Source: Hysterangium stoloniferum (Eukaryota; Basidiomycota; Agaricomycetes; Hysterangiales; Hysterangiaceae). From it: a DNA stretch of 64,000 nucleotides. Shown here piece by piece: positions 1-64,000 of the stretch. The stretch spans positions 558,001-622,000 of the forward strand of contig WHVD01000033.1 of the NCBI GenBank assembly GCA_015178975.1, written 5' to 3'. Position 1 is the first letter of the stretch; every line of letters begins with the position of its first letter. Made by a program: the position numbers and the translations under genes. The notes beneath the pieces are model-generated. The model searched no databases. It was not told the DNA's origin and saw only the letters and a program-made list of their open reading frames with translations.

Positions 1-442
1 ATTTGCAAATCAAGACCTTCATTAAGGAGGGTGTTTATAATTACTATAATCTCAAATATTTACTAATAAAAGTCTTATTTTTACAAAACTCCATCTTTAA
101 ATAGTGATATCTATTCTGAAACAATTATATCATCAAAAAACAACCATCAGAAATAGTTCTCCATATTACATCTTGTACAATTCAGAGTCAATTAATAGAA
201 CCTGTTGTATATGGTTTTCCAAGTTATGTAAATACTTGCTAATACTTTTGTTGTTAATTTGTTTTTTAAAAGTTTTAATGTAGTTATTTCTATGTAAAAT
301 ATGTAAAATATTATTGGAAATTTTTCATACCACAGCTGTCTTTATTAAGTAAAACCCCCCTATATATTCTGGGTATGTTGAATCAAGTAGAAATCTGTTC
401 AGATTGACAGATCCATTCCGAAGTAATACATATGTATTTAGA
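1..442. other. AT-rich stretch with no recognised gene
   Basis: The sequence is AT-rich and short open frames are not convincing. No motif of a known protein, tRNA or element end was found. It forms the left flank of the first solo LTR. Confidence 0.5.
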
Positions 443-447
443 GGTGC

Positions 448-1714
448 TGTGAGGTATCAGCATTATCTCATAATGTTCTCTTAATTTTCTTTGAATTACT
501 TAATATTTTCTCGAATTTTTATTGTATTTTTATTATGTTTATTGTGAAAAATAGGCCTTATTCCTTTTAACTTTGCATAAATAATAGCATATATGGACTC
601 ATATTATGCTATTATTACTTAATTAATTAATTATAATTTTTAACTAATTATTTATATTTTATTTACTTAGTTATTGCTTTTCGGCACCTTGCTGCAGACT
701 TGTCTGCGCATTTTTGGAGTCACATGACATATTAGATAAGCCTGCGGTGTCGGGATGTCACACAAGTCACGGATGTGACTACCCGAGTCATTAATTGATT
801 CCACCGACTCATTGTTTGCTTCCGTCCCGGGGCCACGGCCTTGAACCTTCATGTTCAAGCAAGAGGTTAGAACCCTTGTCTCAGAGAGGGGAATCATGTG
901 ATAAATAAAGGGTAAATAATAAGTAGAATATGAGGTCATTATGATCTAACTAGTGACCTCATAAACTAAATAATTAGCTAATCATTTAGTTATCAAAATG
1001 TATATAAGGAGGGCCAAGTTTCCAATAAAATCATCTTATCTCTCACACATTTTACTGCACAGCTCAGAAGCTTATCTAATCATCCTAAGGACAATAATAG
1101 CCTTAGTCTGATACACTAACTGCAAGCACCTACACTTGCAGCATCTTGAATCTTTGTCAGCAACTCTTGAACTTAGCTAATCATCTAAGTTCCCCCAGCC
1201 TCACAGCTACCCTTTAGGCTTATTAATTACATAATAAACCTAATAAGTATCTAAGTATCCTTACTGAAATTCCCTGCCAATACTAGATTATTCAAGGCCC
1301 AGCCCTAAGTTTATTGAATTAATCAAGTACAAGCACTCAGATAATCCAATGCAAATTATTTTCTCTATTAATAAATTATTAACACCTTGTTAAATAACTA
1401 TTAATAGTTACAAATAGGCATACAAGAATCCGAAGCTTTATATCAAGTCTCTGCTAAGTTACTGTGCATATATTCAGCTTCTAGCCCCTATTCTCAAGGA
1501 ATAGTTCTTTTATTTGCTAAAAGAGTCATATATTGTTCTATTGAACCTTTCAATAATCAAAATAAGCATTCATTTGAATTGTTTAAGCTTAATAGCACAG
1601 CTCATTAATCTATCAGTATTTAAATTACTGGACCTTTGCTTATTTTATTGCTGAAGCTCTGTGACACTATAGCATATATTGAGCTCTCTAAGAGAATCCC
1701 CTGAATACATTACA
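448..1714 (+). mobile_element. Solo LTR, family LTR5 (1267 bp)
   Basis: The element begins TGTGAGGTATCAG and ends AATACATTACA. It is flanked by the perfect 5-bp duplication GGTGC (443-447 and 1715-1719), which shows a retroviral-type integration. A TATATAAGGAGG motif near 1000 is a plausible core promoter and suggests plus orientation. There is no coding capacity. Two further copies lie at 3871-6421 and, truncated, at about 10475-13108. Confidence 0.88.
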
Positions 1715-1719
1715 GGTGC

Positions 1720-1965
1720 CAATGATATACACATGCATGGAATGGACTATCTAAAGGTATCTATTTTTTAAAAGTATTAGTGTTTCAAACTACTAATTTT
1801 TTTTATTGTCTACTTGTGTCCGGAAAGATTCATTAGTTTGTAATGTATATGAGAGAGTTTAAAACTTTTTGAAAGTTTTAAAAACTAAATTATGTCTGAA
1901 TCACATCCCAGATATTTAAATGACCTTTAGAGTATATTAGAATTTGGTATACTTAATAGTTTTCA
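1720..1965. other. AT-rich stretch, nothing recognised
   Basis: No gene or element end is visible between the solo LTR5 and the beginning of the Gag relic. It may be target DNA or a decayed element. Confidence 0.4.
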
Positions 1966-2053
1966 GATATCCTCCTAGAAGGTTCAGATCACAAGAAGGC
2001 TTCCATCTCAGTCAAACTTTTCCAGTTCTGACAATGAGTGTCCAGCCAGTCTC

Positions 2054-3173
2054 TGTGAAGGATAGGTCGCATGGGAGGCCGACTAAAGACTCTAAGCCTT
2101 ACCCTTTAGCTGCTTTATATTTCCTTTCTTTCCTTTATGTTTTATATTTTTATTTCCTTCTCTATCACTCATAAATACGGGCTGTATTCCCTTTTTATTA
2201 GTTCGAGAGTCCATGTATGCTTGTGGGCACTTGTCACAACCGTCACATGTCACATATCGTCACAAACATTCAAAGGTAACTTTCGACAACTCTTCGACCT
2301 ATCGAATTCAACTCGACAAAACCGAACATTAATCGACACCATCGAATCTCTTTCGACATGTCTCATTTCGACGTCATATATGATTTCATAATTAGTTCAT
2401 AACATAGTCATAACGATATGACGAAAAGCATAAAAGGGCTACGAAAGGAGCGAGGGAAGTCAGTCGAAATATCTGTATATTAGTGATATTAGTAATCTAC
2501 TTTGTCGTAACTTCTTCAACAATTACTTCCGTGAGTTCTCGCAACTGGTAATAGCCTCTTACTTCATCAACAGGGCGAATATATACTTCATCGAATGAGG
2601 CTTTCGAGTTCAGTTAATAGAATATTATTCGACTTTATCGAAGAATAATCGATTCGTGACAGCACTCTAGCCCACAAGAAGTATGCACATGTCACAGTAG
2701 TAGTCACACAAGAGAATGTTAGACACTTTTCAATTCCGACAACCATCACCTGCAAGATGCAAGTACTGGTTTGGGGTATCATCTAACAAGACACACACAC
2801 TCTCTCTCTCATCTCCAATTATCCATAATGTCTCTTCGCACTGAAATAGTTGAAGTGTGTTATTATTAATCGGCTCAACTTCAAGTTATCACTTCACATG
2901 GTAAGAACATCCAGCATTGCTCACTTCTCTAGATTATTCTTCCCTTCTTGTGATAAACTTCTTCCCTTATCTACTTGGCCATTGGGCCAACTAGCTACAC
3001 AGTCAGATCGCACCGTAAGGTCAATCTGCCCTTGTAATCACCTACCGATCACACCTTGAAGGTCGATCGTAATCTACAATTTTACTATCTAAAACTACTA
3101 GTCGATCCTTCTTCACACTATTGATAGTTGATAACAATCACATATTGAGTGGTAAACTACTTGACCCTTTACA
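2054..3173. mobile_element. Solo LTR, family LTR8 (1120 bp)
   Basis: It runs from TGTGAAGGATAGG to ACCCTTTACA, flanked by the perfect 5-bp duplication GTCTC (2049-2053 and 3174-3178), and interrupts the Gag relic. It has no coding capacity. The interior carries CA/TC-rich runs near 2790-2815. A diverged copy of its last third lies at about 13109-13487. Confidence 0.86.
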
Positions 3174-4193
3174 GTCTCCTTTCTGGAGGAAATCGCAGTC
3201 TGATACATATAGAGACATAGACTTGTTATGCTTCGTTCTCATTTGAAGGTGAACTCGCATCTAAAACAATGTCATCCTCTGATTGAGGAAGGTAGACAGA
3301 AATGAAAATCAATTCCTCATCAATGTTATGTACTTGTCCCTGTATGCTTAATCCATACACCGTTTCATAAGCCCTCTGATCCTCCACCTCCTCGGTTGGG
3401 TTCTGCGCAGAGCATTTGTTAATAGAGATGTAATGTGACATCCTACCCACATGAGGGCAGTTGTGAAGAGTGGTGGAAGTTCTAACCATTCTATATACAA
3501 AGAATATCAACCGTTTAGGTACGATACCAGGATGTATTGACTGTCTAAGTCTAATACAGACTGAACACATATTGACTGCTTAGTTCAATACGGTAGAGAG
3601 AAGTAGCTATCTAAAGTAAGGTAGAGAGCTAGAACGAATAAGTAGAATCGACTGTTAAGTGCAATTCTGAACGACTGCTCGAGTGCAAAGTAGAGTAACT
3701 AGAGAGTCGAATAATAGAGTAGCGTGGATGTAGTCCACGTGGGTTGAGATAAGGATTGAGTTTCAACTGGTACAGTTCGAAACTCTGATTGAGTAGATAG
3801 CTAAAGCCCATCTGTGACGGTCGAGATGATACACCAATCACAACTTACAGGACACTAACGGGTGTCTGGGTGTGAGGTATCAGTATTATCTCATAATGTT
3901 CTTTTAATTTTCTTTCAATTATTTAATACTTTCTCGAATTTCTATTGTATTTTTACTATAATTATTGTGAAAAATAGGCCTTATTCCTTTTAACTTCACA
4001 TAAATAATAGCATAGCATATATGGACTCATATTATGCTATTATTACTTAATTAAATTATTATTACTTAATTAAATTATTATAATTTTTAACTAATTATTT
4101 ATATTTTATTTACTTAGTTATTACTGCCCGGCACATTGCTTTGCTTTCACACTAGTGACTAGCATTTAGTCACACGAGTGACTGTAACACTAG

Positions 4194-4837
4194 TGTGAAG
4201 AGTCGATAGATTCTGACTGTTCGATATACGAAGAATAGTGTCTATTCAACTACTATTAGCAGATATTGACCGTACAGTACAATACCGTAGATTACTAGAC
4301 AAGCTGTACTAGTAAGAAGACACGCTATGCGTCACAAGAGCAACTGTACAGTTGCTCTTGACGGCTAGAATGAAAGAATGAAAGAGTTGACCTTCACGGT
4401 ACAACTCGTAGCTAGATGTAAAATAGATAATCAACGTGAAGCTGAATATCTAGAGTAAAGAAATAATAGCGCGAGTCGACTATAATGTCGACTAGCACAA
4501 AGACCTTAGATTGGAACTCGACCTTCGCAGTTCGAGTCTGAAGTATGTTAGTATGCAAGAGAATACTATCTTTAAAGGTAGTTGAAACGTTACCCTTGAC
4601 ACCTCTCGCTATTCAACGTCTGGGTCGTTTACGAGGTGGTGTCTGCTGGGTAAAAGTTGTCTGTCTTTTTTGGCACCGAGAGCGCCCATATGTATACACA
4701 AACCTTCGAACTACAAAATCAAGGTGTGCTCGAAATATAGAAAGAATATAAAGAAAGAAAATAAAAGGTAAATAATAAAGTACTATAATCCAGCTATTAT
4801 TCCTTAGTCCAGGTATACATATATGCATACCCTTTAC
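4194..4837 (-). mobile_element. Solo LTR, family LTR1 (644 bp)
   Basis: It begins TGTGAAGAGTCGATAG and ends CATACCCTTTACA on the plus strand, with TSD ACTAG at 4189-4193 and 4838-4842. This is the LTR family of element A, where the sense strand is minus. It contains a perfect 26-bp palindrome at 4335-4360. Confidence 0.9.
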
Positions 4838-4886
4838 AACTAGTCACAGGACTTATTAGATAAGCCTCCAGTGGAAGCACAGGAAC

Positions 4887-5360
4887 TGTGAAGAGTGGTA
4901 GAAGTTCAGACCGTTCTATATATGAAGAAATGAGTAGAAAGGAAAGATATTGACCTATTCGGTGCAATATAAGGGAAAGTGAGAGAAAGAGCACGAGATG
5001 ACGAAGGAGTCAACGAGTGCGATGGTTCGAGTGGACGCCTCGACTATTACAGTTCGAGGCCAGAAGTGTTTAGTAGTTCAGATATTGCTACTTATGTAGT
5101 AGCTGACACGTTACCCTGATCACCGCTCGTAGTAGACCTAGTTTGTGTCTTTCAAGTGGTGGTTCTTGGGTTAAAGTGTGTCTGAGTTTTAATTGGTGCT
5201 GAGTGCACCCACAAGTATACATAATGCTTCGAACTAATGAAATATGCAAGATTCGAAGAATATGAAAGATAGAAAAATATGAATAAAATATGTAAAATAT
5301 AAATGAAATAAAAGGAGTGTTTTACCACAATGATACTGTGGTAAAAGCATACTCCTCACA
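4887..5360. mobile_element. Solo LTR, family LTR6 (474 bp)
   Basis: It runs TGTGAAGAGTGGTAG to CATACTCCTCACA, flanked by TSD GGAAC at 4882-4886 and 5361-5365. A 10-bp inverted repeat, TTTTACCACA facing TGTGGTAAAA, lies close to its right end. A second copy of the same length is at 22337-22810. Confidence 0.88.
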
Positions 5361-7072
5361 GGAACACATTATGTCATCATTCGTGCCTGGCGCTTCAAAT
5401 TTGGGATTGAGGGAATGATTTGTCAGCAGGTGACAATTACAAGATGTCACACAAGTCACAGTCTGGTGTCAGGATGTCACACAAGTCATGGATGTGACTA
5501 CCCGAGTCATTATTAGATTCTGCCAACTCATCGTTTGCTTCCGTCCCGGGACCGCGGCCTTGAACCTTCATGTTCAAGCAAGAGGTTAGAACCCTTGTCT
5601 CAGAGAAGGGAATCACATGATAAATAAAGGGTAAATAATGAGTAGAATATGAGGTCATTATGATCTAACTAATGACCTCATAAACTAAATAGTTAGCTAA
5701 TCATTGAGTTATCAAAATGTATATAAGGAGGGCTAAGTTTCCAATAAAATCATCTTATCGGACACATATTTGCAGCACAGCACCAGCTTATCTAATCATC
5801 CTAAGGACAATAATAGCCTTAGTCTGATACACTCACTGCAAGCACCTACACTTGCAGTATCTTGAATCTTTGTCAGCAACTCTTGAACCTAGCTAATCAT
5901 CTAAGTTCCCCCAGCCTCACAGCTACCCTTTAGGCTTATTAATTACATAATAAACCTAATAAGTATCCTTACTGAAATCCCTGCCAATACTAGATTACTC
6001 AAGGCCCAGCCCTAAGTTTATTGAATTAATCAAGTACAAGCACTCAGATAATCCAATACAATTTATGTTCTTTATTAATAAATTATTTAACACCTTGCTA
6101 AATAACTATTAATGGTTACAAATAAGCGTACAAGAATCCGAAGCTTTATATCAAGTCTCTGCTAAGTTACTGCGCATATATTCAGCCTCTAGCCCCTATT
6201 CTCAAGGAATAGTTCTTTTATTGCTAAAAGAGTTATACACAGTTCTATTGAACCTTTCAATAATCAAAATAAGCATTGATTTGAGTTGTTTAAGCTTAAT
6301 AGTGCAGCTCATTAATCTATCAGTATTTAAATTACTGGACCTTTGCTTGTTTTATTGTTGAAGCTCTGTGACACTATAGCATATATTGAGCTATCTAAGA
6401 GAATCCCCTGAATACATTACACTGGGTAAGTCGTGGTTGCGGTGTAAAAGTGTCTGAGTTCTAAACTATGGGCGCTAGAATACATAAGTCTGGCGTGTGT
6501 GCGCCCACAAGAGTCGATGTACCGCATACATAGGTCGTCAAACTAATTATAGATATATAATAAAAGAGAGAAAACAGAAATAATAAAGGGAATATAGTAA
6601 GAGCTCATCCGACTATATTTCCTGAGTGTATTTTGCCATACCTCTCACAGCAGTCGATCTTAAAATGCTCCAAACTCCCACAGATTCAGCACTCCTTAGG
6701 GGGTTTAGCGATGCTTTTCCTGTCACTTCATTTGAAAAAGAACTTGCCGTGTTTCTTACCTTGTTTCACATTAGATCTCCTAGGGACCGTTTTATCTTCA
6801 GTTTCACTGAGAAGGACATGACCACGATTGATGGAGTTGATTCCCCTAGAGTGTTCTTCCTCATGCCAGGGGTGCGACTCTTCCTGTTTGGCGATCGTGA
6901 CTCTGGGCTTCTGAAACTGGTACTGCTCTCGATGCATTTGGACTCAAGCATTAATCAGAGCCTCTTGTAGATTGTTAGCATAAGTCATGTTTTGTCCTTT
7001 CAATTTTGGTGGAACCCATACAGGAATCGATAAAGTTTAATTTTCCATTGAATGTAGTGAATGGGTGTCTCA

Positions 7073-7814
7073 TGTTAAGAACTGAAAACTAACTAATGTC
7101 AGTTGGCTGACGGGTACTGATTGGAAGGACTTGGCTTCAGCTTATGTGCTGTGCCCTCGCAACTATCCGTCGGGTGTCCTTAAATTTCAGGCAGGCGAAG
7201 ACTGGTCCTAATGGATACCTCTCGGTGAACTGCCGATCAGAACCAAAGGATGAGTCGAGTGTCGGGCCAGGGGGTTGGGGGCCGAGAGTGGGCGAGCACA
7301 TGCAAAGGTGGGTAGCGGGGTGCTTAGTATGAGACTACTGGAGGCGTAAGAGGGTATTCTGAGTCGATATTCTGATTGTCTGGTAGTTACAGCTACAACG
7401 GGTTCATATACAAATATTTGGCATCTAGAAAATACTAACTAGGGGAAAAGCGGAATCGGTATTGACAAATAAGCTTGACTAGGAACGGGAAGGTTATGAT
7501 CAGTTCGGAGGTCAGGGAATAACTGAGAGCGGGATTACGAGAAAAAGAAATAGTCTGAGGGTTACAAGTATATATATAGACATACATGAAACATAGAGTA
7601 AAATGGATCATCATAATGAACAGGGATGTATCAGAGTTAAACAAGATAATACAAGTATATTTGATGGGGGTGTAAATGGAGTTTGATCACCGCAAAAGGA
7701 TACGTCAGTGTCGGGGAACTGATGGCTTCTGATGTGAGGGCTTGAGTGATGACTTGAATCTCTGATAGGTGGTGATAACCTCGGGGACCGTCGGGCTGCG
7801 ACATGGTCGTAACA
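7073..7814 (-). mobile_element. 3' LTR of element H, family LTR3 (742 bp)
   Basis: On the minus strand it begins TGTTACGACCATGTCG and ends TTCTTAACA, matching LTR3 copies at 14257-14976 and 59246-59970. It abuts a G-run polypurine tract at 7815-7829, so it is the 3' LTR of the element whose internal part follows to the right. The left flank is the Gag relic of element G; the 5' LTR of H is missing from the window. Confidence 0.82.
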
Positions 7815-7829
7815 GTATCCCCCCATTTG
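7815..7829 (-). promoter_or_regulatory. Polypurine tract of element H
   Basis: Minus strand CAAATGGGGGGATAC directly precedes the LTR start TGTTACGACC. This is where plus-strand DNA synthesis would be primed in a Ty3/Gypsy element. The equivalent tract of element I (41309-41321) has the same run of six G. Confidence 0.75.
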
Positions 7830-7987
7830 GCCGAAATCCCAAGGAGGCCGAAAAATCTAGATTCCGTACGTAAAAGCTTGTCGGGTATGGTTGGTGTGTC
7901 AAGACATCATGTGACTCGGTAAAAATTTACATATAAAAATTCAAGGGGTCCTGGCGCTTGATTCTCACTTCTCTTCCCTCGACCACC

Positions 7988-8978
7988 ATGACCATAGGCT
8001 CGGGGTCGAAGCCATTCCCAGTTCGGTTGATGGTCACTCCCATGTCGGTCCCAAGTGGACCACCTAGTGCACAGGAACGTCGACGCCTTCTCGAGGAGAA
8101 GAGGAAAGTGTGCGAGGAGGAGGAGTGGAAAGAGAAGGAGGAGCTGGCAGCCATTGAGGTGGAGAAGAAGAAGCTGGCAGTGGAAGAGGCTGCACGCAAG
8201 CACTGGGATGTGGTGCTTGCAAAGAAGAAGCAGTGGGAGGCTGATTGGGTACGAGAGGAGGCGGCAAAACAAAAGCGAGAAGGGAAGGTAAGTGGGTTCC
8301 CATTTCTTTTGTGAACCTTTGCTGATTTGTTTTTTTAGCGCAAGGCCGTGACACCTTTGGAGTCCAATGAGGAGGAGGAAGAGGAGGATGAGGAAGATGT
8401 ACCGGGGCCATCAAGCCCCAAGGTGGGTTTGGTCTCCTAATTAAAAAACTTTCTAATTTTGATTATAGAAACAAAAACAAGCCCCTAAAATGGGGACTGA
8501 AAATGACCCTAAGTGTAACTGGTGCACCAAACAGGGTCAGACTTGTCATTCTCAGGCAAGTGGTCAGGGCCGCACTTGTCAAGAGTGTGCCAATCAAAAG
8601 CTCAGATGCGTATTCCTGGATGCCAATGGAAATGGGTCCTACCAAGAATGGCAGGCCAATGCGTTAGAGGAGCAAAACCACCTCATGCGCACCTATTTCT
8701 CAGAGATGACTTGGTTCCGATTCGAGACACTGTGACAACAAGGTCTAATGACTGAGCAATTGCAACTTTTGGGCATCGGGCTGGAAAAGCAAACCAGCAT
8801 TATAGAGTCCCTTGGAGGGCAACTTGAGCAGTATTTAGAGGTGTCGAGTTGCGACAGAATTGGGCCTGGTGTTGGGGTATCGGAGAAAGTTGGCGAAGAG
8901 GTGTCGGTGGCCATTGGTGAGGGGGAAGGTTCGGAAGCTGGAGAAGAAGGGGAGGTGGTAGAGGAAACTTTTAAGTAA
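7988..8978 (+). pseudogene. Antisense Zn2Cys6/coiled-coil gene inside element H (two introns, one premature stop)
   Basis: The gene is read on the strand opposite to pol, starting about 170 bp inside the 3' LTR and ending about 90 bp before the pol stop. The start ATG at 7988 follows ACC. Exon 1 (7988-8287) is a Glu/Lys-rich coiled coil. Intron 1 is 8288-8338 (GTAAGT...TTTTAG, 51 bp). Exon 2 (8339-8422) is very acidic. Intron 2 is 8423-8468 (GTGGGT...TTATAG, 46 bp). The reading frame stays open across both junctions. Exon 3 holds a cluster spaced C-x2-C-x6-C-x10-C-x2-C-x6-C (about 8508-8610), which fits fungal Zn2Cys6 DNA-binding domains. An in-frame TGA at 8733-8735 breaks it; the frame then continues to TAA at 8976. 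Without that stop the product is about 297 residues. Function is not known; a DNA-binding role is inferred from the motif only. Confidence 0.78.
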
Positions 8979-9066
8979 CTGGAAATATAATGATTTTAAA
9001 CAACCAAAACAAAAGTGTGAATTCATAAGGCATAGTCGGAAAAAGGTCGGATACCGCATGAGAGAC

Positions 9067-9790
9067 TTATAAGGAGTTTAGAGGACCAGGTTTATTCAGA
9101 TAGGCTTGGTGAAACCCTAAAACAATTTCCGAGGCATTGCCAAGCTCTGTAGCTAGGATCCACGAAGTTTCTTCATCTGTTCCTTCATAGCCAGCCCATT
9201 TAACCAAATAAAGTAATTTGCATGAGCATCGGCGATTGTCGATTTTTGAGTCTAGGATCTCCAATATCTCGAATTCGGGTTCTCTGTCAATGATCATGGG
9301 TGGCGGTGGTGGTTGTATGTGATCCAGTATTTTGTTAGCAACACATGGTTCTAACATAGATATGTGAAATACTGGGTGCACTGCATGCATGTTGTCAGGA
9401 CGCCGAAGTGTCCATGAAAGTGTGCCGGCTTGTGCTATAACTTCAAAAGGACCTAAATATTTTTCAGAGAGCTTCTTAGAGGGTCTAGTAGTTCACAAAA
9501 ACTTGACTTTAATGAATACTCGGTCCCCGATCTTGAAATCAGGAGGTGGAAGTCGATTCTTATCTGTGGACTGTTGGTATCATTTTTGGGCCATTGCGAT
9601 AGTTTTTCGAAGTTCTTGATGTAGCTCATCAAGGTTTATAATGAAGTCTTGGATGGCAAATGATATGGTGTGAAGTGATGCAGGGAATAATGGAATGTCA
9701 TTAGAATAGAACTGAGATAGAGTGGCTGGAAAAGGAAATCTTTGGGTATCACAATGCCAGAGAACAGTATATATAGGTTGAAAATACATA
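9067..9790 (-). pseudogene. pol: Integrase C-terminus and chromodomain of element H
   Basis: One continuous minus-strand frame, broken by two TGA codons, carries the end of a Ty3/Gypsy integrase. A helical segment (LDELHQELRKTIAMAQ) is followed by FKIGDRVFIK, then the GPY/F-like module KYLGPFEVI, HPVFHISMLEP, and a chromodomain with LYLVKWAGYEGTDEETSWI. In chromoviruses this domain guides integration to particular chromatin. The catalytic core, RNase H and RT are missing; the fragment fades out near 9790. The antisense Zn2Cys6 gene ends just downstream, so the two genes converge. Confidence 0.85.
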
Positions 9791-9799
9791 TAGGGGCCT

Positions 9800-10470
9800 G
9801 AACAATGTGGTTCTTAACAAAAAGGTTCTAAATCAATGTTTGAACTGGAGATTAGTAGGATGCAAGACAATAATTTATATTAAAAGATTCAATGACAGAC
9901 AGATGAGTGGAATGGAAGGAAAGTGGGGTATGAGTATGAAAGAGAATAAATGGGGAGCTAGAATTTGCAGAAGTCCCCAATATGACATGGGAAGGGCAAT
10001 TACAGCCATATGAGAAGTTGGAAGTCCAATGTGGAACAAAACATCTGACACTTCAAGAGAAACAAATTGAGGAAGAATGACAATACTGTTCCAAGCCAAA
10101 TATGTAGTATGTAAGGATGTTATTCTTGATCCATGACTAAGTATTCAGCAAGATTCCAAAAGGAGACTGACATATGTTTTTTAGGTTCAGTGAATTTACA
10201 AATACATATAATGTATATAATTTAAACTTTAATCACTTTAAAATAAGTCTCTGAATGAGAATAAATAGAAGCTGGAATGTACACAAACCCTCAATAGGAC
10301 ATGGTCACAAAAGGAAATACAAAAGTTACATGATCAAGGATTTGAAAATGCTATTCCATTACTGCTGATGTAGTGTTTAAAGACATTATTCCTGATCCAC
10401 CAGGTCACAAAGCAACCGAGTAAGGTTGTGGGGTGGTAGCATGGTGGGAGCTTGCCCCCCACAGGTCACA
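9800..10470. repeat. Non-coding stretch with a diverged internal duplication
   Basis: No gene is supported. Two blocks, roughly 9940-10130 and 10250-10400, resemble each other: both have GAGAATAAAT, a CAATA/TAGGACATGG-like segment, and later a TTATTC(T/C)TGATCCA segment. They look like an old direct duplication of about 300-bp period. Confidence 0.4.
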
Positions 10471-10831
10471 GCCTTGTAATAGCATATATGAGCTCATATA
10501 ATGCTATTATATCTTAGTTAATTTATTATAATTTTTAAATAATTATTTATATTTTATTTACTTAGTTATTGCTTCTCGGCACATTGCTTGCTCCTATGTA
10601 TGTGCACATTTTTGGAGTCATGTGACCTATTAGATAAGCCTCCGACCTTGGGATATCAAATGTGACTGTAACGACATACTCGAGTCATTATTTGATTCCA
10701 CCGACTCAGCAACTGCTTCCATCCCAGGACTGCAGCCTTGAACCTTCATGTTCAAGCAAAAGGTTGGAACCCTTGTCTCAGAGAGGGGAGTCATAAGATA
10801 AATAAAGGGTAAAAAATAAGTAGAATATGAG

Positions 10832-11477
10832 TGTGAAGAGTCGATAGATTCTGACCGTTCGATATACGAAGAATAGTGTCTATTCAACTACTATTAGCAG
10901 ATATTGACCGTACAGTACAATACCGTAGATTACTAGACAAGCTGTACTAGTAAGAAGACACGCTATGCGTCACAAGAGCAGCTGTACAGTTGCTCTTGAG
11001 GGCTAGAATGAAAGAATGAAAGAGTTGACCTTCATGGTACAACTCGCAGCTAGATGTAAAGTAGATAATCAACGTGAAGCTGAATATCTAGAGTAAAGAA
11101 ATAATAGCGCGAGTCGACTATAATGTCGACTAGCGCGAAGACCTTAGATTGGAACTCGACCTTCACGGTTTGAGTCCGAAGTACGTTAGTATGCAAGAGA
11201 ATACTACCTTTTAAAGGTAGTTGAAACGTTACCCTTGACACCTCTCGCTATTCGACGTCTGGGTCGTTTACGAGGTGGTGTCTGCTGGGTAAAAGTTGTC
11301 TGTCTTTTTTGGCGCCGAGAGCGCTCATACGTATACACAAAGCTTCGAACTACAAAATCAAGGTGTGCTCTAAATATAGAAAGAATATAAAGAAAGAAAA
11401 TAAAAGGTAAATAATAAAGTACTATAATCCAGTTATTATTCCTTAGTCCAGGTATGCATATATGCATACCCTTTACA
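10832..11477 (-). mobile_element. Solo LTR, family LTR1 (646 bp)
   Basis: It runs TGTGAAGAGTCG to CATACCCTTTACA with TSD ATGAG at 10827-10831 and 11478-11482, inserted in an LTR5. The 26-bp palindrome has one mismatch in this copy (near 10977-11002). Confidence 0.89.
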
Positions 11478-12063
11478 ATGAGGTCATTATGATCTAAATA
11501 ATGACCTCATGAAATAAATAAATAGTTAATTATTTAGTTATCAAAATATATATAAGGAGGGCCAAGTTTCCAATAAAATCAATCTTATCACACACATATT
11601 TTACTGCACAACTCAGAAGCTTATCTCATCATCCTAAGGACAATAATAGCCTTAGTCTGATACACTAACTGCAAGCACCTACACTTGCAGAATCTAGAAC
11701 TCTTTGTCAGCAACTCTTGAACTTAGCTAATCATCTAAGTTCCCCCAGCCTCACAGCTACTCTTTAGGCTTATTAATTACATAATAAACCTAATAAGTAT
11801 TCTTACTGAAATCCCTGCCAACACTTAGATTATTCAAGGCCCATACCTAAGTTAGTGAATTAATCAAGTACAAGCACACAAGAAATCCAATACAAATTAT
11901 TTTCTCTATTAATAAAATATTTAACTCCTTGTTAAATATCTATTAATTTGTAGTTACAAATAAGTATACAAGAAACTGAAGCTCTTATATCAAGTCTTTG
12001 CCAAGTTACTGCACATATACTCAGCTTCCAGCCCTATTCTCAAGGAATAGTTCTTTTATTTGC

Positions 12064-12901
12064 TGTTACAACCAGAATTCCCGCCAGACTCTGGGCACTA
12101 ACTTATATGCACCAGTGCCCTATATGCACCAATTGTCAGTTTACCGGAATTCCCGCCAGATTCTGTATGTCAGACTTGTCTATGTTCGACTTCATTATGT
12201 TGTGTTTCAGTCATACTGGAATACCCACTGGACTCCGTCCCTGTCTATGTCCAACCTCGTCCCACGCATCAGTCACCAGACCCTGCTTGGAAAACCCATC
12301 ACCCCTCTAACTGAGCCCCGTTCCCATTTTAGTCAAATGACCTGTCATGTTCGGACTCCACTCCTGCTCCATTTCCCATTATAGTTTATGATTTGTCATA
12401 ATTCGGACTCCGCTCTGTTCCATCCCATTCCTAACACCAAATTTGGTGTTTACTATTCTCATTTTATGTTTTGCTAGTTTCATTTCATTATTACTGGATT
12501 TGGTATGTCATTCATTCCATGGTCTATTTAGTCTGACAGATGTTGTACATACAATCCAGTCAGAAAATCAGCTTAGATTCCCCCCAGTAATCTAATACAT
12601 TTTCCACTCTAAACTCCTACTTGAATTACACCGCTCACACTAGTCGGAGCCCACAGGCTCCGGCGCATCTATCTCTTATTCATCTCAACTCATGACCTCT
12701 TGACCCATGACCTCTTGACCCACGACCTCCAACCTATGACCCCTCGACCTACGAACCCCACCCGGACTCCCCAGGATTCCCGTCCACCTGTCTGAAATTG
12801 GACAACACGATCTCACGAGGGCACAGCCTATAAGCTGAAGCCAAGTCCTACTGGATATCCCATGGGTTTCTCCAGAAATTTGCTGTGTACGTACCCTAAC
12901 A
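12064..12901 (+). mobile_element. Solo LTR related to LTR3 (838 bp)
   Basis: It begins TGTTACAACCAG and ends CGTACCCTAACA, with TSD TTTGC at 12059-12063 and 12902-12906. The block CAGCCTATAAGCTGAAGCC, found in the other LTR3 copies, is present near its right end. Its left part contains repeated GAATTCCCGCCAGA-like motifs. Confidence 0.83.
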
Positions 12902-13108
12902 TTTGCTAAAAGAGTCATATATGTATTGTTCTATTGAACCTTCCAATAATCAAAATAAGCATTGATTTTAGTTGTTTAAGCTTAATAGTGCAACTAATTA
13001 ATCTATCAGTATTTAAATTACTGGACCTTTGCTTGTTTTATTGTTGAAGCTCTGTGACACTATAGCATATATTGAGCTACATATATGTATCTAAGAAATA
13101 CATTACAC

Positions 13109-13487
13109 TACTCAACTTGACTCCATGGATAAATGTATCTTAACAGGATGCATCCCTCAAGCCATTCACTCCTTTATCATAGTAGCAACATTACTCACAT
13201 TCTCTCTCCCCACCAATACATAATCTCTAATCACACCTTGAGTTCGATCCTCACTCTTAAGTACTTCATCTCTTCAATCACACCTAGAGGTTGATCTTTG
13301 CTTATAAGTACTTTGTCTCTTTGATTGCACCTTGAAGGTCAATCCTACTTCTATCATTTAAGTAGTTGGTTATTATATCATTTATTTACTGCTATCCTAA
13401 TCAGTCAATCTCACTATTGCACTGTTACAAGTCAATATTGCTTCCACATTGAGTGGTTAATTACTTGACTCTTCACACTTACTCTGT
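13109..13487. repeat. Fragment related to LTR8
   Basis: The right part (GCACCTTGAAGGTCAATCC ... CATTGAGTGGTTAATTACTTGACTCTTCACA) parallels the end of the LTR8 at 2054-3173. The left boundary is unclear and no TSD was found. Confidence 0.5.
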
Positions 13488-13827
13488 CTCACACACCAGT
13501 CACCAGACTCTGCCCAAACAACCTGTCAGCTCTCTAACACAGCTCAATTCCCATTATGGTCAAATGACCTGTTATGTTTCATGCCCCACTCTGTTCCATC
13601 CTTAACACCTAGTTTCATGTTTACTAGTCTTGTTTCATGATTACTTGTTTTCATCTTCATTATTACCAGATTTAGTATTGCATACATTCCACAGTCTATA
13701 CAGTCTAGCTAATGTTGTATATACAATCCAGTCGGAAAATTGACTAAGTTCTCAACTTAGATCTCCCCAGTAACTTAGCATATATCTTCCCCTACCCTAT
13801 CTCACATATTTGAAACTGTTATGTATT
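13488..13827 (+). repeat. Diverged fragment of the 838-bp LTR3-related LTR
   Basis: The sequence follows the interior of 12064-12901 in the same order (CAGTCACCAGACTCTGCC, TCAAATGACCTGTTATG, CTGTTCCATCC, ATACAATCCAGTC, CCCCAGTAA), with clear divergence. Both ends are truncated. Confidence 0.55.
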
Positions 13828-13931
13828 TAACAATTTTTCCTTTAACTTCCCCTCAAAAAACAAAGAGAATTGAGAAATTGAATTAAAATGTATTTATATC
13901 ACTTACTGTGAAGAGTGGTGGAAGTTCTAAC
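13828..13931. repeat. LTR2-like scrap and first 23 bp of an LTR4
   Basis: TGTTATGTATTTAAC near 13829 resembles the start of LTR2 (15631). At 13909 TGTGAAGAGTGGTGGAAG matches the start of LTR4, which is cut off after 23 bp by element A. No continuation of that LTR4 is found at the other end of A. Confidence 0.5.
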
Positions 13932-15299
13932 TGTGAAGAGTCGATAGATTCTGACCGTTCGATATACGAAGAATAGTGTTTATTCAACTACTATTAGCAG
14001 GTATTGACCGTACAGTACAATACCATAAATTACTAGACAAGCAGTACTAGTAAGAAGACACGCTACGCGTCACAAGAGCAACTGTACAGTTGCTCTTGAC
14101 GGCTAGAATGAAAGAATGAAAGAGTTGACCTTCACGGTACAACTCGTAGCTAGACGTAAAATAGATAATCAACACAAAGCTGAATATCTAGAGTAAAGAA
14201 ATAATAGCGCGAGTCGACTATAATGTCGACTAGCGCAAAGACCTTAGATTGGAACTTGTTACGACTGTGTCGCAACCCTATCAGCCCCGAGGTTATCGCC
14301 ACTTGTCAACGTTTCAAGTCATCCTCTCGGAAACCATCGGCCCCGAAGCTGACGAATGTTTCGCGAAGATCAAACTCCATTTACGCCCACGTCAAATAAC
14401 TCGTATTGTCTGGTCAAACTTTGATACGTCCCCTTTATTATGTTGATCCGTTCAATCTTATGTTTCACATATGTCTATCTATATTTGTAGTCCTCGAACC
14501 ATTTCCTTTTATCGTAATCCCGCTCTCGGTTATCATCGGCCTCCGAACTAATCATAAACTTCCCGTTCCTAGTCAAGCTTATTGTTAATACCGTGTTCCG
14601 CCCTTCTCCCCATTAGTATTTTCCAGACGCCTGTTACTTGTATATGAACCCGCTGTAATTGTAGTTACTATGCAATCAGAATATCGACTCAGAATACCCT
14701 CATACACCTGTATCAGTCTCATACTAAGACTTCCCCCATCCGCCTTCGCGTGCGCTCGCCCACTCCCGGCCCCGACCCCTTGGCCCGACGCCCGACTTGT
14801 CCTTCGATTCCGATCGGTATCACGCCAAAAGGTACTCACTAGGACTAGTCTTCGCCCGCCCGAAATTTAAGGACATCCTACGGATATTTGCGAGGGCGCA
14901 GCCCATAAGCTGAAGCCAAGTCCTTCCGATCGGTCCCTGTCGGCCACCGACATTAGTCAGTTTCCAGTTCTTAACAGAACTCGACCTTCGTGGTTCGAGT
15001 CCAAAGTACGTTAGTATGCAAGAGAATACTACCTTTAAAGGTAGTTGAGACGTTACCCTTGACACCTCTCGCTATTCGACGTCTGGGTCGTTTACGAGGT
15101 GGTGTCTGCTGGGGAAAAGTGTCTATCGTTTTGGCGCCGAGAGTGCCCATACGTATACACAAAGCTTCGAACTACAAAATAAAGGTATGCTCGAAATATA
15201 GAAAGAATATAAAGAAAGAAAATAAAAGATAAATAATAAAGTACTATAATCCAACTATTATTCCTTAGTCCAATTATGCATATATGCATACCCTTTACA
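13932..15299 (-). mobile_element. 3' LTR of element A (LTR1), split by an LTR3
   Basis: The LTR1 sequence covers 13932-14256 and 14982-15299, about 643 bp after removing the nested LTR3 and one TSD copy. This length agrees with the 5' LTR (645 bp). It is preceded on the minus strand by the PPT at 15300-15312. Confidence 0.88.
14257..14976 (+). mobile_element. Solo LTR, family LTR3 (720 bp), inside the 3' LTR of element A
   Basis: It begins TGTTACGACTGTGTCG and ends AGTTCTTAACA, with TSD GAACT at 14252-14256 and 14977-14981. It is closely similar to 59246-59970. It has no coding capacity. Confidence 0.9.
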
Positions 15300-15312
15300 G
15301 TGCCCCCCAGTT
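15300..15312 (-). promoter_or_regulatory. Polypurine tract of element A
   Basis: Minus strand AACTGGGGGGCAC lies immediately before the LTR start TGTAAAGGG. Element F has the near-identical CCTGGGGGGCAC before its own LTR at 44856. The ORF3 stop codon is only about 15 bp upstream. Confidence 0.8.
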
Positions 15313-15324
15313 CGAAGGGATGTG

Positions 15325-18300
15325 CTATACTAGGTGTCGAAGAGCATCTGGGACGCCGCCCCAAGCTTCCTGTGAGGATCCCCCAAGGTCCAAAATGATG
15401 TTTCCCCATCGTTCCCTTTTTACTCTGAAGGATTCGGCTATCCTCGCCCGAGCCAAATCACTAGAATTCCTGTACAAGGAGTCGGCCCATCGTCTGTAGG
15501 CTTTCTCTCTGCAACGAACGACTGCGTGGACACTAACCGGTGGAGCGGAAATCTGCGCGAGAAGAGGAGCATTGGGGAGGGGAAATGAAGACGCGGGCAG
15601 CGGGGCAGGAACGTGTGGCTGCATGGTGGTTGTTATGTATTTCTAAGTTTTTTCCAATTTTTAAACAATTTCCCCTAACAAATTGCAAAAACAAATATTC
15701 AAATGTAATTATATTGCGACGATTAAATTGTACAATATTTGTTTGATTTATCTTGAATTTATAAAATTTATTTTGTATTTTTATCTAATAAATTGAGCAA
15801 ATTATTGAATTTCTACTTTTTATTCTTTTTTGATTAATATGTCGGCGACTCAGCGCTTATTCACAACGCGCGAGTAATCATGTGACATTCACATGATATT
15901 TCAAACTCCGACACTGACAAAACGCGATTTGAAATACTCGCGCATTATCAAGGCGAAATATATATATTTTTATATTATTATAATAAAATATTATATTTAT
16001 AACTAACTAAAAGTAAATATAATAATTATATAATAATATAAAACCGGCCTGGCGTTTATTACACGGCGCGCGGGAAAATCGTCACAACGAGTGACAACCG
16101 TCATAACAGGTGACAGTTGTCACGAGGGCGCGCGACGGTCACAGAGGCGCGCGACGGTCACAGAGGCGCGCGACTGTCACAACGCGTGACAGTCACAAGA
16201 CGCGAAGGGTGTCATGCGCGCGCACAGGCGCGAGAGCATTATGTCATCATATATGCTACTGCAACAAAAACAGGAAACTCTCTGGAACATTCCAGTGGCT
16301 TCCAATGGAACATTAGTTAATAGGTACTAATATTAGATAGAATATTGTAGAATATTCTATAAAATTCTACAATGTTCCATTATGCCAAGAATATTCTATA
16401 GTGTCTTAGAAGTAGTTAGAACCTTCCACAATGCTCTAGAAAATTCTAGAAAATTCTAAATGACATCACTCCTCCCAGAATGACATCATTAAATCTTCTA
16501 GAATCTTCTAAATGTCTCAGACTAAAATGTATATAAGGAGCTCAGCTCCAGCCTTGAAAAAAAATCAATCATATCATCTCATCAACCCACGACATCTGTG
16601 TGTGTCACTGCAGCAAGCAGGCTACTCCACCCCTATCTGGGCAGTTGGACATCTAATTCCACCTCTATCAGAGCTGTTGGAAACCCTTGCCACCTCTATC
16701 AGAGTTGTTGGCCCAATCAGATCCCTTGTCACCTCAATCTGAGCTGTTGACTGATCTGCTGTTCCCCTGTCACCTCAATCTGAGTTGTTGACTTTTGTTC
16801 CCCCTTGCCACTTCTTAATTGAATAGTTGGCTATCTTTTATATATTATTTCCACTTCAGTTAGAGCTGTTGGTTATCAACTAATAATATATAAATAATCT
16901 TATACTATAGTCATCTCTTAATTGAGTATTTGATTAATAGTTTTCTCTACATTGTTATTTGTAGTTTAAGACTTCAGTCACCTCTAGTTGAGTAATTTGA
17001 CTGTTTATTACATTGCAAATAATCCCGTTCCTTTGTTCATTTATTGTGAATCAGTAAAGCATATTCACATAAACAAATACTGAGAATATCCTTGCAGAAT
17101 CCTTAAGACTACATTAAGATCCTGATAAGTTAATATCACAGTAGACCTTGTAGGTTAGTGTAAATAAAGCATATATTAGCCAAATAGTGTTTTATTCTAT
17201 ATCTAATCTTTTGACCCGTTTATAAATATTTTTACTGTTTGACAAATAGTATAAAATATATATAAACTAGCTAGCATTGAAGTTAAATCTAGCTTCAGAA
17301 TCAGTAAATTGTTATTCTTATTTTAGTAGTTGTTATCACAGAAAAAGAACAAGCTTGCACAAGCAGCTCTCAAAACCTTCTTTGCGAAGTTGGGTGCATA
17401 TATTCAAGTAAACTCTTGACTTCAGGGGTTCTAAGTCTATTTAGGCTGCCACTGATTAATATCAAATACTTAAATTATTTTACCTTGCAGTGAATTGAGT
17501 ATTTGCACATTTTGATAGAGCATTGGACTCCTTTTTCGGAAAATAGTATTAAAATAAGGCTAATACATTACAGTGGTCTCTGTGGGAGGCGTCAGGATGA
17601 GGGCCTCGAGTAAATCTACTAAGCCAGCAATAGAGAGGACATTCGCTGAGTCTGGGGGCAGACGGTGAAGCTCCACTATGATGTGCCGGAACATAGAGAG
17701 TTTAATCTCCTGTGCTGCTCGCGCAAAGTTCTTCCCCTCTGCGAGATCCTCGAAGGAGAGATAGAAATCCTCCATTATCTCCAACAATGGAGCCAGACCG
17801 CGACAACCGTTAAGGCTCCCTTGAAGGACCGGTTGCTGAAGTACTGGCACGAGCTGTGATAGCACCCTTCTGACAGGAAACTGTTTGGAAGGGTAGTTGA
17901 CAGCTACTCGCATCCAGAAAGTTGTGGATACGGGCTCAGTGAGGGGAAGCGGGCTGTCGAGGATGGGAATAGGGGATTGTTCTCGGAGAGGAGTGGTGGC
18001 TTTCTGCATCTCCTTCGCCTTTCTGCTTGCCATGGGATCGATGACGTCCGGTGTAGGGGGGTCCAAATCGACATCCATTCACTCTGGTGGAAGGTCCTGG
18101 ATAGGGCTACCCAAGGACATGCAATATGAATACGGAGAGTCGGGAGGGATACCCGGTGACGGTGGAAGTTGGGTCGGTACCAGTATAGCTTTCGGGGAGG
18201 GAGAGAGACGAGGCGCCAGAATCGGGGAAGGTTCACGTTGGGCTGAGGGAGTGTGTGCTGGGTGAAGGATGGGAGGGGGCCTCGACATCCTAAGTGAGGT

Positions 18301-19317
18301 TGGGACCGGTACAGCTTTTGAAGAGGGAGGTAAATGAGGCGTTAGAATCAGGGCTGAGGGAGTGTTTGTAGGGTGAATGATAGGAAGGGGCCTCGACGTT
18401 GGCGAAAGATGTGGGACCAGAATCGTGGAAGGTTCACGTTCCAGTGACTGTTGACTAGGGCGGTGACCCCTCCATACTCTGGATGACGGTCTCCGCGTTT
18501 GTCTTTGGTTGGGGTCGCTGGTTACGAAACGAACTTTAGACGGGAGAAGGAACCTCTCATGGCAATCCTCTCCCAGAGATCGGATGCTATACACACCATT
18601 CCTGTTCTCGTCTTCCTCCTCATCCTCATCTGAGGAAAAATCAATTGGTCCCCTACGGTATTCTTTTTCTCGTTGGGGCAACGTTTGACCGTCCCCTCAG
18701 GTAAGAACTATTCGTTGCAATTTAATGCGTCGAAGTAGCTCCCAGTCGTAAAAGATGGTACCCTCCTTCTCCTTCCAGCTCTTGGATCCCGTCGTCCTAA
18801 TGCAAGGTGTCCCACCCTCACTATCATTGGTCTCCGCGAAGTCGGCCCATTTCTCTCCTGTGGGGGGAAGGATCGGCGCGGAAGCTCTGTTTCCGAATTG
18901 CACTCTGTACTCACGCTGCTGCCACTTGGAGGGGACTCCTTCTCTTGCTCCCCTCGCCTCCTGTTGACTTCTATACTCAGCACGCCTTTCTCTTTTGCGG
19001 GTGAGCCTCCTTGTGTTGTGTTCTTCCATAAACATTTCCTGCTTCCGCATGATAGCAGCGACTTCCTCAGATAACGGTCTGACGGAGGGGCCTAACGGCT
19101 TGCTCCAATCTGTACCGGTATTTCCCCCCGGCTCATCACCAAAGGAGAAGGTCGACAGGGGGGTTGATTCTTGGGTACCCCAATTGCTCTCGACATTGTC
19201 TGTACGAGGCACGCGGGTGATGAATCCCCCGCCGGTCATGGATGTACTGGCTGTCGGGGCTCGCGGGACCTTTTTGAACGTAGGGAGGACTTGCTTGTTT
19301 TGTTGGAAAGGGAGCAT
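15325..19317 (-). pseudogene. ORF3 of element A: unknown sense protein downstream of pol
   Basis: A third gene lies between the chromodomain and the PPT, in the same direction as pol. It starts at ATG 19317, about 350 bp after the pol stop, and ends at 15325, just before the PPT. After removal of the LTR2 insertion (15631-17572) the frame is continuous except for two TGA codons (18697 and 18079), giving about 680 residues. In order: a basic, Ser/Thr-rich N-terminus; a segment with WADFAET, FYDW and RRIKLQ; an acidic run; LGEDCHERFLLP, SDPNQR and RVWRGHRP; a long Pro/Ser-rich, probably disordered region; and a helical C-terminus with LSMFR, LVDLLE and ending WGGVPDALRHLV. Elements C and F carry homologues. 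I recognise no known family. It has no obvious signal peptide or membrane helix, so it does not look like an envelope protein. Nuclear, RNA-binding or integration roles are conceivable but unsupported. Confidence 0.8.
15631..17572 (+). mobile_element. LTR2: 1.94-kb LTR-like element without internal genes
   Basis: It is flanked by TSD GTGGT (15626-15630 and 17573-17577) and has imperfect inverted ends, TGTTATGTATT and AATACATTACA. It contains GC-rich repeated units around GGCGCGCGACGGTCACAGA at about 16120-16200, TTCTAGAA-type palindromes near 16430-16510, and TATAAGGAG near 16532 as a possible core promoter. No protein is encoded. It is either an unusually long solo LTR or a non-autonomous retroelement. 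A truncated copy in opposite orientation lies at 42779-44221. Confidence 0.83.
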
Positions 19318-19421
19318 TATAGCACGATAAAGTGGTGAAGTTGAAGATAGAGGGAAGGGCTGTAGATAGGTGAAGGATGTGGTGTGAAAGATAAAGAAAA
19401 TTTATGCGAATTTACGTGTAC

Positions 19422-19458
19422 TTTTTTTATATATATTGAATTGAAACTCCGCTCGGTT
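19422..19458 (-). promoter_or_regulatory. Candidate internal promoter of ORF3 (element A)
   Basis: On the minus strand AACCGAGCGGAG (19447-19458) is followed by a TATATATAAAAAAAG stretch (19422-19436), about 105 bp before the ORF3 ATG. Element C has the same 12-nt box, followed by AATATAAAATAC, in the equivalent place (57084-57116). Promoter function is inferred from position and conservation. Confidence 0.45.
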
Positions 19459-19663
19459 GGTCGTTAAATAAAATTCATTAATTGTGGCCGGGTTTTGGGG
19501 AAATGTGTCCGCCGCCAATTAGTGGTTGTCCCAATCGACCGGAGGGATAGAAAAATGAAAGAGAATAAAAGCCAATAAGATGGCTCACTGAATAACTGAG
19601 ATATTTCTGAAAGGAAGTTACGAAAGAGATGGAATAGATGATTCCTTGAGCGCATATATCCCA

Positions 19664-20224
19664 TTAAATGTTGAACAGCACCTTGTACGCCCTCAGAAGT
19701 GCTGGAGCATTTCTGAGGTCAGTGCTGCTTAACCACGAATCCTCTTCGGGTCCATAACCTTTCCAGTGCACCCTAAATAGCAGACGATTTCGCTGTTTCC
19801 TATGTCCAACAATAGCTTCGACTTCATATTCTTCATGATCTGATTTCAACTCTCTTAGGTTCTCAAGTTGGGGTCTCGGACCTAGCTTGGAAGGAGAGGG
19901 TTGATATTTCCGCAGATGATCCCGATTAATGACTGGATGCATCGGATACTCCGGGGGGATCTTAAGCCTAAATACTTGAGAGTTCAATTTCTCAAGGACC
20001 TCGAATGGTCCAATCCGTCTTTGTATTAGTTTCTTCCCCGTTCCCTTGACTTCCACCAGTTCGAGGGAGTGGGGGTTCACCAATACAAAGTCTCCCTCAG
20101 AGATATCTTCTATAGGTCTTTGCTTCTTGTTATACGCTCGTGCTTGAATCTCTTGGGCTCGAGCGATTGAATCCCGCGCCATCTGCCGATGATTTTCTAG
20201 CTCGAGGATCCATTGGTCAGCCAT
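19664..20224 (-). pseudogene. pol: Integrase C-terminus and chromodomain of element A
   Basis: This is a 186-residue stretch. It contains the helix after the integrase core (WILELENHRQMARDSIARAQE), a basic segment GDFVLVNPHSLELV, an RRIGPFEVLEKLN module of GPY/F type, YPMHPVINRDHLRKY, and a chromodomain with LLFRVHWKGYGPEEDSWL ending ALLRAYKVLFNI. It is in frame with the upstream integrase core apart from a TGA around 20276. Element C carries the same domain at 57207-57430. In chromoviruses this domain directs integration to particular chromatin. Confidence 0.9.
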
Positions 20225-20275
20225 AGGGCTGTCTGATAGTTCTCTAGGAACTCGGGGTTCGTCACCTCCTAGGAC

Positions 20276-20986
20276 TCAAGACATTCCTCTTGGAAGGTAT
20301 CCCATTAATAAGAAGGCCAGGGCGTAGTTTGTGGAACTGTGAACAGTCGAGTTGTATGCGTGAACAACTACCTCAATCCACTGGGACCAGCTTTCCTTAG
20401 CAGAGGCACAATAGGCTCGAGGCATCTGTTCTATGGTTGCATTCATATTCTCCGTTTGCCCATCCATTTGAGGATGATGAGCCGAAGATACCGCAAGGGT
20501 GGTACCATAGATCTTACAGACTTCCCGCCAAAGCCTGCAGGTCCATCTCTTATCCCGGTCACAGATTATTCGAGAGGGCAGTCCGAAGGGGCTTGCTACC
20601 TGTTTGACAAATATTCGTGCGAATCCTTCAGCCGTAAGGTTCGAACAGGTAGGTATTGTAATAGCGTAAGGTGTCAATTTATCAACGGCGACGAAGACTG
20701 CGGAATACGAATCCTTTCCTGAATCGGGTAGTCCAGTGATTAAGTCCATAGAAACTACCTCGAATGGCCTAAAAGGTACGTCAGCCGGTCTGAGGACTCC
20801 TTGACGAGCGGTGCGATTGACTGTGGGTTTTTGGCAGATGTCGCAGGTACACACGTACGACATGCAATCTTGTAGCATTCTTGGCCAAAAGAACTGGTCT
20901 TTCATCAGGTTGAACAACCGCTGGCCTCCGGCGTGTGCTCCATCAAAAGGGTTATCATGTACCAACCTTAGAATCGAGTTAATCAT
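20276..20986 (-). pseudogene. pol: Integrase zinc-binding and catalytic core of element A
   Basis: The segment begins with the HHCC-type zinc-binding module (His in VHDNPFDGAHAGG, then CTCDICQK). The DDE core follows, with acidic residues visible in VSMDLITGLP, RIICDRDKRWT and DGQTENMNATIEQ. The region after the core (NYALAFLLMGYLPRGM) is typical of Ty3/Gypsy integrases. The frame is closed by a TGA after GMS; element C reads on without a stop at this point. Two further TGA codons lie between this part and the RNase H part. The enzyme would insert the cDNA and generate the 5-bp duplications seen throughout the window. Confidence 0.92.
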
Positions 20987-21040
20987 AGTTCTGGGTACAC
21001 AGACTCAACTTTTCCAGTCCGAGTCGCGAAAGTACAGGAG

Positions 21041-22336
21041 TCAGTTTGCTCCCACGAAGTATTGAGAAGGAGTAACAACCGCATTGGGTGAAGGGGTATC
21101 TAGAGCGTAGAGATTCCTGAAAATGGGGTCCTTTGAATAACCCTCTAGAAATTTCTTTATATATCCCTCCTCGATGCTGATTAGTAGCTGAGGATGACGC
21201 AATGTGAAGTCAGACTCGTCTTCCTGGTCGTTCCTTATTGCGTTATGAGAATCCCATTCTGACTGTCGGACCTTTTGAGTTACTCCGAAAGGTTCCATAG
21301 AATCGAGTATGGTAGAGAAGACTGCCTTCTTAGCAGGTTCGTCCTTCCATAGTTTTTCCTCAGTACTCTTGTCCAGAGAGGTCGAGGTGATAGCCTGCAA
21401 ATCATCTCTAATAGGGCTCACGAAGGCTGGTACCCGAGGGAGTCTGGACAGTGGATCCACGTTGCTGTGAACTCTCCCTGCTCGATGCAAAATCTCGAGA
21501 CCTGGAAATGCAGCGTATATCGCCCCCCATGCGGCTAGTCGACGATTAGTGTTCTCATAAGATCTAGCCCATTGCAGAGCTGCATGGTCCGTAATGAGCA
21601 GAACATGTTCACCTTCAATGAAAGGTTGAAAGTGGACTAGTCCCTCCTTTGCTGCTAATGCTTCCCATTCAGTAGCAGAATAGTTACGCTCAGCACTTTT
21701 CAGTGTGCGACTCCAATATGCAATGACCCGTTCAACAGTAACTTCAGTCGCCTCAAAAGTGGATCCCCACGAATCTGACCACTCAATCTCGGGCTGTTTG
21801 GTTTTGTACCGATGAACAAAGGATGGCACATCCTGCGCATGGTCAAAAGCCAACCTGGCTTGGGCATAGATTTTAGTGTCCACTAAGTCTCCTAAAGCCA
21901 TTTTCTGGACTTGTTGGAGGCAACAACCCAAGGCAAAATCCGAAGCGTCCGTATACAATCGGTAGGGCATCCCACTAACTGGATGTCCCAGCACTGGAGC
22001 TGATCCTAATGCGGTTTTAACACCCTCATAAGCTCGGACATGTTCAGCAGTCCACGTCCAGGGTGTTCCCTTTTTTAGGAGCGAGAATAAAGGGGACACC
22101 ATCCATGAATAGAATGGTATATATGCTGAAAAGTAAAGGACCATTCCAAGGAACCGTTGTAGATCAGAAACCTTAGTGGGTGGGGCCAATTCCAATATAG
22201 CGCGAACTTTTTCTTGGTGGGTTGAAAAACCCAGCCTAGATACTTTATGACCCAATAACAATATCGAATTATATCCAATAAAACATTTCTTGGGAGAGAG
22301 TGTGATACCGGCCGAAGCGATAGCGCCAAGCACCTG
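21041..22336 (-). pseudogene. pol: RT thumb/connection and RNase H of element A
   Basis: The real retroelement part begins where the nested LTR6 ends on the minus strand. It carries the end of RT (LSPKKCFIGYNSILLLGHKV, LQRFLGMVLYFSAYIPF) and RNase H (RLYTDASDFALGCCL, VIAYWSRTLKSAERNYSATEWEAL, LLITDHAALQWA), then the spacer to integrase (HRAGRVHSNVDPLSRLPRVP). Codons upstream of 22336 in the same frame are LTR6 sequence and do not belong to the protein. A TGA follows at 21041. RNase H would remove the RNA template during reverse transcription. Confidence 0.9.
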
Positions 22337-22810
22337 TGTGAAGAGTGGCGGAAGTTCTGACCGTTCTATATACGAAGAAATGAGTAGAAGAGGAGGATAT
22401 TGACCTATTCGGTGCAATATAAGGGAAAGTGAGAGAAAGAGCACGAGATGACGAAGGAGTCAACGAGTGCGATGGTTCGAGTGGAGGCCTCGACTATTAC
22501 AGTTCGAGGCCAGAAGTGTTTAGTAGTTCAGATATTGCTACTTATGTAGTAGCTGACACGTTACCCTGATCACCGCTCGTAGTAGACCTAGTTTGTGTCT
22601 TACGAGTGGTGGTTCTTGGGTTAAAGTGTGTCTGAGTTCCAATTGGTGCTGAGTGCACCCACAAGTATACACAATGCTTCGAACTAATGAAATATGCAAT
22701 ATTCGAAGAATATGAAAGATAGAAAAATATGAATAGAATATGTAAAATATAAATAAAATAAAAGGAGTGTTTTACCACAATGAAACTATGGTAAAAGCAT
22801 ACCCTTCACA
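22337..22810. mobile_element. Solo LTR, family LTR6 (474 bp), inside the RT of element A
   Basis: It runs TGTGAAGAGTGGCGG to CATACCCTTCACA, with TSD ACCTG at 22332-22336 and 22811-22815. Removing it joins the RT sequence HLNQV with LGAIASAGITLSPKKC in frame. It matches 4887-5360. Confidence 0.92.
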
Positions 22811-24201
22811 ACCTGATTCAGGTGAAGCAAATGATCATCCCAGTTCTTAGAGAATATGACTATGTCATCGATGTAGACTAAACAAAAAATCCACAAGTAG
22901 GGTGCTAAAACTGTTTGCATGACACACTGAAATGTGGAGGGGCCGTTTCTGAGCCCAAATGGCATCCTTTTAAATTGCCACAGCCCTCTATGGGATCTAA
23001 AGGCTGTTTTGGGCTTATCGTCCTCCAACATTTCTAATTGAGTAAACCCGGCTAGCGCATCGAAAGAAGAAAGAACATTTGACCCCGACAGCGCCTGCAT
23101 AATCTCCGATTGACGTGGTAAAGGGAATTCGTCTGGAACAGTGAGATGATTAAGTTTCCGATAGTCGATGACCACCCGCAGTTTACCATTGCGATATACT
23201 ACAAAGGCTGGCGCTCCCCAGGGGCTTTTAGATGGCTCAATGACACCCTGTTCGAACCAGGTATCCATTTGCTCGTCTATGACTCTCCTATTGGCAGGGG
23301 ACGAAGGGAACATAGGCATGGATATGGGCTGGGCTCCCTCTTTCAAGGGGACAGGGACTCTACATTCCACTTGCCCTAACCGTCCGTCGACTCCGAAAGC
23401 CTTAACGTTCTCAGTCAAAACTGATCTGAGACGTGGCAGGACCTCCGTTGGTATATCCGGTCCCAAATTGACGGACTTGTGAAGATCCTCTGAGGCAAAT
23501 TTCTCATTATCAGCCACTGCAGCCGTCTTAGGACCAGGCAGTTCGAAATCGTCCGCAATCTCTGGTTCAACAGGTGGCTTAGGCCTTTCTGAGGTGACTT
23601 GACGGTCCTCCTCAAGTTGAGAGAGACTTTCGATAAGGTGTGCGATCTTGGTCGTGCCTGCTACCATTAAACATTTCTCCTCGAGTGACCTGGGCTTGTG
23701 AGCCCAACGAGCGGGGTCATGAATTATCCCTATTGTCTCCCCTCGTCGGATAGTCTTAGGGGTTAGCGATGGATTGGCTAAAGGTACTGCCGCACTATTC
23801 CTTGAAATTGCCGTGATTGGTGTGGCTAATATCGAACCGTCCTCATTTTGCAGTACAATTCCTTCAACAACCCATTCCTCGCCCTTTAGATCTTCAACGA
23901 AAATAGGCACTAGTCTGGCTGACTCTGGATCAATAGTGCAATCCTCCAAGGCTCGCGCAACTCTTTCAGTACGCACACCTTTATCGGGGAGAGAGGTGAG
24001 TTTGGATGACTCCTTCTCATGCTTCCCGAAAGGGGCCTTATTGACGGTGAAGGTCAAAGGTTGAGGTTCCTTAGAAGAACTGGCTGGAATAAAACCCTGT
24101 CGTCCCAGGAGAATAAGTCTAGATCCCAACGGCTGATCTCTTAGAGTACCAATTTCATAATTAATATGGAAGTCTTCTCCTAAAAGAATTGGCACCATCA
24201 T
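22811..24201 (-). pseudogene. pol: Protease end and reverse transcriptase of element A
   Basis: The stretch starts with the end of the protease region (VPILLGEDFHINYEIG). After a linker it contains RT motifs in the usual order: WFEQGVIEPSKSPWGAPAFVV, LRVVIDYRKLN, PLPRQSEIMQALSG, SSFDALAGFTQLEM, KTAFRSHRGLWQFKRMPFGL and the catalytic LVYIDDIVIFS. The YIDD box and the preceding FDA Asp are intact. The frame is shifted by one base relative to the upstream protease part, apparently through loss of one G near 24205. It would copy element RNA into cDNA in the cytoplasmic particle. Confidence 0.93.
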
Positions 24202-24542
24202 TCTCTAACGACATAGGTTTCTGCCGCGAACTTCAGTAACGTTCCACTGTCGTCCTCCAGGTAAATGGGAATATTAACATATCCGATAACCTTAGCGTTA
24301 CCTGTGAGCTGGATTAGACGTAACTTGAGTCCTTGTTTCAACTTATATCTGCCCTGCAGCTCCTTGTAGAATTCCTCCGATATAAGGGAAAGATCCGCTC
24401 CCGTGTCCATTCGAATTTTAACGCATTCGGGTGAATCGGGAGTTCCTACATGACCGAAAACATGGAGCACTGCAACTCCTATGCTAGAGTAACCACTGGG
24501 AGGATCCCGTTTTCGATAAAGGATCGTAGTATCCTCCTTCAT
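24198..24542 (-). pseudogene. pol: Aspartic protease of element A
   Basis: The fold is recognised from IKIRMDTGADLSLISEEFYKEL, with the catalytic D-T-G triad, then LKLRLIQLTGNAKVIGYVNIPIYLED. Elements B and C have D-A-G at the same place. The segment is in frame with the upstream Gag part but separated from it by TGA codons, and it ends by the frameshift near 24205. The protease would cut the Gag-Pol precursor into its parts. Confidence 0.88.
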
Positions 24543-24929
24543 CAGACGACTGGGACGAGGGTATTGGATTCAAGGCCTCTTACTTTCCTTGCGCAGGGAC
24601 AAGATTACGTTCCTGCGTTCACTTCGGCAAGGAACATGCTTCGAAGGGGAATCCAATACTGGATCATCGTCGCTGTACTCCGAATCCGAGTTCTCGTACG
24701 GTAGTAAATCGGGGGGGTTCCCGGGATCAAACGGGAACGTGTCAGCATCAGCTCCAGGCGAACAGAGCGAATTCGAACTGATTTGTTCGTGAGAATCTCC
24801 AGTCTCACAGTAGTCCTCGGTCAGGCCTTCAAGGTCCTGCCGATGAACACTCAGCCAGTCTCCTTTTTCGAAGAAATCTGCGGCGAGTATGGATACGTAA
24901 GCTTCAGACAGAAGAGCTTCACCAGTCGT

Positions 24930-25655
24930 TCAATTTTCCTCCCTCACTAATTTGTCTTCGACATGGGGAGAATAAACGGAAACAAAAGTCAATTCGTCAT
25001 CAGAGTTATTTACTTGTCCTTGTATAGATAGTCCATGAACCGCTTCATATAACCTTTGCTCCTCAGCTTCCTCCGACATATCCTGTGCGGAGCATTTGTT
25101 GATAGAGACATAATGAGACATTTTGCCAGCTTGAGGGCAGTCTATCTTAAAATGCTCCGGACTTCCGCATATCCAACATTCCTTGGTGGGTTTGACCGAA
25201 CTCCTCTTGTTACTCCTCTCGAAGAACATTTTTCCGTGACGCTTTCCCTGTTTTGGATCAGCGATGTCCGGAACAGTCCTTCTCGTCGAGCCTCTCTCGT
25301 TAGTCTCACTAACGAGAATATGGTTAGGTGAAGAGGAGTCGCCGGTGACTCTAAAATCCAATTCTTGAGCCTCTGATAACATTACGCGCGGTTTCTGGAA
25401 CCTGTAACGTTCCCGGTGTGTTTGGACCCAAGCGTTAATCAGAGCTTCTTGCAGGTTATTAGCATAAGTCTGTAAACTCATGATATCATCGATGGGTTGT
25501 CCTTGAAGAAGGTAGAGCCATTCCGTAGGCAGTGTGAGAATGAGTCTGCATGTCTCATCCTCTCTGTCCTGGTGGAACCCGTACAGGAAATGATAAAGTT
25601 TAACTCTCCATTGGATATAGTGGACGGGTGTCTCACGATCGTGACCAGCCTGTCA
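24930..25655 (-). pseudogene. gag: Gag C-terminus with zinc knuckle (element A)
   Basis: The segment continues the main Gag frame after a single TGA (25653-25655). It holds TLPTEWLYLLQGQPIDDI, a helix (MSLQTYANNLQEALINAWVQ), a basic region, and a CCHC knuckle CWICGSPEHFKIDC (C-x2-C-x4-H-x4-C) that would bind element RNA. Element B has the same arrangement, including a TGA at the same position. A second TGA ends the stretch at 24930, where a continuing frame into the protease is still visible. Gag and Pol therefore seem to have been one reading frame. Confidence 0.87.
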
Positions 25656-27562
25656 AAATTTCATAGCTTCCCATTCTAAGGCTAAGGATTCATACCAACG
25701 AGTTCCAAGCAATCCTTCGACGATACCCCAAAGAAACGACCCATGAGATTGACTGAATTCAGTACAATGCTCACGGTCTAAGGTGCTCCACCAGACCTTA
25801 GCGTGCCCCTTGAGTCGTCTTGGCAGAGCAACTCCTAAGATCGCACTCATAGAGTCTGATATCTCCGCGAGACTCATGATATCCATAATATAGTCCAGGG
25901 CTTCGGATTGAGCTCCATCGTATTCAGGGAGATCAGACCATTTGATCTTAAGGTCGTTGGTGTTAAGAGTGACCTTCTTGTCCTTAGGTAAGTCATCAAT
26001 AAGCGCGCTAGCTCGAGACCGCATCGGAGTTCGAAAAGGGGTATTAGGCACTCCATTGTGGTGCTCCCCACGTCCTGAGTTCCCTCCCCGGTCTGAAGTA
26101 TTCGAACTCCCAGATGAATCACTAGGGGTCCTCCTGATGGCAAGAAAGGGTTTGAAGCGATCGGTAGAGAATGGCGGGGACTGTCTGGATTACGCGATCC
26201 TCGACCAGCAACTGGGCCAGCTATGCCCTCAGTGCATGCCGTGGAGAAGGACGGTCGACCCTTGTTGGCGACTGATCAGTTTCTGAGAGTGGTCACTTCA
26301 TTCCTGAAGTTAGGGCTGTTGGAGACTCCCTCAAATGCGACGCGAGAGCGGTGATCTCCCTGGAGAGACGTTAGGCCCGGTTCCATCGTGATTTGTCTCT
26401 CGATCTCCGTCGCGTTCAGAAGTCGACACGGCTGGGGTTGATGGAAGGGAGCGCAGACCTCAATCCTCTTCTCCTGAAGGCGTTCTATCACTTCCGTCCT
26501 CAAATCCAGTGGAAAATCCTCCAATATTATGGGACGGTTGAGAGAATGCAGAAAACGAGTATCAGGGGACCCGTTTAAGTTGCGAACGAACGAATTGGTC
26601 GTGGAGATAGGCGAATCAGGGACCTGGATCGAGTCGTTATAGGGGAGGAGTACCTCTAAAACCATCTTATCAAGTCTTCTTTGGTTTCGCTTCAACCGAC
26701 CTCTTAAAGTGAGGTATGCCAGCGATAGATTTGGCGTGACTCCATTGAGAGACTCCTCCAACATACGGATGTACATGTACTGGTAGTCAACCTTAGGCAC
26801 AACATGATCTCCGCTAAGCAGGACATGCAGGATCTGCAACACATCATCGTGCGTACGAAGTGCTTCAAGGAACAGAGAAAACACCTCCCGCTTGAGAATT
26901 CTTCTTCCTCCTTCCATAGTGGTCGTCACCTCGTTCGACCATTCAGGAATCGATTGGGTCAAATCCTCAAGGTTCCCTGGTCGCGTGAATAAATCCCGCG
27001 CCGATAAAATCGCTTGATAACGCCCTAACCAGACTGCTACAGTCTCCGGTAGAATAGGGTAATCCATACTGTACTCCTCCACGAAGGGGGTAACCTGATC
27101 CTCAAGGATTTGATCGGTGTAGTACATATCCCATTTGTAGTCGATGGGCTGGGCGTAAACCATATGACCTCCGAGGAACTGCTTAAGGATGACCTGTCTC
27201 GGAGGGAATCTGAGAACGGGCGTGGGTGCTCGATTAGGCTCAACGTTAACTCCAGGGGTGTCCAACTGCTCGAATGATGAGCGTTCCTCAGGTGGATCGG
27301 GGGGAATGTTCATTGACGATCCAGCTACTACTCCGGGGGAATCCTCTGGAGGAGGTCATCCTTGAGGAAGCTGGGGAATGTTCGTAGATGATCCAGCTAC
27401 TACTCCGGGGGAATCCTCCGGAGGAGCTGATCCTTGAAAAGTCGACGAAGACTTCCTCAGGGTAACGTTACGGGGTGGTTCTAGGTTAGAAGATTTTTGA
27501 CGAGGCATGGAGCTACTCAGCGTTGATGAAGGCCTAGGCGTTTGATTCTTGCCCATAGTCAT
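25653..27562 (-). pseudogene. gag: Gag N-terminal and capsid region of element A
   Basis: The start ATG at 27562 (MTMGKNQTPR) lies 77 bp inside the 5' LTR; element D begins almost identically (MTTGKNQTPR). A Ser/Pro-rich N-terminus is followed by FPPRQVILKQFLGGHMVYAQPI, an all-helical region, and the capsid-like ALDYIMDIMSLAEISDSMSAILGVALPRRL and LLGTRWYESLALEWEAM segments. A stop at 27356, one frameshift between about 26276 and 26051, and the TGA at 25653 break it. A 72-bp tandem duplication near 27314-27430, absent from D, extends the N-terminus. The product would build the virus-like particle. Confidence 0.87.
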
Positions 27563-27625
27563 TCGCGTGTTCAGGTCTTAGTAGTCAAATAATAAGTTTT
27601 TCCTCATAGGAAAAGAACGGTCCGG

Positions 27626-27637
27626 CCTGGATCACCA
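27626..27637 (-). promoter_or_regulatory. tRNA primer-binding site of element A
   Basis: Minus strand TGGTGATCCAGG starts one base after the LTR end (CTTCACA). It begins with TGG, as needed to pair with a tRNA 3' CCA. Element D has TGGTGATCCGGG at the same distance from its LTR, so the site is conserved. Which tRNA it pairs with cannot be told here. Confidence 0.7.
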
Positions 27638-27638
27638 C

Positions 27639-28283
27639 TGTGAAGAGTCGATAGATTCTGACCGTTCGATATACGAAGAATAGTGTTTATTCAACTACTA
27701 TTAGCAGGTATTGACCGTACAGTACAATACTGTAGAGTACTAGACAAGCTGTACTAGTAAGAAGACACACTACGCGTCACAAGAGCAACTGTACAGTTGC
27801 TCTTGACGGCTAGAATGAAAGAATGAAAGAGTTGACCTTCACGGTATAACTCGTAGCTAGATGTAAAATAGATAATCAATGTGAAGCTGAATATCTAGAG
27901 TAAAGAAATAATAGCGCGAGTCGACTATAATGTCGACTAGCGCAAAGACCTTAGATTGGAACTCGACCTTCGCGGTTCGAGTCCAAAGTACGTTAGTACA
28001 CAAGAGAATACTACCTTTAAAGGTAGTTGAGACGTTACCCTTGACACCTCTCACTATTCGACGTCTGGGTCGTTTACGAGGTGGTGTCTGCTGGGTAAAA
28101 GTTGTCTATCCCTTTTGGCGCCAAGAGTGCCCATACATATACACAAAGCTTTGAACTACAAAATAAAGGTGTGCTCGAAATATAGAAAGAATATAAAGAA
28201 AGAAAATAAAAGATAAATAATAAAGTACTATAATCCAACTATTATTCCTTAGTCCAATTATGCATATATGCATACCCTTTACA
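27639..28283 (-). mobile_element. 5' LTR of element A (LTR1, 645 bp)
   Basis: On the minus strand it begins TGTAAAGGGTATGC and ends CTCTTCACA, followed by the PBS and the Gag start. It contains ATGCATATATGCAT at its sense start, CTACCTTTAAAGGTAG, and a perfect 26-bp palindrome (27780-27805). The right flank is element B's pol, without a TSD matching the left end of A. Confidence 0.9.
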
Positions 28284-29604
28284 CCAAGCGGGAGGAGACG
28301 TCAGTAAGGATGTCAGGACCTAAATTAACTAGCTTATGCAGATCTTCTGCGTGAAATGTTTCCGTGGTGGCAACTTCTGACGTTTTGGGGCCTGCCGGGT
28401 CGAAATCATCTGCGAGTTCCCGGTCCAGGGGCAGCCCAGAAGATTGAGGATTAAGGACACGTTCCTCTTCTATTCTTGATAGACTTTCGACGAGATGGGC
28501 AATCTTGGTTGCCGTCAACTGCATTGATGCCCTCTCGGTCGAAGACCTAGGCATCTTGGCCCATTTGTTCGCGTCATGAATTAACCCAACGGTTTCCCCT
28601 CGCCTAATGATTCTTGGCGTCAGAGAGGGGTTAGCGAGAGGTATCATGGCGCGTTCTCTAGAGATGGTGGTGGTGGGAGCAGCTAATATACTCCCATCCT
28701 CGTTCTGCAAAACAACTCCCTCAACTATCCACTGATCACCAATAAGATCTCCCACAAAGATTGGTACTAATCGAGCCGATTCTGGTTCTATAGTACAATC
28801 CTGCAAGGCCCACGTGACTCTTTCAGTACACACTCCTTTATCGGGTTTGGAAGTCAATTCGGGTAAGTCATTCGCTAGCTCCTCAAGTGGAATCTTGCTA
28901 ATTGAGAAGGCTAAAGGCTGCAGCTCCTTAGAAGAACTGGCTGGGACAGATCCCGCTCTCCCTGGTACAATCAATCTAGAGCCCAGCGGCTGATCTCGCA
29001 GTGTCCCGATCTCATAGTTCACGTGAAAGTCTTCCCCAAGAAGAATCGGGATGGTCATACCTCGGACAAGGTACGTTTCAGCGGTAAATTTGAGGAGCAT
29101 GCCGGTGTCGTCCTCGAGATAAATGGGAATGTTAACATATCCTAATACTTTGGCATTACCGGTAAGTTGTACGAGGCGTAGCTTGAGTCCTTGCTTGAGC
29201 TTGGGACGGTCCTCTAGTTCCTTATAAAAGTCCTCCGAAATTAAGGAGAGGTCGGCCCCAGCGTCCAGCCTGATTTTAATAGGATCTGAGGCTTCTGAGT
29301 TCCCCACACGTCCGTAGACATGTAATGCTGAAATCCCAATGCTAGAATATCCACCTGGAGGGTCCCTTCTGCGATAGATAATAGTTGAATCCTCCTTCAT
29401 AAGCCGACTGGATCGAGGGTATTGAACTCTAGGTCTTTTGTTTTCTTTTCTTGTAGCCAATTTGACGTTCCTTCTGATGGGTCTACCGTTAGGTGCCTTG
29501 GGAGTAACGCTCGGAATAGAGTTGTCCGCTTCAGAGTCTGACTCATCGCAAGGAATTAAGTTGGGTAATTGTCCTGGGTCGAAGGGGAAGCTCTCCTCCT
29601 CCAA
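28284..29604 (-). pseudogene. pol: Protease and linker of element B (RT missing)
   Basis: This minus-strand stretch carries an acidic region (ESEGLEEESFPFDPGQLPNL), a protease with IKIRLDAGADLSLISEDFY, the conserved LVQLTGNAKVLGYVNIPIYLED and LLGEDFHVNYEIGTLRDQ, and the long linker that leads into RT. It stops abruptly at 28284 in NLGPDILTDVSSRL, where the 5' LTR of element A begins; RT, RNase H and IN are lost. The protease reads D-A-G instead of D-T-G. It is highly similar to element C (61218-62600). Confidence 0.88.
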
Positions 29605-29658
29605 TCCCTCTGACTCAGAGGGGTCTTCTATAACGTAGGTCTGACTTATTTCCTTAGA

Positions 29659-30573
29659 TCAGTTCGCAAATGCTTCCTCGTCGACGATTTCCTCAATGGT
29701 GGGAGGTTCAGGTCGTGATAAAACTCCCGTCTCAGTCAGACCTTTCCAGTTCTGACGATGAGCGCTTAGCCAGTCTCCTTTCTCGAGAAAATCGCGGTCT
29801 GATATAGAAACATAGACTTGTGATGTCTCGTTCTCATTTGAAGATGCATTTACATCTGAAATGACGTCATCCTCTGACTGAGGAAGATAGACAGAAATGA
29901 AAATTGATTCCTCATCAACGTTATATACTTGTCCCTGTATGCTTAATCCATAAACCGTTTCATAAGCCCTTTGATCCTCCGCCTCCTCCATTGGGCTCTG
30001 CGTGGAGCATTTGTTAATAGAGACATAGTGCGACATCCTGCCCACGTGAGGGCAGTCGATCTTAAAATGCTCTAAACTCCCGCAAATCCAGCACTCCTTC
30101 GGAGGTTTGGCAATGCTTTTCTTGTCACTCTGTTCGAAAAAGAACTTGCCGTGTTTCTTACCCTGTTTAGCGTTCGATCTCCTAGAGGCAGTTTTATCCT
30201 CGAGTTCGCCGAGGAGGACGTGGCCTCGATTAGTGGGGTCGATTTTTCCAGAGTGCTCCTCCTCATGCCAGGGATCTGACTCGTCTTGCTCGGCGATCAT
30301 GACTCTGGGTTTCTGAAACCGATAACGTTCTCGATGTGTTTGAACCCAAGCGTTAATCAGAGCCTTTTGTAAATTGTTCACGTAAGTCTGTAGGCTCATG
30401 ATGTCATCGATAGGTTGTCTCTGTAGAAGATAAAGCCATTCCGTGGGCAGTGTCAGGATAAGTCTGTGCGTTTTGTCCTTCTGGTTTTGGTGGAATCCAT
30501 ACAAGAATCGATAAAGCTTGACCCTTCGCTGAATGTAATGAACGGGTGTCTCATGATTGTGACCGGCCTGTCA
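29659..30573 (-). pseudogene. gag: Gag C-terminus with zinc knuckle (element B)
   Basis: The segment begins after the TGA at 30571-30573, in the same frame as the main Gag. It contains LILTLPTEWLYLLQRQPIDD, a helix, KKHGKFFFEQ, the knuckle CWICGSLEHFKIDC, and MSHYVSINKCS. It ends with a TGA at 29659 where element C has CGA (AACCGATCT), so the stop arose by C-to-T change. The frame then continues directly into the protease part at 29604, supporting a single Gag-Pol frame in the ancestor. Confidence 0.87.
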
Positions 30574-32306
30574 AAATTTCATGGCTTCCCATTCTAGAGC
30601 CAAGGATTCGCGCCAACGAGTTCCAAGTAATCCTTCTATGATGCCCCAAAGAAACGATCCATGAGATCGACTAAATTCAGTGCGATGTTCACGGTCTAGG
30701 GTGCTCCACCAGATCTTAGCACCGCCAGTGAGTCGTCTTGGCAGAGCGACTCCCAACAATGTACTCATGGAGTCAGAGATCTCCGAGAGGCTCATAATAT
30801 CCATGATGTAATCCAATGCCTTGGATTGAGTCCCATCATAATCGGGAAGGTCTGACCATTTGATCTTGATGTTGTTGGTGTTAAGAGTGATCCTTTTATC
30901 CTTAGGTAAGTCATCGATAGGCACGCTGGCTCGAGGTTGCATCGGAGTTCGAAAGGGAGAGCTAGGTACTCTACCGTGACGCCCCCCACATCCTGAATTC
31001 CCTCCATAGCTTGAGGTACTAGAACTCCCAGATGAATTACTAGGAGGTCCTCCTGATGGCAGAAAAGGGTTGGAGGAGATCGGCAGGGAATGGCGAGGAT
31101 CGACTGGATTCAGCGATCCTCGACCAGCAACCTGAGCAGCTATACCCTCAGTGAATGCAGTGGAGAAAGACGGTCGACCCCTGTTGGCGACTGATCGATT
31201 TCTAGTCGTAGTTGGTTCATCACCCATGTTCGTATTGCCAGGGATTCGTTCGAACGCGACGCGAGAGCGGTGAATTTCCTGATGGGGGGTAGGGCTAGGT
31301 TCCGTTGCGATCCCTCTCTCAATTTCAACCGTATTCAAAGGTCAACGAGGTTGAGGCTGATAGAGGGGGATGCATATTTCCATTCCTTTTTCCTGAAGAC
31401 GTTCCGCAACCTGTATCCTCATGTCCGACGGGAAGTCTTGCAAAATAATGGGACGATTGAGTGAATGAAGGAAACGAGTGTCGGGAGATCCATTCAGGGT
31501 GCGAACAAACGAACTTGTTGTGGAGATGGGCGAATCGGGTACCTGGATGGAATCACCATAAGGGTAAAGCACCTCCAAAACCATCTTATCAAGTCTTCTC
31601 TGATTTCGCCTTAACCGACCCCTTAAAGTGAAATACGCAAACGAAGAATTCCGAGTAATCCCGTTAAGAGACTCCTCCAGCATCCGAATGTATATATACT
31701 GGTAGTCGACTTTGGGGACGATGTGATCCCCACCGAGTAGGACGTGAAGGATTTGTAACACGTCATCATGCGTGCGGAGCGCTTAGAGGAATGAAGAGAA
31801 CACTTCTTGTTTAAGAACCGTCCTCCCTCCTTCCATAACAGAAGTAACTTCGCTCGACCATTCGGGGATCAAGCGAGTTAGATCCTCAAGGGTTCCAGGT
31901 CATGTGAATAGATCTTGCGCCGATAAAATAGCCTGATAACGACCTAACCAGACTGCTACAGTCACCGGTAAGAGGGGGTAGTCTGTATTGTACTCCTCCA
32001 CAAAGGGAGTAACCTGATCCACAGAAATTCGATCGGCGTAGTACACATCCCATTGTAAGTCGATGGGCTGGGCGTAAATCATATGACCCCTAAAGAATTG
32101 CTTAAGGATGACCTGTTTAGGCGGGAACGAGAGAACGGGTTCAGAAGCACGGGTAATTTCAACCTTAGCTCTGGGGACGTTCAACTGCTCAGTTGACGGA
32201 TGTTCTTCTCGTGGACTTGGAGGGGCATCCGTTGACAGTCCAGCTACTGCTTCGATGGGACTTCCAGGAGGAGCTGGTTTTTGAAAAGTCAATGAAGACT
32301 TCCTCA
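30571..32306 (-). pseudogene. gag: Gag N-terminal and capsid region of element B
   Basis: Minus-strand Gag is collinear with element A: FPPKQVILKQFFRGHMIYAQPI, the VAVWLGRYQAILSAQDLFT segment, MVLEVLYPYGDSIQVPDSPI, a Gly/Ser-rich linker, and ALDYIMDIMSLSEISDSMSTLLG. One frame runs through with stops at 31900 and 31342 (both TGA where A has CGA), a TAA near 31786 and the TGA at 30571. The N-terminus is cut at 32306; the first ~30 residues, the leader and the 5' LTR are absent. Confidence 0.86.
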
Positions 32307-32655
32307 TCGGCGCTAATATTAGTCACACTCTCCCACACAGAAGCTTCAGGCGCTGACATGCCCTCATCAGGATTTTTCGACCCTCATGGAGAAGCTCGGG
32401 TGCTCCACGCCCTCATGCATTGGGGCACCTGCAGCACCTAAAAGCACCCACCGCCCACTGTACAACTTTACTATATATTGATACCTCAGTTGAACCATTA
32501 CATGTATCGACTGAGGTATGTAACTACTGTTACTTTCATGATGTGTTATTTAACTAAAGCCTACTGTAATGTATCTCGTTACAGGTAATAAATACAGTTG
32601 AACCATTACATGTATCGACTGAGCGTATTTGTTACAAAAAGTGGTGGTGACTTGT
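32307..32655. repeat. Unannotated stretch with a 29-bp direct repeat
   Basis: No gene is recognised. A 29-bp sequence beginning CAGTTGAACCATTACATGT occurs at 32487-32515 and again at 32595-32623, 108 bp apart. The stretch may be the end of a further element or host DNA broken by the solo LTR that follows. Confidence 0.45.
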
Positions 32656-33282
32656 TGTGAAGAGTAGTGGAAGTTCTAACCGTTCTATATACGAAGAATA
32701 TCGACCGTTTAGGTACGACACTAAGATGTATTGACTGTCGAAGTCTAATACAGAGTGAACGCGTATTGACTACTTAGTTCAATACGGTAGAGGGAAGTAG
32801 CTATCTAGAATAAGGTAGAGCTAAATCGGATAAGTAGAATTGACTGTCAAGTGCGATTCTGAATGACTACTCGAGAGTAAAGTAGAGTACTAGAGAGTCG
32901 AATAATAGAGTAGCGTGGATGCGGTCCACGCGAGTTGAGATAAAGATTGAGTTTCGACTGGCACAGTTTGAAACTCTGATAGAGCAGATAGCTAAAGCCC
33001 ATCTGTGACGGTCGAGACGATACACCAATCACAACTTACAGGACACTATAATGGGTGTCTGGGTAAGTCGTGGTTGCGGTGTAAAAAGTGTCTGAGTTCT
33101 AAACTACGGGCGCTAGAATACATAAGTCTGCGTGTGCGCCCACAAGAGTCGATGTACCGCATACATAGGTCGTCAAACTAATTATAGATATAATAGAAGA
33201 GAGAAAATAGAAATAATAAAGGAGATTTAGTAAGAGTTCATCTGACTATATTTCCTGAGTGTCTTTCACCATACCTCTCACA
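32656..33282 (-). mobile_element. Solo LTR, family LTR4 (627 bp)
   Basis: It runs TGTGAAGAGTAGTGG to CATACCTCTCACA with TSD CTTGT at 32651-32655 and 33283-33287. Confidence 0.9.
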
Positions 33283-33287
33283 CTTGT

Positions 33288-33939
33288 AAGTGAACAGCAC
33301 CATGATTTTGTCTTCTGAAATGGTTCGATGGAACAACTGATTTATATTTCTACCATAGAAATCATTGGCAAAAGTCACAAACAAGAGGAGCACTAGCCAA
33401 GGGAGTATATTCAGGCAATCAGATGAATCTAATCTTTTGGTGAAGCAGCCATCATATCTGACACTTTCCATGTCTACTTGTAATCCCGTCGTCAGTTGGG
33501 ATCACTGGCAGTCACACAAGTTGACAGGACCACAGTGTATTGTCCAGAACAAGAACAAGATACAGGCAAGTGCAGTGTACAGTAATATCTGAGGTCCTGA
33601 AAACTTCCCGGCTACTTATACAGTGCAACATGGTGATTATGTAATCACGTGTTGAATTTTTTTTTTCTTGTTATATTTGTATCCCGCTTCAAGCAACAAT
33701 GGCTAACTGCGGCTACGGGTAGAAAGGCCCCCAGCGAAACTATGCTACGGTGGTAAGAAGTTCCGAGTGAGCTTTGTAATCACGTGTTGATTGAAACGAG
33801 AATGTAAAACTAAAGGGTCCGTGCGTAAGACTGGGGGCACCAGGATTACACTACTCGAGTCTTCAGGCGAGAGGAGGCACTGCGGTGACGGAATCTCTGG
33901 TTATTCCCAACATGGTCACTAGTCCCTTGCCTTAGCTGA
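33288..33939. other. Possible host DNA, no supported gene
   Basis: A minus-strand frame at about 33280-33471 has a hydrophobic segment (LPWLVLLLFVTF), but it reads into the adjacent LTR and has no clear start or splice context. The rest shows no recognisable feature. Confidence 0.35.
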
Positions 33940-34335
33940 TGTTAGAATAGCAAGCATGCAATAGTCCCTTTATGGTAAGGTCATGATGTACCAGCCCATA
34001 AGACAAAAGCCTTCCTTTGTTGTACTCCTTTATTGTTTCCTTTTGTCACATGAAAATATTTCTCCAGAACATTCTAGTACACATTCCATGCTATTGTTCT
34101 CATTTTCTCTTTGTTCCGAGTTAGCTTAAATACAAGCCATCCCAGTCAACTTCACCTCAGCTATTTGGCATACAGCGTGCAAATACTGAGGTGAGATACT
34201 TACTACTATGCATTCCTAACTCTTTTACTTATTACCATTACCTTAGTATTGTTCTTTCACTTAGGTAATCAATAACTAGCTATTTGGCATACAGCGTGCA
34301 AATACTGAGTATTGTTCTTTCACTTAGTTCTCACA
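33940..34335. mobile_element. Solo LTR, family LTR10 (396 bp)
   Basis: It begins TGTTAGAATAGC and ends TTAGTTCTCACA with TSD GCTGA at 33935-33939 and 34336-34340. Inside, a block beginning AGCTATTTGGCATACAGCGT is present twice (about 34160 and 34278), and a block AGTATTGTTCTTTCACTTAG is also present twice (about 34247 and 34309). Confidence 0.82.
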
Positions 34336-34340
34336 GCTGA

Positions 34341-35121
34341 GGCTTCGCTGATTGGACTGGCCAGTTACATCCACAATGTCGTCTTAAATATTACCCGGGG
34401 GCTGCCATCTGCTATATAGTTCTGATTGTGTCTCCTGTTTGTATGGAAGGAACATAAGGGTGTCGATAGCATCGTCCAGAAGGTTCAGAACACGATCAAA
34501 GATATATGTAGACACATTCGAGTTCCTGAGTTTCAAATGCACAGATCAGTAGCTTAAATTAATTTCGGTCAAGGTCTTTAGTGACCTGAGACATAGGGGA
34601 AATGACTAAGGATATCTTTTCCCTGAAGTGTAGAGTGGCCCTGGGAGTAAACAGCTCGGACTTTCCACTTTTCAATAGTTACACTGTTCCATCGAAGAAA
34701 CATGTGTTGATGTTCCGCAGCCCGCTACCTGGTGATCCTGTCTTTATTGTGAGATATGCGTTGACCCACAAGAAAGCCTATTGTGATTGGTTGGGTGCAT
34801 CCATCTTTGTTTTAATTGGCAATTGCAACACATTCTATATTGAGATTTTATAAAGTTCATATGGATATAGTGCTTTGAGAAGAAATTAAGAATATTCTCT
34901 GTAAAAGACCCGGTGCATTAGGAAAGTGGGAAGATCAAAAGGTATGCCGTCTATATTGTCTAAAGCCATCTAGGAGAGCTAGCTAGCTCGGCCAGACTCG
35001 GCTAGACACACTACTTTTGCGAAATCCCTATTTACTAGTCGGTATAAAAGCTACTGTAGATCCAGGGAGGCTAGGGAGGCTAGGGAGTCTAGGGAGTCTA
35101 GGGAGCCACAATGCTGTACTC
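34341..35121. other. Possible host intergenic DNA
   Basis: No gene is recognised; an 83-codon plus-strand frame at 34602-34853 has no family signature. A 9-bp minisatellite closes the stretch (35064-35108). Confidence 0.35.
35064..35108. repeat. 9-bp minisatellite (about five units)
   Basis: Units of AGGGAGGCT or AGGGAGTCT follow each other five times, the last one imperfect. The array lies just beyond the 3' end of the candidate secreted-protein gene. Confidence 0.8.
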
Positions 35122-35650
35122 TCATCCTTGGGTTCTATCTCGAATACATCGCTTTCGAGAGCCCGACGTTACCATTCTCACATCTTCTCCTGATCCTTCG
35201 AAGGTGGTGGTCACTATTCCGTCCAGCCCAACCGCAACTAGTTGGTTGTAGCTGGCATGTGATGTTGCATTACACGAAACTACCATTCGAGCTGGAATTG
35301 ATACAGTCGCGGGGTTTATATTAGCCCCAGAGAGAGCGAAAGCACCAGTGTTCCGTGCGGCGTCGTAACTTGTTGAGCATAATTCAGATGACATGGTATA
35401 CACAGGGGACCCACCTGCAGCTCTGTCGTACAATGATCTTATCGTATTATCAGCTATGACCACCATAATGAAAACTATGAAATCAGACCTTTTTGAGACT
35501 AGATAAAGTTCACAAGTTAGTAGAATTGCTACTAGTGAGCTACCTTATATCGAGACGGTACTTACAGCTCGTAGGAACTGCTTTAGTGGGTGTTGGAGAT
35601 TGTACAAGAATAGCAGCGGAGACTAAGGAGGCCACGAGGAAGAAATGCAT
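35122..35650 (-). CDS. Candidate small secreted protein (two exons)
   Basis: Exon 1 starts at ATG 35650 and encodes a typical signal peptide: MHFFLVASLVSAAILV followed by a polar segment ending KAVPTS. A GTAAGT donor follows near 35561. Several acceptors keep the same frame (CTTTATCTAG, GATTTCATAG, GTGGTCATAG); with the last one exon 2 begins SDNTIRSLYDRAAGGSPVYT. Exon 2 continues through SSELCSTSYDAARNTGAFALSG, MVVSCNATSHASYNQLVAVGLDG and GIVTTTFEGSGEDVRMV to a TGA at 35122-35124. The mature protein would have about 110-125 residues, a few Cys, and be exported. The family is not recognised. A TATA box lies about 60 bp upstream. No internal stop or frameshift was seen, unlike all the element genes around it, so it may be a live host gene. 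Exact splice sites are uncertain. Confidence 0.55.
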
Positions 35651-35710
35651 TGGTTTACGGAATCGGACAACGGATGTGAGTTGAGTGAGAATGAGGCAGT
35701 AGAACTCTCC

Positions 35711-35719
35711 CTTTTATAA
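35711..35719 (-). promoter_or_regulatory. TATA box of the secreted-protein gene
   Basis: Minus strand TATAAAAGG lies about 60 bp before the ATG at 35650, a usual distance in fungi. Confidence 0.5.
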
Positions 35720-35743
35720 GAAACCACTATCACTACCCAGTGG

Positions 35744-36828
35744 GGTGGGGTGCAATCCCGAGCAGCGGTAATCCACAAAATACTAGATAGTGCATATGAA
35801 TTGAGGCAGTTCATAATCAATAATAGATGCATTCAGTGGAATGCACTATTTGGCAAAATACTGGACGGTCCATATGGATCAAGGGGGACACGATCGATGA
35901 TAAGAACATTGAGTAGATCATGTCCAGAAGTTAACAATATTCAGCGAATCTGAACACAGCACTATAAAGTTCTAAAAACCTTATATGTGTATATATTGAT
36001 AAGGCGCGATTATTGTTAGGGCAGAGAAACACTGACAAGAAGTGGCGTAAATTCAAAGTATATAGATTGATATGTGAGATTCTTACCTCGGTATTCCTGA
36101 ATAAGACCAAAATGAAACCGAAGGTGGAACGCCAGTTGAGTATTATTATATTCCTATAATACTTGAAGAACCCGCTAACACTTTAATTAGTATATTCAAC
36201 CCCAGCATACTCCCATGAATGCTTCGTTCTATATCTTCGTTGCTGAGTGATAGTCGTTGTCACTCGAATGAAATTTCGACATGCCAGTATACATCCCGTT
36301 AAGGTGAGACCCACCAAGATTGTGTCATAGAGTAAGCTGATCTGAGGACGAGGGCATATCCACGGTTAGCTGATCATGAGTGGTGGTGAATTGCAATCAA
36401 TAGGAAAGCGCACCCGAAGTTGTGATCCCGTCCAGCAGACCAAAGACCAAAGCTGCTAATAGCGTTAGTGGCCTGTAAGCGAGCTACTGATTTTCAAGGT
36501 AATGGGACAAGTTCATTCCATACCGGTCAAAGTTAATAGATGACAAAAGGCTGTAGGAAAAGAAGACAATATCGTAGAGGAGCGAATTTGATAGAAACTT
36601 GCAAAGAGCTGACCGAAATATAACAACGCTGACCGGATGATGTGTGCAGTGGACAAAGAAGCTCTCTATCTTAATGTGTACATAATACACTTTATGTAGT
36701 CTACCAGAGCATTCCACACCTCAAGCCGTCCCCAAAACCTCACAGAATTCGATCTACCTAGGTTTGTCGAAGCGCAGTAAGTATGAGGTGAGTTGTTAGC
36801 AACGAGCGCCACGGTCTCACAAGTCTGT
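35744..36828. other. Possible host DNA with no supported gene
   Basis: Only short, uncharacteristic frames occur on both strands. No element ends were identified. It continues to the truncated Gag of element D. Confidence 0.35.
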
Positions 36829-37257
36829 AATAATATTGTACTCCTCTACAAAGGGAGTAACCAGATCCTCAGAGATTTGATCGGTGTAGTACATATCCCA
36901 TTGTAAGTCGATGGGCTGAGCATAAATCATATGACCTCTGAGGAACTGCTTGAGAATAACCTGTCTCGGAGGGAACTTGAGAACGGGTGAGGGTGCTCGA
37001 CCAGGCTCAGCATTGGCTCCAGGGGTGTTCAACTGCCCGGGTGACGAGCGTTCTTCAGGTGGGTCGGGTGGAATGTTCGTTGACGATTCCACTACTACTC
37101 TGGAAGGATCCTCCAGAAGAGTTGATCCTTGGAGAGTCAACGAAGACTTCCTCAAAGTGACGTTATGGGGTGGTTCCAAATTAGCGGATTTTTGACAAGG
37201 CATGGAGCTACTCGGAGCTGATGAAGACCTAGGTGTTTGGTTCTTGCCTGTAGTCAT
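36829..37257 (-). pseudogene. gag: Gag N-terminal fragment of element D
   Basis: Minus strand, start ATG at 37257 (MTTGKNQTPRSSSAPSSS), followed by NVTLRKSSLTLQGS, FPPRQVILKQFLRGHMIYAQPI and YYTDQISEDLVTPFVEEY. It is closely related to element A (27562 downwards) but lacks A's 72-bp duplication. The homology ends near 36829, so only about 140 residues remain. The frame itself is intact up to the break. Confidence 0.85.
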
Positions 37258-37322
37258 TCCCGTGTTTGGGTTCTAGTAGTCCAATAATAAGATCTTTCTT
37301 CGTAGGAAAATAACGGTCCGGC

Positions 37323-37334
37323 CCGGATCACCAC
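37323..37334 (-). promoter_or_regulatory. Primer-binding site of element D
   Basis: Minus strand TGGTGATCCGGG sits one base from the LTR end, as in element A. This supports the reading of 37336-37974 as a 5' LTR rather than a solo LTR. Confidence 0.65.
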
Positions 37335-37335
37335 T

Positions 37336-37974
37336 GTGAAGAGTCGATAGATTCTGACTGCTCAATGTACGAAGAATATATTTATTCAACTACTATTATT
37401 AAGTATTGACCGTTCTGTACAATACTGTAGCTTACTAGACTGATAGTACTAGTAAAAGACGCACTACACATCACAAGAGCAACTGTACAGTTGCTCGTGA
37501 TGATAAGGACCGGAGAAAAGAAGAGTTAACCTTTACGGTACAACTTGTAGCTAGAAGTAAGAAAGATAATCAGTGAAAGACTGAATATCAAAGGTAGAGA
37601 TATAGCAGCGCCAATCGACTAGAGTGTCGACAAGCGCAAAGACTTGAGAGTGGGACTCGACCTTCGCGGTTTGAGTCCAAAGATTGTTAATACGCAAGAA
37701 GTTGCTACTTTTATAAGTAGCTGAGATGTTACCCTTGACACCTCTCGCTATTCGACGTCTGGGTCATTACGAGGTGGTGTCTGCTGGGTAAAAAGGTGTC
37801 TGTCTTTTGGCGCCGAGAGCGCCCATAGGTATACACAAGACTTCGAACTAAGAAATACAGGTATGCTCGAAGGATATAGAGAATTAAAGAAAAGGAATAG
37901 AAACTAGATAATAAAGTACTATAATATGCATATTATTCCACTGTCCAATCATGCATATATGCATACCCTTCACA
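37336..37974 (-). mobile_element. 5' LTR of element D (LTR1 variant, 639 bp)
   Basis: On the plus strand it runs TGTGAAGAGTCGATAG to CATACCCTTCACA. It differs from the LTR1 of A by numerous substitutions and ends TTCACA instead of TTTACA, like the copy at 38845-39484. Its outer flank is the RNase H of plus-strand element E, which D has apparently entered. Confidence 0.87.
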
Positions 37975-38844
37975 CTGATGATTCAAAACCATTTAGAGTT
38001 GAAGCTGACTCATCAGACTATGCCACTGGAGCAGTCCTCTCACAACAGCTGGACGTGGCATCCTGTTGCCTTTTACTCAAAATGCCTGTCAGCTGTTGAA
38101 CACAATTATGAGATCCATGACAAAGAGATGCTGGCAGTGATTCGTGCCTTTGATGAGTGGAGACATTTCCTACAGGGGGCACGGCACTCAGTGGAGGTAT
38201 GGACTGATCACAAAACCCTCGAGTACTTCATGTCCTCAAAAAAGCTAAACTGAAGACAGACCTGATGGTCACTGTTCCTGGCACGTTTTGATTTCCAACT
38301 GCACCACCGACCTGGGTGCTCTATGGGTAAAACAGATGCACTCTCTCGCCGGTCTTACCATGGTTCAGGTGAAGGAGACAACTCAAACATCACTCTACTT
38401 AAGCCAGAGTTCTTTGCAATTCGAGCCATGGAGGGCGTATCAATACATGGGCCAGAACATGAATTCCTCACTGCTATTTGCCAAGGAAATGAGAAGGGTG
38501 AACAGGAGGAAGTGGTGATCAAGGCAGTGAAGGAACGCCGGAAATCTGGTGGCCAATCTATCAGATTAATGGAATGGTCAGAGGAAGATGGATTGGTGTT
38601 GTATCGGGGTAAAATATATGTCCCAACCGACCCAGAACTGAGGTGTAGGATTGTGGAACAGCACCATGACTCTCGGGTTGCTAGCCATGCAGGACGATGG
38701 AAGACTTTAGAGCTAGTAAGTCGCAACTTTTGGTGGCCAGGCATATCACGATATATAGGGCAATATGTCAAGACCTGTGACACATGTATACGCACCAAGT
38801 TCCAGCGTCGAATGCCAATTGGGGAATTACACCCAAACACCACA
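37975..38844 (+). pseudogene. pol: RNase H and integrase zinc-binding module of element E
   Basis: A second, more distant Ty3/Gypsy lineage is read on the plus strand. RNase H motifs: [59 protein letters not shown]. The sequence [13 protein letters not shown] and GKTDALSRR leads to integrase, whose HHCC module is [11 protein letters not shown] and [11 protein letters not shown]. One frameshift lies early in RNase H, and two TGA codons follow (around 38251 and 38260). The left end is cut at 37975 by the LTR of element D; RT, PR and Gag are missing here. Confidence 0.88.
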
Positions 38845-39484
38845 TGTGAAGGGTATGCATATATGCATAATTGGACAGTGGATTAATATGCACATTATAG
38901 TACTATATTAACTAGTTTCTATTTCTTTCTTTAATTCCCTATATCCTTCGAGCATACCCGTATTTCTTAGTTCAAAGTCTTGTGTATACCTATGGGCGCT
39001 CTTGGTGCCAAATGATAGACACCTTTTTACCCAGCAGACACCACCTCGTAACAACCCAGACGTCGAATAGTGAGAGGTGTCAAGGGTAACGTCTCAGCTA
39101 CTTATAAAAGTAGCAACTTCTTGTGTACTAATACTCTTTGGACTCGAACCACGAAGGTCGAGTCCCACTCTCAAGTCTTTGCGCTTGTCGACACTATAGT
39201 CGATTCGCGCTGCTATATCTCTACCTTTGATATTCAGTCTTTCGCTGATTATCTTTCTTACTTCTAGCTACAAGTTGTACCGTAAAGGTCAACTCTTCTT
39301 TTCTCCGGTCCTTATCATCACGAGCAACTGTACAGTTGCTCTTGTGACGTGTAGTGCGTCTTTTACTAGTACTATCAGTCTAGTAAGCTACAGTATTGTA
39401 CAGAACGGTCAATACTTAATAATAGTAGTTGAATACATACTATTCTTCGTACATTGAGCGGTCAGAATCTATCAACTCTTCACA
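38845..39484 (+). mobile_element. Solo LTR, family LTR1 variant (640 bp), in the integrase of element E
   Basis: It runs TGTGAAGGGTATGC to CAACTCTTCACA on the plus strand, opposite to element D's LTR, with TSD CCACA at 38840-38844 and 39485-39489. It splits the integrase between the zinc module and the catalytic core. Confidence 0.91.
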
Positions 39485-40737
39485 CCACACCAGCAGACAG
39501 ATGGGATACAACCAGTGTTGACTTCATAGTTGACCTACCTGAATCTCAAGGGTATGATTCAGTTATGGTAATTGTAGATCTCATGACAAAGTGGGGACAT
39601 TTCCTGCCCACACACAAAACTGTTGACTCTGTGGGTGCGGCTTGGATCTTTTTTAAGGATGTGTGGAAGCATCATGGACTCCCACAGAGAATCATCTCAG
39701 ATCGTGGATCACAGTTTGCAAGCCATTTCACTCGGGAATTGTACCGACTCCTTGGGATTCAACCAGCCTATTCCACAGCCTACCACCCTCAAACTGATGG
39801 ACAAACTGAACGAGTCAACCAAGAGCTTGAGACATATCTACGGATTTTTGTGAATCAGCGCCCAACAGACTGGGTGGACCTTCTCCCACTTGCAGAATTT
39901 CAATACAACAACCATATCCATGCATCTACACAACAGACACCATTCATGTTAGACTGTGGATGTCATCCACGAATGGGTTTTGAACCAAACCTTCGATCCA
40001 GCAAGGTGGATTCAGCAAACGATTTTCGAGATCGAATGGCTGAAACTCTTGAGGAGGCAAAAGCAGCATTGGCTAAAGCAAAGGACGAGATGACAAAGTA
40101 CTACAACCGTCGGTGAACCCCAGCACCAAACTTCAAGGCAGGAGACCAAGTTTTCCTAGATGCCAGTGATATTCAAATGGCCCAACCCTCAAAGAAGCTT
40201 TCACACCTTCGGTTAGGGCCATTCAAGATACTTGAACAGGTCTCACCAATTGCCTATAGGTTGGAACTGCCCAAGTCAATGAATAGACTCCACCCAGTAT
40301 TTAATGTGGTGAAACTGACACCAAAAATTGAGGATCCAATTATTGGCTGCCATTCTCAACCACCACCAGATCCAATAGTAGTGGAAGGAGAGGTGGAGTA
40401 TGAAGTTGAGAAGGTATTGGATAGTAGATGGAGATATGGGTGAATTGAATACCTCATAAAATGGCAAGGCTTTGGCATGGAACATAATAGCTGGGAACCA
40501 GGATATATGGTATTCACTCCCACTCTGACAGCAGACTTCCACACACGACATCCAGAGGCAGTAACAACTCAGGGCCCTATTCGAGGATCAAGACAACCTC
40601 CAAACACCATAGTACGAGTGACCCAGATTCCAGAGTTTCGAAAGGTCAAGCCTGGACTTTATTGGCAGCAACAGCATGTCGGGACGCCATATCTTAAAAG
40701 GGGGGGTGATGTCAGGGGACAATCTCAAGTTTTCTAA
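39485..40737 (+). pseudogene. pol: Integrase core, GPY/F module and chromodomain of element E
   Basis: The catalytic core shows the DDE residues in TTSVDFIVDLPES, RIISDRGSQFAS and PQTDGQTERVNQELE. Then follow LDCGCHPRMGFEP, FKAGDQVFLD, the GPY/F segment LRLGPFKILEQVSPIAYRLELP, HPVFNVVKLTP and a chromodomain (IEYLIKWQGFGMEHNSWEP). The frame is continuous with only two TGA codons (40114 and 40441), both in contexts where Arg would be expected. The stop at 40735-40737 lies beyond the polypurine tract, so pol runs about 28 bp into the 3' LTR. Confidence 0.9.
40695..40709 (+). promoter_or_regulatory. Polypurine tract of element E
   Basis: TAAAAGGGGGGGTGA directly precedes the LTR start TGTCAGGGGAC. 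It overlaps the end of the pol frame. Confidence 0.72.
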
Positions 40738-41011
40738 ATTCATCCCTGACCTTCCTTAATAGAGTCTCATAAGTCAAAGATAAGAGTACTTTGTTTTTAT
40801 CACATTTTCAAACTCAGCTGCACCTTTTGTTAGTCACGTGCTAGCCGAGGATTCCTTAGACTTTTCTCTTCGGATTCCCTCTGCTAGGTAAGTAATACTG
40901 TACATTGTATGTATATAATAGATAGGTATAAAACTTACTTCGGATTCCCTCTGCTAGTGCCCCAACTCAGTCATAGTGCGAGTCAGTGTGGTCTAGAGAG
41001 TCGCCCTTACA
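40710..41011 (+). mobile_element. 3' LTR of element E (302 bp)
   Basis: It begins TGTCAGGGGACAATC after the PPT and ends GTCGCCCTTACA. A 20-bp segment CTTCGGATTCCCTCTGCTAG is present twice, about 70 bp apart (near 40869 and 40938). The element seems to have landed in the internal 3' part of element I. No 5' LTR remains to confirm the TSD. Confidence 0.7.
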
Positions 41012-41065
41012 CTTCAACTCCTCCATCTTTTGTCGTTTTTGTTGAAGTTCTGCGACCTTTGACAT
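41012..41065 (-). pseudogene. First exon stub of the antisense gene in element I
   Basis: On the minus strand an ATG at 41065 opens a Gln/Lys/Glu-rich coiled-coil start (MSKVAELQQKRQKMEELK), which is cut off by the LTR of element E at 41011. It lies about 255 bp inside the 3' LTR of element I and is antisense to that element, the same position and direction as the Zn2Cys6 gene of element H. The homology is inferred from place and composition because the stub has only 18 codons. Confidence 0.42.
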
Positions 41066-41308
41066 TTTTTGAAGAATGGCAATTTCGGTATCTGAATCTT
41101 CCGGGGTAGTGATGAATAGAGGCCGACAAATCGACATACAAGTTGTGGATAAAGAAACAAAAACATTAATTCGAATATTTGGAGGTTTTTATACTCAGAA
41201 CATCAGCCGAAACTCTCACCTCCAGAATTGCATAAATTTGACGACACATAATAATCAGCCATCGCTTCAATCACTCAGTACCTAATCGCCTCTATGGGAT
41301 TTCGGCCT

Positions 41309-41321
41309 AACAGGGGGGTAC
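41309..41321 (+). promoter_or_regulatory. Polypurine tract of element I
   Basis: AACAGGGGGGTAC stands directly before the LTR start TGTTACGACCCG. It is very similar to the tract of element H. Confidence 0.72.
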
Positions 41322-41905
41322 TGTTACGACCCGTTCCCGGATGTTTCAATATCCAACTTCCGATCTCCGACTACGGAACATCATAGTTACCATATCATCC
41401 GCATTCTTCCCTTGTTCTGCATTTGGTAATTTGTCCATTGACAAGTATTCACTCGTTTGTTTGTTATATTCCTGTTTCGGAATATTGTCTCCCTAATATG
41501 TCTTATTGTATTTCCATTTTAAGAACACTTCCATTTCCATCTTATTATGGTCTTAGTTTGTAGTACAATAACGAGTAGACTTATTTTAGTTTCCGCGAAT
41601 TTGTACTTTACCTTAGATCTGATATTGACTTAGTTTCTTATTCCTCCTCCCGTCTTTCTGTACGCTTGATATTCGGAACTCTTCGGAACTCTGAATATCC
41701 ATATCTTCCATCGTAAGTCTCACTTCTGAAATTAAGGACTTTGAGCGTTTGCGTAGAGGCGCAGCATATAAGCTGAAGCCGACATCCTGACCCTATCTGA
41801 TAGTTCCCGACTTTCCGGTGACTTTCTGATAGTTCCAGAATAAGTTCCCGACACGGCACTTAACAGCCACCCAGAACCTCTGTGGGTTTTCTCTGGAACT
41901 TAACA
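41322..41905 (+). mobile_element. 3' LTR of element I, family LTR3 variant (584 bp)
   Basis: It begins TGTTACGACCCGTTCC and ends CTGGAACTTAACA. GCATATAAGCTGAAGCC, shared by LTR3 copies, is present near 41765. It is clearly diverged from the copies at 14257 and 59246. Confidence 0.75.
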
Positions 41906-42499
41906 GTATTTTCTGATCTAACCTTGCAGATTGTTTTGGCCCTGCCTCCAAGAAGAAAGGCACCCAGACAGCCAGATCAACCCTTTACTCCCCATTCACC
42001 TCTTGTTTTGTATACTACCCAAACACCAAGAAACCAAACTAGCAATGAGGACACCCATATTGTAGAAATTCTGGAAAACCCACAATAATCAGAAGATGGG
42101 GATGAATCTGTGGACCTGGTGAGGGTCAAAGAAATCCTAGGTATCCCAGATCCAACCTCTTCTGGACATCCCTATTTTGAGGATGCCACTACTAATTACC
42201 TAGAAAAGACCTTGGATATGTTTGTGATCCATATTATTGAAGAAAAAAAAAAAGAGGACAGGAACCTGCATGATCCAAAGTCAATGCACCAGAACCCTTT
42301 ACTGGCTCAAACCCTAACAAACTGTCAACTTTCCTCATGCAGTGCTGTTTTAATTTTTGTCATAGACCAGCTGCATTTACCATGGACTCCAGAAAAGTCA
42401 ACTGTGCACTTTCTTACCTCTTGGGATCCATGTTGAAGTGATTTTAACTGGCAATTAGTGGACTTACCCCAGATGAGCTGAATTGGCTTCAAGACTGGG
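41906..42499 (+). pseudogene. Gag-like or unknown coding relic
   Basis: A plus-strand frame, broken by one TAA near 42086, gives LPPRRKAPRQPDQPFTPHSP, a polar segment, and a helical part (VRVKEILGIPDP, ATTNYLEKTLDMFVIHIIEEKKKED). The basic, Pro-rich beginning followed by helices resembles the N-terminus of some retrotransposon Gag proteins, but no diagnostic motif is seen. It is cut on the right by an LTR4-like fragment. Confidence 0.35.
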
Positions 42500-42778
42500 T
42501 GTGAAGGGTATCCCTCTCTGGAGAATGTAACCATTTTATAGTGTCATATTTTTCCTTTTTTTCTACTCTATTTTGATTAAGTAAAATCTCTGTTACATGC
42601 CTTTACATTAGTTCAAAGACCCATGTACACCTGTGGGTACATAGACTCTTGTGGTGCATACTTACTTTCATCTTATGTACACTAGTGGGTGTAACAAAGA
42701 ATGCAGACACTTTTTACCCTGTAGCCATGACTTGCCCAGACATTATCTAAAGTGTCCTGCAAGTTGTGATTGGGGTAT
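42500..42778 (+). mobile_element. Diverged, truncated LTR4-like fragment
   Basis: It starts TGTGAAGGGTATCCC and then follows the sense order of LTR4 (TAGTTC...GACCCATGTACACC, CAGACACTTTTTACCC, GTGTCCTGCAAGTTGTGATTGG). It stops where the LTR2 copy begins at 42779. It is the most diverged member of its family here. Confidence 0.6.
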
Positions 42779-44221
42779 TGTGATGTATTAGCCTTACTTT
42801 AATACTATTTTCTGAAAAAGGAGTCCAATGCTCTATCAAAATGTGCAAATACTCAATTCACTGCAAGGTAAAATAATTTAAGTATTTGATATTAATCAGT
42901 GGCAGCCTAAATAGACTTAGAACCCCTGAAGTCAAGAGTTTACTTGAATATATGCACCCTACTTCGCAAAGAAGGTTTTGAGAGCTGCTTGTGCAAGCTT
43001 GTTCTTTTTCTGTGAAAATATATACTTAAAATATGAATAACAATTCACTGATTCAGAATCTAGATTCAACTTCGATCCTAGCTAGTTTATATATATTTTA
43101 TACTATTTATCAAACAGTAAAAATATTTATAAACAGGTCAAAAGATTAGATATAGAATAAAACACTATTTGGCTAATATATGCTTTATTTACACTAACCT
43201 ACAGGGTCTACTGTGATACTAACTTATCAGGATCTTAATGTAGTCTTAGGATCTTGCAAGGATATTCTCAGTATTTATTTATGTGAATATGCTTTACTGA
43301 TTCACAATGGATGAACAATGGAAAAGGGATTATTTGCAATGTAATAAACAGTCAAATTACTCAACTAGAGGTGACTGAAGTCTTAGACTACAAATAACAA
43401 TGTAGAGAAAACTAATAATCAGTACTCAATTAAGAGATGACTATAGTATAAGATTATTTATATATTATTGGTTGATAACCAACAACTCTAACTGAGGTGG
43501 AAATAATATATATAAAAGATAGCCAGCTATTCAATTAAGAAGTGGCAAAGGAAACAAAGGTCAACAACTCAGATTGAGGTGACAGGGGATCTGATTGGGC
43601 CAACAACTCTGATAGAGGTGGCAAGGGTTTCCAACAGCTCAGATAGAGGTGGAATTAGATGTCCAACTGCCCAGATTGGGGTGGAATAGCCTGCTTGCTG
43701 CAGTCACACACACATGTGGTGGGTTGATAAGATGATTTGATTGATTGATTAAGATGATATGCAAGGCTGGAGCTGAGCTCCTTATATACATTTTAGTCTG
43801 AGACATTTAGAAGATTCTAGAAGATTGAATGATGTCATTTAGAATTTTCTAGAATTTTCTAGAGCATAGTGGAAGGTTCTAACTACTTCTAAGACACTAT
43901 AGAATATTCTTGGCATAATGGAACATTGTAGAATTTTATAGAATATTCTACAATATTCTATCTACTATTTGTATCTATTAACTAATGTTCCATTGGAAGC
44001 CACTGGAATGTTCCAGAGAGTTTCTGGTTTTTGCTATAGTAGCATATATGATGACATAATGCTCTCGAGCCTGTGCGCACATATGACACTGTGCATCTTG
44101 TGACTGTCACACATTGTGACTGTCTCACACCTGTGTGACCATCACATGCCTTTGTGACCGTCGCGCGCCTCTGTGACTGTCACACACCTCTGTGACTGTT
44201 GCGCGCCTCTGTGACCGTCGC
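42779..44221 (-). mobile_element. Truncated LTR2 copy, opposite orientation
   Basis: From TGTGATGTATTAGCC it is the reverse complement of 15631-17572 over about 1.44 kb, including the repeated 'AACTCTGATAGAGGTGG' segments and the GCGCGC/GTGACNGTC repeats at 44090-44220. It ends at 44221 where an LTR4 begins, so its outer ~450 bp are missing. There is no coding capacity. Confidence 0.82.
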
Positions 44222-44855
44222 TGTGAAGAGTGGTAGAAGTTCTAACCGTTCTATATACGAAGAATATCAACCATTTAGGTACAATACCACGATGTATTGA
44301 CTGTCTAAGTCTAATACAGACCGAACGCGTATTGACTACTTAGTTCAATATGGTAGAGAGAAGTAGCTATCTAAAGTAAGGTAGATAGCTAGAACAAATA
44401 AGTAGAATCGACTGTTAAGTACGATTCTGGACGACTGCTCGAGTGCAAGTAGAGTAGTTAGAGAGTCGAATAATAGAGTAGCATGGATGTAGTCCACGCA
44501 GGTTGAGATAAGGATTGAGTTTCGACTGGTACAGTTCGAAACTCAGATTGAATGAGTAGCTAAAGCCCGTCTATGACGGTCGAGACCATACACCAATCAC
44601 AACTTACAGGACACTAACAGGTGTCTGAGTAAGTTGTGGTTGCGGTGTAAAAAGTGTCTGAGTTCTAAACTACGGGCGCTAGAATACATAAGTCTGGCGT
44701 GTGTGCGCCCACAAGAGTCGATGTACTGCATACATAGGTCGTCGAACTAATTATAGATATACATAATAAAAGAGAGAAAATAGAAATAATAAAGGAGATA
44801 TAGTACGAGCTCATCCGACTATATTTCCTGAGTGTATTTCGCCATACCTCTCACA
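44222..44855 (-). mobile_element. 3' LTR of element F (LTR4, 634 bp)
   Basis: On the minus strand it begins TGTGAGAGGTATGGCG right after the PPT CCTGGGGGGCAC and ends CACTCTTCACA. It links the LTR4 family to elements with ORF3. Confidence 0.83.
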
Positions 44856-44870
44856 GTGCCCCCCAGGTTG
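44856..44870 (-). promoter_or_regulatory. Polypurine tract of element F
   Basis: Minus strand CAACCTGGGGGGCAC, just before the LTR4 and after the ORF3 stop; element A has the same arrangement. Confidence 0.75.
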
Positions 44871-44879
44871 AAGAGCTAT

Positions 44880-47248
44880 GTCAAAAAAGATGTCGAAGGA
44901 CGCTTGGAACTCCTCCCCATGCATCCTGCAATGAACCCCCAAGGTGTAGGATAGCGTTGCCCCAGGTGAGACGCTTGGCACGAAAGGAAAGAGCAATGTC
45001 CTCCCGCTTCGAAGCATCATTGGCAGATGTCAACCCATCCAGTTTCTGGATCGATGAGACCCAACGACCGTAGGCCTTCTGGTGCATTCGAATTATGGCA
45101 CGAACGCGATCAGCGGAAGTGTCAGTAATATGGGTGATGAGAGGGGGTCGAGGGTGTAGTGATGGCGGGGTAGGGGTGATGAGCGGTGTGGAGCTCATGT
45201 CTCCCCCAGGGGGGATTCCTCTTGAGGTGTCTGAATCCGGCAACAGTTGCTCCAACAAGTCAACGAGGTCCACTGCAGAGTGGGTTGGTGTGTGGTCAGG
45301 AAGAACACAAGAAGAGTTGACAAGTAAGGACCGAAACATGGAGAGTTCCACCCGTTCGATATCCTCCGCTAAACGCAGCTGTTCCTTAGGGTCGTTGACG
45401 CATAGATAAAATGCACTCATGCAGTCCGACAATGTGAGAGACCCGCTATACCCCTGGATATGCCCTTTAAGAAGGGGGTGCTGCAGGGTTGGTCCCAGTC
45501 ACGTTAATGTGCGTCCCACGGTGAAGATGTCGGAGGATTAATTAATGGACACGCGCATCCAACTTGACTGGAAGGGATGGGAGGGGAGAGGACGGCTGCG
45601 GCGGGGGACTGCGAATGGGATGGGTCAGGGGGGAGTCAATGACAAGGGGCTTGTTGGCCTGAGTATCAGTTGTCCATTTCCCTTTTGCTTTTTCACTTAA
45701 GGGGGGAGGCTCCTCCAAGACTTCCATTGCCGGGGGGGATTCTTTGGAGACGTCTGTGGCTGAGAGAGGCGCCTCGAGGACTTCCTCCATAGGTGTTGCA
45801 AGAACTTCCAGGATAGGGTGATCAATATCCATTAATGTATCGTTAGGATGCTGAATGGGGCTTCCCAGAGAAACACAAGGGGAGTAGGGAGAGGCGGGCG
45901 GTGGACTCTGCGTTGTCAAGGAAGTGAGAGGAATGTTAGACACCACAGGGACTAAAGGCGTCGGAGTAGAGTGGGAGGCGACGAGAGGGTCAGGTGATGT
46001 GCGGAGGGGTGAGATTGGCTGCGGTGCTGGAGAAGGCTTGGGTATGGATGAGGACGGTGATATAAGGGAATGTCCTGCGAAGGGGAGGGGTAGTGGTATA
46101 GGGGGAAGAGAAGGCAGCTCAGCGGATGGTACAAGACTTCCCGGTAACTCTGAAAAGGGTTGTAAAGGGTATGCATATATGCATACCTGGACTAAGGAAT
46201 AATAGCTGGATTATAGTACTTTATTATTTACCTTTTATTTTCTTTCTTTATATTCTTTCTATATTTCAAGCACACCTTGATTTTGTAGTTCGAAGCTTTG
46301 TGTATACGTATGGGCGCTCTCGGTGCCAAAAGAGACATACAACTTTTACCCAGCAGACACCACCTCGTAAACGACCCAGACGTCGAATAGCGAGAGGTGT
46401 CAAGGGTAACGTTTCAACTACCTTTAAAGGTAGTATTCTCTTGCATACTAACGTACTTTGGACTCGAACCGCGAAGGTCGAGTTCCAATCTAAGGTCTTT
46501 GGGCTAGTCGACATTATAGTCGACTCGCGCTATTATTTCTTTACTCTAGATATTCAGCTTCGCATTGATTATCTATTTTACGTCTAGCTACGAGTTGTAC
46601 CATGAAGGTCAACTCTTTCATTCTTGCATTCTAGCCGTCAAGAGCAACTGTACAGTTGCTCTTGTGACGCATAGCGTGTCTTCTTACTAGTACAGCTTGT
46701 CTAGTAATCTACGGTATTGTACTGTACGGTCAATATCTGCTAATAGTAGTTGAATAGACACTATTCTTCGTATATCGAACGGTCAGAATCTATCGACTGT
46801 TCACAAGGGTGTAAAGCGCTGTAATGTGGGTACGGAAGAGACCAGTGGAGGTGGAGGGAGATGAGAGGAACTGGATAGGGTTGCAGAGTCTGCTGGACGA
46901 TACCCTCTCCAAACTCTGATGGAAGTTGGTAGCTTTCGTCGTTGGTTAGGATCACTCATGAAGAGGTGAATGTTGTCAGGGAGTAGGAAACCTTCATGGC
47001 AGTCAGCACCGAGGTACTTGCTGTCGTAGGAGGGGTAGCGAGATTGGTCGTCCTCCGAGTCAGATGAAAGATCACTGGGCCCCATCCGGTAGGTCTGTTC
47101 CTGAGGTCCACGTTGTGAAGGGGGTCTGCGAGGTAGTGCAACTCCATCTCCACGTCACAATGCAATGCTTTGTAATTTGATCCTTCGTACTTTGTCCCAA
47201 TCGTAGAAGGTGACCCCATCTTTTCCTTTCCTACTTTTTTGTCCTACA
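44880..47248 (-). pseudogene. ORF3 of element F (C-terminal three quarters)
   Basis: This is a homologue of the ORF3 of A and C, minus strand. The C-terminus (44881-45432) has VELSMFRSLLV, AVDLVDLLEQLL, RIHQ/RMHQKAYGRWVSSIQK-like helices and ends GNAILHLGGSLQDAWGGVPSVLRHLF. Upstream lie WMRVSIN, the Pro/Ser-rich region (45542-46150), and after a nested LTR1 the conserved GADCHEGFLLP, SDPNQR and RVWRGYRP (46806-47085). Stops and at least one frameshift near 45540 break it. The N-terminus is cut at 47248 by a CACTG-type element inside the sequence equivalent to C's 56268. Compared with A, the C-terminal helical part contains an extra, more complete block, which shows the full architecture of the protein. 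Confidence 0.8.
46161..46805 (+). mobile_element. Solo LTR, family LTR1 (645 bp), in ORF3 of element F
   Basis: It runs TGTAAAGGGTATGC to CGACTGTTCACA on the plus strand with TSD AGGGT at 46156-46160 and 46806-46810. The 26-bp palindrome (46639-46664) is perfect. Confidence 0.9.
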
Positions 47249-48009
47249 CACTGGAGGCATCCCAAGATTTTTGGAGTTGGAAAACCTTCAGAAAATCTTG
47301 TTATTTGGCCAAATTTTCTAAGTGTTTTGTGAATTGAAAAACTCTTTGAAAATTCTGAGTTTTAGTAGGTTTTTCTGAGGCCAAAAATTGGATCTGAAAA
47401 TTCTAAAAATTTGCATCAGGGAATTATGAGGAAATATTGTTGGAAATAGCCTATTCTTTATGGATTTTCTGAATAAGAAAACTCTTAGAAAACCCTGTAT
47501 TTTGTTAGGATTTTTCCACCTAACAAAATCCTATGAAAACTGTAATAATGTACCTAGAGAAATCAATTGAAAACCACATATTTCTACTTAATTTTGCCCC
47601 TGAGGGAATTCAGTGAAAACTATGGTTTTCTGCCTGAAAAAATCTTGAGCCAAGACAAAGTTTTTTTAATGTTTTGTCAATGGGAAAACCATGATGAAAT
47701 TTACAATTTAATTATACATAAAATCATTGAATAATCATATATTTCAACAAAATTTTCCTTGGTCATAAACACTATGGAAATTCAAAAAATCTGTTTGTGA
47801 AATCATGAAGAAATTGATGATTTTCCATGAGTTTCTTAGAGGTTTTTTAAGGTGAGAAACCCTGAACCGATGTTTTGCAATTCAGCACGATTCGCAAATA
47901 TTTGAAAGGATACAGTGCAATTCAGTGTGATTCGCAAATATTTGAAAAGATACAGTGTGATTCATTATAATTGGCAAGTGTTTGGGAATATTCAATGTGA
48001 TTTGCAAGT

Positions 48010-48644
48010 TTTCAGGAGGCTAGAGTGTGACTCTTTTAGACTCTTTGTGATTATTTGCGACTGTTTGCGACTCTGATAGACTGTTTGCGACTCTTTTGGA
48101 CTTTTTGCGACTCTTTTGGACTTTTTGTGACTCTTTTGGACTTTTTGTGACTCTTTTTGTGACTCTTTTGGACTGTTTGTGACTTTGTGTGACATTTTGT
48201 GACTTTGTGGGACTTTGTGACTTTGTGTGACACTTTGCGACTTTGTGTGACACTTTGCGACTTTGTGCGACACTTTGCGACTTTGTGGGACTTTGCGACT
48301 TTTTGTACTTTGCGACTTTGTGTGACACTTTGCGACTCTGTGACTTTTTGCGACTTTTTGCGACTTTGCGACTTTGTGTGACATTTTGTGACTTTGTGGG
48401 ACACTGCGACTTTTTGTGACACTTTGCGACTTTGTGTGACACTTTGCGACTTTGTGCGACTTTGTGCGACTTTGCGACTTTTTGTACTTTGCGACTTTGT
48501 GTGACACTTTGCGACTCTGTGACTTTTTGCGACTTTTTGCGACTTTGCGACTTTGTGTGGCATTTTGTGACTTTGTGGGACTTTGCGACTTTTTGTGACA
48601 CTTTGCGACTTTGTGTGACACTTTGCGACTTTGTTGCGACTTTT
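48010..48644. repeat. GAC-based minisatellite of the outer element
   Basis: Units of 7-10 bp start with GAC: GACTCTTTTA and GACTCTTTGT at the left, then alternating GACTTTGTGT and GACACTTTGC. On the minus strand all three frames stay open for about 190-230 codons and give Ser/Lys/Val/His-rich periodic peptides, a result of the repeat rather than a gene. Confidence 0.9.
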
Positions 48645-49342
48645 TGTCACTGGAGGCACCCCAAGATTTTTGGAGTTGCAAAACCTTCAGAAAATCTTGC
48701 TATTTGGCCAAATTTGCTAAGCATTCTTTGAACTGGAAAAACTGTTCGGAAATCTTGAGTTTTAGTAGGTTTTTCTGAGGACAAAAATTGTATCTGAAAA
48801 CCCTAAAAATGTTGATCAGGAAATTCTAAGGAAACATTGTTGGAAATAGCCTATTTTCTGTGGATTTTCTAAATAGGAAAATTCTTAAAAAACCCTGGGT
48901 TTTGTTAGGGTTTTTCCACCCAACAGAATTCTATGAAAACTGTAATAATTTGCCTAGAGAAATCAATTGAAAACCACATATTTCTACGCAATTTTTCTGC
49001 TCAGGGAATTGGGTGAAAACTGTAATTTTTTGCCAGGAAAATCTTGTGCCAAGACAAAGTTTTGTTAATGTTTTGTCAAGGGGAAAACCATAATGAAATT
49101 GACAATTTAATTATATGGGAAATCATTGAATAATTATAGATTTCAATAAGATTTTCCTTGGCCACAAACACTATGAAAATTCAAAAAATGTGTTGGTGAA
49201 ATCTTGAAGAAATTAACATTGTCACATGAGTTTCTTAAAGGTTTTTCAAGATGAGAAACCTTGAACTGATTTTTCCTGATTGAGCATGATTCACAATTGT
49301 TTGGAATGGTACAGTGGGATTCACAAATATTTAAGAGGATTG

Positions 49343-52159
49343 TTTTAGATTCAGGTAGATTCTTTTAGATTCAGATAGATTCTTTTAGATTCAGATAGAT
49401 TCAGATAGATTCTTTTAGATTCTTTTAGATTCTTTTAGATTCAGGTAGATTCTTTTAGATTCAGATAGATTCTTTTGGATTCTTTTGGATTCTTTTAGAT
49501 TCAGATAGATTCTTTTAGATTCACATAGAGTATTTTAGATTCAGGTAGATTCTTGTAGATTCAGATAGATTCTTTTAGATTCAGATAGATTCTTTTAGAT
49601 TCACATAGATTCAGATAGATTCTTTTAAATTCACATAGATTCAGATAGATTATTTTAGATTCAGGTAGATTCTTGTAGATTCAGGTAGATTCTTTTAGAT
49701 TCAGATAGATTCTCTTAGATTCACATAGATTCAGATAGATTCTTTTAGATTCACATAGATTATTTTAGATTCAGGTAGATTCTTGTAGATTCAGATAGAT
49801 TCTTTTAGATTCAGATAGATTCTTTTAGATTCTCTTAGATTATTTTAGATTCTCTTAGATTATTTTAGATTCAGGTAGATTCTTGTAGGTTCAGATAGAT
49901 TCTTTTAGATTCAGATAGATTCTTTTAGATTCTCTTAGATTCAGATAGATTCTTTTAGATTCACATAGATTCAGATAGATTCTTTTAGATTCACATAGAT
50001 TCTTTTAGATTCAGGTATATTCTTTTAGATTCAGGTAGATTCTTTTAGATTCAGGTAGATTCTTTTAGATTCAGATAGATTCTGTTAGATTCTTTTAGAT
50101 TCTTTTAGATTCAGATAGATTCTTTTAGATTCTTTTAGATTCAGATAGATTCAGATAGATTCAGATAGATTCTTTTAGATTCTTTTAGATTCTTTTAGAT
50201 TCAGGTAGATTCTTTTAGATTCAGATAGATTCTTTTGGATTCTTTTGGATTCTTTTAGATTCTTTTAGATTCAGATAGATTCTTTTAGATTCAGATAGAG
50301 TATTTTAGATTCAGGTAGATTCTTGTAGATTCAGATAGATTCTTTTAGATTCAGATAGAATCTTTTAGATTCACATAGATTCTTTTAGATTCAGGTAGAT
50401 TCTTTTAGATTCAGATAGATTCTGTTAGATTCTTGTAGATTCACATAGATTCAGATAGATTATTTTAGATTCAGGTAGATTATTTTAGATTCAGGTAGAT
50501 TCTTGTAGATTCAGATAGATTCATTTAGATTCAGATAGATTCACATAGATTCAGATAGATTCAGATAGATTCTTTTAGATTCACATAGATTCTTTTAGAT
50601 TCAGGTAGATTATTGTAAATTCAGATAGATTCTTTTAGATTCACATAGATTCAGATAGATTCTTTTCAATTCACATAGATTCAGATAGATTATTTTAGAT
50701 TCAGGTAGATTCTTGTAGATTCAGATAGATTCTTTTAGATTCAGATAGATTATCTTAGATTCATATAGATTCAGATAGATTCTTTTAGATTCAGGTAGAT
50801 TCTTTTAGATTCAGATAGATTCTTTTAGATTCAGATAGAGTATTTTAGATTCAGGTAGATTCTTGTAGATTCAGATAGATTCTTTTAGATTCAGATAGAT
50901 TCTTTTAGATTCAGATAGAATCTTTTAGATTCACATAGATTCTTTTAGATTCAGATAGATTCTGTTAGATTCTTTTAGATTCACATAGATTCAAATAGAT
51001 TCAAATAGATTCAAATAGATTCAGATAGATTCTTTTAGATTCTTTTAGATTCTTTTAGATTCTGTTAGATTCAGATAGATTCTTTAGATTCAGGTAGATT
51101 CTTTTAGATTCAGATAGATTCTTTGAGATTCAGATAGATTCAGATAGATTCTGTTAGATTCAGATAGATTCTTTTAGATTTACATAGATTCTTTTAGATT
51201 CTTTTAGATTCTTTTAGATTCACATAGATTCAGATAGATTCTTTTAGATTCACATAGATTCAGATAGATGCTTTTAGATTCACATAGATTCAGATAGATT
51301 ATTTTAGATTCAGGTAGATTATTTTAGATTCAGGTAGATTCTTGTAGATTCAGATAGATTCATTTAGATTCAGATAGATTCTTTTAGATTCAGATAGATT
51401 CTTTTAGATTCACATAGATTCAGATAGATTCAGATAGATTCTTTTAGATTCACATACATTCTTTTAGATTCAGGTAGATTATTGTAAATTCAGATAGATT
51501 CTTTTAGATTCACATAGATTCAGATAGATTCTTTTCAATTCACATAGATTCAGATAGATTATTTTAGATTCAGGTAGATTCTTGTAGATTCAGATTGATT
51601 CTTTTAGATTCAGATAGATTATCTTAGATTCATATAGATTCAGATAGATTCTTTTAGATTCACATAGATTATTTTAGATTCAGGTAGATTCTTGTAGATT
51701 CAGATAGATTCTTTTAGATTCAGATAGATTCTTTTAGATTCTCTTGGATTCAGATAGATTCTTTTAGATTCACATAGATTCAGATAGATTCTTTTAGATT
51801 CACATAGATTCTTTTAGATTCAGGTAGATTCTTTTAGATTCAGGTAGATTCTTTTAGATTCTTTTAGATTCAGATAGATTCTTTTAGATTCTTTTAGATT
51901 CACATAGATTCTTTTAGATTCAGGTAGATTCTTGTAGATTCAGATAGATTCAGATAGATTCAGATAGATTCAGATAGATTCAGATAGATTCAGATAGATT
52001 CTTTTAGATTCACATAGATTATTTTAGATTCAGGTAGATTCTTGTAGATTCAGATAGATTCTTCTAGATTCACATAGATTCAGGTAGATTCTTTTCAATT
52101 CAGATAGATTCTTTTAGATTCACATAGATTCACATAGATTCACATAGATTCACATAGAT
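49343..52159 (+). repeat. 10-bp satellite, left arm (about 281 units)
   Basis: The unit is TAGATTCNNN, a fixed 7-bp core with three variable bases, mainly TTT, AGA, ACA, AGG or TTG. The 10-bp period holds for 2.8 kb with only one visible 9-bp unit (about 51077-51085). Higher-order blocks repeat, for example around 50280-50400 and 50840-50940. The core contains TAG, so forward frames are closed. Confidence 0.95.
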
Positions 52160-53686
52160 TCTATGTGAATCTATGTGAATCTATGTGAATCTATGTGAAT
52201 CTATGTGAATCTATGTGAATCTATGTGAATCTAAAAGAATCTATCTGAATCTAAAAGAATCTATCTGAATTGAAAAGAATCTACCTGAATCTAAAATAAT
52301 CTATGTGAATCTAAAAGAATCTATCTGAATCTATGTGAATCTAAGAGAATCTATCTGAATCTAAAAGAATCTACCTGAATCTACAAGAATCTACCTGAAT
52401 CTAAAATAATCTATCTGAATCTATGTGAATCTACAAGAATCTATCTGAATCTATATGAATCTAAGAGAATCTATCTGAATCTATCTGAATCTATCTGAAT
52501 CTAAAAGAATCTATCTGAATCTACAAGAATCTACCTGAATCTAAAAGAATCTAAAAGAATCCAAAAGAATCCAAAAGAATCTATCTGAATCTAAAAGAAT
52601 CTACCTGAATCTAAAAGAATCTAAAAGAATCTATCTGAATCTATGTGAATCTAAAAGAATCTAACAGAATCTATTTGAATCTAAAAGAATCTATGTGAAT
52701 CTAAAATAATCTATCTGAATCTATGTGAATCTAAAGGAATCTATCTGAATCTAAAAGAATCTATCTGAATCTACCAGAATCTATCTGAATCTATCTGAAT
52801 CTATCTGAATTTACAAGAATCTACCTGAATCTAAAAGAATTTAAAAGAATCCAAAAGAATCCAAAAGAATCTATCTGAATCTAAAAGAATCTACCTGAAT
52901 CTAAAAGAATCTATCTGAATCTAAAAGAATCTAAAAGAATCTATCTGAATCTATGTGAATCTAAAAGAATCTAACTGAATCTATCTGAATCTACAATAAT
53001 CTACCTGAATCTAAAAGAATCTACCTGAATCTAAAAGAATCTATCTGAATCTATGTGAATCTAAAAGAATCTATCTGAATCTAAGAGAATCTAAAAGAAT
53101 CTATCTGAATCTACAAGAATCTACCTGAATCTAAAATAATCTATGTGAATCTAAAAGAATCTATCTGAATCTATATGACTCTAAGAGAATCTATCTGAAT
53201 CTAAAAGAATCTATCTGAATCTACAAGAATCTACCTGAATCTAAAATAATCTCTCTGAATCTATGTGAATCTAAAGAATCTATGTGAATCTACAAGAATC
53301 TACCTGATTCTAAAAGAATCTATATGAATCTAAAAGAATCTATCTGAATCTATCTGAATCTAAAAGAATCTATCTGAATCTATGTGAATCTAAAAGAATC
53401 TATCTGAATCTAAAAGAATCTATCTGAATCTACAAGAATCTACCTGAATCTAAAATACTCTATGTGAATCTAAAAGAATCTATCTGAATCTAAAAGAATC
53501 TAAAAGAATCCAAAAGAATCCAAAAGAATCTATCTGAATCTAAAAGAATCTACCTGAATCTAAAAGAATCTATCTGAATCTAAAAGAATCTAAAAGAATC
53601 TAAAAGAATCTAAAAGAATCTATCTGAATCTATCTGAATCTAAAAGAATCTATCTGAATCTAAAAGAATCTACCTGAATCTAAAAC
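52160..53686 (-). repeat. 10-bp satellite, right arm in inverted orientation (about 152 units)
   Basis: From the dyad CACATAG-ATT-CTATGTG (52151-52167) onward the same unit is read as GAATCTANNN. The arm is about half as long as the left one, so the palindrome is unequal. One 9-bp unit occurs near 53270. Confidence 0.95.
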
Positions 53687-54383
53687 AATCCTCTTAAATA
53701 TTTGTGAATCCCACTGTACCATTCCAAACAATTGTGAATCATGCTCAATCAGGAAAAATCAGTTCAAGGTTTCTCATCTTGAAAAACCTTTAAGAAACTC
53801 ATGTGACAATGTTAATTTCTTCAAGATTTCACCAACACATTTTTTGAATTTTCATAGTGTTTGTGGCCAAGGAAAATCTTATTGAAATCTATAATTATTC
53901 AATGATTTCCCATATAATTAAATTGTCAATTTCATTATGGTTTTCCCCTTGACAAAACATTAACAAAACTTTGTCTTGGCACAAGATTTTCCTGGCAAAA
54001 AATTACAGTTTTCACCCAATTCCCTGAGCAGAAAAATTGCGTAGAAATATGTGGTTTTCAATTGATTTCTCTAGGCAAATTATTACAGTTTTCATAGAAT
54101 TCTGTTGGGTGGAAAAACCCTAACAAAACCCAGGGTTTTTTAAGAATTTTCCTATTTAGAAAATCCACAGAAAATAGGCTATTTCCAACAATGTTTCCTT
54201 AGAATTTCCTGATCAACATTTTTAGGGTTTTCAGATACAATTTTTGTCCTCAGAAAAACCTACTAAAACTCAAGATTTCCGAACAGTTTTTCCAGTTCAA
54301 AGAATGCTTAGCAAATTTGGCCAAATAGCAAGATTTTCTGAAGGTTTTGCAACTCCAAAAATCTTGGGGTGCCTCCAGTGTGT

Positions 54384-54465
54384 GACACATTGAGACTTTG
54401 TGTGACACTTTGCGACTTTTTGTGACACTCTGCGACTTTGTGTGACACTTTGCGACTTTGTGCAG
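54384..54465. repeat. Continuation of the GAC minisatellite
   Basis: GACTTTGTGT GACACTTTGC units reappear in the same orientation as at 48010-48644. This shows that the inner element was inserted into this array. Confidence 0.85.
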
Positions 54466-55250
54466 TGTCGCAAGCAGCTCGACCAAGGCAAAAAAGTTGA
54501 AGGAAAACTTCAACTCCAAGTACCCCGATACATCTACCGCCCCCGCCCCAACAACAGCTGCAAGAAGCGCCGCACCGATGCCTCGCCCTACGACACCTCC
54601 ATCTCGCCGCACGACTTCCCCGCCGATGAGTTCGGCAGCGTCTCCCCCGTCGACGGCACACCCTACCGCCTCCCCTACGGGCTCGCCACGGCCTACTACT
54701 CCAGCAGCAGCCACTACGCCGATGCCGTGCCCGCGCTGAACGGACCCGCCATCCACGCGGACCCCGACGACCACTTCCCCCCCGCCGCGACATGGCACCC
54801 CGCCTTCCCCAAGCTGGGGCACACGCACGGCGGCCACCGGCCCCACGGGCCGCAAGGACACGGGTATGGGCCGCACGACCATGGACAGGGACATGGGCAC
54901 GGGCACGGGCCGCACGGCGGCGGCGGTGATGGACACGGACACGGGAACGGGCCCTAGGACACGCTGCACCCCGCGCCGCTGCACCCGATCGGGCGCGCAC
55001 CCCCGTACCACGCGCAGAACTGGTCCGACGAGACCGGCTCGAGCGCGGACTTTGGGGGCTTCCCGCCTGGGCTTGGTAGCGGCGCCGCGGGGAACGGCGG
55101 GAGCAGATACGGCAGCCTCAGCGGGAGCGGCAGCGGCGGCAGTGGTGCGGGGAACGCGAGTAGGGGCGGCAGCGGCGGGGGGCGGATCGGGCGCGGAGGT
55201 GGGGCCGGGCCATTTCTCGCGGGGAGGCGTGCGACTCGCAGCCGTATCCT
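54466..55250 (+). pseudogene. HMG-box gene fragment (GC-rich, host-like)
   Basis: The sequence is much more GC-rich than its surroundings. One frame begins KAKKLKENFNSKYPD, the other continues YRPRPNNSCKKRR; together they match helix 3 and the basic tail of a fungal MATA-type HMG box, with a one-base deletion between them near 54526. Downstream, the second frame stays open through a Ser/Pro/Tyr-rich region, a His/Gly-rich run (GHGYGPHDHGQGHGHGHG), a TAG at 54955-54957 and a further ~95 codons (Gly/Ser-rich). The first two helices of the box and the promoter are missing. The left border is the minisatellite and the right border the truncated ORF3 of element C. It is a broken copy of a transcription-factor gene; whether an element captured it or it is interrupted host DNA is open. 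Confidence 0.6.
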
Positions 55251-55254
55251 GAGA

Positions 55255-57012
55255 GTGAAAGGGAGAGGGCAGCTGCAGTGGGGGGCTGCGAATGGGGTGG
55301 GCCAGGGGAGGGTCAATGACAAGGGGCTCGTCGGCCTGAATATCAGCTTTTCACTTCCCTTTTGCTTTTTCACTTAAGGGGGGAGGCTCCTCGAGGACTT
55401 CCATTGCCAGGGGGGGTTCCTTGGAGGCATCTGTGACTGAGAGAGGCACCTCGAGGACTTCCTCCATAGGCATTGCGAGAGCTTCTGAGATAGGGTGATC
55501 AACATCCATTAATGTAGCGTTAGGATATTGAATGGGGCTTCCCAGAGAAACACAAGGGGAGTAGGGAGAGGTGGGCAGTGGACTCTGCACTGTTGAGGAA
55601 ATAAGGGGAGTGTCTGACACTGCAGGGAGCAATGGTGTCGGAGTAGAGTGGGAGGTGACGAGAGGGTCAGGTGACGTGCGGAGGGGTGAGATCGGCCACA
55701 GTGCTGGAGAAGGCTTGGGTGCGGGTGAGGATGGTGATATAAGGGAATGCCCCACGAAGGGGAGGGGTAATGGTATAGGGGGAAGAGAAGGCAGGTCGGT
55801 GGATGGTACAAGACCTCCCGGTAACTCTGAAAAGGGTGTAAAGCACTGTAATGGGGGTACGGAAGAGATCAGCGGAGGTGGGGGGAGGTGAGTGGAGCTG
55901 GGTGGCATCGCAGAGTCGGCTGGACAATACCCCCTCCAAACTCTGATGGAAGTCGGTAGCTTTCATCGTTGGTTAGGATCACTCGTGAAGAAGTGAATGT
56001 TGTCAGGGAGTAGGAAACCTTCATGGCAGTCAGCACCGAGGTACTTGCTGTTGTAGGTGGGGTAGCGCGATTGGTCGTCCTCCGAGTCAGATGAAAGATC
56101 ACTGGGCCCCATCTGGTAGGTCCGTTCCTGAGGTCCACATTGTGAAGGGGGTCTGGGAGGTAGTGCAACTCCATCCCCATGTTGCAATGCAATGCTTTGT
56201 AATTTGATCCTTCGTATTTTGTCCCAATCGTAGAAGGTGACCCCATCTTTTCCTTTCCTACTTTTCTGCCCTACACTCCGAACACATGGCATGCCCCCGT
56301 CGCTGCAATCTGTTTCAGCGAAATCCATCCATTTATGACCCGAAGGGGGAGCAATGTTTGAAGGATTGTCGTGCCCTTCCATTCTCCTCCATTCCTGCCG
56401 TATCCGCCTTGAAGGGACATTATCCCTAGCCCCCATCCTCCGCTGTCCTTCCAAGTACTCCTCTCTCCTCTTCCATTTAAGCATTTTCAATTCCTCCTGG
56501 ACCTGCACAGAGAAAGCCTCGGACTGCAGTTTCTTTTTGATCTCCTCTTTGGTAGAAGGGAAAATACTACGAGAAGGTGGTGGGGTTTTGCTCCATGTTC
56601 CCGAGGGAGCCCCCCAAGTATTAGAGGACCATGGTGCAGCTTTTGAAACGGAGTCCATCTGCATAGGATTCGTGGACCATGAGGTCTCCTCCACGTGCTC
56701 GACAGTTTCTGTTCGAGGTGATGGGGCAGAAGGAACTGTAGTTTGAGGTCAAGGTATTCTTTTAAAATTGGGAAATTAGGGTCTTGGAAGAGGAGCGTAT
56801 GGAGTAAAGGCGGTTCCGTTCCCCGAGTTGGTGGACGTTCCCACGATGTTGCCCTGCGCAGCAGAGGGTATTGGCAAAGGCGTTCCAGAATTACTCATGG
56901 AGTGCTCAACTTGTTCAGTACGAGATGGCGTGGTAGAGGTATTAATAGGTTGAGGTCGCGGTATTCTTTTGAAGTTGGGGAACTTGGGTTTGGGTTGTTG
57001 CTCCTGCGACAT
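55255..57012 (-). pseudogene. ORF3 of element C (N-terminal two thirds)
   Basis: It starts at ATG 57012 (MSQEQQPKPKFPNFKRIPRP). It contains an EEIKKKLQSEAFSVQVQEEL helix, HKWMDFAETDCSDGGMPCVR, FYDWDKIRRIKLQSIAL, an acidic segment, GADCHEGFLLP, SDPNQR and, in the same frame after a TGA at 55963, IRVWRG and the Pro/Ser-rich part. The TGA stands where F has CGA. In the N-terminus FPNFKRIP occurs twice about 240 bp apart (near 56985 and 56765), so this copy has an internal duplication, with stops in the second unit. The C-terminal third is missing; the homology ends at about 55255 against the HMG fragment. Confidence 0.8.
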
Positions 57013-57083
57013 AGTGTACTGATTAGAGAGGTTGACGTGGAGGGAAGAGATAGGGGGAATAAAATTTTCTTTAGCAAATTTAT

Positions 57084-57116
57084 GTATTTTATATTAATTT
57101 CAAGCTCCGCTCGGTT
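57084..57116 (-). promoter_or_regulatory. Candidate internal promoter of ORF3 (element C)
   Basis: On the minus strand AACCGAGCGGAG (57105-57116) is followed by AATATAAAATAC (57084-57095), about 75 bp before ATG 57012. The 12-nt box is identical to that of element A at 19447-19458. Confidence 0.45.
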
Positions 57117-57206
57117 ATTGAAGTGAAAGGCCAAGGGGGAAGAAAGTGGGGGGTAGAGCTAGAAGTAGATAAACAGTGTTGTCGTCATAAGGATTTGAAA
57201 TGATCA

Positions 57207-57505
57207 TTAAATTCGATAAATAGTCTTGTAAGCTCTAAGAAGAGCGGGAGCATTACGAAGGTCATTGCCGTTTAACCAAGTGTCCTCCTCCGGTCCATAT
57301 CCTTTCCATCGAACCTGGAAAAGGAGTCGATTTCGATGCTTTTTGTGCCCTACTATAGCTTCTACTTCATACTCCTCGTTGTTACGATTGAGTTCTCGAG
57401 GGTTCTCGAGTAGCTCCCTGGATCCGAATTCCTTAGGGGGTGGTACTTTTTCAGATGGTCTCGATTAATCACTGGATGTAATTGATATTCCGAGGGAATG
57501 CGGAG
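57207..57505 (-). pseudogene. pol: Chromodomain of element C
   Basis: After a TGA at the start of the segment the frame reads LRIPSEYQLHPVINRDHLKK; a frameshift near 57430 follows. The chromodomain continues in another frame (EEYEVEAIVGHKKHRNRLL, WKGYGPEEDTWLNGNDL, ALLRAYKTIYRI) up to TAA at 57207-57209. It is closely related to the domain of element A (19664-20224). Confidence 0.82.
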
Positions 57506-58819
57506 TCAGAAGACTTGAGGATTGATCTTTTCCAAGACCTCAAATGACCCTATCCGTCTTTGTATAAGTTTCCTTCTGGGTCCCTTGGCTTCGACGAGCT
57601 CGAGAGAATGGGGATTAATCAGAACATAATCTCCCTCTGAGATATCTTCCACCAATCTCCGTCTCTTGTTGTAACTGTGAGCTTGGGTTTCTTGTGCTCG
57701 CGCAATTGAATCCCGCACCACTTGTCGGTGATTTTCCAATTCTAAGATCCATTGGTCGGCTACAGGGCTATCCAATAATTCTCTGGGAACCACAGCATCA
57801 TCCCCTCCCAGACAGCTAGACATTCCTCTTGGTAAGTAGCCCATCAGCAAAAAGGCCGGTGCATAGCTTGTTGAGCTTTGAACCGTCGAATTGTAGGTAT
57901 GAGCCACTACTTGAGTCCATTTAGACCATTCCTCCTTCGAAGAGGTGCAGTATGCTCTGAGCATTTGCTCCACAATAGCATTAGCGTTCTCCCTTTGACT
58001 GTCGGTCTGAGGATGGTGGGATGAGGATACTGCAAGGGAACTTCGGTATACTTTGCAGACTTCTCTCCAGAACCTACAGGTCCACCTCTTGTCTTGATCA
58101 CAAATTATCCTTGAAGGCAGACCGAAAGGAGCGGCTACTTTATTCACGAAGATTCGCGCGAATCCTTCTACGGATAGATCTGAAGTGGTGGGTTCACAGA
58201 TTAAGAAACACATGAGTTTATCCACGGCGACGAAGATGGCGGAATAAGCACCCTCTGTAGAAGGAGGCAATCCGGTAATCAGGTCCATCGAGACAACCTC
58301 AAACGGCCTTAGGGGTACATCCGCGGGTCGAAGAGCTCCTTGTCGAGCGGAATGATCAATTTTAGTTTTCTGGCATATGTCGCAGCTGCGAGCATATGCC
58401 ACGCAGTCATGCAACATCCTCGGCCAGAAGAAACGGTCTTTCATCAGATTAAAGAGCCTGTGGCCGCCTGCATGAGCTCCTTCGAAGGGATTATCATGTA
58501 TCAGCTTGAGTATGGTTGTCGTCATGCTGCTAGGAATGCAGATTTGACTTTTCCAGTCCGAATCTCGAAAGAACAATAGCTTATTCTTGCCGATGAAATA
58601 ATGCGAAGGAGTAGTTACCATGTTTGGAGAACTGGGATCGGTGGCATAATGATTTCTGAAGGCGGGATCCTTCTTGTATCCATCACGAAGTTCTTTAGCA
58701 TAATTTTCATCGATCTCTATAAGCAATTGTGGATTCAAGAGAGTAAAATTCGCTTCATCGGTTTCATCGTTTCTGGGGAGGTTGTGCAAGTCCCATTTCA
58801 TTTGGGGGACCTCTTCCAT
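57506..58819 (-). pseudogene. pol: Integrase of element C
   Basis: This long open stretch of 437 residues contains the zinc-binding module (LIHDNPFEGAHAGGH, AYARSCDICQKTK) and the DDE core (VSMDLITGLPPSTEG, RIICDQDKRWTCRF, PQTDSQRENANAIVEQ). After LLMGYLPRGMSSCLGGDD the helical C-terminus follows, up to a TGA after INPQVF. The three catalytic acidic residues are kept. DSQREN replaces the usual DGQTEN, a change near the catalytic Glu. It is one of the better preserved genes of the window. Confidence 0.9.
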
Positions 58820-60278
58820 GGTTCCGACTGGTTCGACTAACTCATGATGAGTGAGAAAGACGGCTTTTTCCGCTGGTTTGTTCTCCCATAACGTCTCATC
58901 GTCATTCCAGTTATAAGAATCCGCTGCGATCGGTAAAAGGTCATCTCTCGTGGGGCTAGCATAGTCCGGTACTCGAGGAAGTCTGGACAGTGGGTCAACA
59001 TTGCTATGTATTCGTCCTGCTCTATGTAGGATTTCCAGACCAGGGTATGCAGCGTATACTGCCCCCCATGCGGCCAGTTGACGATTAGTATTCTTGTAAG
59101 ATCTGGCCCATTGTAATGCCGCATGGTCAGTGATCAGAAGGATATGTTCACCTTCGATAAAGGGCTGGAAATGGACTAATCCTTCTTTAGCGGCTAACGC
59201 TTCTCACTCTGTGGCTGAATAGTTACATTCTGCTTTCTTGAGCATTGTTACGACCGTGTCGCAAGCCTATCGGCCCCGAGGTTATCATCACTTATCAACG
59301 TTTTCAAGTCACCATCTCAGAAACCATCGGCCCCGAAGCTGATGTATGTTTTCACGAAGATCAAACTCCTTTTACGCCCACGTCAAAATAACTCGTATTG
59401 TCTGGTCACACTTTTGATACGTCCCTTTTATTATGTTGATCCGTTCAATCTTATGTTTCACATATGTCTATCTATATTTGTAGTCCTTGAACTATTTCCT
59501 TTTATTGTAATCCCACTCTCGGTTATCATCGGCCTCCGAACTAATCATAAACTTCCCGTTCCTAGTCAAGCTTATTGTTAATGCCATTTTCTGCCCTTCT
59601 CCTCATTAGTATTTTCTAGACGCCTGTTACTTGTATATGAACCCGCTGTAGTTGTAGTTACTAGGCAATCAGAATATCGACTCAGAATACCCTCATACGT
59701 CTGTAACAGTCTCATACTAAGAATCCCCCCATCCGCCTTCGCGTGCGCTCGCCCACTCCCGGTCCCGACCCCTTGGCCCAACGCTCAACTTGTCCTTCAG
59801 TTCCGATCGGTATCTCGCCGAAAGGAGCTCTTTAGGATTAGTCTTCGCCCGCCCGAAATCTAAGGACACCCTACGGATATTTGTGAGGGCGCAGCACATA
59901 AGCTGAAGCCAAGTCCTTCTGATCAGTCCCTGTCGGCCACCAACATTTAGTCAGTTTTCAGTTCTTAACAAGCGTACGGCTCCAATAGGTGATAACGTGT
60001 TCGACTGTGACACTGGTGTCATCAAAATCTGTGGCCCAGGAATCCATCCAGGTGAATTCTGGCTCCTTGGTTTTATAACGAGTAACGAAGATGGGCACGT
60101 CTTGTGATTGATCGAAGGCTGCTCGTGCTTGGGCATAAATTTTTGTATCCTTAAGGTCTTTAAGCGTCATTTTCTGTATTTGTTGGAGACAACATCCTAG
60201 CGCAAAGTCCGAAGCGTCTGTGTATAACCGATAAGGCATACCGCTCACGGGGTGTCCGAGTACTGGAGCTGAGCTCAA
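58820..60278 (-). pseudogene. pol: RNase H of element C, split by an LTR3
   Basis: RNase H begins at 60278 (SSAPVLGHPVSGMPYRLYTDASDFALGCCL) and continues to VEHVITYWSRTL at the LTR3 insertion (59246-59970). It resumes in NYSATE, a TGA where A has TGG (W), EALAAKEGLVHFQPFIEGEH, ITDHAALQWARSY and the spacer AGRIHSNVDPLSRLPRVP towards integrase. Both halves match element A closely. The insertion and the stop inactivate it. Confidence 0.85.
59246..59970 (+). mobile_element. Solo LTR, family LTR3 (725 bp), in RNase H of element C
   Basis: It begins TGTTACGACCGTGTCG and ends CAGTTCTTAACA. The flanks are AGCAT (59241-59245) and AGCGT (59971-59975), a 5-bp duplication with one later substitution. 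It is very similar to 14257-14976. Confidence 0.88.
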
Positions 60279-60302
60279 TGCAACCTTGATGTCCTCAAAA
60301 GC

Positions 60303-61298
60303 TCAGGCGTGTTCAGAATCCCAATTCCAACGAACTCCTTTCTTCAAGAGGTTGAAAAGTGGAGCAACCGTCCAGGAGTAAAATGGTATGTACATGGAGA
60401 AGTACAGAACCATTCCTAGAAAACGTTGAAGATCTGCTATCTTAGAAGGCGTAGCCAATTCTAATATAGCGGCGACCTTTTCTTGATGAGTTGAAAAGCC
60501 GAGTCTAGACACCTTATGTCCTAGTAGTAGAATTGAATTATACCCCACATAGCACTTTTTGGGTGAGAGAGTGATTCCCACAGCAATTATGGCTTGTAAA
60601 ACCTGATCTAAATGTTCTAGATGATCGTCCCATGTCTTAGAAAAGATCACGATGTCGTCAATATAAACCAGGCAGAATATCCATAAGTAAGGTGCAAGTA
60701 CGGTTTGCATAACCCTTTGGAATATAGAAGGTCCATTATGAAGTCCAAAGGGCATTCTCCTGAATTGCCACAGTCCTCGATGGGATCTGAAGGCGGTCTT
60801 CGGCTTGTCTTCCTCTAACATTTCAAGTTGGGTAAAACTGGCTAGTGCATCAAAGGAAGATAAGATGTTGGAGCCCGCAAGCGCTTGCATGATTTCCGAC
60901 TGGCGTGGCAGTGGGAATTCATCGGGAACTGTTAGGCTGTTCAACTTTCTATAGTCGATCACTACTCGTGGTTTCCCGTTGCGATAGACGACAAAGGCTG
61001 GCGCCACCCAAGGAGTCTTGGACGGTTCGATTACTCCCTGTTGGAACCAAGTATCCATTTGTTCATCAATGACTTTCCTATTAGCTGGGGAGGTTGGGAA
61101 CATTGACATTGAAATAGGTTGCACGCCCTCTTTCAATGGGACATTGACCCTGACATCCACTTGTCCCAGTCGCCCGTCTATTCCGAAGGCTGAGACATTC
61201 TTAGTTAATACCGACTCCAAGCGGGAGGAGACATTGGTAGGGATGTCAGGTCCTAAGTTAACCAGCTTATGCAGATCTTCCACACGAAATGTTTCCAT
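60303..61298 (-). pseudogene. pol: Reverse transcriptase of element C
   Basis: The RT motifs appear in order: WFQQGVIEPSKTPWVAPAFVV, PRVVIDYRKLNSLTVPDEFP, SSFDALASFTQLEM, KTAFRSHRGLWQFRRMPFGL, LVYIDDIVIFSKTWDDHLEH, LSPKKCYVGYNSILLLGHKV and LQRFLGMVLYF. The catalytic YIDD is intact. The segment ends in a TGA (60303-60305) where element A has CGA. The upstream protease part is in another frame because of a frameshift near 61425. Confidence 0.92.
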
Positions 61299-61402
61299 GG
61301 TGGCAACCTCTGACGTTTTAGGACCTGCCGGGTCAAAATCATCTGCGAGTTCCCATTCTGGGGGCAGTCCAGAGGATTGAGGATTAAGGACACGCTCCTC
61401 TT

Positions 61403-62818
61403 CTATTTTTGAAAGACTCTCGACGAATGGGCAATCTTGGTTGCCATTGACTGCATCGATGCTTTCTCAGTCGAAGATCTAGGAGTCTGGGCCCATTTGT
61501 TCGCGTCGTGAATTAATCCAACGGTTTCCCCTCGTCTGATGATTCTTGGCGTCAGAGAGGGATTAGCGAGAGGTATCACGGCACGTTCCCTAGAGATGGC
61601 AGTGGTGGGAGCAGCTAGTATACTCCCATCGTCGTTCTGCAAGACAACTCCCTCGACTATCCCTTGGTCACCAATAAGATCTCCTACAAAGATTGGTACT
61701 AATCGAGCCGATTCCAGTTCTATAGTACAATCTTGTAAGGCCCATGTGACTCTTTCAGTACGCACTCCTTTGTCTGGTTTGGAAGTCAATTCAGGCGAGT
61801 CATTGGCTAATTCCTCAAAGGGGATCTTGCTAATCGAAAGGGTTAAAGGCTGCGGCTCCTTGGAAGAACTGGCTGGGATAGATCCTGCTCTCCCAGGCAA
61901 AATCAATCTGGAACCCAGCGGTTGCTCTCGCAGTGTCCCAATCTCATAGTTCACGTGAAAGTCTTCTCCAAGAAGGATCGGGACGGTCATACCTTGGACA
62001 ACGTACGTTTCGGCGGTAAATTTAAGGAGCATACCGGTGTCATCCTCGAGATAAATGGGGACATTGACGTATCCTAATACTTTGGCATTACCGGTAAGTT
62101 GTACGAGGCGCAGCTTGAGTCCTTGCTTGAGCTTAGGGCGGTCCTCTAGTTCCTTATAGAAGTCCTCCGAAATTAAGGAGAGGTCGGCCCCAGCATCCAG
62201 CCTGATTTTAATAGGATTTGAAGCTTCTGAATCCCCTACGCATCTGTAGATGTGTAATGCTGAAATCCCAATACTGGAATATCCACCTGGAGGGTCCCTT
62301 CTGCAATATATAATAGTCAAATCCTCCTTCATAAGCTGACTGGATCGGGGGTATTGGACTCTAGGTCTTTTGCTTTCTTTTCTTGCAGCCAGTTTGACGT
62401 TCCTCCTGATACATCTACCGTTAGGTACCTTGGGAGTGGCGTTCGAAATAGAGTCGTCCGCTTCAGAGTCTGACTCATCGCAAGGAATTAAGTCAGGTAA
62501 TTGCCCTGGGTCGAAGGGGAAGCTCTCCTCCTCTGATCCCTCTGACTCAGAGGGGTCTTCTATAACGTAGGTCTCACTTATTTCCTTAGATCGGTTCACA
62601 AATGTGTCCTCGTCGACGATTTCCTCAATGGTGGGAGGTTCAGGTCGCGATAAAACTCTCGTCTCAGTCAGACCTTCACGGTTCTGACGATGAGCGTCTA
62701 GCCAGTCTCCTTTCTCGAGAAAATCATGGTCTGATATAGAAACAATAACTTGCGATGTCTTGTTCTCATTCGAGGATGCTTTCACGTCTGAAACGATGTT
62801 GTCCTCTGACTGAGGATG
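61403..62818 (-). pseudogene. pol: Gag end, protease and linker of element C
   Basis: From the right: the end of Gag (HPQSEDNIVSDVKASSNENK), ISDHDFLEKGDWLDAHRQN, NRSKEISETYVIEDPSESEG, and the protease IKIRLDAGADLSLISEDFY with D-A-G in place of D-T-G, then LVQLTGNAKVLGYVNVPIYL, LLGEDFHVNYEIG and the linker towards RT. A frameshift near 61425 ends the frame at KIAHSS. The stretch is open for 470 codons. At 62819 the sequence switches to an LTR4 in opposite orientation, so the Gag N-terminus and 5' LTR are lost. Confidence 0.89.
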
Positions 62819-63447
62819 TGTGAGAGGTATGGCAAAATACACTCAGGAAATATAGTCAGATGAGCTCTTACTATATCTCCTTTATTATTTCTATTTTCTC
62901 TCTTTTATTATATCTATAATTAGTTCGACGACCTATGTATGCGGTACATCGACTCTTGTGGGTGCACACACGCCAGACTTATGTATTCTAGCGCCCGTAG
63001 TTTAGAACTCAGACACTTTTACACCACAACCACGACTTACTCAGACACCTGTTAGTGTCCTCTAAGTTGTGATTGGTGTATCGTCTCGACCGTCACAGAT
63101 GGGCTTTAGCTACTTATTCAATCTGAGTTTCGAACTGTACCAGTCGAAACTCAATCCTTATCTCAACCCGCGTGGACTACATCCACGCTACTCTATTATT
63201 CGATTCTCTAACTACTCTACTTGCACTCGAGCAGTCGTCCAGAATCGCACTTAACAGTCAATTCTACTTATTCGTTCTAGCTATCTGCCTTACTTTAGAT
63301 AGCTACTTCTCTCTACTGTATTGAACTAAGTAGTCAATACACGTTCGGTCTGTATTAGACTTAGACAGTCAATAAACCGTGGTATCGTACCTAAACGGTC
63401 GATATTCTTCGTATATAGAATGGTTAGAACTTCTACCACTCTTCACA
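62819..63447 (+). mobile_element. LTR4 (629 bp) at the junction of element C and an E-type element
   Basis: On the plus strand it runs TGTGAGAGGTATGGC to CACTCTTCACA, the opposite orientation to element C. The flanking 5-mers GGATG and CCTTG differ, so it marks a rearranged junction rather than a simple insertion. Confidence 0.83.
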
Positions 63448-64000
63448 CCTTGAGGAGAAGGAAGGCATTGTCCTCTGTCATGGTCCACCTCCAGTTGGTT
63501 TCCTTTTTTGTGAGATCAAACAGTGGTCACGCATGGTGGGAGAAATCTGATATGAATTGCCTATAGAAGTTGGCAAAACCAAGGAATGCCTGTACCTCTT
63601 TCTGACTGGTAGGATTGGGCCAGTCCCGTACACCTGACACCTTGATTGGGTCCATCTCCACTTGGTTTTCAGAGATGACTAGACCAAGGTATTCAATCTT
63701 TGTCTTTTCAAACTCACATTTCTCTGGCTTAAGGTAGAGCTTATACTCACAAAGACGCTCTAGAACCAGTAATAGGACATGCTGATGTTCCTCCAGCATC
63801 CTGGTGAAAATGAGAATGTCATCCAGGTAGACACAGACAACTCCTTCTGCAATCAAATCTCGGAAGATGTCATTCATCATAGTCTGAAAGGTTGCTGGGC
63901 TATTAGTGAGGCCAAAAAACAAGACTAAGGGTTCAAACAACCCTCTATTTGTTCGGAAAGCAGCCTTCCACTCATCACTATCCTTAATGCGAACATTGTT
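63448..64000 (-). pseudogene. pol: Reverse transcriptase fragment of an E-type element
   Basis: The minus-strand frame enters from beyond the window and reads WKAAFRTNRGLFEPLVLFFG, the RT motif PATFQTMMNDIF, the catalytic VVCVYLDDILIFTR, YLKPEKCEFEKTKIEYLGLV and VQAFLGFANFYRQFISDFS. A TGA at 63527 is followed in frame by PLFDLTKKE before the LTR4 at 63447. It belongs to the same lineage type as element E (37975-41011) rather than A or C (YLDD instead of YIDD). The rest of the gene lies outside the window or is lost. Confidence 0.88.

What the first reader, a model, noticed from the sequence alone, without database searches (positions are those of the whole stretch)
15325..19317. ORF3: an unrecognised sense gene between pol and the 3' LTR of chromodomain Ty3 elements
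Seen: A (15325-19317), F (44880-47248) and C (55255-57012) all encode a minus-strand protein after the chromodomain. Motifs shared by A with C and/or F are W(A/M)DFAET, FYDW, RRIKLQ, G(E/A)DCHE.FLLP, SDPNQR, RVWRG and a C-terminus WGGVP..LRHL, ending just before the PPT. The copies differ strongly in the Pro-rich parts but keep these blocks, which suggests selection on a protein. Known: extra genes at this place in retroelements are often env-like. Here no signal peptide or membrane helix is evident, so another role must be considered. I cannot assign a family.
Basis: partly seen in the sequence, partly recalled or inferred. Interest (0 to 1): 0.86.

Follow-up and report, generated by a model that had tools for sequence, protein, structure and literature searches.

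The report
Third gene in fungal chromodomain retrotransposons
A family of jumping genes in a mushroom-relative genome carries, besides the usual two genes, a third gene of no known protein family that selection has kept intact and that seems to have its own switch, so it probably helps the element in a way not yet worked out.

Summary
Window copies A, F and C are broken remnants of one protein family between chromodomain and 3' LTR. Their genome (111 Mb; most likely Hysterangium stoloniferum) holds well over a hundred copies, some intact: C-type 826-828 aa, A-type 681 aa, 43% identical. Between two diverged intact C-type copies dN/dS is 0.17-0.19 in the blocks and 0.41 in the Pro-rich linker; CpG-aware neutral simulations never reach the observed pN/pS. 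No Pfam, PDB or gag similarity was found; the only relative found is one Hysterangium gene model. Hydropathy shows no signal peptide or membrane helix. New: a conserved module, CCGAGCGGAGYTTSAAWTYAATATA, with its AATATA 82-124 nt before the ORF3 ATG in both types (497 genomic sites, 0 for the reversed control; 81 of 100 listed sites precede an ORF3 match, 0 follow one). It reads like a TATA core promoter. Best reading: a non-envelope accessory gene acquired before the A/C split and transcribed from an internal promoter; its basic, partly helical product probably regulates the element's own RNA or chromatin. The gene is solid, the promoter likely, the function inferred. Additional ORFs of unknown function are on record in fungal Gypsy elements: a new variant of a known kind.

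The parts
15325..19317 (-). ORF3 copy A (A-type). Pieces 19317-18700, 18696-18082, 18078-~17571, then ~15626-15328; two in-frame stops and one insertion
   Evidence: intact A-type copies elsewhere are 681 aa with the same ATG and LRHLV end
15626..17571 (.). insertion inside ORF3 copy A (limits approximate); 16110-17572 is 89% identical to 42779-44183 in inverted orientation
19432..19456 (-). promoter-like module CCGAGCGGAG...AATATA upstream of ORF3 A (AATATA 120 nt before the ATG)
19667..20275 (-). end of A pol: integrase SH3-like domain and chromodomain (PF24626, PF00385)
20279..27355 (-). A gag-pol: gag N-terminal region, CCHC knuckle (24933-25652), RT (22789-24204), RNase H (21044-22459), integrase (20279-21004); interrupted and frameshifted
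13932..15299 (-). LTR-A on the 3' side of ORF3 A, interrupted by a repeat at 14257-14976
27639..28283 (-). LTR-A on the 5' side; 22 of 643 compared positions differ from the 3' copy; the flanking 5-mers do not match as a target duplication
44881..47245 (-). ORF3 copy F (C-type), 5' truncated, stop at 47155-47157, solo LTR inserted
46161..46805 (+). solo LTR-A inserted in ORF3 copy F, orientation opposite to the gene
44222..44855 (-). LTR-C directly downstream of ORF3 F
55261..57012 (-). ORF3 copy C (C-type), ATG at 57012, four in-frame stops, 3' truncated at about 55261
57090..57114 (-). promoter-like module upstream of ORF3 C
57210..57464 (-). chromodomain of element C
   Evidence: PF00385, E=7.7e-13

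Best explanation
ORF3 is a genuine third gene of at least two Ty3 chromovirus subfamilies of one basidiomycete genome. SHOWN: it follows the chromodomain in the sense orientation, is intact in a number of copies, evolves under purifying selection, and is preceded in both subfamilies by a conserved 25-bp TATA-containing module and a pyrimidine-rich leader. It was most simply present before the A/C split. INFERRED, likely: Pol II starts a separate short mRNA at this internal module, so ORF3 is made independently of the LTR-driven gag-pol RNA. INFERRED, weaker: the product is a soluble protein (pI 8.6-9.2, conserved basic helix with NLS-like KRKRR/RKRERR clusters, Pro-rich linker, helical C-terminal domain ending in a helical hairpin) that works in the nucleus as a self-acting accessory factor. 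That could be export or packaging of the element's own RNA, as CERV does for Cer1, or counteracting host silencing of the element, as VANC does for VANDAL DNA transposons.
For: Genome copies: 146 C-core matches (996 candidates), 151 A-type (739), 150 C-terminal (952), all capped lists. Intact ORFs from ATG to the conserved end: L009, L010, L011 (826 aa), L013 (828), L031-L033, L035, L036 (681); L012 (820) and L034 (677) lack the last few residues. These regions were picked for long open frames. Selection. Chromodomain end 65% (L009/L034) against ORF3 43-44%, and 93.5% against 77% for L009/L013, fitting descent together. Module: 497 sites against 0 for the reversed control; 81 of 100 listed sites have a listed ORF3 match downstream within 4.5 kb, 0 upstream. 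A/C leader similarity: 0 of 2000 shuffles reach it for L009, L010, L012, and 6 of 2000 for L013. The last 100 bp differ at 6 of 92 non-CpG sites against 54 of 280 non-CpG fourfold sites, P=0.003. Pol-to-ATG distances 194, 199, 255 and 346 nt keep no reading-frame relation, against a pol fusion. No membrane segment. Basic helix and C-terminal hairpin in AF2.
Against: No transcript or protein data. The one host promoter examined (histone H3) has a pyrimidine-rich leader but no TATAWA within 160 bp. The LTRs examined do not carry the module, so there is no sign of one trans-factor acting on both. C-type copies share an AG a few nt before the ATG, so a spliced mRNA is possible. C-terminal pN/pS is 1.03, 1.24 and 0.61 between close A-type pairs. 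The leader part at -194..-100 is not clearly slower than neutral (10 of 82, P=0.19). AF2 models are weak (mean pLDDT 58 and 46), so the fold is unproven. CpG decay is a sign of silencing, not of escape from it.
Confidence: 0.5

Rival explanations
1. ORF3 is a divergent env-like gene: the element is a fungal errantivirus-like provirus whose ORF3 makes a fusion or surface protein.
For: Position between pol and the 3' LTR is where env genes sit; one rotifer LTR lineage has a captured env-like gene (PMC5408684, abstract).
Against: No hydrophobic N-terminus (KD-11 maximum -0.86 in C-type, 0.90 in A-type) and no membrane helix (KD-19 maximum 0.92 in C; 1.73 in A in an amphipathic stretch with acidic residues), no CxxC (one protein of each type). 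No Pfam or PDB Env match.
Confidence: 0.04
2. ORF3 is a structural (Gag-like or particle-associated) protein, e.g. a duplicated or captured capsid/matrix piece that joins the particle.
For: Helical C-terminal domain, basic regions, Pro-rich linker. The Hysterangium gene model fuses ORF3 to a Gag-like tail, but this looks like a gene-prediction join.
Against: hhalign of ORF3 against this element's gag N-terminal region gives 0.1% probability (only 3 gag pieces, capsid part not included); a zinc knuckle is already in gag and no C-x(2-4)-C-x(3-5)-H pattern is in ORF3.
Confidence: 0.2
3. The conserved leader is not a promoter but an RNA element: 3' end of an intron (spliced ORF3 mRNA), an IRES-like or packaging signal.
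For: Pyrimidine-rich tract and a CAG shortly before the ATG in the C-type copies read; Cer1 CERV is made from a spliced mRNA (PMC10309623 abstract).
Against: The part shared by A and C is the AT-rich TATA block, not an acceptor. A-type copies L034 and L035 lack the CTACAG found in other A-type copies.
Confidence: 0.25
4. A host gene or passenger was captured once and hitchhikes without use to the element.
For: Its origin is unknown; captured domains occur in LTR elements (PMC9289625, seen in listings only).
Against: Purifying selection between diverged element lineages and intact frames in a number of copies do not fit an unused passenger; no host homologue found.
Confidence: 0.06

Closest known systems
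Additional ORFs in fungal chromodomain Gypsy elements (Novikova et al. 2010, PMC2864245; section 5 read in full, and passages)
   Same: Fungal Gypsy/chromovirus survey whose Figure 3 legend marks 'add. [quoted passage not shown]
   Different: The section read describes no sequence, selection, copy number or promoter for it, and the figure itself is not held; whether that ORF is related to this one could not be tested
ORF3s of bdelloid rotifer LTR retrotransposons (PMC5408684, abstract)
   Same: Third ORF besides gag and pol, often not env
   Different: Those are identifiable (GDSL esterase/lipase, DEDDy exonuclease, paramyxovirus-like env); this one matches no family
Retand POL-3'LTR ORFs with the TRP28 domain in plants (PMC11963269, abstract)
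   Same: Extra coding region between pol and the 3' LTR, possible regulatory role
   Different: Antisense and in non-chromovirus plant elements; ORF3 here is sense and in chromoviruses
CERV of Cer1, C. elegans (PMC10309623, abstract)
   Same: A non-Env extra protein of an LTR retrotransposon, proposed analogue of function (RNA export)
   Different: Made from a spliced mRNA; no sequence comparison was made here
Foamy virus internal promoter and its accessory genes (PMC3185757, passages)
   Same: Downstream accessory genes driven by an internal promoter
   Different: Animal retrovirus with env; the promoter lies inside env; here the LTRs do not share the internal module
VANC anti-silencing proteins of Arabidopsis VANDAL transposons (PMC10398659 and PMC5735166, search listing with start of abstract only)
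   Same: Element-encoded protein that acts on silencing; proposed analogue of function
   Different: DNA transposons (recalled); sequence-specific, whereas no clear motif array was seen in these LTRs

Membership tests
Ty3/Gypsy chromovirus (the element) | RT and RNase H upstream of integrase, chromodomain at the integrase C-terminus | tested here: met
   RVT_1, RT_RNaseH, Integrase_H2C2, rve, SH3_Tf2-1, Chromo in order in A and C
Ty3/Gypsy chromovirus (the element) | Gag with CCHC knuckle and flanking LTRs | tested here: met
   zf-CCHC in A piece 24933-25652; LTR-A on both sides, 22 of 643 positions differ, although flanking 5-mers do not match
Envelope-like protein (ORF3) | signal peptide and transmembrane helix | tested here: not met
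   hydropathy of L009 and L032 ORF3; no dedicated predictor was available
Envelope-like protein (ORF3) | match to a known Env family | tested here: not met
   no Pfam family for seven ORF3 pieces and one intact protein except one sub-threshold hit, PYRIN E=0.064
Gag-derived protein (ORF3) | profile similarity to gag | tested here: not met
   hhalign probability 0.1%, against the N-terminal gag region only
Rotifer-type enzymatic ORF3 (GDSL, DEDDy) | match to the enzyme families | tested here: not met
   no Pfam match
Foamy-virus-type internal-promoter accessory gene (works like) | own promoter between pol and 3' LTR | tested here: inconclusive
   conserved TATA module; no RNA data
Foamy-virus-type internal-promoter accessory gene (works like) | target site shared by internal promoter and LTR | tested here: not met
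   module no closer to the four LTR sequences examined than to shuffles
CERV-like RNA export factor (works like) | nuclear protein needed for genomic RNA export | not testable with these tools
   only NLS-like basic clusters seen
VANC-like anti-silencing protein (works like) | clustered target motifs in non-coding parts of the element | tested here: inconclusive
   no single 7-mer over-represented against Markov resamples in three LTRs; total repeated 7- and 8-mers exceed resamples in LTR-A (0 of 300), in LTR-C of F for 8-mers (3 of 300) but not 7-mers (27 of 300), and not in LTR-C of B

The most novel reading that the evidence does not exclude
Fungal chromoviruses have evolved a retrovirus-like two-promoter layout: the LTR drives gag-pol, and a conserved internal TATA promoter drives a third gene whose product, of a family without known relatives, counteracts host methylation-based silencing or exports the element's RNA, and so allowed hundreds of copies to spread in a genome that mutates CpG sites heavily.
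Probability: 0.2. Interest if true: 0.75.

Novelty: new variant of a known kind. Interest (0 to 1): 0.52.

Why it matters
Fungal Gypsy elements are usually described with one or two ORFs (PMC2864245, PMC3248453, parts seen). A third gene that is selectively kept, perhaps separately transcribed, and has no known relatives would show that chromoviruses can acquire retrovirus-like regulatory genes without an envelope. The system is testable because intact copies and a defined upstream module exist in one genome. It also warns that annotated fungal 'hypothetical proteins' such as BU17DRAFT_95923 can be pieces of such genes.

Tried and rejected
Rejected: env (no membrane segments). Gag duplication (N-terminal gag only). 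Pol-ORF3 fusion or read-through (no fixed frame between pol stop and ATG). Telomere-directed insertion, which I suspected because a number of copies sit 2-8 kb inside contig starts: the one such contig end read, C45, begins inside pol, so I take these as assembly breaks in a repeat. One trans-factor acting on the LTR and the leader (module absent from LTRs examined). VANC-like motif arrays (no clear signal).

Led nowhere: full-length protein search (8000 candidates scored, none at E<=0.001; the query carried one extra leading residue), C-terminal region search (none of 2012 candidates at E<=10), IMG/VR scan (none of 599 stretches), PDB searches (best E 0.65 and 0.056, not credible). Integrase outside the last 110 codons could not be compared because of frameshifts. 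AF2 of the central part is uninformative (mean pLDDT 45.6). Foldseek was never accepted by the busy machine, so no structural comparison was made. One host promoter (H3) as control is too few. Paper searches behind 'no description found': (0 papers); they cover open-licence PMC only.
Full report
WHAT WAS CHECKED. Pieces of A, C and F match each other with E=1e-32, 2e-23 and 1e-17. Each window copy is broken. A has two in-frame stops and a 1.9 kb insertion; F has lost its 5' part, has one stop in the piece checked and carries an inverted solo LTR; C has four in-frame stops and has lost its C-terminus.

THE GENOME. The window is G000:C257:558001-622000 of a 111 Mb assembly in 554 contigs. The single hit of the A-type central block in 5.8 billion proteins (1 of 229 candidates) is BU17DRAFT_95923 of Hysterangium stoloniferum, 85% identical over 89% of the 161-residue query region. 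The same protein maps back to G000:C554 at 99% over residues 96-293 and 291-414, so the genome is most likely that species or a very close one. The gene model is a chimera: ORF3 up to the VWRG block, then a Gag-like tail (the tail's label is my reading).

COPIES. Searches returned 146 matches from 996 candidates for the C-type core, 151 from 739 for the A-type middle, 150 from 952 for the C-type C-terminus and 101 from 1138 for the Hysterangium variant. The lists are capped near 150, or 100, scored candidates, so these are lower bounds. By my count of the rows listed, 29 A-type copies have an open stop-to-stop frame of at least 700 aa with no stop in the match; not all need reach the true C-terminus. 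I then read 20 C-type and 6 A-type regions picked for long open frames. ORF3 runs from the homologous ATG to the conserved end in four of the 20 C-type regions, L009, L010, L011 (826 aa) and L013 (828), and in five of the six A-type ones, L031, L032, L033, L035, L036 (681 aa); L012 (820) and L034 (677) stop a few residues early. The other C-type regions are interrupted or incomplete. L009 and L011 are nearly identical, and L030 and L036 are the same place. A- and C-type proteins are 43% identical over 664 aligned columns.

SELECTION. NG86 dN/dS for L009 against L013 (dS 0.46): N-basic 0.19, central 0.17, linker 0.41, C-terminal 0.19, whole 0.26. CpG transitions run 3 to 17 times above other transitions in seven pairs, so I simulated neutral change with a 30:5:1 CpG-transition:transition:transversion bias. 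Neutral pN/pS medians are 0.73-0.76, and 0 of 200 simulations reach the observed 0.21-0.47 in any region. The L012/L009 pair agrees in three of four regions (0 of 200); its N-basic part is weaker (10 of 200). Close A-type copies (L032/L034) are low in three regions (2, 1 and 7 of 200) but not in the C-terminal domain (0.99; 162 of 200); that domain gives 1.03, 1.24 and 0.61 in three A-type pairs. A versus C is saturated at synonymous sites. Choosing intact copies may lower the ratio slightly. The chromodomain end is more constrained (pN/pS 0.09 for L009/L013).

DESCENT. For L009/L034 the chromodomain end is 65% identical and ORF3 43-44%; for L009/L013, 93.5% and 77%. Both parts diverge in step, which fits one acquisition before the A/C split and joint descent. 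Few sequences were compared, and no tree was built.

A CONSERVED LEADER. Between the pol stop and the ORF3 ATG (194 nt in L009, L011, L013; 199 in L012; 255 in L034; 346 in window A) lies CCGAGCGGAG + YTTSAAWTYAATATA, with AATATA 82-124 nt before the ATG in the 12 copies read. A/C local alignment scores (A = L032) are 57, 65 and 69 for L009, L010 and L012, reached by 0 of 2000 shuffles of either kind; L013 gives 46, reached by 6 of 2000 composition and 4 of 2000 first-order shuffles (a smaller run is). In the window the decamer occurs twice, both times in front of ORF3. In the genome the 25-mer has 497 sites with up to 3 mismatches and 0 for the reversed control. Of the 100 listed sites that I transcribed, 81 have a listed ORF3 match downstream on the same strand within 4.5 kb and 0 have one upstream; the ORF3 lists are truncated and transcribed by hand, so the 19 misses are not proof of absence. 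The last 100 bp change more slowly than neutral sites: 6 of 92 against 54 of 280, P=0.003 (L009/L013); the part before that does not differ clearly (10 of 82, P=0.19). The 60 nt before the ATG are 63-75% pyrimidine. A TATA box, then a pyrimidine-rich leader, then an ATG is what I would expect of a fungal core promoter (recalled knowledge). The one host promoter looked at, of a histone H3, has the pyrimidine-rich leader (0.70) but no TATAWA. The pol-to-ORF3 distances keep no reading frame. A splice acceptor cannot be excluded in C-type copies but is not shared with A.

THE PROTEIN. pI 9.15 (C) and 8.55 (A), 12-14% proline, no signal-peptide-like start and no membrane helix by hydropathy (L009 and L032). 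The C-type N-terminus repeats a PxFPNFKRIPRPQ-like stretch that occurs once in A. AF2 on window pieces gives an all-helical C-terminal part whose last 75 residues form two long helices at pLDDT about 69-81 (mean of the model 58), and a long basic helix (residues 67-104 of the C piece, about 61-81) in an otherwise unmodelled central part (mean 46). Pfam, PDB and gag comparisons give nothing usable. F's C-terminal piece has a sub-threshold PYRIN hit (E=0.064), which I take as chance.

MECHANISM. Shown: a third gene, selected, with a conserved upstream module. Likely: its own transcript. Inferred: a nuclear accessory factor. Precedents for such factors without an envelope are CERV of Cer1, needed for export of the element's RNA (PMC10309623, abstract), and VANC anti-silencing proteins (PMC10398659, PMC5735166, listing). 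Foamy viruses show the two-promoter layout (PMC3185757, passages). These are analogies of function, not membership; no sequence relation was tested.

PRIOR KNOWLEDGE. Novikova et al. 2010 mark an additional ORF of unknown function in a figure of fungal elements (PMC2864245, section 5 read). Muszewska et al. 2011, in the passages seen, describe fungal LTR elements as gag plus pol, with extra domains in some complex, multiply inserted ones (PMC3248453). Passages of the Laccaria TE paper gave nothing on ORFs (PMC3411680). The paper reporting the Hysterangium genome mentions Gypsy abundance in the passages seen, nothing on ORFs (PMC7550596). I found no description of this protein in searches, which cover open-licence papers only.

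VERDICT. Real, selected and unassigned: a new variant of a known kind (accessory ORFs of LTR retrotransposons), with a testable internal-promoter hypothesis.

Noticed in passing
window 48600-54400: A 10-bp-period minisatellite array of about 4.5 kb with inverted halves (48648-50822 against 52167-54380, 88.7%) flanked by three copies of a ~680-bp repeat; the adjacent repetitive stretch 47992-48699 is open in all three minus-strand frames.
   Followed up: no
window 4194-4840, 10832-11478, 46159-46805, 37335-37974, 38845-39484: Further copies of the 647-bp LTR-A or a close relative (94-97% for the first three, about 80-82% for the last two, which form an inverted pair about 870 bp apart).
   Followed up: no
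window 54400-55250: GC-rich island (57% in the 2-kb bin) with long overlapping ORFs on both strands, joined to the truncated ORF3 copy C.
   Followed up: no
L009-L036, ORF3 region; lists: Copies decay mainly by CpG transitions, and stops inside the listed copies are mostly TGA, as expected from CGA; this points to methylation of the elements.
   Followed up: partly
L013: In this diverged C-type copy ORF3 is open over 828 aa while the adjacent chromodomain has two in-frame stops.
   Followed up: no
window 13920-13931 and 28284-28295: The two LTRs of element A lack a matching target-site duplication and its 3' side abuts a sequence like an LTR-C end, so A may be a recombinant or a rearranged nested insertion.
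   Followed up: partly
P0001 (BU17DRAFT_95923, Hysterangium stoloniferum): Annotated 'hypothetical protein' is a chimera of ORF3 and a Gag-like tail.
   Followed up: yes
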